A stretch of DNA of 55,766 nucleotides from Ruficoccus amylovorans (GTDB taxonomy: Bacteria > Verrucomicrobiota > Verrucomicrobiia > Opitutales > Cerasicoccaceae), in NCBI RefSeq assembly GCF_014230085.1, contig NZ_JACHVB010000004.1:1-55766 (forward strand), given 5' to 3'. The notes beneath the pieces were generated by a model that did no database searches, was not told where the DNA came from, and worked only from the letters and a program-made list of their open reading frames with translations. Within the stretch, counting starts at the first letter, position 1. The number at the start of each line of letters is the position of its first letter. Below are positions 1-55,766 of the stretch, piece after piece. The position numbers and the translations under genes are program-made.

Positions 1-59
1 GTAACCGTCCGGGCTTGGTCCCACTTTTCAAAGCAGGCAGTCTGGTGTAAGATTTGTGG

Positions 60-410
60 ATGGATTTGGAGTTGGTGGATACGGGGGCGAAGCGCGACAG
101 TCGGGGTCGTCGGATCGAGAGTCGTGAGGAGCGTGAGCGTTTACTTGAGAGCTACGATGGGAGCGGATTGACGCAGAAGGCCTTTGCGCGGCGCGAGGGA
201 GTGGCCTACAACACGCTGGTGTACTGGCTCAAGCAGCGTCGCGAGCGCAGTCAGGCAGGTGGAGGCGTCGAGTCTAAACCTCTTTTCCATGAGATGACGG
301 TGCCGTCCTGCGGGGCCTCTTTGTTGGAGGTATGTTTGCCGGAGGGGCTGATCTTGCGCGGGGGCGATGCGCAGTCGCTGGCGGCATTGGTCAAGGCGTT
401 GCGATGCTGA
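60..410 (+). CDS. tnpA: IS66 accessory protein TnpA (helix-turn-helix)
   Basis: This 116-aa basic protein has the layout of IS66 TnpA. A charged N-terminal segment is followed by a helix-turn-helix of the type GSGLTQKAFARREGVAYNT at about residues 38-56 and then WLKQRRER. The C-terminal half ends in the LPEGLILRGGDAQSLAALV segment typical of the family. TnpA is required for IS66 transposition but its precise biochemical role is unresolved. ATG at 60 is preferred over the in-frame TTG at 54. The stop codon overlaps the tnpB start (ATGCTGA), which indicates translational coupling. Confidence 0.88.
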   Translation: MDLELVDTGAKRDSRGRRIESREERERLLESYDGSGLTQKAFARREGVAYNTLVYWLKQRRERSQAGGGVESKPLFHEMTVPSCGASLLEVCLPEGLILRGGDAQSLAALVKALRC

Positions 411-748
411 GCTTGCCCCATCAGCTGCGAGTTTTTGTGGCGGTGGAGCCGGTGGACATGCGCAAGCAGTTTGACGGGCTGTGGGCGGTGGCACGGGACC
501 ACTTGGGCGAAGATCCCAAGGGCGGGGCGCTGTTCGCCTTTACGAACAAGACGCGCAACCGCCTAAAGCTGCTGTATTTTGACGGGACGGGGGTGTGGGT
601 GTTTGCCAAGCGCATCGAGCAGGGGCGGCTGAGCTGGCCGATCGGCAGCGACACACGCAAGCTGACGATCACCCCGGCGGCGATGACCATGCTGATGAAC
701 GGCATCGACCTGAAGCAGGGGACGCTCAAGGCGTGGTACGAGCGTTAA
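404..748 (+). CDS. tnpB: IS66 accessory protein TnpB (Orf2)
   Basis: This 114-aa protein is a typical full-length IS66 Orf2/TnpB. It has the family signature PVDMRKQFDGLWAVA near residues 16-30, then LFAFTNKTRNRLKLLYFDGTG, WVFAKRIEQGRLSWP, and a C-terminal MLMNGIDL. The family is needed for efficient transposition of IS66-type elements; the molecular mechanism is not settled. The ATG at 404 lies inside the end of tnpA, so it is probably translated by coupling. A 59-bp gap separates it from tnpC. Confidence 0.92.
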   Translation: MLSLPHQLRVFVAVEPVDMRKQFDGLWAVARDHLGEDPKGGALFAFTNKTRNRLKLLYFDGTGVWVFAKRIEQGRLSWPIGSDTRKLTITPAAMTMLMNGIDLKQGTLKAWYER

Positions 749-807
749 AATCAGCACGGTTCTCAACACTGTCTTGACGGCCATCGTATCATGTTTTGGA
801 TACAGGC

Positions 808-2307
808 ATGGACAGCGACGCGGGCTCCCCGGATGTGGAACAGTTGCGGCGCATCGTCGATGAGCAAAACGGCGTGATTGCGGTTTTACGCGAGCAGGTG
901 GACTGGCTCAAAAAGCAGCTCTTCGGGGCGGGCAAAAGTGAGAAGCTCGACAGCGCTCAACTGCGCTTGCGCCTGGACGACCTGGAGCGCCAACTCGAAG
1001 CGGTCGAAAAACAAAGTATCGCTTACGAACGTCGTGCCCCCAAGGCGGGCAAACATGAAACGCCTGCTGAGCGCTTCAAGGACCTGCCGGTGGAGGAGAC
1101 CGTGGTGATTGAGCCGCCGGAGGTGCAGGCCGAGCCGGAAGCCTTTGAGAAGATCGCCGAAGAAGAGACCCTTGAAGTCGATATCCACCCGCCGAAGCTG
1201 TTTAAACGCCGCCTCGTTCGCCCCAGGTATCGCCGCAAGCTTGACCGCTCGCAGCCGCCGGTGGTGGCCCCCGCGCCCAGGCGCGTGATCGACGGCAGCT
1301 ACGCTTCGGCGGGCCTGTTGGCCTGGATCGTTTTAAGCAAATACGTGCAGCACCAGCCGCTTTACCGCCAGGAAAAAGCCTCGTCCATGTGGGGCGCACC
1401 TTTGTCACGAAAAACCATGACAGACTGGGTCGAGGCCGTAGCCGAGTGGCTCAAGCCCATCTACAACTACATGCGAACGGACTTGCTCGCGGGCCCCTAC
1501 ATCCAGGCGGACGAGACGCCGGTGCGCTACTGCGACTCCGACCACAAAAAAGGCAAAACCGAACAGGGCTGGCTCTGGGCCATCTCGCGGCCCGGCGGCG
1601 ACGTCGTCTTTGACTGGCGGCTCTCTCGCCGACACGGCGAGCTGACGTCATTGCTGGACGGATACACCGGCCTGCTCCAGTCCGATGCCTACGGCGCCTA
1701 CGAAGACTATGCCTCGGGCAACAAGGACGTCATCGCCCTGGGCTGCATGGCCCACGTCCGGCGCAAGTTTTACGACGCCCTCGCCTCCAACAAACGCGAA
1801 GCCACCCTCGTGCTCCGACTCATGGCCAGGCTTTACGAACGCGAGGCCACTTACCGCGAAGAAAACCTCGTCCCCGACGAGCGCAAACGCCGCCGTCAGC
1901 GAGAAAATGAGATCACGCTGACCCGCCTGCAAAAGGTCATCTCCCTCGCCAGCCGAAAGGCCCTCCCCAAGTCCGCCCTCGGCAAGGCCTGCGCCTACGC
2001 CATCTCCCAGTGGCCCCAGCTCGTTGCCTTCCAAAAACACGGCATCGCCGAGATCGACAACAACCTCATGGAAAATGCCATCCGCCCCTCAGCCCTGGGA
2101 AAGAAAAACTTCCTCTTCATCGGACACCCCGAGGCCGGCCAACGATCCGCCATCATCTACTCCATCGTCGTCTCCTGCCAGCGCCACAACATCGAACCCT
2201 TCCAATACCTGCGCAACATCCTCTCGCGCCTCCCCAATATGACCAACCAGCACGACATCAGCGCTCTGTCACCTGCCAAATGGTCACCAATAGCAACCCA
2301 AGCCTGA
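808..2307 (+). CDS. tnpC: IS66 transposase TnpC (DDE)
   Basis: This 499-aa protein is the catalytic DDE transposase of the element. An N-terminal coiled coil (leucine/glutamate-rich, about residues 10-60) precedes a linker and the catalytic domain. The acidic triad is visible as IQADETPVRY, LQSDAYGAYE and NNLMENAIRP, followed by the conserved GKKNFLFIGHPEAG. The C-terminal tail matches the IS66 C-terminal domain (CQRHNIEPFQYLRNILSRL). The zinc-ribbon cysteines usually found between the coiled coil and the catalytic core are absent; that stretch is Arg/Pro-rich instead. ATG 808 was chosen; an in-frame TTG at 796 would add four residues. Confidence 0.92.
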   Translation: MDSDAGSPDVEQLRRIVDEQNGVIAVLREQVDWLKKQLFGAGKSEKLDSAQLRLRLDDLERQLEAVEKQSIAYERRAPKAGKHETPAERFKDLPVEETVVIEPPEVQAEPEAFEKIAEEETLEVDIHPPKLFKRRLVRPRYRRKLDRSQPPVVAPAPRRVIDGSYASAGLLAWIVLSKYVQHQPLYRQEKASSMWGAPLSRKTMTDWVEAVAEWLKPIYNYMRTDLLAGPYIQADETPVRYCDSDHKKGKTEQGWLWAISRPGGDVVFDWRLSRRHGELTSLLDGYTGLLQSDAYGAYEDYASGNKDVIALGCMAHVRRKFYDALASNKREATLVLRLMARLYEREATYREENLVPDERKRRRQRENEITLTRLQKVISLASRKALPKSALGKACAYAISQWPQLVAFQKHGIAEIDNNLMENAIRPSALGKKNFLFIGHPEAGQRSAIIYSIVVSCQRHNIEPFQYLRNILSRLPNMTNQHDISALSPAKWSPIATQA

Positions 2308-2400
2308 ATCCAAATCGTAACCAGTGGGAAACCCCAAGGGTTACCAGAGAGAAAAATCCACCCTCACAAAGGCAACTCAAGCAGGACACACTCCGGACGC

Positions 2401-2928
2401 TTACGTTTCAACATTGCTGCTGTATATTAAGTTACTGACGCGGGAGGGGTGGCCCATGGAGAGCCTTGTTGCCAGCCAGGGATTGGTAGCGCGGGTGTGG
2501 GTGCGCATGTGCCGGGCGATTGCGATTTTCCAATCGGCGGCCTTGGGGGCGCGGACAATATCTTCTGACGATTTTTCGTGCTGCTTGAGTTGTTCTACCA
2601 GTGCCTGCTCCCAACGATATTCATTGAGGTTGCGGACATCGTCACCGCAATGGCTCCTCCGTAACTCAAGCTTGTTCATGCGCTCCAATACCTGCTCCCG
2701 ATACGCCCCGTCACCGATCAGCCAGCCCCGACAGTATTCCCGGCTCAGGAGTTCCCGTTTCACAGGGTCTGACTCATCGGCCAATGCCAAAATTTTTGCG
2801 TACGCATTCATCCCTTTCAGGCTGTCGGGCAGATGCAGTTGGCCGAGAAATTCCGCACGCACCAGCGAACTGAAAGCGAACAGCCCTTGCCATACGTACA
2901 CCCCAGCACAAACACCGGCATAAATCAA
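2401..2928 (-). pseudogene. C-terminal remnant of a REP-associated (RAYT/IS200-like) transposase
   Basis: The open frame of 175 aa resembles the distal part of chromosomal REP-associated tyrosine transposases. A YCRGWLIGDGAYREQVL segment is followed by a charged helix, ADWKIAIARHMRT, and the closing W-L-A-T-R-L-S-M-G-H-P-S-R-V-S block (compare W-x-A-x-R-L-x-M-G in RAYTs). The N-terminal catalytic region with the HUH metal-binding pair and its nucleophilic tyrosine is missing, and the first about 60 residues look like read-through rather than a domain. It is therefore called a fragment. It lies between the IS66 right end and a REP-like hairpin. The family assignment is from motif memory only. 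Confidence 0.6.
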
Positions 2929-2972
2929 TATTTAGATTATTGACATGACCCCGTCGGCTGCAGCCCTCAGCG

Positions 2973-3010
2973 CCCCTCCCTGACCCCTTCGGGGTTTACG
3001 TACGGAGGGC
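2973..3010 (+). repeat. REP-like or terminator hairpin
   Basis: An inverted repeat pairs CCCTCC...ACCCC with GGGGT...GGAGGG around a TTCG loop, and is followed on the plus strand by CTTTTTC. It could be a rho-independent terminator for plus-strand transcription or a REP palindrome related to the neighbouring RAYT remnant. No plus-strand gene ends nearby, which slightly favours the REP reading. The rest of 2929-3065 holds nothing recognisable. Confidence 0.55.
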
Positions 3011-3065
3011 TTTTTCAGGCGCGACTAAACTAAGAATGTTTTACGTCCTTAGCTAGGTCAGCCCC

Positions 3066-3362
3066 TTAATCTTTATCAGTATTTCTTTCACCGGGTTGAC
3101 TCAACCAGCAGGCCAATGACGCAATAACAACAGGGACACTTCCCCAATCCAATAGCAGAGGGATCCATGCATATTTCCAACTCCCGGTAATAGGCAACAA
3201 AACGATTCCCATAGTCAAAACGAATCCACCAATAAAGGGAATAGCAGATGCCCATTGTTTTTTTAAGACATGATTATTCACAAACACAGCCCAATTCATA
3301 ACGGCGATGTAACCACCAAATAAGAGTAAAACAGCTGAAGCAATCCATTGTATGATATCCAT
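3066..3362 (-). CDS. Small three-helix membrane protein, candidate immunity protein for the RHS toxin
   Basis: This 98-aa protein has three hydrophobic stretches: IIQWIASAVLLLFGGYIAVM near the N-terminus, IPFIGGFVLTMGIVLLPI in the middle, and LLLDWGSVPVVIASLACWL near the end, with a charged tail. It begins 2 nt after the RHS stop codon, with an AAGGA motif 6-7 nt before ATG 3362 (an overlapping TTG at 3368 is possible). Genes in this position behind RHS/polymorphic-toxin genes often encode immunity proteins, and a membrane protein would suit a toxin acting at or entering through the membrane. That role is inferred from position only; no immunity family is recognised. Base composition is lower in G+C than the RHS core. 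Confidence 0.7.
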   Translation of the reverse strand: MDIIQWIASAVLLLFGGYIAVMNWAVFVNNHVLKKQWASAIPFIGGFVLTMGIVLLPITGSWKYAWIPLLLDWGSVPVVIASLACWLSQPGERNTDKD

Positions 3363-3364
3363 AA

Positions 3365-6300
3365 TCAATCCTTGGGGTCGGCCATTTTCTCAGGCATAGG
3401 CTCTGGAGTTTTTTCAGGCACATAAGCTCTTTGGCCAAGCATTTTTTTCACCCCCCCAAAAGGACCTTTATCTGCCCATGTTGCTGTAGCCGCTTGGCTA
3501 GGAGGTTTTAATGTGCTTCGAGGCACTTGAAACTCTTGCCCTGATGATGGGCGAGCAAATTCATTACCAGCCCCAGGTTGCCATTTGCCTGACTTCAGCC
3601 AATTCGCTAAAGAGGCTTTACCTTCCATTACAAAATCACCTGGCCTGAGTCCTTCACGTCCCCACCGTGAAACCGTCACTGTAGTCGACTCCTTCGTCTC
3701 AGCCGATGAAGAAAAGGAGGTAGAACTCCCCTCAGGAGCAGTCGTCGGCTTGAAACTCGATATAAGCTTAGCCCCCATCACCCCCGTGAATGTCATTTTA
3801 GCTGCTCCCGTCAGGCTCTTCTCTGCGACCTCCACAGGGTTTGTAATCGGAGTAGTTGAAATTTCCCCGCCTTGATTTTTGACGATTTTCTCACCTTGAA
3901 CTGCCTCATACCAATCCATCGCACCAGACTCACGAGAAAATCCTACTCCAGCGGCAGTTAGTCCCGATTCCAATCGGCCATTTCCACCTTCTCTCATGAG
4001 GTTATACGCACCAATCGCCTCCTGTCGGACATCACGTGCGTGTTGGTACTGCCTCATCATAGTTATTGGAGTGGGAATCCCCATCCTAGACGCCATTTGA
4101 TCAAATCCGGCATACGCATCACTCCACCAACTCAGCCCCCTTGGGTCGAACTTGGTCCACGGGTTCTGAACAACGTAGGAATAGAGATTGGGGCCATCAA
4201 CGAAACCCAGCGGGTCGCGGGTGATGAAGGTGCCCGTTTCCAGGTCGCGGTAGCGGAAGCCTTCGTTCAGGAGCCCGGTCGGGTCTTCGTCCTTGGTGTT
4301 AGCGCGTTGGCGGTCAAGGGTCGCACCGGGAGCGATATACTCTTCGGAGGAGGCGGTGTCGCCGTGACGCCCGAAGGCTTCATAGGCCGCCTGATAAGTC
4401 AAAGAACTGTTACCATCGGTCGCGGCAACCACGTCGCCCCGACTGTTGTAATGCTTATAAGAAGGAGTGCCGCCACGCAAGCTGTAAAGCAGACCCCCGA
4501 TACCGCCCCCGTAATCGCTACCGCGGATATATTCGACCGAAGGCGTCCCTGCCCCTCCGTCGTACTCCTGCACGGAGGTGCCCCCCGAGAAGGACACCAC
4601 AGTGGCTAATCCGCCCGCCCCTGATTCATCCCGCTGTACACGGCGCGTCCGGTAGTCGTAAGCGTAGCGGTAGACCGCGTTCGGCGTAGAGGTGTAATAC
4701 GTTGCCTGGATGGCGAGATCGGCATGCTCTTGGTCGTCCGTGCCGGGATAAATATCGATCAAGTGCTTCTCCCCACCACCCTCCATCAGCTTGACCAGAC
4801 GGTTTTCCCGGTCATAGGTGTAGCTCAGGACCTTCCCGCCCGCGGCCGCATTCGCGACGCTACCGCTCCGGTTGCCGTTGGCATCGTAAGTATAGGTCGT
4901 CTCCGAACCGCTAATCGCATCAGTCGAGGACTCCAACTGATTCAGCGTATTGTTAGCGTATGAATACGTGATGTTGGACGTGGGAACACCATCTACTGCA
5001 ACTATTTTGCCAGTACGGTTATGGGCAGCGTCGTAGGCATAGGTCGTCACAGTATCATCCGGACCACCCACCTCCCAATCGATCGCTTCAACCAAGAGCC
5101 GATTCGCATCGTCATAAGTGTTGGTTACCGTACGCGCAGTCACATTCCCCGCCGGATAGGTCTCCCCAATCTGCTTGAGATTGCCAAACAGGTCGTAGGC
5201 GTTAGTCGTGACATACAACTCACTGCCCACTACCCCCGGCCCAATAATGGCCTTTTTCCGGCCCAAGCTATCATAGGTGCTTTTGATAATATCACTATTG
5301 GGTTGCTCGGTCTCACGAATATTACCAGCCAAGTCATAACGATAGGTGGTGGTCCGGCCCCCTTCAGTAATTGTTCTGGTACGGTTAAGGGCGTCGTAAG
5401 TACTGGTTAGCGTTAGCGTATTACTCCCCAAAATATCATAAACCGTTTCCCGCCGGTTGCCTGCCAGGTCGTAGCGGTAGCGGTGTGTGACTCCAGCCGA
5501 AGTCTCGAGAACAACTCGGTTCAGGGCGTCGTATTGGTATTCAACATCCGTGTCCGAGGCTTTGTTTTCTGTAACCGCCCGGATATTGCCGACACCATTA
5601 TAGGTGTATGAGCGGTTCTCCTCCGAGGCCCCCGCATAGAGCACATCCTTCAGCCGATTCCGCAGATCGTAGGTATAGTCCGTTCGATGGCCATTGGCGT
5701 CGATGCGCGCGGTCTGCATCATGGCATCGTAAACCAAGGTGGTCGTATCCCCCCCACCATAGGTTGTCGTCAGATTACGGCTCAGTCCGTCGTAGGTAAA
5801 AGTCGTGGTCTGGTCCTCGCCATCTCTCACACTGATCAAGTTACCCTCAGCGTCATAGTTGTTGGTCACCGTGATGTTCGCCGCATCGGTCGTCGCCAGC
5901 AGACGCCCCAGAGCATCGTAGCTGTTTAAAGCGCTCCGACGAGACCGGTTAACGGAGCCGCCACTTTGGGCTCCCGCGTAGCCCTGCCAAGTCTCAGTAA
6001 TATTCCCCGCCTGATCGTAAACACTTTCCGTAACCAGATAGTTCGTCGTGAGCCCGTTATCCCAATACTCAACCGACGGAGTGAATGCATATACCGGCCG
6101 ATTTGCAGCGTCGTACTCCGTAACGCTGGTGTTATTGCGCGGGTCTGTCACACGGGTAATATTGCCAACGTCATCATAACCAGTAATAATCGTGGGTTGA
6201 GCCGCCCCTGCGGACGCACCGCCTTCGTCAATATAGGCGACAGAGGGTTGATGCTCTTCTGTTTGGCGATTTCTAGCATCGTAGGTATAGGTCCACTCGT

Positions 6301-9300
6301 TGCCGCGCGGATTCCTCATTCTGGAAACGTTGCCCGCCGCATCGTAAAACGTCTTTACAGACGGCCCGGTGCCCGCCCCACCGGCCTCCTGCCAACTACC
6401 GCCCTCGTCAATGTACCCCACCGGCGGTTGCCGGACAACAATGGGCCGGCCTGCACGATCGTACTCGGTGACCGTTTCCCGCCCCATCTCATCGACAACC
6501 TTCCAAGCCAGCCTCGTACTCGTATACGAAGTCTCGATGAAAGTTGCATCCGCGAATGTCACCCGGGTCGGACGATTGAGCGCGTCGAAGTCAGTAAGCG
6601 TCGTGTGCCCCAATGGATCGGTCACCGACTTCGGATTACCGTTTTTATCGTAAAGTGTTTTGGTTTCTGCGAATTGCCCCTGAGCATACTCGACCCGCGA
6701 TAGGATCAGCTGGTAACGCTCGTCGTACGTAACCACTGTTCGGTACCCACGTGGACCAACACTGAGCGTCGGCTTGAAGCCCGACACGTTAAAAACCGAA
6801 CCGCCCGAATTTTTTCCATAAACGAAAGTCGTAACAATATCCTCGGTCAGACCGGGATTTTCTGCGGCCCGCTGGCTCTGACTTTTGACGCGTTGGATTC
6901 CGTCGTAAGTGTAGCGCGTAGTGGGGCCATCTACAACCGATGTGCGAAGAAGCGAATTAACGAGATTATAGGCATTCAAGGTAATAAGGTCCGTCTCAGC
7001 CCCCACTCCCGTTAAAGTCCTGGAACTGCTATCAAAACTAAGGTTCCCATCCATATCCCGGACCACTTTGATCCGGCGGTTTAGCACATCGTACTGGTAA
7101 CCGGTCAGGTGCCTATTTGCATCCTGCTCCAGCACCTTGTTTCCCCGCTTGTCATAAGTATACTCAATATAGCTATCATCATGGAATGTTGTCCGTGTCA
7201 AACGGTTGCGTGCGTCATAGGCAAATCCAGTCGAATGCTCCTTTGGGTCTGTAGCCAGGCGCAGATTTCCATTATAATCGTAATGGTAGGTTGTCGTTAG
7301 GGGAGCAACTGCTCCACCATCGGCATCCGCAGTCGGATATATTGTTTCCGAAGCAACACGACCCTGAGCATCAGGCGCGTAGCCGGTGACGAGGTTCCCG
7401 CTCCACGCCGGATCCCCGGGCTGTTGCCCGATATGGGTTTGACTTGTCTTGAAGCCGGGCCAGCCAGCATTGCCGTAGGCATATTCCATCTGGTCGACCG
7501 GCATTCCCCCACCGGCAGCATATACCCGGACAGCGATAGGACGCCCCATATCTTCCATCTCTGGCATCCCAGGAACGTTCTCCCAGTCCTTATCCAGGAT
7601 GGTCTCAGTCACATTTCCCGCCGGATCCGTATAGCTAACCATCTTGCGATAGGTCGGATCGTAAGCAAAATATTTGTGGAGCGTGCCCACACCCGTTACC
7701 GACTGCTTCTCACTGGTCGGATCATCATAGTAGCTGTAAGTATTTGGCCAGACAGCCTGAAGTGCCGTTGGCACGTCGATACCGTTACCTGCACCCGTAT
7801 AATAGTAGTTCCGCACATTTCCGCTCAGATCGGTTGCCGAAGCTAGAGCGAGGCCTGCGCTGGGGCTAAACGTATACACCTCCTGGCCCAAATCTCCATG
7901 CTGGACGCGCATCGTCGTATAATAGAGAATGCGAGGGTCCTTGTAGCGGGTGATAGAATCTCCCTGCTGGTAGAGTTGGTGGAACTGCTTGAGCACCTCA
8001 ATTTGAATATTTTCAAACTTATAAGTCGTGGTAAAACCTTCAGCATCCGTCACTGAATTGGTCTTGTTATCCGTTATGAGGTCCTCTCCGTCCTCATCCT
8101 CGGCAATGGTAGTGATACGCATGCGCCTGCCGGCTTCGTTGTTCCCCAGTTCGAAAGTGCTCTCACCGATCGGCAGTTCTACCTTTTTCACATAACGCGG
8201 GTTTCCCGTCTGGATATAATACCCGCTGGCAACAGAGTTTGTCACAAAAGTCTCCTTGGAGTGATCAAAGCCGTAGGTAAATGTATAAGTCTGGTCGTTG
8301 GCGTCGGTAATAGATTCCAGGTTGATGTGTTCGTAATCGATATGCTGCGTAATTGAGTCGCAAGGCGCCAAGCTCTCCGGATCCTCGTAAGGAGCGACAT
8401 CCTCCAAGTCCTCTGGGTTTCGCGGAGTATAATCCCCTTCCGTCACATGCTCGTAGGTATACGTGGAAGTACTTTCATCAGCAAAGGATACCTCACTCAG
8501 TACAGCCATATCTTGCGTCACATTAGCCGCTACCCGAGGATCGAAAACGTCATAACTAACCGTCCCGTAAGCGTAATCGATCTCGTTGCCGTTGGGGTCC
8601 CAGACTCGGGTAACACGATTTCCCTCCTGACGCAGCCAGATTTGAAGGCCGGGGATAGGCGTGCCAACCGTTTCTTCGGTTCCAAGTCGGCAGGCCTGAA
8701 TCTTGACTGGTATCAGCCCCTCTGTGTCACCGTCCGAATAGGTATAGGCAAGTTGATATCCCATGCGGTCTGTAACCGTCTCCAATCGCGCATAGCTGCA
8801 TATGTCCTGGCTTTTACTGCCTTCCACACGATCTCGCATGACCTCCTGTGTCGCGCTCAGCTTATTGAAGCGCAGGACGCTCCCGTGCTTGTGACGGAAC
8901 AGGAAGTAATCGTCCCCTTCTTCAAGTTCGGTCATGAATGACTTAGCCTCGTGGCTGGAGGTCGGCATGGGAAGCCAACCGTCACCAAACTTGACAAAGG
9001 AAAAGGCCTGCCCGTTCTCATCAATGACGGTAGCCCTCACGGGCTCTTCATATTGATCGATATCCGGCCCCTGGGGAGTCACCACCTTCACATACGAGCA
9101 TACATTGCTCGTCCAGCAGGCGCCAAAGGGTTTGGCCGGGTCCTCGGTCGGGCGCAGCCCACTGTTTTCGCAAAAAATTTCACTCGTGAGGTTGCGCCGC
9201 AACGAAAGCGTCAAGTCGCTGCCCTGAATCGGCACATAAATATCCGTAACGCCATGAACCAAGCCCAGATTGAAGGCATCAATGTAGGTTTCCTCCTTCG

Positions 9301-10942
9301 CTTCGTCATTCTGGTTGGCATCCTGAGGCCGCTCATCCGCTATCGGTCGCCCATTCAAGGCTATCTTCCGGTAACGCGGCCCCGTTGCATCGCTGATCGG
9401 GATGTTATAGTAGTTAGGCGATGGAGGAGGTGAGCTCTCGCGCTCTATGAAAACAATCTCCTTTTCTATTGTCTGTGCCAAAAGGTAACCGTTATCCGTG
9501 GGAAGATAGTACTTAAATGTAACAACGGTTGATGCATCCGATGGAATCGACGATGGAGTAAGTTTCCATGTAAATGAAAAAGAAGAGACCTGACTTCCAT
9601 TCAATGTGTATGGCGAGTTCAAATACCTAACAGTTTCAGCATTAGGGTCATATCCATAAACGTCTAAATTTGAATCACTCCACTCAACAACCAATTTTGA
9701 GCTCCTCGTGACATTTTCAAAATACGCAAGCCCGCCCATAGGCTCACGATAGTCTAGGTTAAAATAATCATACGAATAGGGCTTTCCATATACATCAATT
9801 CGAACACTTATATCCTTTTCATCGAAGTTAAACAGCGCTTTTTCTAAAACGCCCAATTCACCTCTAAAATCGGACACTCTTACATCAAAGTTCAGAGCTT
9901 CAACCTGTAACTCACGAAAATCCCGTATCCACGTCGAGCTTCCAACCCACTCCGACCAACTATCATCAATGTCTTCCCAAGACCTATACTCACCCATATC
10001 TGGCAATGTATTGTAGCCATTAAAACTCACATCAGCAATATCCCCCAGCACCTCATAGCCGTGCCTATCCCTCCACACATGACCATAACCATCAACCATA
10101 TCCATCAAATAACTTTTATGCTCTAAATATTTAATCATAACCCTATCCAAACCAATATGCTCAGTATACCTCGGAGTCCAGATGCTACATACCTTTTCAA
10201 TAGTTTCCATATCACCACCTCCAGACGGCTGATCATATCCACGAGAACTACCCCTCACGGGAAAATTCATACTACTAACACGCTCGCTGACACTTATGTC
10301 TGAGTCAACAAAATAACCATCATTGTCCTTATCAATATTGCTAAACACTTTAAGCACGTCATAAACCTGAAAATGCATAACTCCACCAATAGGCGACCTC
10401 CACACAACATCCCCATATTCGTCAAACCCTACAACACGATAATGACGACGCACATTAACCCCATAATAAACATCAACTGATGAACCATAAGGCCTAGAAT
10501 CCACCGTAGATGCAAAACCATACAACAATACCTCCTTCCAATAGTGATCATCTTCAGCCTCATTTATATCTGAATCACCATCACCGAAATATCCATCACC
10601 ATCTGTATATTGAAGCATATACTCAACAGCCAAGTCAGAGCCTCCAAATTGGTAATCGATAACAACCTCCCCATTCTCTTCATTAAATTCTATTGACGTG
10701 AATCCCATACCCGTCAATTCCCTTGGCGCTCCTGCACACCCAGGCACAGCAGGATTGTCAGTTAGCGGAATTTCACCGTCCCCCAGGTTTCCGGGATCGT
10801 CCACCGCTCCCCCCATATTCCATGTTGGGGTCGCATGCAACGACCATGGCAATGCCAGTAACACCAAGCAGGTCAAAATCCGATAAAAGAGATAAAAACA
10901 AGCAGACATAGCGTAGAAAAAGCGTTCAAGAATAATGTTCAT
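3365..10942 (-). CDS. Giant RHS/YD-repeat protein with variable C-terminal domain (polymorphic toxin candidate)
   Basis: This 2525-aa protein starts with a membrane/signal segment (YRILTCLVLLALPWSLHA, likely cleaved after LHA near residue 37). A long divergent N-terminal region follows. From about residue 750 to 2150 there are dozens of YD repeats of the type T-Y-x-Y-D-x-x-G-N/R. The RHS core ends with GFRYRDLETGTFITRDPLGF and PNLYSYVVQNPW...DPRGL at about residue 2270. The last 255 residues are unrelated to the core and contain VSRWGREGLRPGDFVMEGK and SGQEFQVPRSTLKPP. RHS proteins form shells around a C-terminal payload that is released by cleavage. No known catalytic toxin family could be assigned. 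The ATG overlaps the stop of the upstream gene (ATGA), and a small membrane protein follows 2 nt downstream. Confidence 0.9.
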   Translation of the reverse strand: MNIILERFFYAMSACFYLFYRILTCLVLLALPWSLHATPTWNMGGAVDDPGNLGDGEIPLTDNPAVPGCAGAPRELTGMGFTSIEFNEENGEVVIDYQFGGSDLAVEYMLQYTDGDGYFGDGDSDINEAEDDHYWKEVLLYGFASTVDSRPYGSSVDVYYGVNVRRHYRVVGFDEYGDVVWRSPIGGVMHFQVYDVLKVFSNIDKDNDGYFVDSDISVSERVSSMNFPVRGSSRGYDQPSGGGDMETIEKVCSIWTPRYTEHIGLDRVMIKYLEHKSYLMDMVDGYGHVWRDRHGYEVLGDIADVSFNGYNTLPDMGEYRSWEDIDDSWSEWVGSSTWIRDFRELQVEALNFDVRVSDFRGELGVLEKALFNFDEKDISVRIDVYGKPYSYDYFNLDYREPMGGLAYFENVTRSSKLVVEWSDSNLDVYGYDPNAETVRYLNSPYTLNGSQVSSFSFTWKLTPSSIPSDASTVVTFKYYLPTDNGYLLAQTIEKEIVFIERESSPPPSPNYYNIPISDATGPRYRKIALNGRPIADERPQDANQNDEAKEETYIDAFNLGLVHGVTDIYVPIQGSDLTLSLRRNLTSEIFCENSGLRPTEDPAKPFGACWTSNVCSYVKVVTPQGPDIDQYEEPVRATVIDENGQAFSFVKFGDGWLPMPTSSHEAKSFMTELEEGDDYFLFRHKHGSVLRFNKLSATQEVMRDRVEGSKSQDICSYARLETVTDRMGYQLAYTYSDGDTEGLIPVKIQACRLGTEETVGTPIPGLQIWLRQEGNRVTRVWDPNGNEIDYAYGTVSYDVFDPRVAANVTQDMAVLSEVSFADESTSTYTYEHVTEGDYTPRNPEDLEDVAPYEDPESLAPCDSITQHIDYEHINLESITDANDQTYTFTYGFDHSKETFVTNSVASGYYIQTGNPRYVKKVELPIGESTFELGNNEAGRRMRITTIAEDEDGEDLITDNKTNSVTDAEGFTTTYKFENIQIEVLKQFHQLYQQGDSITRYKDPRILYYTTMRVQHGDLGQEVYTFSPSAGLALASATDLSGNVRNYYYTGAGNGIDVPTALQAVWPNTYSYYDDPTSEKQSVTGVGTLHKYFAYDPTYRKMVSYTDPAGNVTETILDKDWENVPGMPEMEDMGRPIAVRVYAAGGGMPVDQMEYAYGNAGWPGFKTSQTHIGQQPGDPAWSGNLVTGYAPDAQGRVASETIYPTADADGGAVAPLTTTYHYDYNGNLRLATDPKEHSTGFAYDARNRLTRTTFHDDSYIEYTYDKRGNKVLEQDANRHLTGYQYDVLNRRIKVVRDMDGNLSFDSSSRTLTGVGAETDLITLNAYNLVNSLLRTSVVDGPTTRYTYDGIQRVKSQSQRAAENPGLTEDIVTTFVYGKNSGGSVFNVSGFKPTLSVGPRGYRTVVTYDERYQLILSRVEYAQGQFAETKTLYDKNGNPKSVTDPLGHTTLTDFDALNRPTRVTFADATFIETSYTSTRLAWKVVDEMGRETVTEYDRAGRPIVVRQPPVGYIDEGGSWQEAGGAGTGPSVKTFYDAAGNVSRMRNPRGNEWTYTYDARNRQTEEHQPSVAYIDEGGASAGAAQPTIITGYDDVGNITRVTDPRNNTSVTEYDAANRPVYAFTPSVEYWDNGLTTNYLVTESVYDQAGNITETWQGYAGAQSGGSVNRSRRSALNSYDALGRLLATTDAANITVTNNYDAEGNLISVRDGEDQTTTFTYDGLSRNLTTTYGGGDTTTLVYDAMMQTARIDANGHRTDYTYDLRNRLKDVLYAGASEENRSYTYNGVGNIRAVTENKASDTDVEYQYDALNRVVLETSAGVTHRYRYDLAGNRRETVYDILGSNTLTLTSTYDALNRTRTITEGGRTTTYRYDLAGNIRETEQPNSDIIKSTYDSLGRKKAIIGPGVVGSELYVTTNAYDLFGNLKQIGETYPAGNVTARTVTNTYDDANRLLVEAIDWEVGGPDDTVTTYAYDAAHNRTGKIVAVDGVPTSNITYSYANNTLNQLESSTDAISGSETTYTYDANGNRSGSVANAAAGGKVLSYTYDRENRLVKLMEGGGEKHLIDIYPGTDDQEHADLAIQATYYTSTPNAVYRYAYDYRTRRVQRDESGAGGLATVVSFSGGTSVQEYDGGAGTPSVEYIRGSDYGGGIGGLLYSLRGGTPSYKHYNSRGDVVAATDGNSSLTYQAAYEAFGRHGDTASSEEYIAPGATLDRQRANTKDEDPTGLLNEGFRYRDLETGTFITRDPLGFVDGPNLYSYVVQNPWTKFDPRGLSWWSDAYAGFDQMASRMGIPTPITMMRQYQHARDVRQEAIGAYNLMREGGNGRLESGLTAAGVGFSRESGAMDWYEAVQGEKIVKNQGGEISTTPITNPVEVAEKSLTGAAKMTFTGVMGAKLISSFKPTTAPEGSSTSFSSSAETKESTTVTVSRWGREGLRPGDFVMEGKASLANWLKSGKWQPGAGNEFARPSSGQEFQVPRSTLKPPSQAATATWADKGPFGGVKKMLGQRAYVPEKTPEPMPEKMADPKD

Positions 10943-13900
10943 CAGGGCTGGATGTAAAAGGTGGCTTCCCCGTTAGCGTCTGTCGTGGCAGAAAAAGGAG
11001 CTTCACCATCACTCATTCCACTGTCAGAACCGATGAGCGCACCGACACTCTGTGGGCTCAAGTAGACAGGCGCATTCGCTAATACATTACCGCTAGCATC
11101 GGCCATGCGGATAACGATTGGTTCACCCAAAGGCACACCACTTTCCGCCTCCCCCTGCCCATCGCCGCTGACAACCGTCAGCGTCGGAATAATCGCCATG
11201 GTCGGATGGCCCACATTAAAGTAATCTGTTGGATCCGAATCAGCCGTCAATTCCTCCGCATCAGTGTAGCCGTCCAGATCCGTATCAGCACTTCCCCCGT
11301 TACTAACACCTGTTCCAAGCAAATAATCATTCTCCCAGCCATCGGGAAGGCCGTCTCCATCGCCATCTTCCGAGAAGTTTACAGTGATAGTCGAACTGAT
11401 TGTCTCAAAGCCATCATCATCCGAGACAACCGCGTACAACACCTGATCTCCACTGGGGCCATTATTCCAATCACTCGAATATACAGTCACACTCGCTTCA
11501 CCTTGGAAGATGTATGCATGAACATTTTCCAGGTTTCCGCCCATCTCATAAAAGGTCACTTGGTCAAAACCGGAACTATCTGGATCTGAAACAGTGGCGT
11601 TCAGGTAAATACGCGTATCAGAATCAAAGTACCGCTGAAGAACAGCCTCTCCGCTTGAGGACGTGGCAATACCCTCGAACTCAATGAGCGGCGGCGCCCC
11701 GGGTTCAATCGATATTGTATCTATCGCCAAGGGTATACCGGAGCGGTGCGTAATACCAAAGGCGTTGTAATTTTCCATCGATCCCGTAACGGACAGACCC
11801 ATCGCCACTGTTTGATCATCGATATCCAATCGCCAAGTATTTGCAGCTATGTCGTAGACAAACCGGAATAGATACCACGACTGGACATCAAACGTCGTGC
11901 CCTCGATTTTCCACCAGTGATCAGCATTGCTTAGGTAAAGAGCACCGCTTTGATCGAAGTAAAAATCAGCAGGAAAAGTTTTGTCGGGTGTCGGAACCGT
12001 CGCAAGTAGAATAGGCTTCAGGGCATAGGAAACTGTAATAAAGCCAACAGCCTCTTCCACAGCGAATGACAGCTTGGCTGGCGCAGTCCCGGCAGCCAAT
12101 TCCAACGACGAACCATCGCCATCGTAGTCACTCGTGTCGACAATCGTAGCACTTGCGCCCGCCCCAGTGAGCTTCCAATGACCGTCATTCTCAACTAGAT
12201 CGCTACCTGCCTCAAAACCCTCAAACGATTGATAGACCGGTAAGGTCGGTACAGTACTACCGAGATCAGGATTTTCCTCATGAGAGATGATGATATCATC
12301 GACCAAAATGTGATCCCCTGATTGCAGGGGTGCAAAATAGAAGCTCCAATACCCAAGGTAGGGCACTCCTCGTTTTCTTAAGGGAACGTTTTCAAACAAC
12401 GTTTCATCCTGAACGCTCAAACTCCAGGTTCCCCTAAATGTATTAATGTATACCTTAAAGGTCTGCCAAGCGGCCTCGAAATCGATTTCTGTGTCAGTGG
12501 TCAGCCATGCGTCATTGTAATCGTCATAGGCCACGAGCTGACCCGACCCGTTTAGGGCTAGAACCACATTCGCTTGTCCAGCATCCAGTGTGGACACGTC
12601 GATCGATGACAAATCGGCTGCTCTCAGCATGGCTTTAAAGGTCATGTAGATATCATTGCTTAGTGTCGAAGGGACCAAGGGGTGGACGGCGCTAGTCAAA
12701 GAACTCCCACCGCCGATACTCAGGTAGTGGTTTGAGCTATCATTCGCGTCTTCGACAACTACGGCACCACTCGCGTGCCAGCCTTCGATGCCGTCAATCG
12801 CGCCGAGTGGTGTCTGATCGAAGCCGAACTTGACGGGCAGTCTCGCGAAATCGCCGGTACTGCTTCCGCTCAAAGGATTCGACCCCTGTGCGAGTTCATC
12901 CCCATCGCTGATATAGTCACCATCTGTGTCCCAGTTCTGCGGATCGGTCTCGGCTACATCCAATCGGCCATCTCTATCGACATCTTCCGATGCCCAAAAA
13001 ACACCATCACCATTGAGGTCTTCATCTACATCCAAATGCCCGTCACCGTCAAAATCCTCCCCCGGATCTAAGACACCATTGCCATTGGCATCTTCAGCGA
13101 CATCCATTCGGCCGTCGCCATCCAAGTCTTCGTTCAGGTCGAGAATCCCATTGCCGTTTATGTCCTCTTCGACATCCACAATCCCGTCCCCGTCCACGTC
13201 CTCTTCTTCATTCGACAATCCGTCGGCATCGTCATCTAGACCCAATGGCCGGGTTTGAGTTATCGAGACATCATCCAATAGCACGGAGCCGGAGTCGACG
13301 GCATCGAATGCCCAGACATAGAACGTTGGTGCAAAACTCGAGAGAGCCCGGCGGTGCGTTACGCGCTTGTCATTTTGATACAGAGACCAGACCTTTCCTG
13401 CGATATCCTGAAGGATAGCAATACGAACCCATTCACCCACTCCAACGGGGTCAGCATCTGCCATTTTCCAGCCGTCTTTACCGCGGTAATAGTAAAGACG
13501 CCCAACATCTCCATCCGCCACATAAGAGACTGCGATGCTATTCACAGCAGTTGGCGCATCCGGAATTGATGGTAAGAAGACAGGTTTTAAATAATAGTCT
13601 ACCCATACGGACTCAACCTCGGGTAAGTCAAAATAGTGAGTGATCATTCCTGGACCGGGCGTAGTGCTTAGCTCCAATACCTGTCCACTCCCCCCATCAT
13701 GCTCAATGGCGTTGATAATCGTCCCCTGTGCATCGCCTTCAAGATTCCAGTGATCGCTGACGGTTCCCACGTTCCCAATATCAATAGGATCCCCAAGGGC
13801 AAAGTCCTCAAAATCCTCCTCAAACGGCAGCACCTCAGTAAAGGATGCACCAGTCGGAATCGTTAAACTATCAGGCAGCCCATCTCCATTCTCATCGGCA

Positions 13901-16060
13901 TCGATCGGGTCGGAACCTGCCGCATACTCTTCCAGATTTGTGTAGCCATCGGCGTCGAAATCGTCGTTCGCCCGCTGGTATAAATCATCAAAATTAACAT
14001 ACTCCCAAACATCAGGCATTCCATCTCCATCACGATCCACTCCCAACTCATCGTAAGCCACCGACAAATAATCGACCGTACAATGAGTCAGCAGGATTCT
14101 TTCCAATGAGCGTTTAGCGGGGTTGATAAATGGGACCTGACTCAAACGCTCGACACCATCAACGCTCAGGCTCCAAGTACGCGCCTGGAAATCGATCTTT
14201 ATGCTCCAGACATGCCATCCATCTGCGAGAGGATCAGAAGAGTCGACCGTCCACTCACCATCAACCCAGGCGTTTATATATCCACTTTCATTTGGGCTGA
14301 AGGCATAGATGTCTCCTTCATCGGGCACGATGCCCGTTAGATCCCGCCTATTCAATTTAGCATGTAAGTTTACATAGAGTGTATCTACACCATAGGTGGC
14401 AGTATTCAGCAGCGCGATGCCTTCGCCCGTAATCAGCGAATTAAGTCCATATGAGCTGTCACTGCCCGAGCCTCCGAAAGCGACCACCTCGACCTCCTCG
14501 TCAGCACTCCACTTAAACTGACCGTCAAGCGAACCAAGCGCATAGTTTTGAAATACAATCTTTAGCGGGAAAGGCACATAGTCACCCAAGTTATCTCCGT
14601 CGCTGGTATCAGGATCCAGATAATCCCCCAGCATATCGAAGTCGCTATCGTAGGCGCTATCGTAAGCCGCAAATTCTTCAGCCACATCGAGATGACCATC
14701 ACCATCCGTATCTTCGGCGACATCCAAATTACCGTCGCCATCCAGATCTTCCCCATCATCCAAAATACCGTTGCCATTGGCATCTTCCGCCACATCGAGA
14801 TGACCATCACCATCCAGATCCTCGGCATCATCCAGCACTCCATCTCCGTCAATATCTTCTCCTCCGTAATCGGATATTAAGATTAATCCGTCCCCATCCT
14901 GATCAACGACTTCGAAATAATCATCGTCGTCTCTGACACGTACCTCATCCAATAAATAGCTGTCTCCGGACTCAGAGATAAAGGCCAATGTCGCCAACTT
15001 ATCCACTTGCTCCCGATAGTACCCGAAGTCTCCCATCACATAAAAGCCGTCTACATAGAGAACCCAATGATTATTAAAATCGACATGCAGGATAAACTCG
15101 TGCCACTGGTTGGCCCCATTCAGCGTGCCTGCCTGGATCCATCGGCCTTCTTCGCCGCCAGTCGGATATGAATCATAACCATTATAAACTTCAATGGTTC
15201 CGGCATCTGAAAACCGCACCTTAACCGAATCATTAATGCGTATCTCAGGTAAATTTCCCGCGCTATCGGCCTTCAACGAAAAATTGACATAAACCTCCCT
15301 CGCACCACCGGCAAACTCCTGATAAAGCCGAGGCTCATCCTGACTTCCCCCTCCATTGGCGTTAACAATCAGCCAATTTTCATCGTCTTCATTTCCCATC
15401 GAAAATAACAGAGATTCCGTCCACAACCAGCCATTTGAGTTATCGAAACTGGCGTAGTCGAAACCGTCATATAAATCCTTATATCCATTTTCATATCCGA
15501 TATAGGGCCCCTCGTAGTCAGGGTTTGTGCCGGCCAAAAACTCTTCCTTATTCGTTAAACCATCTTGATCGAAATCACCACCGGCTGTCACGTCTGCCAC
15601 ATCAATTACTCCATCGCCATTCTGATCAGTAATCCCGGCGGATATGATCAACTGCTCCCATTCATCATCCATTCCATCACCATCTCGGTCTGAGGACGAT
15701 GGCCAGTCAGCAAGCGAAAATGAAAACACATACTTGAGCTGGCCGAGGTTGGCGGGGGCGTAGTTTTCAGAGAGCGGCATTGTGGGGTTCCAAGGGTACT
15801 CTTGCTCTTGGATAACCGTGCCGTCCGCCAGCACGATCGTAAAACCCTCCGCCGAATGCATGACATCGTAGAAGGGCTTGGCAAGCGCCTTGAGCTGGCC
15901 AAGATTAAGCGGCGCGTAGTTAATTCCGGGATCCTGTGAAAAATTAGCCACCATGGAGGCCACTTCACTTCCCGTGCTTCCCTCCCCCTTAGATTCCATT
16001 TCCAGATAAGCCGCATTAGCCATGTTCTTCGCCTGCCCAAGGTTGGCGGGGGCATAGTTA
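10942..16060 (-). CDS. Large secreted-type protein with concanavalin-like domains and Ca-binding repeats, N-terminus lost to IS630 insertion
   Basis: About 1705 host-encoded residues remain. The N-terminal part has three copies of an N-Y-A-P-x-N-L-G-Q motif (at about 16055, 15920 and 15760), which I associate with Opitutae. Then come about five LamG/concanavalin-like modules, each with a strand like W-x-L-x-V-D-G (for example near 15060, 14170, 13390, 12430, 11830). Interspersed are thrombospondin-3/EF-like stretches rich in D-x-D-G-D-G (near 14690-14860 and 13010-13220). The C-terminus resembles an Ig-like/invasin domain (DANGEATFYIQP). The open frame runs into the IS to 16152, but those residues are not native. 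Removing the IS restores an F-N-Y-A-P reading. An extracellular adhesion or matrix role is inferred. The stop codon overlaps the RHS start. Confidence 0.82.
16059..16060. repeat. TA target-site duplication of IS630, left copy
   Basis: IS630-family elements insert at TA and duplicate it. TA occurs immediately outside the GAGCGTTTCAAATAAAACTG terminal repeat here and again at 55762-55763 outside the inverted copy. Confidence 0.8.
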
Positions 16061-16067
16061 GAGCGTT

Positions 16068-16136
16068 TCAAATAAAACTGTATCCGCAATGGGTAAACCA
16101 GCCCCGGACATCGTTGTGAATGAAGGAGTGGGCCTT
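16068..16136 (-). pseudogene. C-terminal fragment of the IS630 transposase
   Basis: Read on the minus strand, this piece encodes K-A-H-S-F-I-H-N-D-V-R-G-W-F-T-H-C-G-Y followed by three residues and a TGA. The G-W-F-x-H-C-G-Y ending is the classic C-terminus of IS630 transposases. It continues exactly in frame from the fragment whose last shared codons lie at 54804-54818 (N-C-K-A), so the two were one gene before the prophage inserted. Confidence 0.88.
16130..16136 (+). repeat. Prophage target-site duplication, left copy (GGGCCTT)
   Basis: The 7-bp GGGCCTT is present here and at 54804-54810, at both junctions between the split IS630 and the phage. Mu-type phages duplicate 5 bp on insertion; the additional 2 bp of identity make the exact edge ambiguous. 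The ends given for the prophage assume the whole 7 bp belongs to the target. Confidence 0.75.
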
Positions 16137-16253
16137 GGGTACCGTGCGCCAAGCCGAATTATCCCGCGATAGCCCGAGTACCAATGACTTACGAGTACCG
16201 CGCCCGAATCGACCCGATTGGGAACTCCACGCGCCAGACGCGGCATATTGCGA

Positions 16254-16263
16254 TAGGTTTGGG
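16254..16263 (+). repeat. Subterminal repeat TAGGTTTGGG, left end (candidate transposase-binding site)
   Basis: The same 10-mer occurs in inverted orientation at 54770-54779, 24 bp inside the right end; here it is 117 bp inside the left end. A related TTGGGTACCG sits at the extreme left end (16135-16144), matching TTGGGTAACG at 16259-16268. Mu-type transposases bind several such sites near each end. Confidence 0.4.
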
Positions 16264-16354
16264 TAACGCTCGCCGACCGATCGGACGGAGCTGCACCAGC
16301 GCAGGACGATTGAAACCCGACTTCAATCCCGTTGAACTGCGCCTGCACGCCACG

Positions 16355-16384
16355 AAAAAAACGGCAGGGTTTCCCCCGCCGTTT
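16355..16384 (-). terminator. Rho-independent terminator of the early (leftward) operon
   Basis: On the minus strand the sequence reads AAACGGC, a G-rich/C-rich inner stem with AAA loop, then GCCGTTTTTTT. A strong stem followed by seven T residues lies 24 bp past the stop of the last early gene, between it and the prophage left end. It would also keep phage transcription out of the host flank. Confidence 0.85.
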
Positions 16385-16407
16385 GAAATTCTCGCTGGCG
16401 ATCCGGT

Positions 16408-16764
16408 TCATACGAGCGCCGGGTCTTCCTCGAAAAGCTCCCGCAGGCCGCCTTCGCAAATGAGCCGGTCCAGCATCTTGCGTACGCCGTATTCCCCGGA
16501 CGCCTGCTGAATGCGCTCGGCCACGGTCCCGGCGAAATTGCAGGTCATGTCCGCGAAGTGCCGCCCGTAGCGGCTGCGCAGGAAGTTCCGGGTCAGGATC
16601 GTGTTGCCCCGCGCGGGTACCTCGCAAATGGCGTCAAAGGCGATTTCCCAGGCCCGCTGGAGTTCCTCGGGCGAGAGGTGATCGCTCATCCGCAGGGTGC
16701 CGTAAAATCCCCAGCAATCTTCGACCGGGGCCTGTTTGAGGGCGTCAATACTTACAGTAGTCAT
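16408..16764 (-). CDS. Phage protein of unknown function, last gene of early operon
   Basis: This 118-aa soluble protein is not recognised. It is mostly helical in appearance, with a central RNFLRSRYGRHFADM segment and an acidic C-terminus (GGLRELFEEDPALV). It is separated from the upstream GemA-like gene by 129 bp that hold no further gene, and it is followed by the operon terminator. In Mu the equivalent position, after gp16/GemA, is held by the middle-operon activator Mor, but no Mor-type helix-turn-helix is evident here. A regulatory role cannot be excluded. Confidence 0.75.
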   Translation of the reverse strand: MTTVSIDALKQAPVEDCWGFYGTLRMSDHLSPEELQRAWEIAFDAICEVPARGNTILTRNFLRSRYGRHFADMTCNFAGTVAERIQQASGEYGVRKMLDRLICEGGLRELFEEDPALV

Positions 16765-16893
16765 CTTTATTCTATCCTTTTTAGGTGTTGTGTTTTAAGC
16801 GCCTCGGGGAGCGTCCCTTTAGCGTCCACACCACCGCTCTACGGGGGGGAGGAGTCAACTCGATCTGGACCGGATTCGTGATGTTTTTTTCGG

Positions 16894-17550
16894 CTAAAAC
16901 GGCACGTCCTCGTTCTCGTCGGGGGCGGCGTAATCGGGCTCCTCGGGCCGGTCGATGACCCCGGCCTCCTGCAGGTCGGCCAGAATGCGTTGGTGATTGT
17001 GGGGCCAGTAGCGCACGCCGTGGCGGTTGCCCTGTTCCCCAAGGAGCCGCCTCACCACCTGATCATACCGATAGCAACTGGCGAGCATCACCTTATGCCA
17101 CTGCTCGGCGTTGCCGGTCGCGGGGTTCGCTCCCCCCAGGTAACAGCCGCCATTTATCTGGTAGAACATTCCCTCCACGTATTTAGGAATACCCTCCTTT
17201 TCGATTTCCTCCGGGTCGATCTCATGGATGAGTAGAAAAATCTGCTCGCAAGGCCACCGTCCCATAATAGCCACCTGGCTGGCCTGAGTCTGCCGGAGCA
17301 TGGCCATGACCTTGTTTTCTGGTAAGGTGGTGTAACACCAGAATGCAGCGAGCACGCGTGTCAGCTCGGCATTGGTCAGCTCGACCGATGACTTAGGGTC
17401 GCCGTCCTTGTTGAGGATGCCCATGCGGCGGTGAATGCCCATCCGGGCCGCGTCGGCCTCTTTCGGGGAAACGCCCAGGCGACGAAGCATCTGGCGAACC
17501 TTCCCCCATTCGGCCCGGTACATGGCGAGTTGTTTTTCGTTCAGTGACAT
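16894..17550 (-). CDS. GemA-like / Mu gp16-like regulatory protein (DUF1018-type)
   Basis: This 218-aa protein begins with L-N-E-K-Q-L-A-M-Y-R-A-E-W-G-K-V, resembling the N-terminus of gp16/GemA proteins of Mu-like phages. Its place after Gam, near the end of the early operon, is the same as in Mu. In Mu, GemA modulates host gene expression and DNA gyrase expression. The C-terminal half carries YWPHNHQRILADLQEAGVI, a possible helix-turn-helix, and an acidic tail. Homology to GemA is suggested by position and the short N-terminal motif, not by full-length similarity that I can check. It begins 6 nt before the end of the neighbouring gene. Confidence 0.6.
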   Translation of the reverse strand: MSLNEKQLAMYRAEWGKVRQMLRRLGVSPKEADAARMGIHRRMGILNKDGDPKSSVELTNAELTRVLAAFWCYTTLPENKVMAMLRQTQASQVAIMGRWPCEQIFLLIHEIDPEEIEKEGIPKYVEGMFYQINGGCYLGGANPATGNAEQWHKVMLASCYRYDQVVRRLLGEQGNRHGVRYWPHNHQRILADLQEAGVIDRPEEPDYAAPDENEDVPF

Positions 17551-17555
17551 GATGG

Positions 17556-17807
17556 CTATTCATTGATGGGTTCAAAGAGCCGGGCGAACCGGCTCGGGGT
17601 ATAGTGGCCGATGACCTTCCCGCTCGCCGGGTCGGTGACTTCCCAGTCGCCGGGGGCGGCCAGAGTCAGCTCGCAGATGTGAGCGAGTCCATAGCGTTGG
17701 ACGACGGGGCGGGTGTGCTGGCGAGCCAGCACACGCCCGCCGAGGGTAGCCCCGCGACGGCGGTACGCAGTGCCCTCGGCAGGCGGTGTGGATTGGGAAC
17801 CGTTCAT
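17556..17807 (-). CDS. Small phage protein of unknown function
   Basis: This 83-aa protein has a low-complexity, Arg-rich N-terminal half and a C-terminal motif PGDWEVTDPASGKVIGHYTP that looks like a small beta-hairpin domain. A G-D-W-x-V-x-D-P core is seen in various small phage proteins, but no named family is assigned. It is embedded in the early operon, with only 2 nt to the upstream gene and 5 nt to the downstream one, so it is co-transcribed. Confidence 0.65.
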   Translation of the reverse strand: MNGSQSTPPAEGTAYRRRGATLGGRVLARQHTRPVVQRYGLAHICELTLAAPGDWEVTDPASGKVIGHYTPSRFARLFEPINE

Positions 17808-17809
17808 GC

Positions 17810-18247
17810 TCAGACGGCCGGGAGCTTGTTGTCGGTCGTGACGAGGAGGATCGGCTCCTTCGTTTTGATCCAGACGTTGTTCTCCTTCGTGACCTTCCCG
17901 GTGACGACTTCGCAGGTTTCCCCGATGGACTGCACCGGGATGCGGCGGCCCTTCGGGGAGGCGTTGTAGGCGTAGGCTGATTTGATCAGCCGTTCGTTGG
18001 CGACGTGGGGGCTGTCCTCTTCGGGGATTTGCAGCACCCAGCCGACCATGTTCAGCCCGGCCAGCTTGCCCTCGGGATCGGAGACCATCATAACGAACTG
18101 TTTCTTGACGGGCGGCGGCTTCTCCTGGTCATCGACCATCGCGGCCATTTCGACGTTGATGTCTTCCACGATCTGGGAGACTTGGCGCACATCCAGCTCG
18201 TTGCGCTGGAGGACGAGTTTGACGAGTTCGAGATCTACTTTTGGCAT
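17810..18247 (-). CDS. Conserved-looking phage protein of unknown function
   Basis: This 145-aa protein starts MPKVDLELVKLVLQRNEL and has an N-terminal helical segment rich in acidic residues (VSQIVEDINVEMAAMV), followed by a beta-rich half (KKQFVMMVSDPEGK, GWVLQIPEED, CEVVTGKVTKEN, EPILLVTTDNKLP). It lies directly downstream of Gam with 29 nt between them. The position next to the DNA-end-protection gene hints at a role in DNA transactions, but this is only inference. ATG 18247 is used because the long upstream extension of the frame overlaps Gam. Confidence 0.7.
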   Translation of the reverse strand: MPKVDLELVKLVLQRNELDVRQVSQIVEDINVEMAAMVDDQEKPPPVKKQFVMMVSDPEGKLAGLNMVGWVLQIPEEDSPHVANERLIKSAYAYNASPKGRRIPVQSIGETCEVVTGKVTKENNVWIKTKEPILLVTTDNKLPAV

Positions 18248-18276
18248 GATAGTTTTAATGCGGTTGTGGGGAGTGC

Positions 18277-18792
18277 TCACGCCTCCCCTTTGTTCTGGAC
18301 GAAGAACCGCTCGCCGCCCTCGTACTTGAGGCCAAGCTCGCGGAGCGTTTCGGCGCTCTGGCGCTCGAGGACTTCCTTGTCGGGCTCTTCGCGCACGCGC
18401 AGGAAGGAACGCCAGCATCGTTCTTTGATCTTGGCGGTGACCTTTTCCCAGGTGACCTTCGAGCGGGTCTTGAGAGCGGGCGGGACCGCCCGCCAGCCGT
18501 ATACGGCGAGGGCCGTGGCCGACGTGCGTTCCTTCCCTCCGGCGAAGAGCCGCTCGCGGTGCTTGTCCGCATAGGTCGCGCACCGACTGACTCCGGCCTT
18601 GATTTCCGCCTCGACCGACTTGATTTGCGCGTCGAAGCGTTCGTTGAGCGCATCCTGGGCGGCGGCTTTTTCCGCCTCCAGTTGCGACTTGCCCGTCGCC
18701 AGCGCGGCCACCGTGTCCAGCTCCTGTTCAAATTCCAGGTCGTTGGCGATGGCCGCGCGGCGGCGGGGTTTGGGTGTGGTGGTTGTTTTCAT
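18277..18792 (-). CDS. gam: Mu Gam-like host-nuclease inhibitor
   Basis: This 171-aa protein has the Gam layout. An N-terminal coiled coil (about residues 20-75, QLEAEKAAAQDALNERF and IKSVEAEIKAG) is followed by a compact segment YGWRAVPPALKTRSKVTWEK and a helix ending in a region rich in Arg and Glu (FLRVREEPDKEVL). Gam of Mu is a Ku-like dimer that binds double-stranded DNA ends and shields them from RecBCD-type exonucleases. The length matches Mu Gam (about 174 aa), and its location downstream of MuA and MuB in the early operon agrees. ATG 18792 follows the ASCH gene stop by 1 nt. Confidence 0.85.
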   Translation of the reverse strand: MKTTTTPKPRRRAAIANDLEFEQELDTVAALATGKSQLEAEKAAAQDALNERFDAQIKSVEAEIKAGVSRCATYADKHRERLFAGGKERTSATALAVYGWRAVPPALKTRSKVTWEKVTAKIKERCWRSFLRVREEPDKEVLERQSAETLRELGLKYEGGERFFVQNKGEA

Positions 18793-18793
18793 A

Positions 18794-19219
18794 TTAATAG
18801 AGATAGAAGAACCCCTGTCGCCCCTTGCAGGGCACGAAGGGAACGGGGCGGACGTTCTCCAGGACAAAGCCGTAGGGGCCTGCAAACCACGCCGAGGAGT
18901 AACTCTCGACACAGGCGACGAGGTCGGCCACGCCGACCACGCCGCCCCGGTCCATGTCCTGCAGGGCGGGGATGCGTTTCTGCCGGTATTTGTCTGAGTT
19001 GGATGCCCAGCGCCCGAAGCAAATGCCGTATTCATACTCGGCGCGGGTACAGCCCTTCGCCGCATGGATAAAGAACCGTCCCCGGAATTTCGTCGGCCAA
19101 CTGCGGTTCTCGATGTTCTTTCCCAGGTGGAGGATAGCCCATGCCCACGGCTGACGGATTGACAGCGCGAGACAAGGGCCATACTCGGCCACCAGGCGTT
19201 CAAGTGCGGGATCACTCAT
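18794..19219 (-). CDS. ASCH-domain protein
   Basis: This 141-aa protein carries the ASCH signature almost from its start: L-A-L-S-I-R-Q-P-W-A-W-A-I-L at residues 17-30, then GKNIENRSW, then the beta-strand FRGRFFIHAAKG. The domain is a PUA-like beta-barrel thought to bind RNA or modified nucleosides; some members cleave modified cytidines. Phage copies are common, but their role is unknown. The gene is tightly packed, with the stop 1 nt before Gam and the start 3 nt after the DUF551-like gene. Confidence 0.85.
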   Translation of the reverse strand: MSDPALERLVAEYGPCLALSIRQPWAWAILHLGKNIENRSWPTKFRGRFFIHAAKGCTRAEYEYGICFGRWASNSDKYRQKRIPALQDMDRGGVVGVADLVACVESYSSAWFAGPYGFVLENVRPVPFVPCKGRQGFFYLY

Positions 19220-19222
19220 GAC

Positions 19223-19747
19223 TCAGTCTTCAATGTCGGGTTTATCCGGCAGCGGCACCCAGTGGGTGATGCTGATCGGCTCGGCGTCGGCGTTCAGCCA
19301 CAGGTTGGATTCGCGGTCGGGGAACGTCACCTTCGCCCCCCAGGCGATGGCGAAGTTGCCCTCGCTGGTGATTCCCAGGACGGGGCAGATCGGGCCGGTC
19401 GGCATTTTGTCACGAGCCTTGTTCCAGACATCTGGCCAGCCCTCCTCGATCCGCCGCAGGCCCGCCCGGATCGCATCATAGTCGGCGGCGGTTTCGGGGT
19501 CGCTCGGACGTTCGACACCGTCGAGCAGGGACTGGGAAGCCCCATGGACGGCGTCGATGAATTTGCGTCTCAGCGGATCGGGGAAGGCGTGTTTGCCCGC
19601 CAATTCCCGCTCAAGGCCCCGCGCGAAATCGGCGTCCACGATCTCGGTGTAACCTTCGCTCACCCTGGGGTCGGCGTAAGCCGACTCCCGGGGCTGAAAG
19701 ACTTCGCCCACACGAGCGTCTGTCCTCGGCGTATCAGAAGTGCTCAT
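19223..19747 (-). CDS. DUF551-like phage protein
   Basis: This 174-aa protein opens with the S-D-T-P-R-T-D-A sequence often seen in phage-encoded proteins of this type and ends with I-T-H-W-V-P-L-P-D-K-P, matching the short DUF551 motif (T-H-W-x-P-L-P). The centre is helical and acidic. DUF551 proteins occur widely in phages and have no known function. It sits in the early operon, starting 2 nt after the ribbon-helix-helix gene. Confidence 0.7.
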   Translation of the reverse strand: MSTSDTPRTDARVGEVFQPRESAYADPRVSEGYTEIVDADFARGLERELAGKHAFPDPLRRKFIDAVHGASQSLLDGVERPSDPETAADYDAIRAGLRRIEEGWPDVWNKARDKMPTGPICPVLGITSEGNFAIAWGAKVTFPDRESNLWLNADAEPISITHWVPLPDKPDIED

Positions 19748-19749
19748 CG

Positions 19750-19926
19750 CTACTTGCCCTCGCAGGTTGTGCAGAGCTTCTCCATCTCGGTTGCGATGAA
19801 GTTGCTGCGGTTGCGGTTTTCCTCCTCGGCCAGTCGGTCGATCTTGGCCACCAGGGCGGCGGGCAGGCTGATGGAGATTTGCGTTTTGCCGGGTGCCCGG
19901 CCGTGGTTGCTGGTTTGCTGTGACAT
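19750..19926 (-). CDS. Ribbon-helix-helix DNA-binding protein (CopG/Arc-like)
   Basis: This 58-aa protein has the ribbon-helix-helix pattern: a beta strand TQISISLPAALVAKIDRLA at about residues 16-34 and a second helix NRSNFIATEMEKL at 39-51. Such proteins bind operators as dimers. ATG 19926 is chosen because the longer frame upstream has no plausible start and would overlap the DnaA-like gene. In this operon it could be an additional transcriptional regulator of early genes; no toxin partner is adjacent. Confidence 0.8.
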   Translation of the reverse strand: MSQQTSNHGRAPGKTQISISLPAALVAKIDRLAEEENRNRSNFIATEMEKLCTTCEGK

Positions 19927-19930
19927 GATG

Positions 19931-20341
19931 TTATCCTTGGTTGGTTGTTTCAGTTTGGGGTTGAGAGTTGGAAAGCTCGTGCAGCGCCTTTTCACAGGCT
20001 GTGCGGATCGCCGCCACGCGGGTGGCGAAGTCGGGGTCTTTCTCGGCGTAGCCGGGGATGACTTTGCCCGCGTACATGGAGGTCGTACGGTCTCGCTCCC
20101 ACCATTCAGAGATCACGCGGTGCGGGGCGCGGGTCAGCTCGCGACACAGGTACATGGCGAGCATGCGGGGGATCGCGATGTCTGCCACCCGCATGGGCGA
20201 CATGATGACCTCGACGCTCATCCCGGTCTCGCGGCAAACCACCTCGCGGATCGTGGCCATCTTTCGCTCGATGGCGGTCTGGTCGAGGGTCCAGGAGAAA
20301 CGGAGCCGGTCACGGTCCAGGTAACGGGATAACGCGCTCAC
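19931..20341 (-). CDS. Stand-alone DnaA domain IV-like DNA-binding protein
   Basis: This 136-aa protein contains a segment closely resembling the DNA-binding domain IV of DnaA: V-A-D-I-A-I-P-R-M-L-A-M-Y-L-C-R-E-L-T (compare S-x-x-V-A-R-P-R-Q-x-A-M-x-L-x-x-E-L-T) followed by ERDRTTSMYAGKVI (compare G-R-D-H-T-T-V-x-H-A). No ATPase domain is present. The GTG start at 20341 overlaps the upstream stop (GTGA) and is preceded by GGAG, which decides the start. It could bind DnaA boxes in host or phage DNA and influence replication initiation, but that function is inferred. Confidence 0.75.
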   Translation of the reverse strand: MSALSRYLDRDRLRFSWTLDQTAIERKMATIREVVCRETGMSVEVIMSPMRVADIAIPRMLAMYLCRELTRAPHRVISEWWERDRTTSMYAGKVIPGYAEKDPDFATRVAAIRTACEKALHELSNSQPQTETTNQG

Positions 20342-20583
20342 GACTCGCTCCTTTCGGTCTCGGCGGCGAGGGCGGCCGGGGCGCGGCCCGCGCCGTTGAG
20401 GGCGGCGATCCCGCCCGGCTCGACGCCGCCCCGGCCGCACAGGTCCGAGGCCAGCACCTGCCGCATGGCCCGCCCGGCCTGCCGGGCGTCGGCGGTCTGG
20501 ATCACGATACGCTCCCCCGGGCGCCGGTCCCAGGCGGTCCACTGTCCCTCGGCGTCGGGGCCGGTCATATGCGCGGGGCTCAT
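20338..20583 (-). CDS. Small phage protein of unknown function
   Basis: This 81-aa protein is rich in Gly, Ala and Arg, with a possible beta hairpin (GERIVIQTADARQAGRAM). No family is recognised. It is translationally coupled on both sides: its ATG overlaps the stop of the RMF-like/TM gene (ATGA), and its stop overlaps the GTG of the DnaA-like gene. That makes it likely to be expressed even though its function is unknown. Confidence 0.6.
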   Translation of the reverse strand: MSPAHMTGPDAEGQWTAWDRRPGERIVIQTADARQAGRAMRQVLASDLCGRGGVEPGGIAALNGAGRAPAALAAETERSES

Positions 20584-20837
20584 TGGCCACCTCCGCTCAG
20601 GAGCGAGACAATGGTGATCACGGTCCCCGCCACGACGATGATGACCGCCAGCGGGATCTCGACATAGTGGCCGCTCACGGGCGGCGGCTCGGCCTGCGCC
20701 TCGCGCATCATCCCGGCCCGCGTGCCGTCGTAGCCGCGATACCAGTGCTGGCGGGCCGTGGCGTCTGCGTAGTGGTTGGCCTCGCGCCGGAGGCCGTTTC
20801 TGGCTGCCCAGCAGCCATCTTCAAAGGCTTTGCTCAT
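20580..20837 (-). CDS. Small protein with RMF-like N-terminus and C-terminal membrane helix
   Basis: This is an 85-aa protein. Residues 1-42 show the spacing of ribosome modulation factor/CrpP-type small proteins: A-F-E-D-G-C-W-A-A-R-N-G, then N-H-Y, then Q-H-W-Y-R-G-Y. The C-terminal segment (IPLAVIIVVAGTVITIVSL) is a single transmembrane helix. RMF proteins bind ribosomes, and phage relatives are found in early regions; the attached membrane helix is not part of that family. The similarity is short and should be treated as tentative. The stop overlaps the next gene's start (ATGA). Confidence 0.6.
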   Translation of the reverse strand: MSKAFEDGCWAARNGLRREANHYADATARQHWYRGYDGTRAGMMREAQAEPPPVSGHYVEIPLAVIIVVAGTVITIVSLLSGGGQ

Positions 20838-20842
20838 GGCAA

Positions 20843-21163
20843 TCAGTTGTTAGAGGGTTTGCCCGCCTGCCGGGTGGATTCCGCCCGGCAATGAAGGATT
20901 TTTCCGAGAAGTTCCTGCGGGGAGTCTGCCCGCACCGCGAAAATCGGCTTGGCAGGCTGACCATCGACAAACAGACAAAGCGACAATATCCAGCCATCCG
21001 GGTCGTTGAGGAATCCGACCGAAGGAACGCCGCCCGCCAGATCGGGAGCTTCTTTGGCTTCGGCCAGGAGCGTCTTCATCAGGTCGTAAAGTCCGAGGAC
21101 AGCCATGCCTTCTTCCTTCTGCATTTCGATTTTGTGAGCGAAGATGTTGGTGTGCGGTTTCAT
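20843..21163 (-). CDS. Phage protein of unknown function downstream of MuB
   Basis: This 106-aa soluble protein has an N-terminal helical region (MAVLGLYDLMKTLLAEAKEA) and a beta-rich C-terminal half (GWILSLCLFVDGQPAKPIFAV). It is not assigned to any family. It begins 5 nt after the MuB stop and ends 5 nt before the RMF-like gene, so it belongs to the transposition operon. An internal ATG at about residue 20 is an alternative start. Confidence 0.65.
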   Translation of the reverse strand: MKPHTNIFAHKIEMQKEEGMAVLGLYDLMKTLLAEAKEAPDLAGGVPSVGFLNDPDGWILSLCLFVDGQPAKPIFAVRADSPQELLGKILHCRAESTRQAGKPSNN

Positions 21164-21168
21164 AGTGC

Positions 21169-22260
21169 TCAGATAGAGGTCAGGATGTCATAGGTGAGCG
21201 GCACGCCTTCGGCGCGCGCGAGGCGGACGGCCTTTTGCAGCCGGTTGTAGAGGATGCGAATGCGGCCTCGTCGGCGGGTCATTTTCTCCAGCTCTGCCGC
21301 ATAGCGCTCGGCATCGACCAGCCCGAAGGCGTTCGCGGCCTGCAGGCAGTCAGCGCGGCAGGGCCATTCGTCCAGGATGAGAAACTCCTCTGCGCCGCCG
21401 CATCGGCCTTCGAGCTGCTCGAAGTATCCGGCATCCGTGCCGGTCTGGAATTTTTTGAGGAAATCGACCGTACAGGTCATGATGACCGTGCAGCCCGTGG
21501 CGTCCTGGAGTTTGGTCAGGTAGTCGAAGATCGGCTGCTGCCAGCCTTTGTCCTCGCGGTGCAGCCGCTGGATGTTTTCAACGATGATCGTCCGGTTGGC
21601 CCTCACGGCCCCGGCGATGCGTTGCTCTTTTTTCGAACGGGATTCTCCCACCGGCCCCCCAAAGCAGGCGGCCAGGTCGGTGATGAACTCGCTCATGACC
21701 GGGCGTGCCGGGGCGTCCACATACGCGACATACTGCGGGTACAGGTCGCGATAGTGCTTCGAGCAGGCCGTCTTTTGCGAGCCGGTCGCCCCGACCACCA
21801 GGCCGAAGCGGCAGACCGCGTCTCGCACGCGCCGCACGTCGATGTAATCGCGTATCTGGTGCCAGACCGTGCTCTCGGAAAAGGGCACCCGTCCCGCCCG
21901 CGCGGAGGTCTCGGCGTCGCCCTGGAGGGCTTCGACCGTGGCCAGAAAGTTCTGGCGCATGTCCTCGCGGCCCGCCGCGAAGGGGTACGTGAAATTGAGG
22001 ATTTTGGTAAAATAGGTGTGGCTGCAACTGCGGGAGAGTCCGAGCGCCTTGCACTTGGCCTCCAGCACTTTCAGGTCGCGGCCGCACTCTTCGCGGACGT
22101 AGCCCGCGAGCCAGTAAACGCCGTCGCGCACCTCCTCGGGGTAAATCTCCAGGCGCGGCAGGATGTGGTCATCGCGCAGGATGACCTGTTTTTTCCCGTT
22201 TTCCGAACGGTAATTTTGCTTGCCCCCGTCATCGGCGGCTGCTGCGGATGTCTGTGACAT
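21169..22260 (-). CDS. MuB-type transposition ATPase (AAA, target-DNA capture)
   Basis: This is a 363-aa protein. The N-terminal about 140 residues include a helical, DNA-binding-like region. The AAA core has Walker A GATGSQKT at residues 157-164 and a Walker B-like strand TIIVEN ending in Glu228. The VIMTCTVDFL strand and downstream arginines (around FEQLEGR) fit sensor and Arg-finger positions. MuB proteins bind target DNA in an ATP-dependent manner, deliver it to the transposome and provide target immunity. It follows the MuA-type gene by 77 bp, the same A-B order as Mu. The Asp usually preceding the Walker B Glu is Val here. Confidence 0.88.
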   Translation of the reverse strand: MSQTSAAAADDGGKQNYRSENGKKQVILRDDHILPRLEIYPEEVRDGVYWLAGYVREECGRDLKVLEAKCKALGLSRSCSHTYFTKILNFTYPFAAGREDMRQNFLATVEALQGDAETSARAGRVPFSESTVWHQIRDYIDVRRVRDAVCRFGLVVGATGSQKTACSKHYRDLYPQYVAYVDAPARPVMSEFITDLAACFGGPVGESRSKKEQRIAGAVRANRTIIVENIQRLHREDKGWQQPIFDYLTKLQDATGCTVIMTCTVDFLKKFQTGTDAGYFEQLEGRCGGAEEFLILDEWPCRADCLQAANAFGLVDAERYAAELEKMTRRRGRIRILYNRLQKAVRLARAEGVPLTYDILTSI

Positions 22261-22337
22261 ACGATAGTTCCTTATTTTATGTTGTTAAAGGGGTCCGGCG
22301 CGCTGCTACGCACCGGGCCTCGTTGTTTGTGAAAGGG

Positions 22338-24575
22338 TCAGTCGATCAGGTCGCGGGCGATGGCCGCGTGCGCGGCGGTCTGGCGGGCGCGCTCGGCGTT
22401 CAGCGCCGGGTCCGGTTTGCGGGTGAAGGGGCTGCTTGCTCGCGGGTTTTTCGGGGCCGGTCGCGCCTTCGCCTCGCGCATGGCCCGGGCCAGGGAAACG
22501 CCGGGCACGGTCGCGGCCTCCAGGACATCCTCATTGTGCTCGCGCATGGCGGCATGGGCCTCCTCGGTTGGGGTGAGGTAGGCGCGCACGTGGTCCAGCT
22601 CGGCTTCGCGCTCGCGGTGGACGGCGCCGCCGTCCCGCAGGATGGCCTTCTGGTCTGTCATGTCCGTGGGCAGTTCGCGCTCCAGGGCGCACAGGTAGCT
22701 GCCGTCCGTCGCGTCCGTCAGGTGCGCGGTCGCCAGGTCGGCGTCCAGATAGAGGAGGACGCCTTTTTCCCGCCGCTCGTACTCCTCCAGCCCCTCGTCT
22801 TCGGGGAGCCGGTAGCGCAGCGGCTCCGTGCTCAGTTCCTTCGCCTGGATGCTGATCCTGGCGCCGTTCACCGTGGCCAGGCGTTTTTCCAGGTACAGGG
22901 GCAGGAGCGCCTCTTCGGGCAGACGCTCAAAACCGTCCATGTGCGGGATCAGCAGGCGCTGCAGGCGCTCGGCGGGAGCCTCCATGCGCGCGTGCAGGTC
23001 GATCCCGGTGCGGGCTTCCGGCGGCAGCGCGTTCAGTTCGTCCATCGTGCGCCACTGCCCGGCGGCGTCGCGCCATTCAAAGACCTGGTCAAAGCCCTGC
23101 AGCTTGTGGTTGATCCGCCAGTTCAGGGCATGGACCATTTCACCGACAGTGCCGTTGACCTCGTCCACCGTCAGGACCGGCAGGCGTAATTGCTGGAAAA
23201 TCGGCTGCCGGGGGTCGAGCGGGCCGGGCACGAGCTTCTCGGCCCGGGCGATGATCGCCTTCGTGTAGTCGATCCGTGCGGGCAGGTCGCCCCGGGAGAG
23301 GTCATAGCGCCGCCCGGTGGTGGCGGGCAGGTGATTGAGCATGGTGTGAACCTTGCGGAAGAGCGACTCGACCCAGCCCTTGACATGGGGCATCCCCCAC
23401 TCCTCGCGGAAGCCCGACTTGAGGAGCGTGCCCCGCCCCTTGCCGGTGGACTCCAGGTCGAAGCGCCCCGTCAGCTGCGTGAGCAGGGCCACCTCGTCCG
23501 CCTGGTCGAGCTTGGCCGTGCCGCCTTCGCACAGCAGCGTCATCGGCCAGGGGGCCAGCCCGGTGCGCCGCAGGGTCTGCAGGACGATGTGGCGCACATC
23601 GCGCCCGTTGATGGACATCTTCGTCCCGGCCTTGCGGCCCTGCTCGGTGTCCTCGCCCCGCGTGGCCGCGCCCTTGAGGCCGTAGGCCAGGATGTACCCG
23701 GTCGCCACGTCGATCACGAAGAGCGCCTCCACGTACACGACCTGCCACCTGCCATCGACAAACATCAGCGCCTGCAGGTCCAGTCGCACGTCGTCCATCG
23801 TCAGCAGTTGGAAGGGCAGCAATTGCGAGCGGTCGCGCCGCAACTGCGCGGAGAAGTGGTTCGCGCTCCGGCTGAGGTGCCCCTGCGCCGCCCGCTTGTG
23901 CTCGGCCCGGGGCAGCGCCTTGTTCACCACGGTGAGCAGGTTTTCGTAGGACCACCCGCGCGGGCGCTCCGCCGGGTGCAGGAACTCCCGGCAGGGGCGC
24001 GGCTCGTGCCGGGCCGCGTACCACTCGTCCGCCGTGCCGTATCCGGGGATGGATACACCCTTGAGCCAGTCCAGTTCGAGCCGCTGATGCAGGCTGCGAA
24101 AGGCGTCCTTCTCCCGCGTGGTCTTCGCGTACTCGTTGACCAGGTACTCCACGAATGCCTCCGGCAGGCCGCTGCCGCCGTTGCTGTAGCGCTTGAGCAG
24201 GCAGCGCCAGTCATGCGGCTCGTAGTACGCCCCGCTGGGACGCCCGCTGGCGTCCTCCTTCTGCCCGCCCTTCACGTACAGGCAGTACTTGCGGTAGAGG
24301 GTTTTCCACGAGCAGGCGGTCTCGCGGGCCAGCTTTTTGCAGGCGGCGATCTTCCGGTCCGCCCGGTGGATGACGGTGAAGAGCGTGAGCAGGTTGCGCA
24401 CCTCGATCCTCACCTCCAGCGGCTGGCGCAGGAAGTCCGCCGCCTCCGCCGCCGGGACGGCGAAGCCGAGCAACTGCGCCCCGGCCAGCGGCGCGACGGT
24501 CGGCTGGGCCAACGGCGCGCTGCTCGCGGACAGGGAGGTCTCGGCGGCGGGGATGAGGGAGAGGTCGGAGATCAT
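22338..24575 (-). CDS. MuA-type DDE transposase
   Basis: This 745-aa protein is close in length to MuA (663 aa). The N-terminal about 230 residues contain winged-helix/HTH-like DNA-binding segments. The retroviral-integrase-like catalytic core starts around residue 250. The first acidic residues are in T-M-D-D-V (Asp261/262). The second position appears as L-L-C-E-G-G-T (Glu350) rather than D-N/T. The third is in K-G-W-V-E-S (Glu403). The Mu C-terminal beta-barrel follows, then a Lys/Arg-rich tail that would contact MuB. It catalyses strand cleavage and transfer for integration and replicative transposition. ATG 24575 is used; the longer frame upstream overlaps a divergent gene. Confidence 0.9.
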   Translation of the reverse strand: MISDLSLIPAAETSLSASSAPLAQPTVAPLAGAQLLGFAVPAAEAADFLRQPLEVRIEVRNLLTLFTVIHRADRKIAACKKLARETACSWKTLYRKYCLYVKGGQKEDASGRPSGAYYEPHDWRCLLKRYSNGGSGLPEAFVEYLVNEYAKTTREKDAFRSLHQRLELDWLKGVSIPGYGTADEWYAARHEPRPCREFLHPAERPRGWSYENLLTVVNKALPRAEHKRAAQGHLSRSANHFSAQLRRDRSQLLPFQLLTMDDVRLDLQALMFVDGRWQVVYVEALFVIDVATGYILAYGLKGAATRGEDTEQGRKAGTKMSINGRDVRHIVLQTLRRTGLAPWPMTLLCEGGTAKLDQADEVALLTQLTGRFDLESTGKGRGTLLKSGFREEWGMPHVKGWVESLFRKVHTMLNHLPATTGRRYDLSRGDLPARIDYTKAIIARAEKLVPGPLDPRQPIFQQLRLPVLTVDEVNGTVGEMVHALNWRINHKLQGFDQVFEWRDAAGQWRTMDELNALPPEARTGIDLHARMEAPAERLQRLLIPHMDGFERLPEEALLPLYLEKRLATVNGARISIQAKELSTEPLRYRLPEDEGLEEYERREKGVLLYLDADLATAHLTDATDGSYLCALERELPTDMTDQKAILRDGGAVHREREAELDHVRAYLTPTEEAHAAMREHNEDVLEAATVPGVSLARAMREAKARPAPKNPRASSPFTRKPDPALNAERARQTAAHAAIARDLID

Positions 24576-24628
24576 AATACAGTTGATAGTGATTGCAGTT
24601 TGGGACGGATGGTTATTTGCTCGACGGT

Positions 24629-25015
24629 ATGGATTCGATGGATCGCTTGGTGCAGATGGTGAATGAACGCTGGGGAAATATCCTCTTGTCCGAGCTTCGT
24701 GATGAAGCGCTGGAGGAGCCAACCGGCATCAAATATGAATCGGTTCGGGCCAGTATCGGCCCGCGTATGGCGATTGCCTTGTGTTTGACGCACGAGAAGG
24801 ACATCGCCAAATGTCAGAGAGCTTTGGGTTTATCAGACGCCCCAAGCGAAGATTGGTCTGAACTCACGCTTCTGGACTTGCTAGAGCACGCCGTCCGCTC
24901 CTCAGCGATTATATGCAAGGTCGATAAGGATGCTTCCGGCTCCATCAGGGCCGTGGCCTTCATCGCCGCCGATCCTGACTCGGTGAACAGGATTGAATCC
25001 GTCTTTACTTTCTGA
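24629..25015 (+). CDS. Small gene of unknown function, opposite strand inside early operon (cargo candidate)
   Basis: This 128-aa soluble, acidic protein is encoded on the plus strand between the MuA and ParB-like genes, which both run on the minus strand. It has an N-terminal helix MDSMDRLVQMVNERWGN, a middle HEKDIAKCQRALGL and a C-terminal beta hairpin (GSIRAVAFIAADPDSVN). Codon use is visibly less G+C-rich than that of its neighbours. ATG 24629 is chosen, with 24638 an alternative. No family is recognised. Its orientation and composition suggest an independently expressed accessory (moron) gene. Confidence 0.65.
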   Translation: MDSMDRLVQMVNERWGNILLSELRDEALEEPTGIKYESVRASIGPRMAIALCLTHEKDIAKCQRALGLSDAPSEDWSELTLLDLLEHAVRSSAIICKVDKDASGSIRAVAFIAADPDSVNRIESVFTF

Positions 25016-25059
25016 GTGTGGGAATGATTTTCCATGATTCTAGTGTTGAGGGTTAAGAA

Positions 25060-25956
25060 TTACCGCTTCGCCTTCGCGACACTGGCGCGGATCGCCATCT
25101 CGCGCTCGCGCAGGGCGCGGCACTCGTCGATCAGGGCCGTGCGCATGGCCCGGATTTCCTCCGCCGCTCGCAGCGGGTCGCCGTCCACGGCGGAGAGAAA
25201 CTCCTGGTCGTCCCGCGTCTCGCGCACGGCGGCCAGCGCGTGGCTGTAGCCGTCCCGCAGCCGCGCCCAGAAGTCCAGTTGCTCATGGCCCGCTCCGCCG
25301 CCGCCCCCGCTCGGCCTGCCACGCCCCGCCGTCGGCGCCGGGGCCGCAGGCGTCAGTTCCGCTTCCAGCTCTTTGGCGATGCGGGTCACCGCTGAACGGT
25401 CACAGCGGCAAATTTCCGCGATGTGAGAATGCGTAAAGCGCTCGCCGTTAGGGCGTAAGGAAATTTTGGTGAATTTCACCTTGTCTTGTGTCGCCGCGAA
25501 GTAGTGGTTACGCAGGGCCTCTTTGACCGCCTTGCGAATGTCCTTGCGGGTGCGCGGCTTGGTGTTCTGGTCGGCGTTCGCCCCATAGGCGTACAGGAGC
25601 GCGGCGGCCCGTCCGCCGCCCGGTGTCACCACGGGGACGAGGCAGTCGTCGCCCCGGGCGACGCGGTAGCCCGCGCCCCGGTGAAAGCCATCCGCCACGT
25701 AGTAGCGGATGGGATCGTCGTCCTCTTCCATCCAATGTGGATCATCGGGCGCGGCGGTGAAGGCAACTAACGGTGTCAGTTCGGCTTTGGTCTCTTCACG
25801 CAGGATGTCGGCGAGGTTCTGAATATGGACCTGGTCGAGTTCACCGACGCGCATCTGCAGTTCCGGGTCGAAGACAAGCTTCCACAGTGGCACATACTGA
25901 ATGCCCGTGTCGGAAGGACTCGTCGGGGTGACGGTGGATGTTTTACGATTTGCCAT
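25060..25956 (-). CDS. ParB/Srx-fold nuclease-like protein with HTH
   Basis: This 298-aa protein has an N-terminal ParB-like region: VPLWKLVFDPELQMR at about residues 22-36 and the signature Y-Y-V-A-D-G-F-H-R at about 100-108 (ParB D/E-G-x-x-R box). A helix-turn-helix (THSHIAEICRCDRSAVTRIAKEL) at about 190-212 follows. A Gly/Pro-rich linker and a charged helical C-terminus complete it. ParB-like proteins bind DNA and, in many, CTP; in phages they occur in partition, regulatory or replication contexts. Its place upstream of MuA in the early operon suggests a replication or regulatory role. ATG 25956 overlaps the preceding gene by 14 nt. Confidence 0.82.
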   Translation of the reverse strand: MANRKTSTVTPTSPSDTGIQYVPLWKLVFDPELQMRVGELDQVHIQNLADILREETKAELTPLVAFTAAPDDPHWMEEDDDPIRYYVADGFHRGAGYRVARGDDCLVPVVTPGGGRAAALLYAYGANADQNTKPRTRKDIRKAVKEALRNHYFAATQDKVKFTKISLRPNGERFTHSHIAEICRCDRSAVTRIAKELEAELTPAAPAPTAGRGRPSGGGGGAGHEQLDFWARLRDGYSHALAAVRETRDDQEFLSAVDGDPLRAAEEIRAMRTALIDECRALREREMAIRASVAKAKR

Positions 25957-26200
25957 GAAGGGATGCGGATTGGGATTTGAGTTTTGCGCCGCAGTGCGGG
26001 CAGTAATGGGGACGGCCGGGATGCTCAGGATGACTCGGTGACCACAGGACCCGAGCGCGATCACCGTCGGCAAATTTCTGAATGGCCTCGTGCAGAACCG
26101 CATTCAGCTTCTCCCCGGTGCAAGTATCGGGGATGTAGTAAAACCAGGTGCGCTCTCTCGGAGCGGCCCACCAGCCCCATAATTTCCGAAACAGTGTCAT
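25943..26200 (-). CDS. Small zinc-ribbon-like phage protein
   Basis: This 85-aa protein has a C-terminal single C-P-H-C-G knuckle (H-Y-C-P-H-C-G-A-K-L) preceded by HPEHPGRPHYC, so Zn binding may also use the histidines. The N-terminal part is rich in Trp (KLWGWWAAPRERTWFYY). No family is assigned. Its ATG overlaps the upstream stop (ATGA) and its end overlaps the ParB-like start, making it part of a coupled series. Confidence 0.65.
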   Translation of the reverse strand: MTLFRKLWGWWAAPRERTWFYYIPDTCTGEKLNAVLHEAIQKFADGDRARVLWSPSHPEHPGRPHYCPHCGAKLKSQSASLHGKS

Positions 26201-26499
26201 ACTTGACTGCGCCTAAGTTCTTTAAGGATTTTAGCTTCCTCGGCCCTCCAGCGTTTGATCCGCTCTTTGCGGATAGCTTTTAGCGTCCTGAAAACCGCAT
26301 TTTTCGAGGCGTCATTAGGGGTGCGGACTAATGGATCTTCTTCGTAGTGATGCTGGATCAATAGCTGTAAGCACAATCGGTCCTGCCAATCGAGCCGCCG
26401 CCCGCTGAATAGGCGTTCGAGTGCTTCAAGGGCATTCCGTCCAGACTCACTCTGGGCAAGGAATTTGGCGGCTTGCTGGATGTCTTTGGTTATTGACAT
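26197..26499 (-). CDS. Small helical phage protein of unknown function
   Basis: This 100-aa protein from ATG 26499 (MSITKDIQQAAKF) is strongly helical and basic at the C-terminus (RKERIKRWRAEEAKILKEL). The distribution of charge suggests nucleic-acid or coiled-coil interactions, but nothing more specific is visible. The upstream extension of the frame overlaps the neighbouring gene and is discarded. The stop overlaps the ATG of the zinc-ribbon gene. Confidence 0.6.
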   Translation of the reverse strand: MSITKDIQQAAKFLAQSESGRNALEALERLFSGRRLDWQDRLCLQLLIQHHYEEDPLVRTPNDASKNAVFRTLKAIRKERIKRWRAEEAKILKELRRSQV

Positions 26500-26518
26500 A
26501 TCTTTCTTTCGTTGAGGG

Positions 26519-26902
26519 TTAGGGAAGGATTTCCCAGCGCTGGGCGCCGTCCTGGTCATTGCCGCCCACGGCGATATAGACGGGGCCGCCGTCGGCGGGT
26601 ACCGCCAGGCAGCCGGGCACCCAGGCGCAGGGGCGGTGGTCGAGGCTGCGGGTCCAACCCGCGCCCGCCCCGTGATGGACGATCACCCAGCCGGTCGTGT
26701 AGTCCGTCGCGTGTGGCGGCGTATATTCGCTCTGGCGATCGCGCCAGCGCTGGGCCGCTTCGCGGGCCAGCGTGAGGGGCGAGACGACGTGCTGTTGTGC
26801 CGTGAAGCGAGCCGTTTCACGTAGTTGCCGGAGAGGCGCGTCCGCTTGGAGTGCGGCTGTTCCGCTCTCGGCGATGGCGTTGTCTGTCTGTGCTTCCTTC
26901 AT
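26519..26902 (-). CDS. Phage protein of unknown function
   Basis: This 127-aa protein has a helical N-terminal half (ADAPLRQLRETARFTAQ, LTLAREAAQRWRDRQ) and a small beta-rich C-terminal half (TTGWVIVHHGAGAGW, GGPVYIAVGGNDQDG). It is not recognised. It sits 19 nt upstream of the next early gene and 39 nt downstream of the HTH gene. Confidence 0.6.
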   Translation of the reverse strand: MKEAQTDNAIAESGTAALQADAPLRQLRETARFTAQQHVVSPLTLAREAAQRWRDRQSEYTPPHATDYTTGWVIVHHGAGAGWTRSLDHRPCAWVPGCLAVPADGGPVYIAVGGNDQDGAQRWEILP

Positions 26903-26941
26903 CTTTGTGTCCTCTGTGTTCTTTGTGGTTAATAAAACGGG

Positions 26942-27289
26942 TTACGAATGCCCCTGGCGCAGTTGCTTCGCCGCCTCCGCGTGGACGGCGGCCAGGAGCG
27001 GCCGGGGAAGCCGGGCCAGCGCCCGGGCGAACTGGTCCACGACCAGTACGTCGTCCAGCCCGGTGCTGTGGCTGACGAGGAAGGCCCGCGCCACTTCGAT
27101 CGGGATGCGCGTGTGCAGGTTGGTGGCCGTCCCCCGGCCCGGCACCTGAAACGCCCCCAGCCGCCCCGACTCGATCGCCGAGAGGATGTGCCGCGCCGAG
27201 TACCCGCACGCTCCCGCCAGCTCCTTCGCCGTCACGTGCGAACGTGCGGGCAGGAGAAAATCGAGATAGGCTGTGCGGACGGCGGGCAT
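26942..27289 (-). CDS. Helix-turn-helix protein (excisionase/HTH_17-like)
   Basis: This 115-aa protein has a winged-HTH-like segment, V-T-A-K-E-L-A-G-A-C-G-Y-S-A-R-H-I-L, followed by A-I-E-S-G-R-L-G-A-F, a typical recognition-helix/wing layout of MerR/excisionase-type small DNA-binding proteins. It then reads NLHTRIPIEVARAFLVSH. It is the second gene of the early operon, 1 nt after the Cro/Ner-like gene, and could be an early regulator or a factor acting at the phage ends. Confidence 0.7.
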   Translation of the reverse strand: MPAVRTAYLDFLLPARSHVTAKELAGACGYSARHILSAIESGRLGAFQVPGRGTATNLHTRIPIEVARAFLVSHSTGLDDVLVVDQFARALARLPRPLLAAVHAEAAKQLRQGHS

Positions 27290-27290
27290 C

Positions 27291-27479
27291 TTAGCGACTT
27301 ACAGCGGGTTTCCGCTCATCAATGATAGCCTCAATGAAGCACTCCAGCCGTTTGGATCGACGGCGTCCGTTGAGGACGGAGTTGACGTGTTCGATGGTGC
27401 AACCGCGCAGCCGGGCGATTTCCGTCTGTGTGACAACGCCCAACATTCGGCGCTTGAGGTTAATATTTGGACGGGTCAT
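27291..27479 (-). CDS. Cro/Ner-like early regulator
   Basis: This 62-aa protein from ATG 27479 has a central helix-turn-helix: V-V-T-Q-T-E-I-A-R-L-R-G-C-T-I-E-H-V-N-S at about residues 14-33, followed by a basic L-N-G-R-R-R-S-K-R. It is the first gene of the leftward early operon and lies head-to-head with the repressor, 33 bp apart, the arrangement of cI/cro or c/ner pairs. It would be expected to bind the shared operators and reduce repressor or early transcription. The longer upstream extension overlaps the operator repeats and the repressor start and is rejected. Confidence 0.8.
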   Translation of the reverse strand: MTRPNINLKRRMLGVVTQTEIARLRGCTIEHVNSVLNGRRRSKRLECFIEAIIDERKPAVSR

Positions 27480-27492
27480 AATTTGAAGAAAA

Positions 27493-27576
27493 TCTGACTC
27501 AAATTCTGACCGATGCAAGATAAATCTGACCGAAAAAAAGAGTTTTCTGACCTATCAGACCAGCTATGCGGTCAGA
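27493..27576. promoter_or_regulatory. Operator cluster: four TCTGAC(C) repeats plus one inverted copy
   Basis: TCTGAC occurs at 27493, TCTGACC at 27505, 27525 and 27546, and the inverse GGTCAGA at 27570-27576. Spacings are 12, 20 and 21 bp, close to one or two helical turns. The cluster fills the 33-bp gap between the divergent Cro-like and repressor genes and continues into the repressor coding start. This is the likely switch region controlling early versus lysogenic transcription. Promoter boxes were not resolved. Confidence 0.7.
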
Positions 27577-28130
27577 AAAATCTTTCACTCACGGAATTAG
27601 CGAAAGAGGCCGACATCTCAAAGGAGATGTTTTTTGGGTATCGTAGTGGCAAATATCCAGTAACTAAAAAGGCGTTAGCGAAATTGAAATCGCTAGAAAG
27701 CAGTCTAACGCTATCCCCGTCAGTGCCCTCTGAGCCACGGTTGGAATCACTGCTGTCAGCTCTGCCGAGCGAGCATCGTCACGCTTTTTTCCGAGTGATT
27801 TATGATGAGTTAGACGCCTTATCAAAGCGTATTGGTGACGTAAAAGGCTTCGAGAATCGACTGCGGTCTGCTCTAGAGGGCCTCCTTTCAGACGCGTCGA
27901 AGCTGGCAAAATTGGCTGAAATGCTCCCGGCCGCCGATAAACTAAAAAAGCGTGAAGAAGAGAGAATACGCCTAGCACGATCAATCCGAGATGGTAGCCT
28001 TGAAAAAGGTTATCATACAAAATCTCAAACTCACTCCTTGAAGGTCATTGACGGAGACCCGAACGGACCTCCGGGGGCACACGGCCCTGGAAAAAGAGCC
28101 CGCAACGCGGGCTCTGGTGGGGTGGCCTGA
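27513..28130 (+). CDS. Phage repressor (HTH, C/cI-like)
   Basis: This 205-aa protein has an N-terminal XRE-like helix-turn-helix (L-S-L-T-E-L-A-K-E-A-D-I-S-K-E-M-F at about residues 24-40) and a long helical middle region with coiled-coil character (EMLPAADKLKKREEERIRLARSI). It has no S24 peptidase domain, so it is not a LexA-like self-cleaving repressor. It is the only gene transcribed divergently from the early operon and starts within the operator cluster, both of which argue for the lysogeny repressor. The extreme C-terminus is encoded by DNA that forms a terminator for the opposite strand. Confidence 0.8.
   Translation: MQDKSDRKKEFSDLSDQLCGQKNLSLTELAKEADISKEMFFGYRSGKYPVTKKALAKLKSLESSLTLSPSVPSEPRLESLLSALPSEHRHAFFRVIYDELDALSKRIGDVKGFENRLRSALEGLLSDASKLAKLAEMLPAADKLKKREEERIRLARSIRDGSLEKGYHTKSQTHSLKVIDGDPNGPPGAHGPGKRARNAGSGGVA
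28091..28115 (-). terminator. Minus-strand terminator embedded in the repressor 3' end
   Basis: On the minus strand a perfect 9-bp stem AGAGCCCGC/GCGGGCTCT with a 3-nt loop is followed by TTTTT (the A run at 28091-28095). It would end transcripts from the minus-strand genes 28132-28347 and 28532-28969. It lies wholly within the last codons of the convergent repressor gene. Confidence 0.8.
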
Positions 28131-28131
28131 T

Positions 28132-28347
28132 CTATTGCCAGTCCGGTGGTGTATATTTTTCAGGGGGAGGGAACCCCTCACGCATCCAGTGTAGGACGTG
28201 CCACTCTCGTTCTCCCAATAGCAGCCTGCACAGCAAGCGCAATCGCTCGGTGTCTTCTCCGGCTTGTGCGTAGGCATTCCGCCACGGATCGGGATGCGTG
28301 AATTTGATTACTTTAGGATGGGTATCATTTGTATCCATCCGCCGCAT
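28132..28347 (-). CDS. Small phage protein of unknown function
   Basis: This protein of about 71 aa from ATG 28347 (MRRMDTNDTHPKVIKF) has a helical middle (AQAGEDTERLRLLCRLLLGEREWHVLHWM) and a proline-rich end. An AAAGGG motif upstream supports this start; ATG 28338 and a longer frame to 28410 are alternatives. It is convergent with the repressor, separated by 1 nt, and its transcript would end at the embedded terminator. No family is recognised. The 121-bp stretch upstream (28411-28531) holds no gene that I can see. Confidence 0.55.
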   Translation of the reverse strand: MRRMDTNDTHPKVIKFTHPDPWRNAYAQAGEDTERLRLLCRLLLGEREWHVLHWMREGFPPPEKYTPPDWQ

Positions 28348-28531
28348 AATGCCCTTTACGCGAACAAATAAAATGTGATACATTACGCGGAATGAAGGGC
28401 ATTTATTCAAAGGGGCAGAGACGCCTATTTGCAGTGCGGCCCCTGGGAGAGTATGCGTTATTAGTTTTGTGCTCCCTGGTCTTTTTACCGGCTCGCTTCG
28501 TCCACTGGGCGAGGCACGGATGGAAACGCTA

Positions 28532-28969
28532 CTAGTCAGCCAGTTCGGTCCCGATTATCTTATTCTGGCGTAGGTAGAAGAGCCGCCGCATCCCGTAAAA
28601 CTCGCCGTTCTCCCGTCGGGCGACATAGGCCACGCTGACACGCCAGCACAGGATATTCTCTCCATTCTTGACGTAGGCGACCTTGTGCGGGCCCCACCAG
28701 TCGGTTGTACGCGCATCGTAGGTGTGCTGATCGATCCACTTCCTGACGGCTGGGACTTCTCCCCATTCCGTTTTTGGTGGCAGCCCGTAGGGACCGGCGT
28801 CCGCGATGGCTTTGGCACGGGCTTCAGCTTTAGCTTTTCCCTCGGCTATGGTCTTTTTCTCATCGAGCTTCACGCCGACGGCGCAAACGATGAATAAGAC
28901 CACAAAGAAGAAGAAGACACGGGTTACAACTTTACTGAACCCGTCGGCTGCTTTTTGTACGGTACTCAT
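28532..28969 (-). CDS. Membrane-anchored protein of unknown function (possible lysogenic-conversion gene)
   Basis: This 145-aa protein has an N-terminal transmembrane segment (VTRVFFFFVVLFIVCAVGV, residues 17-35), an Ala/Lys-rich helical linker, and a soluble domain with VRKWIDQHTYDARTTDWWG, then VAYVKNGENILCWRVSVAYVAR and YGMRRLFYL. The soluble part would lie in the periplasm. It is transcribed opposite to the late operon and outside the early operon, the usual place for genes expressed in the lysogen. The function is unknown. Confidence 0.65.
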   Translation of the reverse strand: MSTVQKAADGFSKVVTRVFFFFVVLFIVCAVGVKLDEKKTIAEGKAKAEARAKAIADAGPYGLPPKTEWGEVPAVRKWIDQHTYDARTTDWWGPHKVAYVKNGENILCWRVSVAYVARRENGEFYGMRRLFYLRQNKIIGTELAD

Positions 28970-29133
28970 GAGGTAGGATTTCTCATCATAGTAAAACTAT
29001 CCTGCCGTCGCACACCAGCCCAAATCTTCCGGCTCGCTTTTTGCGCGTCGTGCGTCTAAGACTCAATGCGCCCCGGGCGGGCAGGCCCATGAGGGCGTGA
29101 GCGGTTGGAACGCTTCGCTCCATTGGCCTCCTT

Positions 29134-29162
29134 CGCCCGGAAATTTGGCGGGCGTTTTTTTA
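29134..29162 (+). terminator. Rho-independent terminator ahead of the late operon
   Basis: The stem CGCCCG/CGGGCG with an intervening GAAATTTGG is followed by seven T residues. No plus-strand protein gene ends upstream: the interval 28970-29133 contains no credible reading frame but does contain G+C-rich inverted repeats. It may therefore terminate a small RNA or act as an attenuator in the leader of the late operon. Confidence 0.8.
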
Positions 29163-29179
29163 TTTGTTATTCTCGGGTC

Positions 29180-29500
29180 ATGTCAGCACCCGACGCCTCG
29201 CTCCTCCGCCGCGCCTGCCCCGCCTACCGGGCGGCCGTGCAGTCCCGCCGCCCCGAAACGCCGGTGGGCGCGGGGGTCGCCGGATACCGGGTCTCCGGGT
29301 TTCAGCGCCACGCCGGGTGTCCGGCGGTCCCGGTGCGCCTGCTCCTGGTCACCGGGGAGGCGATCGACGTGCGTCTCCCGCTGGCCGTCGCCCGCAGCCT
29401 CGCCGCCGACCTGCTCGGCGCGCTCCCGCTTTCCCCGCTTGCTCACGCCAATGAGCTGACCGCGACCACAGCAGACATAAGGGCCGGGAATGGTCCCTGA
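29180..29500 (+). CDS. Small phage protein of unknown function, first late gene
   Basis: This 106-aa protein from ATG 29180 is Arg/Ala-rich, with a possible beta segment (VPVRLLLVTGEAIDVRLPLAVARSLAADLL). No family is recognised. It follows the terminator at 29134-29162 by 17 bp, so expression requires either readthrough or a promoter overlapping the terminator. The 116-bp gap to the next gene has G+C-rich inverted repeats (near 29503-29540) but no further gene. Confidence 0.5.
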   Translation: MSAPDASLLRRACPAYRAAVQSRRPETPVGAGVAGYRVSGFQRHAGCPAVPVRLLLVTGEAIDVRLPLAVARSLAADLLGALPLSPLAHANELTATTADIRAGNGP

Positions 29501-29616
29501 CGCGCCGGGGGTGTGCTGTTTGTCCCCCCGGCCCGGCATCCTTGGTTGGCGCGGCGGCCAGCCCGAACCGTTCCTCCGCCGCACCCTTTGATGTATCCAA
29601 AACTCAATACACTCCT

Positions 29617-30309
29617 ATGAAACTGAAAAAACTCATCCTTATCCTCGGGCTTGCCATCGGCGGGCTCTGCCTCACCGGGTGCGACCCGGACGACAACGCC
29701 GTCGGGCGTTTTCTCTACACCACCTCGGGCGGCGTTTACCAGGTCTCGGACCAGTACGGCAACTCGCTGCGTTTCACCGATGAGCAGGCGCAGACCCTGA
29801 TCGGCATGGACGAATCCACGCGGGTCACGGCGCTGGAGGAGGTGTTCCGCACCCAGTTCCCCGCCAGCTACGGCGAAGGCAGCGCCGCGCCGGTCATCAC
29901 CCCCACGGAGGTGGAAGCGGGCGAGGTCGCTGTCTCGGAAACGGCCCAGACCGCAGTGGCCGCGCTCAACTTCATCCCCGTCTGGGGGCAACTGGCCTCT
30001 CTGGTCGCGGCGGGCGCACTCGGCATCAGCACGTTGTGGATGGGGAAACGTTACTCCACCGCGCAGGCCACGGCCAAGTCGCTGGTCATCGGGGTAGACA
30101 CGTTTCGCAACGTGCTCGACCAGACCGAGCAGGGTGCGGTCATTGACGAGGCGCTGACCAAGGCGCTGCGCAAGGCCAAGGAAGCCGAGGGCGGCGCGGT
30201 AGTGGATGCGGTGAGCGGCCTGCTCAAGCGCTACACCACGGCGGATGTCCCCAGCGGTCTTACCGTCACGCCTGCCGCTGCCACCTCGAGCGCGAGCACC
30301 GCCAAGTAA
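29617..30309 (+). CDS. Phage lipoprotein with internal membrane segment (lysis-region candidate)
   Basis: This 230-aa protein from ATG 29617 carries a classical lipoprotein signal: MKLKKLILILGLAIGG then the lipobox L-T-G-C with Cys22 as the lipidated residue. An internal hydrophobic segment (WGQLASLVAAGALGISTLW) lies around residues 127-145. The rest is helical and ends in an Ala/Thr/Ser-rich tail. In Mu-like phages the lysis genes occupy this position, just before the small terminase. A spanin or holin-accessory role is possible but unproven; no endolysin gene is evident nearby. Confidence 0.7.
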   Translation: MKLKKLILILGLAIGGLCLTGCDPDDNAVGRFLYTTSGGVYQVSDQYGNSLRFTDEQAQTLIGMDESTRVTALEEVFRTQFPASYGEGSAAPVITPTEVEAGEVAVSETAQTAVAALNFIPVWGQLASLVAAGALGISTLWMGKRYSTAQATAKSLVIGVDTFRNVLDQTEQGAVIDEALTKALRKAKEAEGGAVVDAVSGLLKRYTTADVPSGLTVTPAAATSSASTAK

Positions 30310-30327
30310 CCGTTCGCTGCCCTGCCC

Positions 30328-30732
30328 ATGATGCCGCCACTTGCCGAAGTCACGATTCCGGTCACCGGAGAACAGGTCGCCGTCTGGCTCGCCTGCCTCT
30401 TCTTTCTCGTCGCCGGGATGAATCAGGTGCGTCGGCTCATGGGCCGGGACAAGCTCGACCAGCCTCTGCGCGTCGCGCTCGAAAAGGAGTTCACGCCCAT
30501 CGGTGCGCACACCGCCCTCAAGGTCGAACTGGACCGCCGCATGGAAAAGGCCAAGGAGTCCCGCGAAAAGATGCACGGCACGTTGACCAGCCATGAGGCG
30601 CGCCTCTCGGCCATTGAGGTCACCAACACCCACCAGAACCAGCTTCTCCAGGACTTGAAGCGCTCCATCGACGGCACCAACACCCGCCTGGACCTCGTCC
30701 TGACCACGCTCAAAAAGCAGAACCATGAGTAA
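30328..30732 (+). CDS. Membrane-anchored coiled-coil protein (i-spanin- or holin-like candidate)
   Basis: This 134-aa protein has one N-terminal transmembrane helix (VAVWLACLFFLVAGM, about residues 17-31), followed by a charged coiled-coil region (LKVELDRRMEKAKESREKM, HQNQLLQDLKRSIDGTNTRLDLVL). This N-in, periplasmic coiled-coil design is that of an inner-membrane spanin, and a lipoprotein gene lies directly upstream, as an outer-membrane partner would. Many phages have a similar gene (DUF-type) in the lysis cassette. ATG 30328 or the adjacent ATG 30331 may be used. Confidence 0.6.
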   Translation: MMPPLAEVTIPVTGEQVAVWLACLFFLVAGMNQVRRLMGRDKLDQPLRVALEKEFTPIGAHTALKVELDRRMEKAKESREKMHGTLTSHEARLSAIEVTNTHQNQLLQDLKRSIDGTNTRLDLVLTTLKKQNHE

Positions 30733-30979
30733 GACCACCCGCCAGATCGTGGCCGAAAAGGCCCTCCTGCGCTGCCTCGAAGAGGCCGCCCCGTACCTCG
30801 TGAAGGAGGAGCACCTGCGCGACTCCGTCACCGAAGCCGTGCACCGGCTCAGCACCTCCGAGTTCGACGCGGCCCTGGAGGCTATCGACCGCGCCCGCCG
30901 TGCCGCCTGCATCGACACCGAGACCGGCCGCCAGTGGCAGATTCTCGATGCGGGCATCCTCTGGCTGCGCACCCACTGA
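30725..30979 (+). CDS. Small phage protein of unknown function
   Basis: This 84-aa helical, soluble protein overlaps the preceding gene (ATGAGTAA), indicating coupling. Segments TRQIVAEKALLRCLEEAAPYL and FDAALEAIDRARRAACI are amphipathic. It is followed 12 nt later by the small terminase gene. No family is recognised. Confidence 0.65.
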   Translation: MSKTTRQIVAEKALLRCLEEAAPYLVKEEHLRDSVTEAVHRLSTSEFDAALEAIDRARRAACIDTETGRQWQILDAGILWLRTH

Positions 30980-30991
30980 TTTTTTCCGACC

Positions 30992-31618
30992 ATGAGCCGC
31001 AAACCCCGAAGCGACGCCAAGCTGCGCAACCTCCCGCCCGAGCAGAAGACTGCCCTGGTCGATTGGCTGGTGGACGAGGGCGTGTCCTACAAGGAGGCCA
31101 AGAGCCGCCTGGAGGAGCGCTTCGGCGTGCGCACCAGCGACGGCGCCCTGGCCGACTTCTGGGCGCTGGAGTGCTACCAGCTGCGCTTCCGCAAGGCGCG
31201 CGGCTTCGCCGACCAGATCGTGGACACCATGCGCGAGGGCGAGGACGCCTTCGACGAGGCCACCCTGAAGGCGGTCGGCCAGCGGGCCTTCCAGCTAGCC
31301 GTGGCCAAGGAGGCCGACGTCAATGACCTGGCCACCCTCCTCAAGATCGTGGGCGACACCGCCAAGCTCAAGCTGCAGCGCGACAAGCTCGAACTGCAGG
31401 AGAAGAAAGCCGAGCAGGATGCGCAGAAGCTGGAGCTGCAGGTGCGTGAACTCGAACTCAAGCTGCAGAAGGTCGAGGCCGAGGAGGCCCGCCGCCGCGA
31501 AAAGGCCGAAGCCCTCAAGCAGTCCATGACCACGGAGGCCAAGTCCGCCGACGAGGTCCGTGCGCTCGCCCTGGCCGCCGTTGATGAAATCCTCCTGGGG
31601 AAGGGGGCCGGGAAATGA
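30992..31618 (+). CDS. Small terminase subunit, Mu gp27-like (DUF3486)
   Basis: This 208-aa protein matches the Mu gp27/DUF3486 layout. An N-terminal HTH-like region (LPPEQKTALVDWLVDEGVSYKEAKSRLEERFGV) is followed by a helical oligomerisation part and a long coiled coil (LQRDKLELQEKKAEQDAQKLELQ, residues 125-170) with a short C-terminal helix. The small subunit recognises phage DNA and recruits the large subunit for headful packaging. Its stop overlaps the start of the large subunit (ATGA). Confidence 0.85.
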   Translation: MSRKPRSDAKLRNLPPEQKTALVDWLVDEGVSYKEAKSRLEERFGVRTSDGALADFWALECYQLRFRKARGFADQIVDTMREGEDAFDEATLKAVGQRAFQLAVAKEADVNDLATLLKIVGDTAKLKLQRDKLELQEKKAEQDAQKLELQVRELELKLQKVEAEEARRREKAEALKQSMTTEAKSADEVRALALAAVDEILLGKGAGK

Positions 31619-33195
31619 CCGCCATCGTGACGCCCCCGAGCCGGGACATGGATGCCGACCGCACCGCCTCCCGCTATTTCCTTCCCTATCAGCAGGAGTA
31701 TATCCTGGACGAGTCGCAGCTTTCGTTCATCGAGAAGTCGGTCCGTATCGGCTGGACCTATGCCGACAGCTTCAAGAACGTGCGCAAGCGGCTCCATTAC
31801 GCGAACCGCGACTACCTCTTCGCCACCAAGGACTGGCCGACCGCTATCGAATACGTGCAGACCTGCATGAAGTTCGTGGAGGTGTACAACCGGGTGCGCT
31901 CCGTCATTTCCCACGGTGAGGATACCATCCGCGTGCCGGTCCTGGACAAGGACGGCAAGGAAACGGCCTTCACCGAAGAGGTGAAGATCGGGTACATCAA
32001 GTTCGACAACGGCTCGCGCATCATCGCCTTCACGAGCAACCCGGCCGCCATGCAGGCTTACGGGGGTGACGTCGGCCTCGACGAGTTCGCCAAGCACGCC
32101 AACCAGCAGATGCTGTACGCCACGGCGCAGGGCCGTGTCACCTGGGGCTATGATCTCGCCATCTGGTCCGCGCACTGGGGCGACGGTACGCTCTTTTGCG
32201 AAATGTCCCAGGAGGCCCGCGCAGGCAAGGGGCCGTGGGAGTACTACCGCAAGGTCACGCTCGAGGACGCCGTCTCCCAGGGGCTGGTGGAGAAGATCAA
32301 CGAGGTGGCCGGGAAGCAGATGTCCCGCGAAGGCTTCATCGCCGACGCCAGGAAGCGCGCCCGCACGGATGAAATCTACCAGCAGGAATACATGTGCAAC
32401 CCGGTCGGCGGGAAGTTCGCCATTGTGGATTGGCCCGTTATCCAGCGCTGCAAGGAAGAAACCACGATCGAGCGCCTGCACTTTGAGAACCACGCCGTCA
32501 TCCGCGAGTTCGGGGAGTTCCACACCGCCGCCCAGCTCACCCGAGAGGCATCCATTGCCGCCTACCTGAAAGGCTCCTTCCAGAAGTTGTTCAGTGCGGT
32601 TACCCGGCATTCACTCGGCTTTGACGTGGCCGCCTCGGGGGACGGCGACTTGGCTTGCATCTACGTGGACGAGGTGCAGGGCGATGCCCAGAGTCTGGCC
32701 GGGCTGCTCACCTGCCGGACAGAAGACTGGCACTTCCTGCGCCTCGCCCTCTGGACCATTCTGCGCAACGTCACCGCTATTAATGGCTGCGGGGATGAAA
32801 CCGGCCTTGGCCGCCAGATATGCTGGGAGACCGCCAAGGAATTTGTTGGCCGATTTACCCCCGTTAATTTCCGGGGTACGAAGCATGACATGGGCTTTGA
32901 ACTGATGGTCGCCCTGCAGGAACAGCGCAAGCGCTTCCCGGCGGCGACGGACCATGAGGACATCGCCCGCGATTTTTACGCTCTTCGCAAGACGGGCAAT
33001 AAGGGCAAGTGGACCTTCAGTGAATCGCGTAACCCGCTTAACGAGCACTCCCACTGCGACATGGCCTGGGCGGGTGCGCTTTCCCTCCATGCAATGGGCT
33101 CGGGCACGCGCTTCGAGCCGGAATGGTTTGCCCCCGGCCCTAATACCTACACCACCCCCGCCCGTCGTGAACGCACCCACACCCTGATCGGATGA
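31615..33195 (+). CDS. Large terminase subunit, Mu gp28-like
   Basis: This 526-aa protein is of the size of Mu gp28 (551 aa). The N-terminal motif Y-F-L-P-Y-Q-Q-E-Y-I-L is followed by the deviant Walker A-like E-K-S-V-R-I-G-W-T (about residues 40-48), as in Mu-type terminases, and a Walker B-like strand D-V-G-L-D-E-F-A (about 151-158). The RNase H-like nuclease domain begins with G-F-D-V-A-A-S-G-D-G-D (around residue 334). It pumps DNA into the prohead and cuts it. It is coupled to its neighbours by ATGA overlaps on both sides. Confidence 0.93.
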   Translation: MTAIVTPPSRDMDADRTASRYFLPYQQEYILDESQLSFIEKSVRIGWTYADSFKNVRKRLHYANRDYLFATKDWPTAIEYVQTCMKFVEVYNRVRSVISHGEDTIRVPVLDKDGKETAFTEEVKIGYIKFDNGSRIIAFTSNPAAMQAYGGDVGLDEFAKHANQQMLYATAQGRVTWGYDLAIWSAHWGDGTLFCEMSQEARAGKGPWEYYRKVTLEDAVSQGLVEKINEVAGKQMSREGFIADARKRARTDEIYQQEYMCNPVGGKFAIVDWPVIQRCKEETTIERLHFENHAVIREFGEFHTAAQLTREASIAAYLKGSFQKLFSAVTRHSLGFDVAASGDGDLACIYVDEVQGDAQSLAGLLTCRTEDWHFLRLALWTILRNVTAINGCGDETGLGRQICWETAKEFVGRFTPVNFRGTKHDMGFELMVALQEQRKRFPAATDHEDIARDFYALRKTGNKGKWTFSESRNPLNEHSHCDMAWAGALSLHAMGSGTRFEPEWFAPGPNTYTTPARRERTHTLIG

Positions 33196-34823
33196 ATAAC
33201 CCAGACACAGCTTTGACGCCTTCGGCACCCGGCCCGCTCGCGGCCCCGACCGAGTTCCTGCCGCCGCTGCATCGCGCCAGCCATGCCCGCCAGCGCGACT
33301 ACACGAACCCGCTGCGCGGGCTCGACCTGCCGCGTGCCGTGCGCCTGATGGAGGAGGCCGAGCGTGGCCGCAGCGCCGACCTGATGTGGCTGTACCGCAT
33401 GGTGGAGAAGCGCGACTCCACCGTGAAGGGGCTCAAGCTGCGCCGCCTCACCGCCCTGGGCAAGCTGGACTGGGATATTAAAATCCCCGACCGCCTCCCT
33501 CCCGGCATGACCGCCGAGCAGGCCGAGCAGCAGGCCGACAGCCTGCGGGCCATGTACGACGAGATAGAAAACCTTCCGCAGGCGATCGAGCACCTGGCGC
33601 TGGCCACCTTCCGGGGATACGCGCACTTGGAGAAACACTACTACGCCAACAATCCGGCGCTGCCCGTCATCTGGCTGGAGCCGGTCGAGCAGTGGTTTTG
33701 CGTGCGCCACCCGCAGTCCTGGGAATGGGTCTATGACTCCACCGGCCGGGGCAGTACTTCCACCGGGAGGATCATCGACCCGCGTCACTGGGTGGTTAGG
33801 GAAGTGGACGACCCGGTCAACGAGATCGCGCTGATCGCCCATATCCGCAAGAATCTCGCGCAGAAGGACTGGGACGCCTTTCTGGAGGACTTCGGCATAC
33901 CGTCCATCTTCGGCATCCTCTCCCAGAACACCCCGCCCGACCAGGTGCGCGAGTGGCTCGACATCATCAACCAGGTTACCGGCAACAGCCGGGGCGCCCT
34001 GCCGCCCGGCTCGGACATCAAGTCCGTCGCGCTCGGCTCCCAGGGAGACGTGCCCTTCAAGGCGCACAAGGACGAACAGCGCGAGGAGGTGGTCCTGGCC
34101 GGAACCGGCGGGCTGCTCTCCATGCTGACCGCGCCCACCGGCCTCAACTCCGAGCAGGCCAAAGTCCACGAGGCGGCCTTCGACGCCATCGCGATCGCGG
34201 AGGCCGGTGTCATCTCCAGCCTCCTTCAGCAGCAGCTTGATAAGCCGCACCTGCACCGCGAGTTCCCCGGCCAGAAACAGGCGGCGTACTTCTCGCTCGC
34301 CGCCGCCGAGGAGGAGTCGATCGACGCCCTCGGGGATCTCCTGGTCAAACTGGCCAGCGCCGGGTTGGAGGCGGAGGAGAATCAGATCTCCGAAAAGACC
34401 GGGCTCAAGCTCCGCCGCCGCGTGGCCGCGCCCGCCATGCCCGGTTATCCCGGCACCGGGGGCGGGATGTTCGCCAACCGCGCCCCGGCTGCCGCGCTCG
34501 ATCAGGTGCGCGAAGAGCGTTTCCTCGCCTCGGCGGCCGATGAACTGGCCAGGGCGGACCGGCAGGCGCTCGCCCCGCTCATCGCCCGGGTCGAGCAGGT
34601 GCTCCAGATCGAGGACGAGGCCGCCTTTACCGCCGCGCTCGAGCAGCTCCGCTCCGACCTGCCGGAACTGGAAAAACAGTGCCTCGGAGACGAGGCGTCC
34701 CGCCCCCTGGAAACCGCCTTTGAGAACATCCTCGCCACGGCCTTCGCTAACGGTGTTTCCGGGCGCGGAGACCTCACCCCCGAAAAATTGCCCACAGGCG
34801 CGCAGGAGGGCGCGGGGGCATGA
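33192..34823 (+). CDS. Portal protein, Mu gp29-like (DUF935)
   Basis: This 543-aa protein closely follows the DUF935 pattern: NPLRGLDLPRAVRLMEEAE near the start, then LMWLYRMVEKRDSTVKGLKL, a central W-x-x-x-D region (QKDWDAFLEDFGIPSIFG), and a helical C-terminal half with an acidic end. The portal forms the dodecameric vertex for DNA passage and terminase docking. It starts inside the terminase stop (ATGA). In Mu a gp30 MuF-type gene follows immediately; here it is displaced to about 38.2 kb, if present at all. Confidence 0.92.
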   Translation: MNNPDTALTPSAPGPLAAPTEFLPPLHRASHARQRDYTNPLRGLDLPRAVRLMEEAERGRSADLMWLYRMVEKRDSTVKGLKLRRLTALGKLDWDIKIPDRLPPGMTAEQAEQQADSLRAMYDEIENLPQAIEHLALATFRGYAHLEKHYYANNPALPVIWLEPVEQWFCVRHPQSWEWVYDSTGRGSTSTGRIIDPRHWVVREVDDPVNEIALIAHIRKNLAQKDWDAFLEDFGIPSIFGILSQNTPPDQVREWLDIINQVTGNSRGALPPGSDIKSVALGSQGDVPFKAHKDEQREEVVLAGTGGLLSMLTAPTGLNSEQAKVHEAAFDAIAIAEAGVISSLLQQQLDKPHLHREFPGQKQAAYFSLAAAEEESIDALGDLLVKLASAGLEAEENQISEKTGLKLRRRVAAPAMPGYPGTGGGMFANRAPAAALDQVREERFLASAADELARADRQALAPLIARVEQVLQIEDEAAFTAALEQLRSDLPELEKQCLGDEASRPLETAFENILATAFANGVSGRGDLTPEKLPTGAQEGAGA

Positions 34824-34901
34824 GGGGGCGCGTTCGCCCGGAAAACGCCTCCTGTGCCGTCTGCACTGCCTTTGCAATGATTTCTGAAACGCATCTTAAC
34901 C

Positions 34902-36008
34902 ATGAACTCCGTTACCATTCCTTTTCTTAACCGCGCGGGGGATTTCGACCCCGACGACTGGTTCCATCTCGTCCCCTGCGGGGAGTTTCCCATCTCCCGC
35001 CGGGAAAACGGCGTGCGCGTGCGCTATCAGCAGGTGGTGGACGCCGCCGCCCTGGACGCCATCGTGGCCGACTTCAACCGCAAGCGCTCGGAGAATCCCG
35101 ACTACCGGCTGCTGATCGACTTCGACCATTTCTCGCACAGCTCCGACAAACCCTCCGACGCCGCCTGCTGGGTCACGGACATGGAGAGCCGCCCCAACGG
35201 GGTCTGGGCCAGGGGCGAGTGGTCCGACACCGGCGAGGCCGCCATCAAAAACAAGCGCTACCGCTTCATTTCCCCGGTCTGGTTCCCGCACCAGACACAG
35301 GCCCTCGGGGGCAACCGCTTCCGCCCGGTCACCGTCAACGACGCCGGGCTCACGAATACGCCCAACCTGGGCGACGCCCTCGTGCCCTTCTGGAACCGGG
35401 CCACCGACGATCTTCCCGCAGCCGCCGACGCCGCTGCCAACATCAACACCGATACCACCATGAATGAAAGTCTCCAGACTCAGTTGATCGGCCTGCTCGC
35501 CCTCGCGGCGGATGCGACCGAAGAACAGATTGTGGCCGCCGTCAAGGCGCTGCAGTCCAGTAACGCGACGGCCGCCGAGCAGGTTGCCGAGGCCGCCGAG
35601 GTCGCCGCCGAGAACGAAGAGTTCAAAAACCGGCTGACCGCGCTCGAAACCCAGAACAAGCGCCTGCTGGCCAAGCGGGTGGATGAGGAGCTGGACCGCC
35701 ACGCCGACATCATCCCCGAGGCCGACAAGACCGCCTGGAAGAACCGCCTGGAGGCCGACTTCGACGGCACCTCCGCGCTGCTCACCGGGATCAAGCGGCC
35801 CGAAGGCTACCAGCCGATGCACCAGCGCGGAAGCGCCTCCGCTTCCGCCGCCCGCCACCAGAACGCCGATCAGCCCTTCATGAACCGCGTGAGCGAGTTG
35901 AAGCAGGCCGACTCGCAGCTCACACACAACGAGGCCATCCTGCGCGCCGCCCGCGAGCATCCCGAGGAGTACAACGAGTACGTCGCCGGGCTGACCACCC
36001 GCGCCTGA
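34902..36008 (+). CDS. Mu I-type capsid protease with scaffold region
   Basis: This 368-aa protein combines an N-terminal prohead protease of the Mu I family (GDFDPDDWFHLVPCGEFPI, then RLLIDFDHFSHSSDKPSDA, with Asp/His residues in the active-site region; ISPVWFPHQTQ) with a C-terminal helical scaffold part rich in Glu and Ala (QVAEAAEVAAENEEFKNRL). In Mu the scaffold Z is made from an internal in-frame start in I; an ATG at 35461 (MNESLQTQL) is in the equivalent place here, but no clear Shine-Dalgarno precedes it. It is preceded by a 78-bp gap without a gene. Confidence 0.88.
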   Translation: MNSVTIPFLNRAGDFDPDDWFHLVPCGEFPISRRENGVRVRYQQVVDAAALDAIVADFNRKRSENPDYRLLIDFDHFSHSSDKPSDAACWVTDMESRPNGVWARGEWSDTGEAAIKNKRYRFISPVWFPHQTQALGGNRFRPVTVNDAGLTNTPNLGDALVPFWNRATDDLPAAADAAANINTDTTMNESLQTQLIGLLALAADATEEQIVAAVKALQSSNATAAEQVAEAAEVAAENEEFKNRLTALETQNKRLLAKRVDEELDRHADIIPEADKTAWKNRLEADFDGTSALLTGIKRPEGYQPMHQRGSASASAARHQNADQPFMNRVSELKQADSQLTHNEAILRAAREHPEEYNEYVAGLTTRA

Positions 36009-36011
36009 GCC

Positions 36012-36049
36012 CTCTTCAACTCTCAAACCCGCAACGCTCAAACATCGTT
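36012..36049 (+). repeat. Octamer-repeat leader before the DUF2190 gene
   Basis: CTCTTCAA, CTCTCAAA, CCCGCAA and CGCTCAAA occur back-to-back and are followed by CATCGTT and the ATG at 36050. No Shine-Dalgarno sequence is present. The same CTYTCAAA unit recurs before the genes at 37522 and 39694. Confidence 0.7.
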
Positions 36050-36451
36050 ATGAAGACCACTTACCAGCTCGGCCCCGTCATCACCCTGACGGCGGCCAAT
36101 ATCGCTTCCCTTGAGGGGAAGGAAAACCACCTGGTGTCCGTCGATGCCACCGGCAAGGCCGCGCTGCTCTCCGGCAGCGCCCTGGCCATCGGTGTCTTCG
36201 ACAGCCGCCTGGCTCCCGATTCCGATGAGATCGCCGTGCGCCTGCTCTCGGGCGGGGGCACCCTCGTCGTGCGCCAGTCGGCCGCGATCGCACCCGGTGC
36301 CCGTGTGGCCGGGGTCGCCGCCAGCGCCACGGTCACCACGGCCGCAGCCGGTACCCGCTCGCTCGGGGTCAAGGTTTCGCCCGCCACCAACGGTGCGGCC
36401 GGAGACCTGATCGAGATCATCCCGCTGGTCGAGACCATTCCGGGGGCGTAG
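36050..36451 (+). CDS. DUF2190-family capsid decoration/stabilisation protein
   Basis: This 133-aa beta-rich protein has the DUF2190 pattern: a short N-terminal segment, VSVDATGKAALLSG, ALAIGVFDSRL, VRLLSGGGTLVVRQSAAI, and a repeated alanine/glycine-rich turn near the end. Proteins of this family sit between the protease/scaffold and major capsid genes in many phages and are thought to bind or stabilise the capsid. The position agrees exactly. Confidence 0.82.
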   Translation: MKTTYQLGPVITLTAANIASLEGKENHLVSVDATGKAALLSGSALAIGVFDSRLAPDSDEIAVRLLSGGGTLVVRQSAAIAPGARVAGVAASATVTTAAAGTRSLGVKVSPATNGAAGDLIEIIPLVETIPGA

Positions 36452-36496
36452 CCGCGCCCCCGTTTCCACCCGTCAACCTTCCTTCTATTATAGAAC

Positions 36497-37435
36497 ATGA
36501 AATCCAACGCAGTCTTTAACCCGGTGTTGAGCGCCCTGTTCAACGCCTACTTCATCAACCCCGGCGATTATGTCGGGCTCGACATCGCGCCGATCTTCCG
36601 CACCGGCGAGCAGTCCGCCAACTATCCGGTCTTCGGACGGGAGAACTTCGTCAACATGCCGACGCTCAAGCCGCGCGCGCCCGGTACCCCGTACCCGCGC
36701 TCCGTGCCCTCGCTCTCGGATGACAAGTACTCGACCAAGAACTACGGCCACGAAACGCCCGTCCCCGACGAGAACCGCAAGAAGTACGCCAAGCAGATCG
36801 ACGCCGACAACGCCGCCGTGAAGCGCAACGCGCAGACCATTCTCGTCAACCACGAGTTGCGGGTGCGCGCCCTGGTCAAGAGCGCCGCCGTCACCCACCG
36901 CGCCACCCCGGCTGCCAAGTGGGACGACTACGCCAACTCCGACCCGATCGCCGACGTCAAGGCCGCCCGGCGCGTGATCGATGTGGAGGGCGGTATCGCC
37001 CCGAACCTCCTCACGCTCACGCCCACCGTGGTGGACAAGCTCGCCCTGCACCCGAAGATCCGCGCCCTGTACCCGACCCACAACGGCCCGATCACCACGG
37101 AGATGCTCCGGGTCGCCTTCGAGATCGAGCGCGTGCGCATCGCCGCCGCCAAGGTCAACACGGCGGCGGACGGGCAGGCCCTCTCCATCGGCTATCTCTG
37201 GGGCGACGACATCATCCTCTCGGTCTCCGAAAACTCCCAGGACCTGGAGTCGCCCAACGCGGCCCGCACCTTCCTGTGGACCGAGGAGAGCGGCGGCGAT
37301 GACGCGGGCTCCCGCATCGAGACCTACCGCGAGGACAACATCAAGTCCGACGTCCACCGCTCCGAGCACCACACCGATGAGAAGCTCACCGGCCCGGACT
37401 TCATCTACCTGCTCGAGTCCGTCCTCACCGCCTAA
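36497..37435 (+). CDS. Major capsid protein (Mu-like/HK97 fold)
   Basis: This 312-aa protein lies directly after the protease/scaffold and decoration genes. It has features of HK97-fold capsid proteins: an N-terminal arm (NAYFINPGDYVGLDIAPIF), a basic and charged extended loop region (KKYAKQIDADNAAVKRNA), and a C-terminal core with NLLTLTPTVVDKLALHPKI and LSIGYLWGDDIILSV. It forms the shell of the head. A 45-bp leader precedes it without the octamer repeats. Confidence 0.9.
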   Translation: MKSNAVFNPVLSALFNAYFINPGDYVGLDIAPIFRTGEQSANYPVFGRENFVNMPTLKPRAPGTPYPRSVPSLSDDKYSTKNYGHETPVPDENRKKYAKQIDADNAAVKRNAQTILVNHELRVRALVKSAAVTHRATPAAKWDDYANSDPIADVKAARRVIDVEGGIAPNLLTLTPTVVDKLALHPKIRALYPTHNGPITTEMLRVAFEIERVRIAAAKVNTAADGQALSIGYLWGDDIILSVSENSQDLESPNAARTFLWTEESGGDDAGSRIETYREDNIKSDVHRSEHHTDEKLTGPDFIYLLESVLTA

Positions 37436-37486
37436 CCGTTGGCCGCTCGCCCTGCCGCCGCTTCCCGGCGGCGGGCGACGGCACAA

Positions 37487-37521
37487 CTTTCAAACTCTCA
37501 AACCTTCAAACTCTCTTCCTT
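37487..37521 (+). repeat. Octamer-repeat leader before the 53-aa gene
   Basis: CTTTCAAA, CTCTCAAA, CCTTCAAA and CTCTCTTC are tandem with exact 8-nt spacing, then CTT and ATG at 37522. The A+T-rich stretch stands out from the surrounding coding DNA, and no Shine-Dalgarno motif is present. Confidence 0.75.
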
Positions 37522-37683
37522 ATGAAAGTAAAAGTTCTCGCCCGTCACGGCCTTGCCTATTCCGGCACGGTCTATCCGAAAAACTCGGAGTTCGAGCTGC
37601 CCGCCGGGCCGGTCCTCGACGCCGCCCTGCGCTTCAAGCAGGCCGAGGAGGTGAAAGCCTCGAAGGAACCCGCCAAGAAGTAG
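37522..37683 (+). CDS. Small head-region protein (53 aa)
   Basis: This 53-aa protein (MKVKVLARHGLAY... ending in EEVKASKEPAKK) has a small beta region and a Lys-rich C-terminus. Similar short genes follow the major capsid gene in many phages. It ends 6 nt before the next start. No specific function is assigned. Confidence 0.75.
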   Translation: MKVKVLARHGLAYSGTVYPKNSEFELPAGPVLDAALRFKQAEEVKASKEPAKK

Positions 37684-37689
37684 CCCGCC

Positions 37690-38160
37690 ATGCCCGCCTG
37701 GACCGTCATCGAACTCGCTCACCTGGACACCGCCAAGGCCGCCGCCCTGGTGGACGCCCTGCGCACGGCCGCGCTCGGTGACGGCCAGGAAGACCCCCTG
37801 CCCGGTATCATCACGGACAGCGTTTCGCGCATCCGTCAGGAAATCGCGGCCGGGGGTCGGGTGCGGCTCTCGGCCACGCCCGGCTCCGTCCCGCCCTCGC
37901 TCAAGCGGCTGGCCCTGCGCATGATCCTGCGCGAGGGGCAGAGCCGTCTCAACGCGATGGGCGCCATGCCGCTCTCCGACGACGAGCGCAAGGAATGGGA
38001 CAAGGATGACCGCTATCTCGAACGCATCGCCAAAGGGGAGATCACCCCCGAGGAGCCCGACAATCCCGAACCCGCCCCCACCGTCCAGGCCACCGTCTTT
38101 CCCCCCATGATCGCCGCCGACTCCCGCCGCTTCGGCCGCGCCTCCCAGGACGGCATTTGA
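37690..38160 (+). CDS. Head-tail connector-type protein (gp36/DUF1320-like position)
   Basis: This 156-aa protein has the order seen in gp36-type connectors: SVSRIRQEIAAGGRV, then VPPSLKRLALRMILREGQSRL (a helix with conserved Arg/Leu spacing), an acidic region (DDERKEWDKDDRYLERIAKG) and a flexible Pro-rich C-terminus. It lies after the capsid genes and before the morphogenesis genes, where a connector is expected. The assignment is mostly positional. Confidence 0.6.
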   Translation: MPAWTVIELAHLDTAKAAALVDALRTAALGDGQEDPLPGIITDSVSRIRQEIAAGGRVRLSATPGSVPPSLKRLALRMILREGQSRLNAMGAMPLSDDERKEWDKDDRYLERIAKGEITPEEPDNPEPAPTVQATVFPPMIAADSRRFGRASQDGI

Positions 38161-38198
38161 TCCGCGCACGGCGCGGATTCAATGATTCCCCATTTATA

Positions 38199-38219
38199 AA
38201 TTCCGAATTCCGAATCCCT
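38199..38219 (+). repeat. Heptamer repeat AATTCCG in an A+T-rich leader
   Basis: AATTCCG occurs twice in tandem with a degenerate third copy (AATCCCT), inside a stretch that begins ATTTATA. The 24-nt sequence 38192-38215 is repeated exactly at 40196-40219. It lies 13-40 bp before the ATG at 38233. Confidence 0.8.
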
Positions 38220-38232
38220 GCCAATCTTTCCC

Positions 38233-39066
38233 ATGATCCAGTTCACCCGCCCTCAGCCCTTTGCCGAAGCGCTCGCCGCTTCGCGGGGTCGTGCGTTGCT
38301 GCCGACCTCCGGCGGCACGGCGGACCTGCAGCGACTGGACCCCGGCCTGCGCGCACGCGCCCGTTTCGCGGCCCGCGTGCGCAGTGCCGAGCACCTCTCC
38401 GTCCTGGACAAGGGCGTGGACGATGTGCTGACGGGGAAGATCGACCCGGCGACGGCCCGGCTGCGCCTGAAACAGTTCCTCGCCCGCACCGGCTACCAGC
38501 CCAAACCCGGCACCGAGGGCGGCCTGAAGGACTTTTCCTCGCGCAAGCGTATCGACCTGCAACTACGCATCAACGTGCGCCAGGCGCAGGGTTACGGCTG
38601 GGACGAGCAGGGCCAGGACCCGGCCTTGCTCGACGCTTTCCCCGCCCAGGAGTTTGTCCGCGTGGAGGCCCGCCGCAACCCCCGTACGGACTGGCCCGAT
38701 CGCTGGAACGCCGCCCGCGCCCAGGTGGGCGCCGCCGGGACGACGGATGCGGGCACCGGCCGCATGGCCGCCCTCAAGAACCATCCGATCTGGCCCGCGC
38801 TGTCCATCTTCGGCCATCCCTGGGAGCCGTTCGACTGGGGCTCGGGCATGGGGCTGGAGGACGTGCCGCGCCGGGAGGCGATGGCGCTCGGCCTGATCGA
38901 CCGCGACACGCGGATTCAGCCCCGGCGCTCCGACTTCAACGCCGGGCTCCAGGCTTCCCCCGATGTCGCCAGCGCCCGCCTGCGCGAGGAGCTGGAAAAG
39001 AGCGGGGTGGGCCGCTTCGGCCCCGATGGCGTCTTTCACTTTAACCCGGAGGCGTCCGATGCTTGA
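38233..39066 (+). CDS. Minor head / head morphogenesis protein (MuF-like candidate)
   Basis: This is a 277-aa protein. A helical N-terminal part with an Arg-rich segment (LRARARFAARVRSAEHLSVLDK) is followed by KIDPATARLRLKQFLARTGYQP, RIDLQLRINVRQAQGYG, W-P-D-R-W, and a region ending HPWEPFDWGSGMGLEDVPRREA. These features recall the C-terminal domain of MuF/SPP1 gp7-type head morphogenesis proteins, although the typical Cys/His residues are missing. The Mu equivalent (gp30) sits right after the portal; here it is after the capsid and connector genes. It overlaps the next gene (ATGCTTGA). Confidence 0.6.
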   Translation: MIQFTRPQPFAEALAASRGRALLPTSGGTADLQRLDPGLRARARFAARVRSAEHLSVLDKGVDDVLTGKIDPATARLRLKQFLARTGYQPKPGTEGGLKDFSSRKRIDLQLRINVRQAQGYGWDEQGQDPALLDAFPAQEFVRVEARRNPRTDWPDRWNAARAQVGAAGTTDAGTGRMAALKNHPIWPALSIFGHPWEPFDWGSGMGLEDVPRREAMALGLIDRDTRIQPRRSDFNAGLQASPDVASARLREELEKSGVGRFGPDGVFHFNPEASDA

Positions 39067-39646
39067 GGTCACCATCCCCTCGATCGACACCTGGCCGCCG
39101 CTGCTGAGGATCACGCGCGGGGTGACGGAGCCCTCCGTCAAGCGCGTCATGGGCCGCGCCATCGCCAACCTCATCCGCCGCCACCTGCGTAAGCTCGACC
39201 GCGAGCGACCCAACCAGCTCGGCGGCCAGCGCACCCACTTTTACGCCAACGCCGCCGCCGCCGTCCAGAACCCCCGCCTGCACGGTTCCACCGGCGTGGC
39301 CGTGGGCATCAACCACGTCGGAATCGCCCAGCGTTTCCACGGCGGCGTGATCGTCCCGAAATTCGCGGACTGGCTGAGCATCCCGGCCCGCACCGAAGCC
39401 TACGGCACCCGTGCCCGCGAGCACGCCAACCTGGCCTTTATCCTCATCCGCGCCCGCACGACGGCCAAGGGCGACCCGCTCGCCATGCTCCAGGAGCCGG
39501 GCGGCGGCGTCCTGTTCTGGCTGGTCAAGCGCGTGGTCCAGCAGCCCGACCCGTCCGTCCTTCCGACCGAAGACGGCCTCCTGGGCGCTGCCCTGGAGGC
39601 CGGGGAGGAATACGTCGGACTCCTCCTCGAGCGCGCCGCCCTCTGA
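39059..39646 (+). CDS. Virion morphogenesis/tail-completion-like protein
   Basis: This 195-aa protein from ATG 39059 has the features of small neck or tail-completion proteins: MGRAIANLIRRHLRKLDRERPN, a beta strand G-V-A-V-G-I-N-H-V-G, RFHGGVIVPKFADWLSIPA and a conserved TAKGDPLAMLQEPGGG loop. It follows the head protein by an 8-nt overlap. The order and pattern suggest Mu gpG/gp37-type function; exact family uncertain. Confidence 0.65.
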   Translation: MLEVTIPSIDTWPPLLRITRGVTEPSVKRVMGRAIANLIRRHLRKLDRERPNQLGGQRTHFYANAAAAVQNPRLHGSTGVAVGINHVGIAQRFHGGVIVPKFADWLSIPARTEAYGTRAREHANLAFILIRARTTAKGDPLAMLQEPGGGVLFWLVKRVVQQPDPSVLPTEDGLLGAALEAGEEYVGLLLERAAL

Positions 39647-39649
39647 CCC

Positions 39650-39693
39650 CTCTCAAACTTTCAAACCCGAAACTTTCAAACTCTCAAACGTTC
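39650..39693 (+). repeat. Octamer-repeat leader before the gene at 39694
   Basis: CTCTCAAA, CTTTCAAA, CCCGAAA, CTTTCAAA and CTCTCAAA follow each other, then CGTTC and ATG at 39694. This is the longest of the octamer leaders. There is no Shine-Dalgarno motif. Confidence 0.8.
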
Positions 39694-40194
39694 ATGAGCG
39701 ATCCCGTTTACGAAGCCTTTCTCACCGTGCAGGACACGGTCGCCGGTCATATCCAGGCGATCGACTACCTGCACGGGCACGAGGTCATTACCGAGCGCAA
39801 GGGCGACATGCCCGGCCGCATTGCCACGGCCCTCTCCAAACTCGGCCTGTCTATCGTGGTGGTCACCCCCTCGGCCAAGCTCCTGCGCGTGGCCCACAAC
39901 CGCCAGGTCTGGGAGCTGAAGCTCGTGGTGGACGTGGCCGAGTCCGCGCTGATCAACCGCTCCAAGCACACCGGCAAGCCCGCGCTGGCCGCCGCCACCG
40001 CCATCGCCGTGGGCATCTCCGGCCAACCCAACGGGCTCCCGGCCAGCCAGGCCCAGCGCGGCGAGAACGTGACCCTCACGCTCGACCCCGAGATGCCCCT
40101 CATGCTGGTGCCCGATCCGCGCCAGGTCATCTACCACGTCACGGCCGCCACCCACGTCTTTATCACCGTTCCGCCCCCCTCACGCTCTGCGTGA
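39694..40194 (+). CDS. Tail terminator / connector-like phage protein
   Basis: This 166-aa protein is alpha/beta (YLHGHEVITERKGDMPGRIA, LSIVVVTPSAKLLRV, WELKLVVDVAESALI), with a hydrophobic C-terminal region (MLVPDPRQVIYHVTAATHVFITV). It sits between the tail-completion-like gene and the tail tube gene, where tail-terminator proteins are normally encoded. The family is not recognised with certainty. Confidence 0.6.
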   Translation: MSDPVYEAFLTVQDTVAGHIQAIDYLHGHEVITERKGDMPGRIATALSKLGLSIVVVTPSAKLLRVAHNRQVWELKLVVDVAESALINRSKHTGKPALAAATAIAVGISGQPNGLPASQAQRGENVTLTLDPEMPLMLVPDPRQVIYHVTAATHVFITVPPPSRSA

Positions 40195-40202
40195 AATTTA
40201 TA

Positions 40203-40230
40203 AATTCCGAATTCCGAATGCTGAATTCCT
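40203..40230 (+). repeat. Heptamer repeats AATTCCG in the leader of the tail tube gene
   Basis: AATTCCG, AATTCCG, AATGCTG and AATTCCT stand in tandem with 7-nt spacing. The upstream 24 nt (40196-40219) are identical to 38192-38215. The stretch is 67 bp before the ATG at 40297. The interval 40195-40296 contains no gene. Confidence 0.8.
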
Positions 40231-40296
40231 GCACATTCCCCCGCTTTACCGTCCCGGCCTGACACCGGGCAGATCAACAACCAAACCAGATAAATC

Positions 40297-41007
40297 ATGC
40301 CATTACCAACCGCTCCCTTCGACGCCGCCAAGAGCATCTTTGCCGGGCTCAGCGTCATCCAGCTCGCCTTCGCGGCCACGCCGATCACCGGGGTTGCCGC
40401 CACCACGGCCGGGGTCTTCACCAAGACCGGCCACACCCTCACCGACGGCACGCCGCTGCGTTTCGACTCCGGCACCGGCGGCGAGGGCCTGACCGTCGGC
40501 ACCACTTACTACGTGCGCGATGCCGCCGCGAATACCTTCAAGCTCGCGCCCACGCCCGGCGGGGTTGCCATCACGCTGACCAGCGCCCTCAGCGCGGCCA
40601 CCTTCAGCGCGGCCGCCGTCTTCGAGGCCACCAAGGTCGATAGCAAGCTCTCCGAGGAAAAGAAGCACATCGAGCGTCCGGACAAAAAGGGCGTCCTGCG
40701 CAAGCAGCGCACCGTCACGACCCGCTCCGATGAAAGCTTCGTCTTTGATGTCCAGGAGGTAAAACGCCTGCTCGACATCTTCGGCGGCTCGCTCACCGGC
40801 AGCGCCCGTGTCTCCGTCACCCTGTGGATTCCCGACCCCGATGACGCCACCGGCAAGGTCGCCCTCAAGTCCGAGGACAACTTCCCGGCCACGATCTCCC
40901 GCGAGGGTGACCTCTCCTTCGGTGGCGGCGAGTTCTCCCAGTCGAACATCCTCATCGAGTCCAACAAGCCCGGCGCCATCACCTGGACCGCCGACGCCGC
41001 CGTCTAA
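40297..41007 (+). CDS. Major tail tube protein (siphophage type)
   Basis: This 236-aa beta-rich protein precedes the tail assembly chaperones and tape measure, the expected place for the tube gene. Residues 30-105 form an inserted-looking module (TKTGHTLTDGTPLRFDSG, GLTVGTTYYVRDAAANTF) of the kind added to tail tube or fibre proteins for surface decoration. The remaining parts (KLSEEKKHIERPDKKGVLRK, FVFDVQEVKRLLDIFGG) resemble tube proteins of non-contractile tails. No sheath gene is present next to it. Confidence 0.72.
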   Translation: MPLPTAPFDAAKSIFAGLSVIQLAFAATPITGVAATTAGVFTKTGHTLTDGTPLRFDSGTGGEGLTVGTTYYVRDAAANTFKLAPTPGGVAITLTSALSAATFSAAAVFEATKVDSKLSEEKKHIERPDKKGVLRKQRTVTTRSDESFVFDVQEVKRLLDIFGGSLTGSARVSVTLWIPDPDDATGKVALKSEDNFPATISREGDLSFGGGEFSQSNILIESNKPGAITWTADAAV

Positions 41008-41031
41008 CCGCGCCCGGCAGCGGCTTCACTG

Positions 41032-41063
41032 ATTCATAAATTCATCCATTCATAAGTTCGATC
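41032..41063 (+). repeat. Octamer-repeat leader before the tail chaperone gene
   Basis: ATTCATAA, ATTCATCC, ATTCATAA and GTTCGATC are spaced exactly 8 nt and end at the ATG at 41064. The sequence family differs from CTYTCAAA, but the period and placement are the same. No Shine-Dalgarno motif is present. Confidence 0.75.
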
Positions 41064-41501
41064 ATGACTATCAAGCAAAAGATTCAAACCGTGGAACTGG
41101 CGGACGGCCGCCGTATCGAGGTGCGCCGCCTCAAGTGGAAGGCCACCCGCGCCTTTCTCGCCCAGCTCGGGGGCGTCCTCTCCGGCCTCTTCAAAGGTAT
41201 CGGGGCGGACGTCACCGCCCTGGAGGTGACCGTGGCTGAGATGGCCGACCGCCTGCCTGAACTGATCGCCGGCAGTGACGAGCTGATCGTCAGCCTGGTC
41301 ACCGGCGCCACCGCCCTCAAGGCCGAGGAGTTCGGCGAGTTGGACGCCCTGGAGGCCAGCGAGATTCTCGCCGCCGCCATCGCCGTCAACCTCGACGCCG
41401 AGCTAAAAAACTGCTGGGCCGCAATCGGAAACACGATCGCCGGACTGATTCCGGCCCAAAGTCTCCCCACCGCCGTCAAGGGCAAGACCCCGACGTCGTG
41501 A
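41064..41501 (+). CDS. Tail assembly chaperone (first protein)
   Basis: This 145-aa helical protein lies between the tail tube and tape measure, the position of the gpG-like chaperone of siphophages. It starts TIKQKIQTVELADGRRIEV and has KATRAFLAQLGGVLSGLF and a Leu/Ala-rich helical body. It is followed by a second short reading frame overlapping by one nucleotide (TGATG), the counterpart of the downstream (T/H-type) chaperone. Confidence 0.75.
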   Translation: MTIKQKIQTVELADGRRIEVRRLKWKATRAFLAQLGGVLSGLFKGIGADVTALEVTVAEMADRLPELIAGSDELIVSLVTGATALKAEEFGELDALEASEILAAAIAVNLDAELKNCWAAIGNTIAGLIPAQSLPTAVKGKTPTS

Positions 41502-41641
41502 TGGCCCGGCTCTACGTGTGGCTGGTCGATGCCGGTTTTTCCGCCGAGTACCTCGACCGCTGCACCTTGCTCGATCTCGACCTCCTCGCCGCCCAGGTCA
41601 ACGAGCTCAGAAAGTCCGACCGGGGCCGTCCGCGCCTTTAG
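41501..41641 (+). CDS. Tail assembly chaperone, second small protein
   Basis: This 46-aa protein begins at the ATG overlapping the previous stop (TGATG). It reads MARLYVWLVDAGFSAEYLDR and ends KSDRGRPRL. In siphophages a second chaperone is usually made from this place, often by frameshift; here a restart at the overlap is more likely. The size and position support the call, while the sequence family is not recognised. Confidence 0.65.
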   Translation: MARLYVWLVDAGFSAEYLDRCTLLDLDLLAAQVNELRKSDRGRPRL

Positions 41642-41823
41642 GCGTGGCGGCCCTGAGCGGCCCGCCAAAGGGCGCGCACCACATCACAGAGCACTCCAAA
41701 CGCCACCAATGCCAACCCGCTCCCGGCCAGCCACAGCAGGCTGGAGGGCAGGCTCAGGATCAACGCCACCGCCAGTACCAGCAGGGGCACGATCAGGGGC
41801 AGCATTAGCAGTCCGGCAAACAT
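41638..41823 (-). CDS. Small two-helix hydrophobic protein on the opposite strand
   Basis: This 61-aa frame encodes two very hydrophobic segments (MFAGLLMLPLIVPLLVLAVALIL and SLLWLAGSGLALVAFGVLCDVV) with a short basic C-terminus. It occupies the only long gap of the tail operon (41642-41823), abuts the tape-measure start head-to-head and overlaps the chaperone stop by 4 nt. It would be a membrane protein, holin-sized, but lacks a clear Shine-Dalgarno and runs against the operon. Treat it as tentative. Confidence 0.4.
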   Translation of the reverse strand: MFAGLLMLPLIVPLLVLAVALILSLPSSLLWLAGSGLALVAFGVLCDVVRALWRAAQGRHA

Positions 41824-44772
41824 ATGAATAACTTACTTCAGGTCATCCTCGACTTCAAGGCCAATTTGAACGGCCTCGACCGCTTCGTGTCCGCCTACAA
41901 GGCGCGCATGGAACAGGTCGAAGCGTTCAATGCCCGTATCCAGAACGGCGAGGCCGCCCTGCGCGGGATGCTCACGAAGCTCGGCAGTGTCCTGGGCGCC
42001 GCCGCCCTCTACCGCTACACCCAGGAGGCCCGCGCTGCCGAAGAGGCCCAGAACGAACTGACGCAGGCCCTGCGGCGAACGGGGCAGGTGCAGTACCGCG
42101 ACCAGTTGCTCGCCCAGGCGGATGCCCTGGAGGAGGTGACGAAGTTCAGCGCCGAACAGGTCCAGGCCGTGCAGCGCATCACCCTCGGCTTCGGCCTGTC
42201 CGCTCAGCAGGCTCAGGCCGCCGCCGAACCCATCCTCGACTGGGCACAGCAGCACCGCCAGGCCGGGGAGGCCGCCGCCCAGTTCTTTGGCGAGCAGCTC
42301 GCCTCCGGCCGCGAGGAACTCGCCCGCTACGGGATCGAGCTGGACCAGAGCAAGGATCGCGTCACCGCCATGATTGAGGCGTTCCAGAAAACCTCTGGAG
42401 GGGCCGCCCGCGCCGCCATCGTCAACAAGGAGGAACACCAACTGCTCGTCCAGTATGGCCGCGAGACGGAGAAGCTAGGAAACATCGCCCGCGCTGTCGC
42501 TTTGCCGTTTATCCAGGTGCTGGTCCCCGCCTTGGGGCAGACGGCACAAATCCTCGGGCAGTTGGCCGGGGTCGTCCAACCTTTCGTCCCTGTCCTCGCG
42601 GCCGTCACCCCGACTGTGCTGAAACTGGCCTTGGCCTGGGGCGCACTCTCCGGCTCGATGACTTTGGTCAAGATGGCCGTCAACCCGCTGCGGACAGCCT
42701 TTGTGCTGCTCACCGGCACGACGATCGCCCAGTACGGGCGGGCGCTCACGGCCACCATTGCCAAGCATGGCCTCATCAAAGGGAGTCTCGCCTCAATTAC
42801 CTCGGCCAGCGGACTGGCGGCGACGGCCCTGCGTCTGGTCGCTGTGGCCGGGCTCGGCTTTGTCGCCTTCATGGTTGGCTGGCTCATCGGCTCCATGATT
42901 AACGAGCTGGAGGTCGGCGGCGCCCGGATCAAGGACTGGGTGGCGAAGATCATGGCTGATATTGCGGCGTGGTGGGCTCACTTCGACGCGAACGTCGAGA
43001 AGGGGTGGAACTGGATAAAGCTCACCTTCTCCAATTCACTGACGGCGCTGAAGGTCGTCGTGTTGGAGTTTCTCGTCTGGGTTGCCGACAAATTCGACAA
43101 TGCGCTCGGGCGCAAAATCGGCTTCACGATCGACCCGACCGGCCTGAAGGACTCGCTTGACCAGGCGAAAAAACAATTGGCCGACTCTGCGGGCAAACTC
43201 ATCGCCGACAACGCGGCTGTCGATCTCCGGGCCAAGGCCAAGGCTGGTTGGTGGCTGGATGTCGGACAGGACATCCTGGACGAGGGCAAGCAGGCGGTCC
43301 GTAACAATCAGGCGCAAGGGGCGGGGAATGCCCAGGACCTGACCAATTTATCCAACTTCGACCAAGATGCGCTGGAGGCCCAGGTTAAGAAGGCCGAAGC
43401 CGACCGCAAAGCGGCGGAGGAAGCGCAGCTCGAGCGCAAGCGGAAGATCTACGCGGAGGAAACCAAGGCTCAGCGGCTTGAGGCCGATGGCGACCAGGAG
43501 GCGGCGGACGCGATTCGCCGCCGTCTGCGGGAGATGGAGGCCGAGGCGGACCTCGGGGCCGACGCCCGCGACCTGATCCGGGAGCGGCTCGATCTGGAGG
43601 ATCGTCTGACACAGGAGAAGCGCGCCCAGCAGGCCGTGGCCGATTCCCAGGCGATCCTGGAAAAGCAGCTCAACCGCCTGCAGTCCGAGCGGCAACTGGC
43701 CGAACAGCGGCGCGACCGCACGACGGCCGTCCGCATCCTGGAGCAGGAACAGGTCTTGATCGGGCAGATCATCGCGGGCTACCAGGCGGCGGCGGCAGCG
43801 GCAGCCTCTCCGCTGGAACAGGCCGAGGCGCTCGCGCAGATCGCCCAGTGGCAGCAGTTCCTCGAAGACCTGAAAACCGGCGCGGGCGCGTCCAGGTTGT
43901 CCCAGGCCCAGCAGAACTACCAGGCGCTGGATGACCCGATCCAGCACTTCCAGTCCCTCTCGGACGGCAGCCAGGGTGGCATCCTCGAGTATCTCGCGCA
44001 GGTGGGCACGACCGCCGATCAGGTGGCCGAGGGCATCAAGAGCACGCTCGGCTCCGCCGTCTCCAGCATCACGGACGGCATCAGCAGTTGGATCAACGGC
44101 ACGCTCAGCTTCGGCGCGGCCGCCGCGCAGATCGGCCAGTCCATCCTCAACACCATGCTGCGCACGGTCGTTGAAATGGGTGTGCAGTGGCTCGTCAACA
44201 AGGCGCTCGTGCTCACCGGCATGACTGCGATCGAGACCGCCGCCGACGCCCACCGGGTGGCCCGCGTGGCCAAGGAAAACGCCGCCGAGGCGGCCACGCT
44301 TCCGGCCAAGAGCGCCGGGGCCGTCGCCGCCGGGATCAGCTCCTTCGGGATCGCGCTCGCCTTCGGGGCGGTCGCTCTGGCCGCGATCATGGCCGCCTTC
44401 GGGGCCTTCGAGACCGGGGGCGTCGTGCGCGGGGGCGAGCAGCTCATCCGCGTGAACGAAAAGGGGACCGAGGCCGTGCTCAACAACCGCGCCTATCGCA
44501 CCTTCGGAGAAACCTTTATCGCGGGGCTGAACACCGGCCAGCTCCTGCTCGATGCGCTCCCCGGGGATGTCGCCCACTCGCTGACGCGTCCGGCCGATCC
44601 GGCCGGGACGGGGGCGGCGATGGGCGGCAGCGGCGGCGGTGCCTCCGGGGCGCAGGCCGTCAATGTGGCGATCCTCGACAAGTCCTCCAACGCCCGCGCC
44701 TGGCTGGAATCATCCGAGGGGTCGCGCTTCCTGTACGACAAAGTCAAAGGCGTCATGAAGGACGTGAGCTGA
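41824..44772 (+). CDS. Tail tape measure protein
   Basis: This 982-aa protein has the typical design: a helical N-terminal region (ALRGMLTKLGSVLGAAALY, then EEAQNELTQALRRTGQVQY), central hydrophobic segments (TVLKLALAWGALSG; LRLVAVAGLGFVAFMVGWLIG around residues 337-357), a long coiled coil (about 520-680, QRLEADGDQEAADAIRRRL), and a C-terminal hydrophobic stretch (FGIALAFGAVALAAIMAAF) followed by a glycine-rich tail. It sets tail length; about 980 residues correspond to roughly 150 nm. It begins head-to-head with the small minus-strand frame at 41823. Confidence 0.9.
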   Translation: MNNLLQVILDFKANLNGLDRFVSAYKARMEQVEAFNARIQNGEAALRGMLTKLGSVLGAAALYRYTQEARAAEEAQNELTQALRRTGQVQYRDQLLAQADALEEVTKFSAEQVQAVQRITLGFGLSAQQAQAAAEPILDWAQQHRQAGEAAAQFFGEQLASGREELARYGIELDQSKDRVTAMIEAFQKTSGGAARAAIVNKEEHQLLVQYGRETEKLGNIARAVALPFIQVLVPALGQTAQILGQLAGVVQPFVPVLAAVTPTVLKLALAWGALSGSMTLVKMAVNPLRTAFVLLTGTTIAQYGRALTATIAKHGLIKGSLASITSASGLAATALRLVAVAGLGFVAFMVGWLIGSMINELEVGGARIKDWVAKIMADIAAWWAHFDANVEKGWNWIKLTFSNSLTALKVVVLEFLVWVADKFDNALGRKIGFTIDPTGLKDSLDQAKKQLADSAGKLIADNAAVDLRAKAKAGWWLDVGQDILDEGKQAVRNNQAQGAGNAQDLTNLSNFDQDALEAQVKKAEADRKAAEEAQLERKRKIYAEETKAQRLEADGDQEAADAIRRRLREMEAEADLGADARDLIRERLDLEDRLTQEKRAQQAVADSQAILEKQLNRLQSERQLAEQRRDRTTAVRILEQEQVLIGQIIAGYQAAAAAAASPLEQAEALAQIAQWQQFLEDLKTGAGASRLSQAQQNYQALDDPIQHFQSLSDGSQGGILEYLAQVGTTADQVAEGIKSTLGSAVSSITDGISSWINGTLSFGAAAAQIGQSILNTMLRTVVEMGVQWLVNKALVLTGMTAIETAADAHRVARVAKENAAEAATLPAKSAGAVAAGISSFGIALAFGAVALAAIMAAFGAFETGGVVRGGEQLIRVNEKGTEAVLNNRAYRTFGETFIAGLNTGQLLLDALPGDVAHSLTRPADPAGTGAAMGGSGGGASGAQAVNVAILDKSSNARAWLESSEGSRFLYDKVKGVMKDVS

Positions 44773-44806
44773 GTCCGTCTTTACGCATCTTCACCCAACA
44801 CGCTCC

Positions 44807-47602
44807 ATGTTTTACCCGGTCACCGTTTCCTCCACCGCCTGCCGCCTGCTCGCCGCCGAGCCGGACTGGTCCACCGCCGTCACTGGCGAGTTCGCCGCCC
44901 GCACCGCCAGTGATAGCGGCCTGTCCGCGCGCGGCCACCGCCGCCGCCTGGCCGCGCAGACCGTCCTCACGCTGGCGTGGTCATCCCTGCTCGACGGCCC
45001 CGGGCACGCCGCCATGCGGGTGGCGCTCGGCCAGTACGCCAACGAGCCGGTCCTGGTGCCGTTCTGGCCCGGCGAGACCGCCCTGGACGATCTGGGCACC
45101 TCCTCCTGGAGCGGCAGCCTGCGGGTCTTCTTCGAGCCGGACTGGTCCCAGTGGGAGGTGGCGCCGTCCACCCAGGCCGAGCCTTTCGGGTTCGCCGCCA
45201 GCGGGGATTGCCGGGTGGCACCGCTGCTGTGGGGCCGGTTCGCCAAGCTCCCCGCCCCCCCCGAGGCAATCACCGCCCGGGGAGCGCAGTACTCCTGGAG
45301 CGTCACCGAGAGCGGCCCGGCCGAGACCGCCATCCGTGCCGTGGCCACGCTGGCCAGCGGCCCGTCTCTGGGCACCGCTACGCCGCGCCTGCTCGAACTG
45401 GAGCCGGACTGGGGCGGCGCCGTCGCCTCCGGCGGCGTCGAGCTGCGCATCGAGCGTGACCGGGTCGGCTACGGTCGGGCCGAGGTGGAGTACTTCGTCG
45501 CCCATACCCCGGCCCGCCGCCTCAAGGCGTCCCTGACTCCGCTCGGAGAGGAGACCGCCCGGCTGGTCGCTCTCTTCCAGGACCGGGGCGGAAGCGCCGG
45601 GCTGCTGTGGGCACCCGGCCAGTGGCACGAGGCCGCCCTCGCCCTGGCATCCTCCTCCGGCTCACAGGTGGTGACGCTCGATGAGGCCGCGCCGCTGGAC
45701 AGCGAAACGGCGGTCTGGATCTCGGACGGCTCACACAGCGTCGCCCGGCGCATCCAGTCCCGCTCCGGCCAGACGCTCACCCTGGCCGGGGCGCCGGGCG
45801 CCTTCGCCGCCGGTACGCCGGTCAGCGCCTTGTGGCTGTGCCGCTTCTCCGGGGATGTCCTGCGCGTGGCCTGGGAAACGCCCGCCGTGGCGACCTCCAC
45901 CATCGAGCTGGTCGAGCTGCCTGCCGAGGCCGCCTTGCCCGACGGCGAGACCCAGGGCTCCACCGTGGGCGATCTGGGCGGGGTCTGGTGGGGATACCTC
46001 GTCAGCGACGGCGTGGTCACCTGGCGTTTCACCTCGCACGACAGCGCGATCGACGCCGGTGCGCTGGGCACCTTTGAGCCGCGTCCGATCGACCACGGCG
46101 ACATCGAGCAGGAGCTCAACCTCGCCCGCCACGATGTGTCCCTCGCGCTCGGCTCCTGGGACGGGTCTCCCTTCGAGCGCTGGCGCACCGACCGTTCGGC
46201 CCCCCAACTGCTCGTGCAGATATTCGAGGGTAACACCGCCGCCCCCTCGGCGGCCCGGCTCATTTTCTCCGGCCGCGCCCGCACGGCCCGCTACTCCGGC
46301 GCCACGGCCACCGTGCCCGTGCGCGGCCCCTCGGCGCTCTTCGACCTGAAGGGGCCGGTCGCCATCGTCTCCAAGCGCTGCTGGGCGCCCTTCGGCGGCT
46401 CCGCCTGCGGGGTGGACCTGGCCAGTGTCTCCACCGAGGCGGACCTGGCTGAAGCCTCGGCGGATGGCAAGCTGCACTTCGTGGCGGCGGGCACGTCCAC
46501 GTGGCCGGTCCGCCCCCGGGACTACTACCGCCACGGCTACATCGAGCGCACGCTGGCGGACGGGACTTTCCGCCGCATCCGCATTGCCGCCTCCGAGGCC
46601 GTGCGCGATGAAACAATCCCCCCGGTCGGCACCCTCGACCCGGCCGCCAGCGCCTGGCAGAGCGAAGCGCTCGCCTACGGCGGCACGCTCGGCACCGATA
46701 CCCTGGCGATTTGCAACCAGCTCGCAGCCTCCCTGCGGGGCACCTCGGCCTGGAGCAAGATCATCTACCTGGCCCCCTTCCTCGGGACCAACCTGGCCGC
46801 CGCCAGCACCCCGCTCGTCAACCGGCTGGGCTGGCCCCGGCCCACGATGTATAACCTGACCGATAACGACGTCGGAGACGCCCTCGGCATCCGCAAGCTG
46901 ACCACCTCCGGCTATCTCCGCATTGACCTGCCCGCCGCCCTGCGCCCGCGTAACATCGGGGTGGGGATGTGGCGGCTGGCCGGGGCCGTGTCTTTGATCG
47001 GAGACAGCAGCGGGGCCTACCTTTATGTGCGCAGTACGGGCGCGGTCACGTTTACTTACGGGGGCTTCAGTGTCTACGCCTCGGGCACACTCTCGCCCGC
47101 CGCCGCCCGCCTTGGCCACTGGTATGGCACCGCCTCGCTCTCTTCCCCCTACGGCGAGCTCTTTCACGGCGGCCAGCTCTTCGCTACGGCCCCGCGCACC
47201 GGCACGCAGGACAATGGGCAATGGCACGATCAGCATTATCTCTTTGGAGGTTCTGTTGAATCCTCCGAGCAACTCGGCGTTTCCTATGTAACGAGCGGCC
47301 AGGTCAGCGCGGCCGAAGCGGCCGAGCTGCACGATGTGCTCGAAGCCGCCCTGATGGTACCGACCGGCCGGTCCGGAGCGCCCAGCCGCCGCCTGAGTGT
47401 GACCCCCGCCGTGCGGGTGCCCGCGCTGCCCGCCGTCTTTCCGGCGCCCGGCTGGCGCATCGTCCCCGGCTGCGACAAATCCCTCACGGCCTGCGCCGCC
47501 TACGCGAACCGCCACCGCTTCCGGGGCTTTCCCCACCTGCCCAAATCCAACCCGGCCCTCGTGGCCGTCAGCCAGACCACTTCGTCCTCCGGTAAAAAAT
47601 GA
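44807..47602 (+). CDS. Distal tail protein of the GTA gp13/DUF2163 type with inserted domain
   Basis: This is a 931-aa protein. The N-terminal half (residues 1-510) is beta-rich and repeats W-x-x-x-L-E-P-D-W elements, resembling a DUF2460-like distal tail region. From about residue 520 it has the DUF2163 hallmark K-R-C-W-A-P-F-G-G-S-A-C-G-V-D-L and, near the C-terminus, C-D-K-S-L-T-A-C-A-A-Y-A-N-R-H-R-F-R-G-F-P-H at about residues 888-909, again a DUF2163 signature. Between about 610 and 870 an extra domain with concanavalin-like strands (GHWYGTASLSSPYGELF) splits the DUF2163 unit. The stop overlaps the NlpC/P60 gene (ATGA), as in gene transfer agents. Confidence 0.8.
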   Translation: MFYPVTVSSTACRLLAAEPDWSTAVTGEFAARTASDSGLSARGHRRRLAAQTVLTLAWSSLLDGPGHAAMRVALGQYANEPVLVPFWPGETALDDLGTSSWSGSLRVFFEPDWSQWEVAPSTQAEPFGFAASGDCRVAPLLWGRFAKLPAPPEAITARGAQYSWSVTESGPAETAIRAVATLASGPSLGTATPRLLELEPDWGGAVASGGVELRIERDRVGYGRAEVEYFVAHTPARRLKASLTPLGEETARLVALFQDRGGSAGLLWAPGQWHEAALALASSSGSQVVTLDEAAPLDSETAVWISDGSHSVARRIQSRSGQTLTLAGAPGAFAAGTPVSALWLCRFSGDVLRVAWETPAVATSTIELVELPAEAALPDGETQGSTVGDLGGVWWGYLVSDGVVTWRFTSHDSAIDAGALGTFEPRPIDHGDIEQELNLARHDVSLALGSWDGSPFERWRTDRSAPQLLVQIFEGNTAAPSAARLIFSGRARTARYSGATATVPVRGPSALFDLKGPVAIVSKRCWAPFGGSACGVDLASVSTEADLAEASADGKLHFVAAGTSTWPVRPRDYYRHGYIERTLADGTFRRIRIAASEAVRDETIPPVGTLDPAASAWQSEALAYGGTLGTDTLAICNQLAASLRGTSAWSKIIYLAPFLGTNLAAASTPLVNRLGWPRPTMYNLTDNDVGDALGIRKLTTSGYLRIDLPAALRPRNIGVGMWRLAGAVSLIGDSSGAYLYVRSTGAVTFTYGGFSVYASGTLSPAAARLGHWYGTASLSSPYGELFHGGQLFATAPRTGTQDNGQWHDQHYLFGGSVESSEQLGVSYVTSGQVSAAEAAELHDVLEAALMVPTGRSGAPSRRLSVTPAVRVPALPAVFPAPGWRIVPGCDKSLTACAAYANRHRFRGFPHLPKSNPALVAVSQTTSSSGKK

Positions 47603-48072
47603 CCGCGCAACCTTATTTCTCAAGCGCCGAGCGCATCGGCAAACTCATGACCATCGCCGCCTCCTGGCTCGACACCCCTTATGTGCAATCGGGCGCGGTC
47701 AAGGGCTGCGGCGTCAGTTGCCATCGCCTGGCCGCCGCCGTCCTCTCTGAGGCGGGGGTGGCGATGGACGATGTGCCCGAGCGCGGAGACACCGGCCGCC
47801 GCCAGTTCGCGCAGGCCATGCGCGGCTGGCTGGAATCCCGGCCCGCCCGCTTCGCCCCGGTCGGCCCTGACGAGCCGCTCTGCCCTGGAGACATCCTGCT
47901 GTGCGATTTCGGGATCGGGCACATCGCCCTCTACCTCGGCGGTGAGCAGCGGGCCGTGCTGCAGGTGCTCCTGCGCGGAGCCACCCACCTGGCCAGCCTG
48001 CTGGACCCGCAACTGCAGGGGCGCGTCCGCGCGGCCTGGCGCCCGCTGGAAGGAGGCTGCGATGGGCAGTAA
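47599..48072 (+). CDS. NlpC/P60-type tail peptidase
   Basis: This 157-aa protein is a tail-associated NlpC/P60 cysteine peptidase. The catalytic Cys is Cys41 in G-C-G-V-S-C-H-R-L, and the His is His108 in G-I-G-H-I-A-L-Y-L-G-G. The typical G-x-D-C is changed to G-V-S-C. In siphophages and gene transfer agents such proteins lie between the distal tail protein and the hub and help the tail penetrate peptidoglycan. It overlaps its neighbours on both sides. Confidence 0.85.
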   Translation: MTAQPYFSSAERIGKLMTIAASWLDTPYVQSGAVKGCGVSCHRLAAAVLSEAGVAMDDVPERGDTGRRQFAQAMRGWLESRPARFAPVGPDEPLCPGDILLCDFGIGHIALYLGGEQRAVLQVLLRGATHLASLLDPQLQGRVRAAWRPLEGGCDGQ

Positions 48073-48271
48073 GCGTAATGACCAGACGCCGGAGCCCTCG
48101 CGCACCGAAACGGTCTCGGCCTACGACGAAGCCTTCGCCGTCTCCGAGGATGGTCGCCCGCTGCCGCTGGGCCGGGGCCAGTTCAAGGTCGCGGGCCGCT
48201 ATGTCATCTGCCCCTTCTACGGGCAGTCTGTCTGGTATGAACCGACCAGCACCGGGGGAGGGAAAAAGTAA
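48062..48271 (+). CDS. Small tail-tip-region protein (69 aa)
   Basis: This 69-aa protein from ATG 48062 is preceded by a strong Shine-Dalgarno (GGAAGGAGG). It has a mostly polar N-terminus and a beta C-terminal part (GQFKVAGRYVICPFYGQSVWYEP). It overlaps the peptidase end by 11 nt and the hub start by 1 nt (TAATG), so it is embedded in the tail-tip block. Function unknown. Confidence 0.75.
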   Translation: MGSKRNDQTPEPSRTETVSAYDEAFAVSEDGRPLPLGRGQFKVAGRYVICPFYGQSVWYEPTSTGGGKK

Positions 48272-50592
48272 TGGGATCGAGCAAAGGCTATGACCAGGGC
48301 GTGCCGCACTACATGGGCACCATCGCCTGTGTGATCAGCCGGGGGCCGCTCTACGGCCTGCAGGCGATCCTGCTCAACGGCGAGGCTGTCTGGACTGGGC
48401 CGGTCCTGCGCGGCTCTTCCACCGGTCCGCTGACGATCTCCACCGCCCACGGTACCCTCCGCATCTACTGGGGGACGGACGACCAGCCCGCCGACCCCAC
48501 GCTGAACCAGTACGCCTACCATCCGCCGTACCCCGGCGTGGCCTACTGCGTCTTCATCAACTTCGACCACGGCGCGGCCACCAACGCCTACAACGCCGAG
48601 TTCATCTGTCTGGCCGCGCCCGCGCAGAGCCTGGTTACCGGCACCCCGGCGTCCGCGTCCCTGGACGAGTGCCGCACCTGCAACGCGGCGGTCTTCGCCG
48701 CCGAGGTCATCACTTCCGAGAGCTGGCTCGGTCGGGCCGCTTCCGAGCTGGATCAGCCGAGCTTCCAGGCGCTGGCCAATGCCCTGCAGGCCGAACAGAT
48801 CACCGGCGCCCCGGCCGGACGATCGCTCGCGGCGGTTTCTCCGCTCGTGACGGATGCGACCGAGACCCGCGCGTTGCTCAGTGACCTGCTGACGCCGCTG
48901 GGTGCCTGGCTGCGCGTCACCGCCGCCGGGCTCGTCCAGGCAGGCCGGTGGGTGCGCGATGCCGAGGCGTTGACCGGCGTGATGGAACTCACCCTGGATG
49001 ACCTGACCGAGCCGCCCGTGGTGAACTTTGAGGATCAGGAAGACGCCCCCAACTCCGTGGCCGTCGAGTTTACCGATTCCGAGGCGCTGCACAAAGGGGC
49101 GACCCTCAGCGTGGATGATGCCGGAGCGATTGCCGAGGCCGGTGTGCTGCGCCGCACCACGGTCAAGCGACCCTGGCTGATCACGGCGGACCAGGCGATC
49201 CGCTCCGGCCTGGATGAACTCGCCCGCGTGGGCCGCGTGGTCTCCTGGTCGGGCTCGGTGCGCTACCCCCGCGCGCTCAAGCCTTCCGGCGACCTCGTGC
49301 AGCCGGGGGACTATCTGAGCGTCCCGCTCGGCCTGCCCGGCACGGAGGATGCAGCCATCCTGCGCGTGCTCAAGGTGCGTCGCCCCAAGGACGCCACCTC
49401 AGCCGTCGAGATCGAGGGTGAACTGGACCCCGGTGCCCGCGTGCTCGAGACGGCTGCCGCCGCCGAAAGCGCCGATCCGGGCACGCCCGATGTGGTGCCG
49501 CCGGTCATGTGGTCGCGCTTGCTCGCGCTCCCGCCGCTGGACCCGATCTCGGCCCCGCCGGTCATTGCCCTGGCGGCGCGGCCGCACAGCCTCGCCCTCG
49601 GGCTGGAGGTGGCCTACGACAGCGGCGCGGGCGGAGACTTTCCCACCGTGGCCCGCCAAAGCGGCTTCGCCCTGCCGGTGCGCCTGGCCGCCTCTTTCGG
49701 CTCCGGCTCGTCCACCGTGCGCGTGCGCCTGCTCGATCCGGTGGACGGGGCTGATCCGCGCCGCGATGAGCAGTACCTGCGCGCCTGGGCCGGAGGCGCC
49801 ACCGAGGGCCGCAACGACGAACTGCTCCTCATCCTGCTGAAAAAAGACGAGGCCGGTGACATCCTCCGCCACGGCGACGAAGATAGCCTGGAGTATCTGG
49901 AGGTGCTCTCCATCGCCTCGGCCCCCGCGCTCGTCTCCACCGATACGTTCCAGGCCAGCGTCCTGCGCGGCCGTCTCGGTACTGCCGCGCTCGCCTTCAC
50001 GGACGGCCCGTTCCCCGCGTCCTGGGAAGAAGTCGAGGGCTGGGTGATTCCGCGCTACCTCATGGCCCGGCTGGCTCATAACGACTTCGCCGGAATGCTG
50101 GCGACCGGCACCCCGGGCTGGTTCCGGCTCGGTGCCTACACCGCCCGCAAAGGCTACGCTCCCGTGGCTGCCTGGGAGGAACGCCAACGCCGCACCGCCG
50201 CCGCGCAGTCGCTGGCTGAACTCGCGCTCCAGCCGGATGCGACCACCTACGTGCCACAGGCCGCCTACGCTATCCCGGCCGGGCTCAATACGGCCCCGCG
50301 CGTCGAGTGGATCTCGCCCGCGAGCTTCCCGGCCACGGCCAGCGGCGGCGACCTCGCCGTCCACCTGCGCTGGCTCGACGGCACCGGCAATCTCTCCGAA
50401 GTGCTTCTGACCATCATCAAGAGCGACGGCACCGGCTATGCCGAAGTCCTGCGCCAGAGCCTCTCGCCCCGCGCCACGCATGAGTGGAGCGGCACCGTCA
50501 ACTTTCCGTCCACCGGCACCTGGACCCTGTCCGCTGTCGGTACCGACAGCACCGGCCAGACCGGCCGGAGCGATCAAACCGTCACCCGTTAA
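48271..50592 (+). CDS. Tail hub / tip attachment protein (gpJ/GTA-like)
   Basis: This 773-aa protein has the hub-type N-terminal motif (PHYMGTIACVISRGPLYGLQAILLNGE), then a series of beta-rich domains with DQPSFQALANALQAEQITG and VVNFEDQEDAPNSVAVEF typical of J-like proteins, and an Ig/FN-like C-terminal region (STGTWTLSAVGTDSTGQTG). It forms the tail tip that joins the tube to the fibre. It follows the NlpC/P60 gene as in lambda-type tails. Confidence 0.85.
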   Translation: MGSSKGYDQGVPHYMGTIACVISRGPLYGLQAILLNGEAVWTGPVLRGSSTGPLTISTAHGTLRIYWGTDDQPADPTLNQYAYHPPYPGVAYCVFINFDHGAATNAYNAEFICLAAPAQSLVTGTPASASLDECRTCNAAVFAAEVITSESWLGRAASELDQPSFQALANALQAEQITGAPAGRSLAAVSPLVTDATETRALLSDLLTPLGAWLRVTAAGLVQAGRWVRDAEALTGVMELTLDDLTEPPVVNFEDQEDAPNSVAVEFTDSEALHKGATLSVDDAGAIAEAGVLRRTTVKRPWLITADQAIRSGLDELARVGRVVSWSGSVRYPRALKPSGDLVQPGDYLSVPLGLPGTEDAAILRVLKVRRPKDATSAVEIEGELDPGARVLETAAAAESADPGTPDVVPPVMWSRLLALPPLDPISAPPVIALAARPHSLALGLEVAYDSGAGGDFPTVARQSGFALPVRLAASFGSGSSTVRVRLLDPVDGADPRRDEQYLRAWAGGATEGRNDELLLILLKKDEAGDILRHGDEDSLEYLEVLSIASAPALVSTDTFQASVLRGRLGTAALAFTDGPFPASWEEVEGWVIPRYLMARLAHNDFAGMLATGTPGWFRLGAYTARKGYAPVAAWEERQRRTAAAQSLAELALQPDATTYVPQAAYAIPAGLNTAPRVEWISPASFPATASGGDLAVHLRWLDGTGNLSEVLLTIIKSDGTGYAEVLRQSLSPRATHEWSGTVNFPSTGTWTLSAVGTDSTGQTGRSDQTVTR

Positions 50593-50598
50593 CGCACC

Positions 50599-53373
50599 AT
50601 GCAAACCGTCACACCCTCCCTTCACCGCCTGCGGCTGGACAAGAGCCGCCCGTACCAGACTCGCCCCATCCTGTACCTCTGGCGCGGGAGCACCCTGCGC
50701 GTGCAGCTCGGCCTCGCCGACGGCGCGGCCCTGCTCTCCGTGGCCAACCTCGCCTCGCTCACCTACGAGATTAAGCCCTACCAGGGCAAGAACCCGCCCA
50801 CGGAAAACACGCCCCCGGTCTACGCACGCACGGTGGACGTGTTTGACGATACCCTGACCGGCGACACCTGGGCCTCGGGCGCCCAGCAGCACGTCGCCTT
50901 CGACCTGGACAAGGCCGACACACAGTTCCCCGCGAACACGTACCGGCTCATCATTTCCGCGCTCACGATCGACAACCCCAGCCAACTGGTCACCTTCCTC
51001 GTGACCGACATGCAGGTGCGTGAAGACGGCGGCGGGCTCGCCTCCGTTATTGAGCAGACCCCCGGCGTAAACTACTACACGGCCGACCAGGCCGATGCGG
51101 CTATTCAGAACGCCGGGCAGGCCCTGCGCGATGAAGCGGCCGAGCTGCTCGCGCAGACACAGGAGGCCGCCGAAGGTATCTCCACTGCGGTGGACGCCGC
51201 CGACCGGGCCGAGGGTGCCGCCACCCGCGCCGAAACCGCTGAAGCCGAGGTCGAAGACAAGCGGCAGGAAGTGGCTACCAACACGGCCGCCGTCGCGGCC
51301 GACAAGACCGATGTCGCCGGGATGGCCGCTCAGGTGGAGACCAAGCGGCAGGAGGTCGAGGCCAACGCCGTCACCGTTGCCGGGGACAAGACCACCGTGG
51401 CCGGGATGCTTACCGAGGTCGAAGACAAGCGCCAGGAGGTGGCTACCAACACGGCCGCCGTCGCGACCGACAAAACCGATGTCACCGGGATCGCCACCGA
51501 GGTGGAGACCAAGCGTCAGGAGGTCGCAGCCAACGCCGTCACCGTTGCCGGGGACAAGACCACCGTGGCCGGGATGCTCACCGAGGTCGAAGACAAGCGC
51601 CAGGAGGTGGCCACCAACACGGCCGCCGTCGCGGCCGACAAGACCGATGTCGCCGGGATGGTCACTCAGGTGGAGACCGATCGCGTCGCCGTGGAGAGCG
51701 TCCGGGCGGACTTTAACACCCGTTACCTGGGCGCGTACGCTGCCGCCCCCACCACCGATAACTCGGGTAATCCGCTGCAGGAGGGCGTCGAGTACTACGA
51801 CACCTCGCTGGCCAAGAAACGCACCTGGGCCGCCGGCACCTGGCGCGATGCCTTCGACGGTGTGAGCGACGCCCGCGCCGCCGAGATTGCGGCGCGGCCG
51901 TTTGGGTCGGCGCTGCACCTGGACGGCGTGAGCGCCGCAGTAGCTCTGCCCGCAGGACTTGCTGACACTTTTCGGGGAAATTCCACCGTGATGTGGCGGG
52001 TCTTTTTCCCCGGCCGCCCGAGCGCGGGCAGCCGCATCTTTGGCAGCCGCGAGGACGGGTTATCAGCCTACCACTGGTCGCTCCAGTCCTCCGGTCAGAT
52101 CACGATATCCCTCGGTGACGGTGTCAATGGCGCGATCATATCCACACCCACAGGCTATATCCCGGTCGAACCTTCGGGCTGGATGTGGCTCTCGGTGACA
52201 GTGGATATTTCCAGCAACCTGATGAGCCTGTACCGGGACGCCACCCTGCTCGGCACCGCCGACATATCCGGTGTCGATCTGGCGAACACCCCGTGGCTCG
52301 CCCCGGCCATCGGCGCGATGAATAATGGCGGCACGATTGGCTACTTCCTGCGCATGTACGTCTCGGAAGGATGCGTTTACAATGTCGCACTTACGGCGGC
52401 AGAAATCGCCGCCATCACGGCACCACAGCCAACCCTGCCGAGAGTGCCCCCAGTGTATCGGTGGGGTAACCCTCTGCCCCGGTACGTATCGGATTTTTCG
52501 ACAGAAACGTTTTACGACTACACCCCGACCTACGGTGAATATTCCGTGGAGAATGGCGTGTCTGACGGAACCGTTGCCCATGATAATGTCCTCAAGATTA
52601 CTAAGTATTCGTCAGCGCCAGCTTCTGCCGTCCGCCTGCGTCTAAACTCCCTGTCTTTTGCCCCAAACACCAGCACGAAACAATGGAGGGTCGAATTCGA
52701 CTTCTACGTCCCGGCCTCACAGACTTCCACGCAGCAAAGCAGAATTCAGTTCTACCAAGATGGGATCGGTACGTCAATAGGAGGTACCTACTATTACACA
52801 CACCCGTCACCGGGGAATTGGGTACATGTAGTGTTGGAGGGGCCGTATATCAGCCTAGCCTCGGGTGCGGGTACGAATACCTTAGCAGTGGGCTTCGGGC
52901 AGTATAGCGAAGGCGTGGAACTGGAATTCGCCGTGGCTAATTTTCGGGTGTGGGAGATCGGGGCCATCGGCTCCTGGAGCGCTTCCCAGGCCGGTCGCCT
53001 TGGCCCGCAACTGCGGGACCGCAGCCCGCACCGTTACGACGGCCTGCTCGCTGCCAGCGGCTGCACCTGGACCGCGCTGACCGGGCGGGACGCGATCCGC
53101 GCGCGCGCGGTCGATGCCTCGTCCAGCATGTACCTCTTGCGGGCCGGGGACATCCTGCCCGCCGCCTGCGTCGTCACCGCGCTCGTGGTGGACGGCGCTC
53201 CCGTTGCCCTGAGCGGGGCGCAAAACGCCGCCCTGCGCCGCATCCGGCTCGCCCCCAGCGGGGCCGACCTGCTCGTGCAGCGCTCGGACGGCACCACCCA
53301 CGCAACCCTTGCCACCGTCACCCCGGCCAGCCTGGCCGACGTGGACCTCCTCCTGAACATCCAACTCGATTAA
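50599..53373 (+). CDS. Tail fibre with heptad repeats and C-terminal concanavalin-like domain
   Basis: This is a 924-aa protein. The N-terminal about 140 residues attach to the tail tip. Residues 218-357 are five tandem 28-residue units (E-D/T-K-R-Q-E-V ... D-K-T-x-V-A-G-M) forming a trimeric coiled coil, flanked by further heptads. Residues about 430-620 are a concanavalin/LamG-type domain (VMWRVFFPGRPSAGSRIFG, SLYRDATLLGTADISG), with a second beta module following (VRLRLNSLSFAPN, WVHVVLEGPYISL). The end is a small beta domain. It would recognise the host surface glycan or protein. Confidence 0.85.
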   Translation: MQTVTPSLHRLRLDKSRPYQTRPILYLWRGSTLRVQLGLADGAALLSVANLASLTYEIKPYQGKNPPTENTPPVYARTVDVFDDTLTGDTWASGAQQHVAFDLDKADTQFPANTYRLIISALTIDNPSQLVTFLVTDMQVREDGGGLASVIEQTPGVNYYTADQADAAIQNAGQALRDEAAELLAQTQEAAEGISTAVDAADRAEGAATRAETAEAEVEDKRQEVATNTAAVAADKTDVAGMAAQVETKRQEVEANAVTVAGDKTTVAGMLTEVEDKRQEVATNTAAVATDKTDVTGIATEVETKRQEVAANAVTVAGDKTTVAGMLTEVEDKRQEVATNTAAVAADKTDVAGMVTQVETDRVAVESVRADFNTRYLGAYAAAPTTDNSGNPLQEGVEYYDTSLAKKRTWAAGTWRDAFDGVSDARAAEIAARPFGSALHLDGVSAAVALPAGLADTFRGNSTVMWRVFFPGRPSAGSRIFGSREDGLSAYHWSLQSSGQITISLGDGVNGAIISTPTGYIPVEPSGWMWLSVTVDISSNLMSLYRDATLLGTADISGVDLANTPWLAPAIGAMNNGGTIGYFLRMYVSEGCVYNVALTAAEIAAITAPQPTLPRVPPVYRWGNPLPRYVSDFSTETFYDYTPTYGEYSVENGVSDGTVAHDNVLKITKYSSAPASAVRLRLNSLSFAPNTSTKQWRVEFDFYVPASQTSTQQSRIQFYQDGIGTSIGGTYYYTHPSPGNWVHVVLEGPYISLASGAGTNTLAVGFGQYSEGVELEFAVANFRVWEIGAIGSWSASQAGRLGPQLRDRSPHRYDGLLAASGCTWTALTGRDAIRARAVDASSSMYLLRAGDILPAACVVTALVVDGAPVALSGAQNAALRRIRLAPSGADLLVQRSDGTTHATLATVTPASLADVDLLLNIQLD
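51250..51669 (+). repeat. Five tandem 84-bp coding repeats (168-bp higher-order unit)
   Basis: Five units of 84 bp encode V-E-D/T-K-R-Q-E-V-x-x-N... of 28 residues (four heptads). Odd and even units differ, giving a 168-bp double repeat. Nucleotide identity between alternate units is very high, so the array can expand or contract by recombination. Confidence 0.9.
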
Positions 53374-53374
53374 C

Positions 53375-53875
53375 ATGACCTTCGACCGCATTGACCTGCT
53401 CGCCCCGGGTGACGCCCGACTCATCTTCACCGTTCCCGGGGGCGAGACCGACCGTCCCCTGCCCGAGGGCCAGCGCCCACCCGCCACCGCCGTGGCCATC
53501 GCCCTCGACCTGGACGCCGGCGAGCTGACCGCCACCCTGGAGGACGGCTCGAGCGAGGTGATCGCTCTCAGCGCCGCCGACATCGCCGCCGTTGCCGCCG
53601 CCCCCGTGGTGGAGCCGCCCGTCGTCCCGACCTCGGTGCGCAAGATTCAATTCGCCCTCCAGTGCCTCGCGATGGGGATCGACATCGACGCGCTCCTGGC
53701 CGCGATCCCCGAGGAGACCGAGCGCAAGGTCGCGCAGGCCCGCTGGAGCGGCGCGACCGTCATCTTTCGGGCCGATCCGCTCGTGCTGATGCTGGCCGCA
53801 GCCCTCGAGATGACCGAGGCCGACCTGGACACCGCCTTCATCGCCGCCGCCACTCTTGACCCGATCCCTTCATGA
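53375..53875 (+). CDS. Phage protein of unknown function after the tail fibre
   Basis: This 166-aa protein has a beta-rich start (RLIFTVPGGETDRPLPEG), then a hydrophobic/acidic middle and a helical C-terminal half (KIQFALQCLAMGIDIDALLA, MLAAALEMTEADLDTAFIA). It sits between the fibre and the methylase, where fibre-assembly or receptor-related proteins are often encoded. It overlaps the methylase start (ATGA). No family is assigned. Confidence 0.6.
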   Translation: MTFDRIDLLAPGDARLIFTVPGGETDRPLPEGQRPPATAVAIALDLDAGELTATLEDGSSEVIALSAADIAAVAAAPVVEPPVVPTSVRKIQFALQCLAMGIDIDALLAAIPEETERKVAQARWSGATVIFRADPLVLMLAAALEMTEADLDTAFIAAATLDPIPS

Positions 53876-54705
53876 GCCAACCCACTCCAATCAAACCCGC
53901 ATTCCCGCATCCAGGCGGAAAAACCCGCCTGCTTAAACACATTCTCCCGGCAATCCCGCCTCACCGCGTCTATGTGGAGCCGTTCTGCGGCGCGGCCGCT
54001 GTCCTCCTGGCCAAGGAGCCAGCCCGGTGTGAGGTTATCAACGACCTCGATGGCGAAATGGTGACTTTCTACCGCTATGTGCGCTGGCACCGGAATGCCC
54101 TCCTGGCCGAGCTGGCCAGTTGGCCAGGCAACGCCCGCCGCGACTTCGCCGACCTGCTGATGAACCCCGGCTACACGGACCTGCAGCGGGCAGCCCGCTG
54201 GTATTGGCTGAAGGTGGCTTCTTTCGGGGCACAGGGGAAAACATGGGGCCGCGACCGCAACTCCTATCACGGCTTCGACCCGGTGCGCCACGGCAAGCTG
54301 ATCGACCGGCTTGCCCGGCGCCTCAGTCATGTCATGATCGAGTCCCGGGATTTCGAAGAGGTAGTGGCCTTCTATGACGGCCCGGATACTTTTGTTTTCC
54401 TCGACCCGCCCTATGTGCAGTGCGGAAAGACCGCCTACCATCCTTTCCAGCCGGAGGACATGGCCCGCGTGCGCCGGTGCCTCGATCGCCTTCGCGGCAC
54501 CTGGCTCCTGACCTGCGATGACTCACCGGCTTGCCGTGAGATATTTGCCGGACTGCCTTACCGCGAGATGTCCATCCGCTACTCCCTGAACAAAAACTCC
54601 GGTGGAAAAGTCTCCGGCGAACTGCTCATCCTCCACCCATCCCTCGCCGCCGCCACAGACCGGTTACTCCCTCTTCCCGATCTCGGAAATAACCGTGCAG
54701 CCTGA
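53872..54705 (+). CDS. DNA adenine methyltransferase (Dam/D12 class)
   Basis: This 277-aa protein has all the main motifs of Dam-type N6-adenine methylases: P-H-P-G-G-K-T at residues 13-19, the AdoMet-binding E-P-F-C-G-A-A-A-V-L-L at 36-46, and the catalytic D-P-P-Y at 178-181. It methylates adenines in phage (and host) DNA and would protect incoming phage DNA or alter regulation. It is the last late gene, near the right end, where Mu carries its DNA-modification gene mom. A terminator follows 28 bp later. Confidence 0.9.
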   Translation: MSQPTPIKPAFPHPGGKTRLLKHILPAIPPHRVYVEPFCGAAAVLLAKEPARCEVINDLDGEMVTFYRYVRWHRNALLAELASWPGNARRDFADLLMNPGYTDLQRAARWYWLKVASFGAQGKTWGRDRNSYHGFDPVRHGKLIDRLARRLSHVMIESRDFEEVVAFYDGPDTFVFLDPPYVQCGKTAYHPFQPEDMARVRRCLDRLRGTWLLTCDDSPACREIFAGLPYREMSIRYSLNKNSGGKVSGELLILHPSLAAATDRLLPLPDLGNNRAA

Positions 54706-54733
54706 CTGAACTGCCCTTTCAGGCCATCTTCTC

Positions 54734-54769
54734 ACGCCCCTGCCTGGTTCCCTCCAGCAGGGGCGTTTT
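54734..54769 (+). terminator. Rho-independent terminator of the late operon
   Basis: The stem ACGCCCCTGC pairs with GCAGGGGCGT around a pyrimidine-rich loop and is followed by TTTTC. It lies 28 bp past the methylase stop and 34 bp before the prophage right end. Confidence 0.9.
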
Positions 54770-54779
54770 CCCAAACCTA
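54770..54779 (-). repeat. Subterminal repeat TAGGTTTGGG, right end (candidate transposase-binding site)
   Basis: This is the inverted counterpart of 16254-16263, 24 bp inside the right end. A further CTTTGGG lies closer to the end on the same strand. It is consistent with paired MuA-type binding sites, not proven. Confidence 0.4.
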
Positions 54780-54803
54780 CCAAATTTTTTCCCAAAGCCG
54801 ACC

Positions 54804-54810
54804 GGGCCTT
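54804..54810 (+). repeat. Prophage target-site duplication, right copy (GGGCCTT)
   Basis: This is identical to 16130-16136, directly before the rest of the IS630 transposase gene. Confidence 0.75.
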
Positions 54811-55709
54811 ACAGTTGGTGGATACGTCCGCCAATGCGTTAGCGATGGCGTCGAGTAAATGGGGATAGTTTCGTGCCTGGATCTTTCGCAGGATTGCCTT
54901 GAGCTTGCTCCACATCATTTCGATGGGATTGAGGTCCGGGGAGTAAGCCGGCAGGAAGCGGACTTGGGCCTTGGCCTGCCGGATCAGATTGAGGGTGTCC
55001 TCGTTTTTATGGGCGCGCAAGTTGTCCATGATGACGATGTCTCCGGGACGCAGGGAGGGGACGAGGATCTGGAGCACATAGGCTTGAAAGACCTCGGTGT
55101 TAGCCGCGCCCTCAACACTCATGCAGGCGGTGGTGCCGTCCAGGCGCCCGAGGAGATCATCGTGGTGGTGTGCCAGTGTCCATGCGGAGCATGGCAGAGC
55201 AGACGTTGGCGCCCGAGGGGCGCGACCCCGTAACCGGGTCAGGTTGGTCTTGGCCGCCGACTCGTCGATGAACACGAGCCGCGCCGGGTCGAGGCCGCCT
55301 TGGCTGCGCTTCCAGCGGCGGCGGGCTTGCGCGATATCGGGGCGGTTTTGCTCGGAGGCATGGAGCGTCTTTTTTTATATGTCAGCCCCAGCTTGTCCAG
55401 AGCCCAATGGATCGCTCCGACCGTATAGCCTAAGTCCAGACGCTCCTTGATTTCGGCCAAGGTCAAGTCCGGATGCTGCCCCACCAATGCCTTCAGTTCC
55501 GGCCCATGATCAGGCAATAAGCGTGCCTTGCGGCCCGAAAACCGATGCCGGGCTTCGATCAGGCCAGTCCGGCGCCGTTGCTGGATCAGCTTCTTCACCA
55601 TCCCCAACGACACCCGGAAACGCTGAGCCACCTCGGCCTGCGTGCACTTGCCTTCATCGTAGCTCTCCACGAGCCGCCGTCTCAAATCCAACGATAGCGT
55701 TTTCATCAC
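54811..55709 (-). pseudogene. IS630 transposase, N-terminal and catalytic parts (frameshifted, then interrupted by the prophage)
   Basis: The first frame, from ATG 55709 (MMKTLSLDLRRRLVESYDEG), has the helix-turn-helix V-A-Q-R-F-R-V-S-L-G-M-V. It must shift by -1 in the run of seven A residues at 55376-55370 (reading ...Y-K-K-K-T-L-H-A-S-E) to continue into the catalytic frame. That frame has the DDE residues in F-I-D-E-S, I-V-I-M-D-N-L and P-D-L-N-P-I-E, and ends at N-C-K-A, continuing at 16136. A/B-type frameshifting is known for IS630 elements. The shift may be programmed; the present loss of function is caused by the prophage. Confidence 0.87.
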
Positions 55710-55761
55710 TACCCACTACCAGATCCCAGAGAAAATAGCTACAGTTTTATTTGAAACGCTC
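54811..55761 (-). mobile_element. IS630-family element, 5' part (split by the prophage)
   Basis: The element contains most of the transposase gene and ends at the terminal repeat complementary to 16061 onward (CAGTTTTATTTGAAACGCTC at 55742-55761), with the TA duplication at 55762-55763. The three bases 55764-55766 are again the interrupted host gene. Confidence 0.88.
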
Positions 55762-55763
55762 TA
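55762..55763. repeat. TA target-site duplication of IS630, right copy
   Basis: TA lies just outside the terminal repeat, matching 16059-16060. Joining the flanks at TA restores the host reading F-N-Y-A-P. Confidence 0.78.
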
Positions 55764-55766
55764 AAT

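Follow-up and report, generated by a model that had tools for sequence, protein, structure and literature searches.

What are the short tandem arrays that stand before several late genes in a 55,766-nt stretch of Ruficoccus amylovorans DNA (the window), and do they belong to the start codons or to the gaps? The earlier note on this DNA described such arrays 5' of four late genes. The phage late identity of these genes was borne out by PHROGs matches to the terminase, portal, head protease, major head protein and head-tail adaptor of the operon. Our data indicate that the CTYTCAAA arrays of this operon are probably single arms of a dispersed intergenic inverted-repeat family whose arms are outward-facing tandem octamers.

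Arrays in the late-gene gaps

Three of the four arrays (at 37487, 39650 and 41032) are real and exceed shuffled expectation, whereas the one at 36012 is weak. A solo start-pointing arm of the CTYTCAAA type occupies 37485..37515 on the forward strand, 5' of the ATG at 37522, with three full units CTTTCAAA CTCTCAAA CCTTCAAA at 37487-37510 and CTCTC next to them. The solo start-pointing CTYTCAAA arm at 39650..39689 (forward strand, ATG 39694) consists of two units, a 7-nt degenerate unit and two further units. The array at 36012 retains only two intact cores, CTCTCAAAC (36020) and CGCTCAAAC (36035), 15 nt apart on the forward strand; they lie in a degenerate solo arm at 36020..36043, which ends 6 nt 5' of the ATG at 36050 and went unreported even when the score was lowered to 7. 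The fourth array, of the ATTCATNN type, contains three units at 41032..41055 (forward strand, ATG 41064), in the order ATTCATAA ATTCATCC ATTCATAA, and has further near matches elsewhere in its own genome. These arrays had been said to run right up to the ATG; they do lie near it, but the CTYTCAAA arrays stop about 5-11 nt short. The list of four also overlooked two forward-strand arrays of AATTCCG heptamers, at 38199..38218 in the gap 5' of 38233 and at 40203..40226 in the gap 5' of 40297.

From 36008 to 44806 there are eight late-gene gaps measuring 15 nt or more (483 nt in total), in which three period-8 and two period-7 segments scored at least 9, compared with means of 0.006 and 0.01, respectively, over 500 dinucleotide shuffles of these gaps. 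No known RNA family could be assigned to the arrays, since Rfam gave no match at the gathering score in 34000-42000 of the window.

Outward pairs in the host genome and its relatives

When up to one mismatch is allowed, the CTYTCAAA double unit occurs at 96 places in the own genome, overlapping places within one array being counted apart. Reading the pattern backward gave 84 places versus 96, and 10 versus 27 in another scan of this genome, a control that cannot discriminate because a reversed tandem octamer is nearly the same periodic word. In 400 host gaps, 46 period-8 segments were seen versus 1.6 by shuffling (five shuffles per period only), and periods 7 and 9 were likewise above expectation. 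The arrays are neither phage-specific nor start-specific. Two contigs (C12 and C35) were tiled irrespective of the hits within them, yet were picked as hit-rich, and the remaining own-genome stretches and most stretches of the congener G002 were picked around hits; array densities are therefore not genome averages. Genes were called with a home-made caller without a ribosome-site model, so that starts may be misplaced, as seemed to be the case for one or more starts in G002. The CTYTCAAA words had no match in the literature searched, where the words of the other unit families matched only unrelated papers.

Neighbouring CTYTCAAA arrays on opposite strands all faced outward (25 of 25, 0 inward), with three same-strand neighbours and 37 singles, in a set that includes a 2.5-kb stretch of contig C64 twice, with one edge array in both copies. 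Further loci raised the count to 29 outward and 0 inward, and related arrays of all unit families that share a gap were inverted in 28 cases and direct in one. The layout of the pairs is (TTTGARAG)n, a spacer of 24-110 nt (25 pairs) and (CTYTCAAA)n. Because the outward arms bracket the spacer, one arm lies 3' of a stop and the other 5' of a start. BLAST comparison of the 25 spacers with one another linked the spacers of two pairs only, and one of these links was between orthologous gaps; the spacers are mostly unrelated. The variable dinucleotide agreed from arm to arm in 34 of 79 comparisons, a slight excess over the 0.34 expected by permutation (p 0.03). In the remaining unit families, the polarity of the strands (C-rich toward the flanking gene), judged against the closest gene edge, held in 49 cases and failed in 19, a count in which two arms belonging to a pair depend on each other.

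No CTYTCAAA arrays are paired within the window, and it is because of the host pattern that we read the phage arrays as solo arms. Solo arms would derive from pairs, and the pairs may spread and be homogenised via a hairpin formed by their arms; single-strand hairpin mobility and recombination between dispersed arms are candidate routes. The arrays would abut start codons because the elements fill short gaps, and their tolerance at these sites would follow from the independence of this genome's starts from Shine-Dalgarno (SD) motifs.

Comparison of ten orthologous gaps with G002 gave values of 0.78 for arms, 0.67 for non-orthologous arms, 0.47 for spacers and 0.46 for shuffled spacers; arms persist in this congener and eight of the ten spacers are scrambled, a conservation that selection for a function could equally explain. 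A complete pair in G002 corresponds to an own gap of 11 nt, and pair-bearing gaps of one congener are without a pair in another. No insertion with clean ends or a duplicated target came to light; at the one filled gap that was set beside three congeners (four genomes in all), the flanks were too diverged to read a target duplication, and either direction of change is allowed. Five comparisons of array-bearing own gaps with the congeners G001 and G003 yielded a different scored array in one, an orthologous G001 gap with another repeat word (G1_L232, score 9.6); most of the other gaps held weak segments at most. Among three related phages, L252 provided the sole same-gap case, with a different repeat word 5' of the homologue of 36050; their remaining scored arrays lie in gaps that are array-free in the window, and L253 had none.

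Among the matches listed from other genomes, 115 loci contained 13 outward pairs, no inward pairs and 11 same-strand neighbours; three of the 13 (L052, L061 and L105) come from JB024, taken to be the same as G002, and seven from HyVt-532. Cerasicoccus frondis and Chryseobacterium are among the carriers. Seven HyVt-532 loci have a palindromic core in common, unlike the own-genome spacers.

Start edges, stop edges and rival explanations

The 55 array-bearing gaps (one G003 gap and the doubled C64 stretch included, the weak 36012 array left out) comprised 44 codirectional, 5 convergent and 6 divergent gaps, compared with 282, 59 and 59 of all 400; the divergent ones held three pairs and three singles, and convergent gaps also carry pairs. 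As to whether arrays are commoner near starts, 44 codirectional arrays of the tiled sample (periods 7-9) leaned to the start without being decisive (25 nearer the start, 18 nearer the stop, one tie), and those within 25 nt of a gene edge in this sample numbered 13 at starts versus 7 at stops. The median distance of 22 pairs was 15 nt to the start and 23.5 nt to the stop (p 0.08), and solo arms in codirectional gaps pointed to starts in 13 cases and to stops in 9 (p 0.52). Starts are not clearly favoured over stops. What remains of a gap around a pair is short, with a median of 37.5 nt versus 104.5 nt for ordinary gaps (p 0.008), a difference not expected from plain random insertion.

The earlier note had proposed a translation-initiation device for SD-less genes or a binding site for a protein that recognises the repeats. 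In this reading, an unstructured, G-poor array might aid ribosome binding or be bound by a repeat-recognising protein; a leader or regulator-binding role has been proposed for TAACTGA repeats (PMC4679880). We consider this reading unlikely for the arrays here. It is consistent with the mostly C-rich strand near starts (21 arrays with C>G, 4 with G>C), the start-pointing orientation of each of the window's three CTYTCAAA arrays, the solo arms in gaps of at most 60 nt (5 start-pointing, 1 stop-pointing, p 0.22), and the phage L252, in which other 7-nt arrays lie 6 and 2 nt 5' of two starts. The absence of SD motifs at array starts also held (0 of 27 with an SD-like motif), but it does not make the array genes special: such motifs stand 5' of 39 of 384 array-free starts, where array-free means without CTYTCAAA arrays irrespective of other families, versus a shuffle mean of 36.5. 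SD-like motifs are thus at chance genome-wide and their absence is the norm of this genome, so that SD loss does not set the array genes apart. Moreover, most homologous starts in related phages are without arrays. Because arms of opposite orientation lie 3' of stops, arrays occur in start-free convergent gaps and solo-arm counts are similar, the start device is not supported as a general explanation, and the stop-side arm counts led us to reject a start-specific leader in that general role.

That the paired arms form a long transcript stem, which would stop, cut or stabilise mRNA between genes, seems still somewhat less probable. In predicted folds, the arms base-pair with one another, and when each pair was set against 30 dinucleotide shuffles, 29 of 29 were the more stable (all z below -2, with a median of -6.3); arm conservation in G002 fits as well. 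However, any inverted repeat gives rise to such z-scores, pairs also occur in the divergent gaps, where a transcript end is unneeded, and solo arms cannot form a stem. Neutral slippage, by which low-complexity sequence in gaps would expand locally and independently, is already disfavoured and very improbable. It agrees with the degenerate units and the excess of periods 7 and 9, but can yield neither outward inverted pairs (25 to 0), nor one octamer at dozens of unlinked gaps, nor arms conserved above their spacers. The earlier suggestion of a mobile or expanding intergenic microrepeat is favoured by the genome-wide spread, the outward inverted pairing and the presence or absence of pairs among congeners.

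Beyond the dispersed inverted-repeat family, we tentatively propose that array-armed palindromes may form a general class in some SD-poor Verrucomicrobiota and Bacteroidota. Their word would be exchangeable and their architecture fixed, and they would act as replaceable gene-border modules with an undescribed mode of spread, also into phage operons. The fixed architecture of this doubtful but possible class would be a period of about 8 nt, inverted outward arms and a C-rich strand toward the flanking gene. If this architecture is general, the short arrays so far regarded as scattered low-complexity sequence or as leaders of start codons may each represent one half of a single kind of gap-bracketing element, and unrelated units with a common period and position would be accounted for. 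The role of start-proximal repeats would then become testable, because every start-side arm has a built-in control in a stop-side arm of matching sequence elsewhere in its genome.

Comparison with known repeat systems

The short tandemly repeated repetitive (STRR) sequences of cyanobacteria are likewise short tandem units between genes; unlike the arrays here, they are not known to form inverted pairs that face outward. MITEs with a conserved interior are ruled out in the own genome by the mostly unrelated spacers.

The TAACTGA repeats are short-period tandem units in gaps, often directly 5' of starts with few SD motifs, and are patchy over distant phyla including Bacteroidetes, with lineage-specific positions (PMC4679880), all features that the present arrays resemble. 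Among 170 sets, 132 + 15 are directed toward a start, 12 toward a stop and one is an inverted repeat (PMC4679880, Table 1). The arrays here differ in that they regularly pair in inverted, outward orientation, lie at stops much as they do at starts, have a period of 8 and show a layout common to several unit families. The units read in our arrays are words other than the TAACTGA heptamer, and they are not mainly start-directed, with paired arms at both edges and 25 arrays nearer the start versus 18 nearer the stop.

REPINs, or REP doublets, are described as extragenic, hairpin-capable elements with inverted conserved arms and a variable spacer, singlets being seen as remnants (PMC3116915). Our pairs have the inverted arms, variable spacer, hairpin potential and extragenic position, but their arms are tandem octamers rather than single REP palindromes; CTYTCAAA forms direct tandems and, as judged by eye, differs from its reverse complement. 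The Y1 transposase domain PF01797 had no match in the own genome (G000, three candidates scored, genome 97.8% complete), which argues against a RAYT-driven REPIN; it had none in G001 and G003, and four in G002 of at most 41.5 bits. GTAG/CGTC REP dimers have been reported to be abundant in the verrucomicrobium Opitutus terrae and resemble our pairs in having mostly 20-100 bp spacers that are often sequence-variable and in lying near coding regions (PMC3733652). A search near the arm ends of 29 pairs (116 ends) found a single GTAG and five CGTC, where chance alone predicts about 0.07 per end for each tag, and the lack of tag enrichment speaks against such a dimer. Taken together, the elements resemble both REP dimers or REPINs and TAACTGA repeats, and fall outside the definition of either.

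Arrays in the phage late operon and in the host genome

The array-bearing genes are part of a phage late operon, as the earlier note had recognized: PHROGs matches identified terminase, portal, head protease, major head protein and head-tail adaptor, with no PHROGs match for 4 of the 10 proteins scanned. Tandem octamers had been described before four late genes. Those at 37487, 39650 and 41032 were confirmed, whereas the array at 36012 consists of two cores only, 15 nt apart. Across 8 gaps (483 nt) in window 36008-44806, three period-8 and two period-7 segments reached a score of 9, versus shuffle means of 0.006 and 0.01, respectively (500 shuffles). AATTCCG heptamer arrays at 38199-38218 and 40203-40226, absent from the earlier note, are period-7 segments scoring at least 9. 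Elsewhere in the window, the phage tail region has a 924-aa reading frame that contains 84/168-nt tandem repeats at 51245-51678, and two very long minus-strand reading frames (2525 and 1736 aa; 3365-16152), whose codon usage was scored poorly by the gene caller, contain 36-nt tandem repeats at 14675-14834.

By the same array rule, CTYTCAAA arrays occur in none of three related phage loci, whose major head proteins show 72, 61 and 37% identity. In one of these loci, L252, ATCCGCAA-like words form two arrays of 7-nt units, one 6 nt before the homologue of gene 36050 and the other 2 nt before that of 36497 (at score 9, two seen vs a shuffle expectation of 0.015). The former occupies the gap that holds the weak 36012 array in the window, and the latter a gap that is array-free there. 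A single CTCTCAR heptamer array stands in a different gap of L251, and no scored array was found in L253. Therefore, the window phage bears a word common in its own host, and one related phage bears a different word.

In the R. amylovorans genome, the CTYTCAAA double unit occurs with at most one mismatch at 96 places on many contigs, 30 of them exact, with overlapping places within one array counted separately. A backward-pattern control (84 vs 96) cannot discriminate, since the word reads almost the same in reverse. In a tiled sample of 400 gaps of 15-600 nt (640 kb, two contigs), we found 46 period-8 segments versus 1.6 in shuffles, 7 versus 1.0 for period 7 and 11 versus 1.2 for period 9. 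Lag-8 self-matching is elevated in gaps and not in coding sequence. Further unit families are TTAAATGG, CACRGAGG and CGCAAAGA; the congener G002 also has CACGGAT and ATTCNNAA-like units.

Outward pairing and its distribution among genomes

CTYTCAAA arrays are frequently paired as (TTTGARAG)n, spacer, (CTYTCAAA)n. Among samples from the own genome and G002, all 25 cases of opposite-strand CTYTCAAA neighbours within 150 nt pointed outward, beside 3 same-strand neighbours and 37 singles; with further loci included, the totals are 29 outward and 0 inward. When related arrays of any family share one gap, 28 are inverted (8 from non-CTYTCAAA families) and 1 direct. For CTYTCAAA, 58 cases place the G-rich arm closer to the left gap edge and the C-rich arm closer to the right, and 4 disagree; in other families, 49 agree and 19 disagree. 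Therefore, the start-side arm reads C-rich and the stop-side arm G-rich: near starts, 21 arrays have more C than G and 4 the reverse, and near stops the numbers are 5 and 12.

Spacers of the 25 pairs measure 24-110 nt, and comparing them with each other revealed two related pairs, one orthologous. In 10 orthologous gaps paired in both the own genome and G002, median arm identity is 0.78 (0.67 for non-orthologous arms) and spacer identity 0.47 (0.46 for shuffled spacers), with spacers still alike in 2 of the 10 (0.77 and 0.78). Within the spacer of the pair at G000:C12:206684-206987, on an own-genome contig, lies a TTAAATGG hairpin; in the orthologous gap of G002, the outer pair is present and the hairpin is not.

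The exact 19-nt double unit was not found in the congeners G001 and G003, and CTYTCAAA pairs are absent from all five orthologous gaps compared in these two; one of the five contains, in G001, a CCTTTGTGCCTTTGCGTCTTTG array (score 9.6) at a distance of 19 nt from the gene edge. Another comparison concerns a gap with a full pair in G002; this gap spans 11 nt in the own genome, is short in G003, and in G001 has an apparent degenerate right arm, judged by eye. Among 54 relatives, 3 have the exact word, and 5 have it in a draw of 387 genomes from the phylum; both counts include the own genome. G133, from another family of the phylum, has the double unit at 45 places in 3.2 Mb, as many as the window's genus. 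At least 115 stretches in other genomes also contain the exact word, and Bacteroidota make up most of the listed ones. These 115 loci gave 13 outward pairs, 0 inward and 11 same-strand neighbours, with 7 of the 13 from a single Bacteroidetes genome, HyVt-532. At HyVt-532 loci L050, L055, L076, L088, L115, L137 and L143, CTYTCAAA arrays surround a common palindromic core with changes on both stem sides; core and arrays may form a mobile element with array ends. In L112, L113 and L120 (Paludibacter, Bacteroidales), an octamer array directly precedes what appears by eye to be the same gene start.

Gene borders and the nature of the proposed element

The arrays do not clearly favour start codons over stop edges. 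CTYTCAAA arrays occupy 55 gaps (44 codirectional, 5 convergent, 6 divergent; tiled-sample baseline of 400 gaps: 282, 59 and 59). The 44 codirectional gaps comprise 22 with pairs, 13 with start-pointing arrays only and 9 with stop-pointing arrays only; the pairs lie a median of 15 nt from the start and 23.5 nt from the stop (p 0.08). When all families in the tiled sample are considered, 25 of 44 codirectional arrays are closer to the start and 18 closer to the stop (13 and 7 within 25 nt of the edge).

The earlier note had suggested a translation-initiation device for genes lacking Shine-Dalgarno (SD) motifs. The absence of SD-like motifs holds for all 27 array starts (0/27), but such motifs are at chance genome-wide (39 of 384 starts without CTYTCAAA arrays; shuffle mean 36.5), and stop edges and convergent gaps are occupied as well. 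Some Verrucomicrobia are listed as SD-scarce in a 2024 study (PMC10783764). An arm may still be used locally as a leader. An RNA role of paired arms at gene borders is also possible, because strong hairpins are predicted for every pair folded (29/29).

On balance, we consider the arrays to be probably parts of an array-armed palindromic element dispersed over gaps between genes. Its spread, its pairing and the absence of a clear start preference are observed; it would also move, possibly with the hairpin as an intermediate, and solo arms would descend from pairs. Residual gaps around pairs are tight (37.5 nt vs 104.5 nt for ordinary gaps, p 0.008). Random insertion does not predict this, but it would follow if the elements grew until they met the gene borders or favoured operon gaps.

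Comparison with known repeat systems

Inverted arms and variable spacers are shared with REPINs (PMC3116915) and GTAG/CGTC REP dimers (PMC3733652), whereas tandem arms are not. Since a Y1 transposase search gave no match in the own genome and four in G002 of at most 41.5 bits, REPIN-RAYT has no support here; nor were GTAG or CGTC tags enriched at the arm ends of pairs. The nearest known kind is the TAACTGA repeats (PMC4679880). Unlike the arrays here, these mostly point toward start codons and, in the genome studied, are hardly ever inverted; common to both are start-proximal tandem repeats, few SD motifs and a patchy spread.
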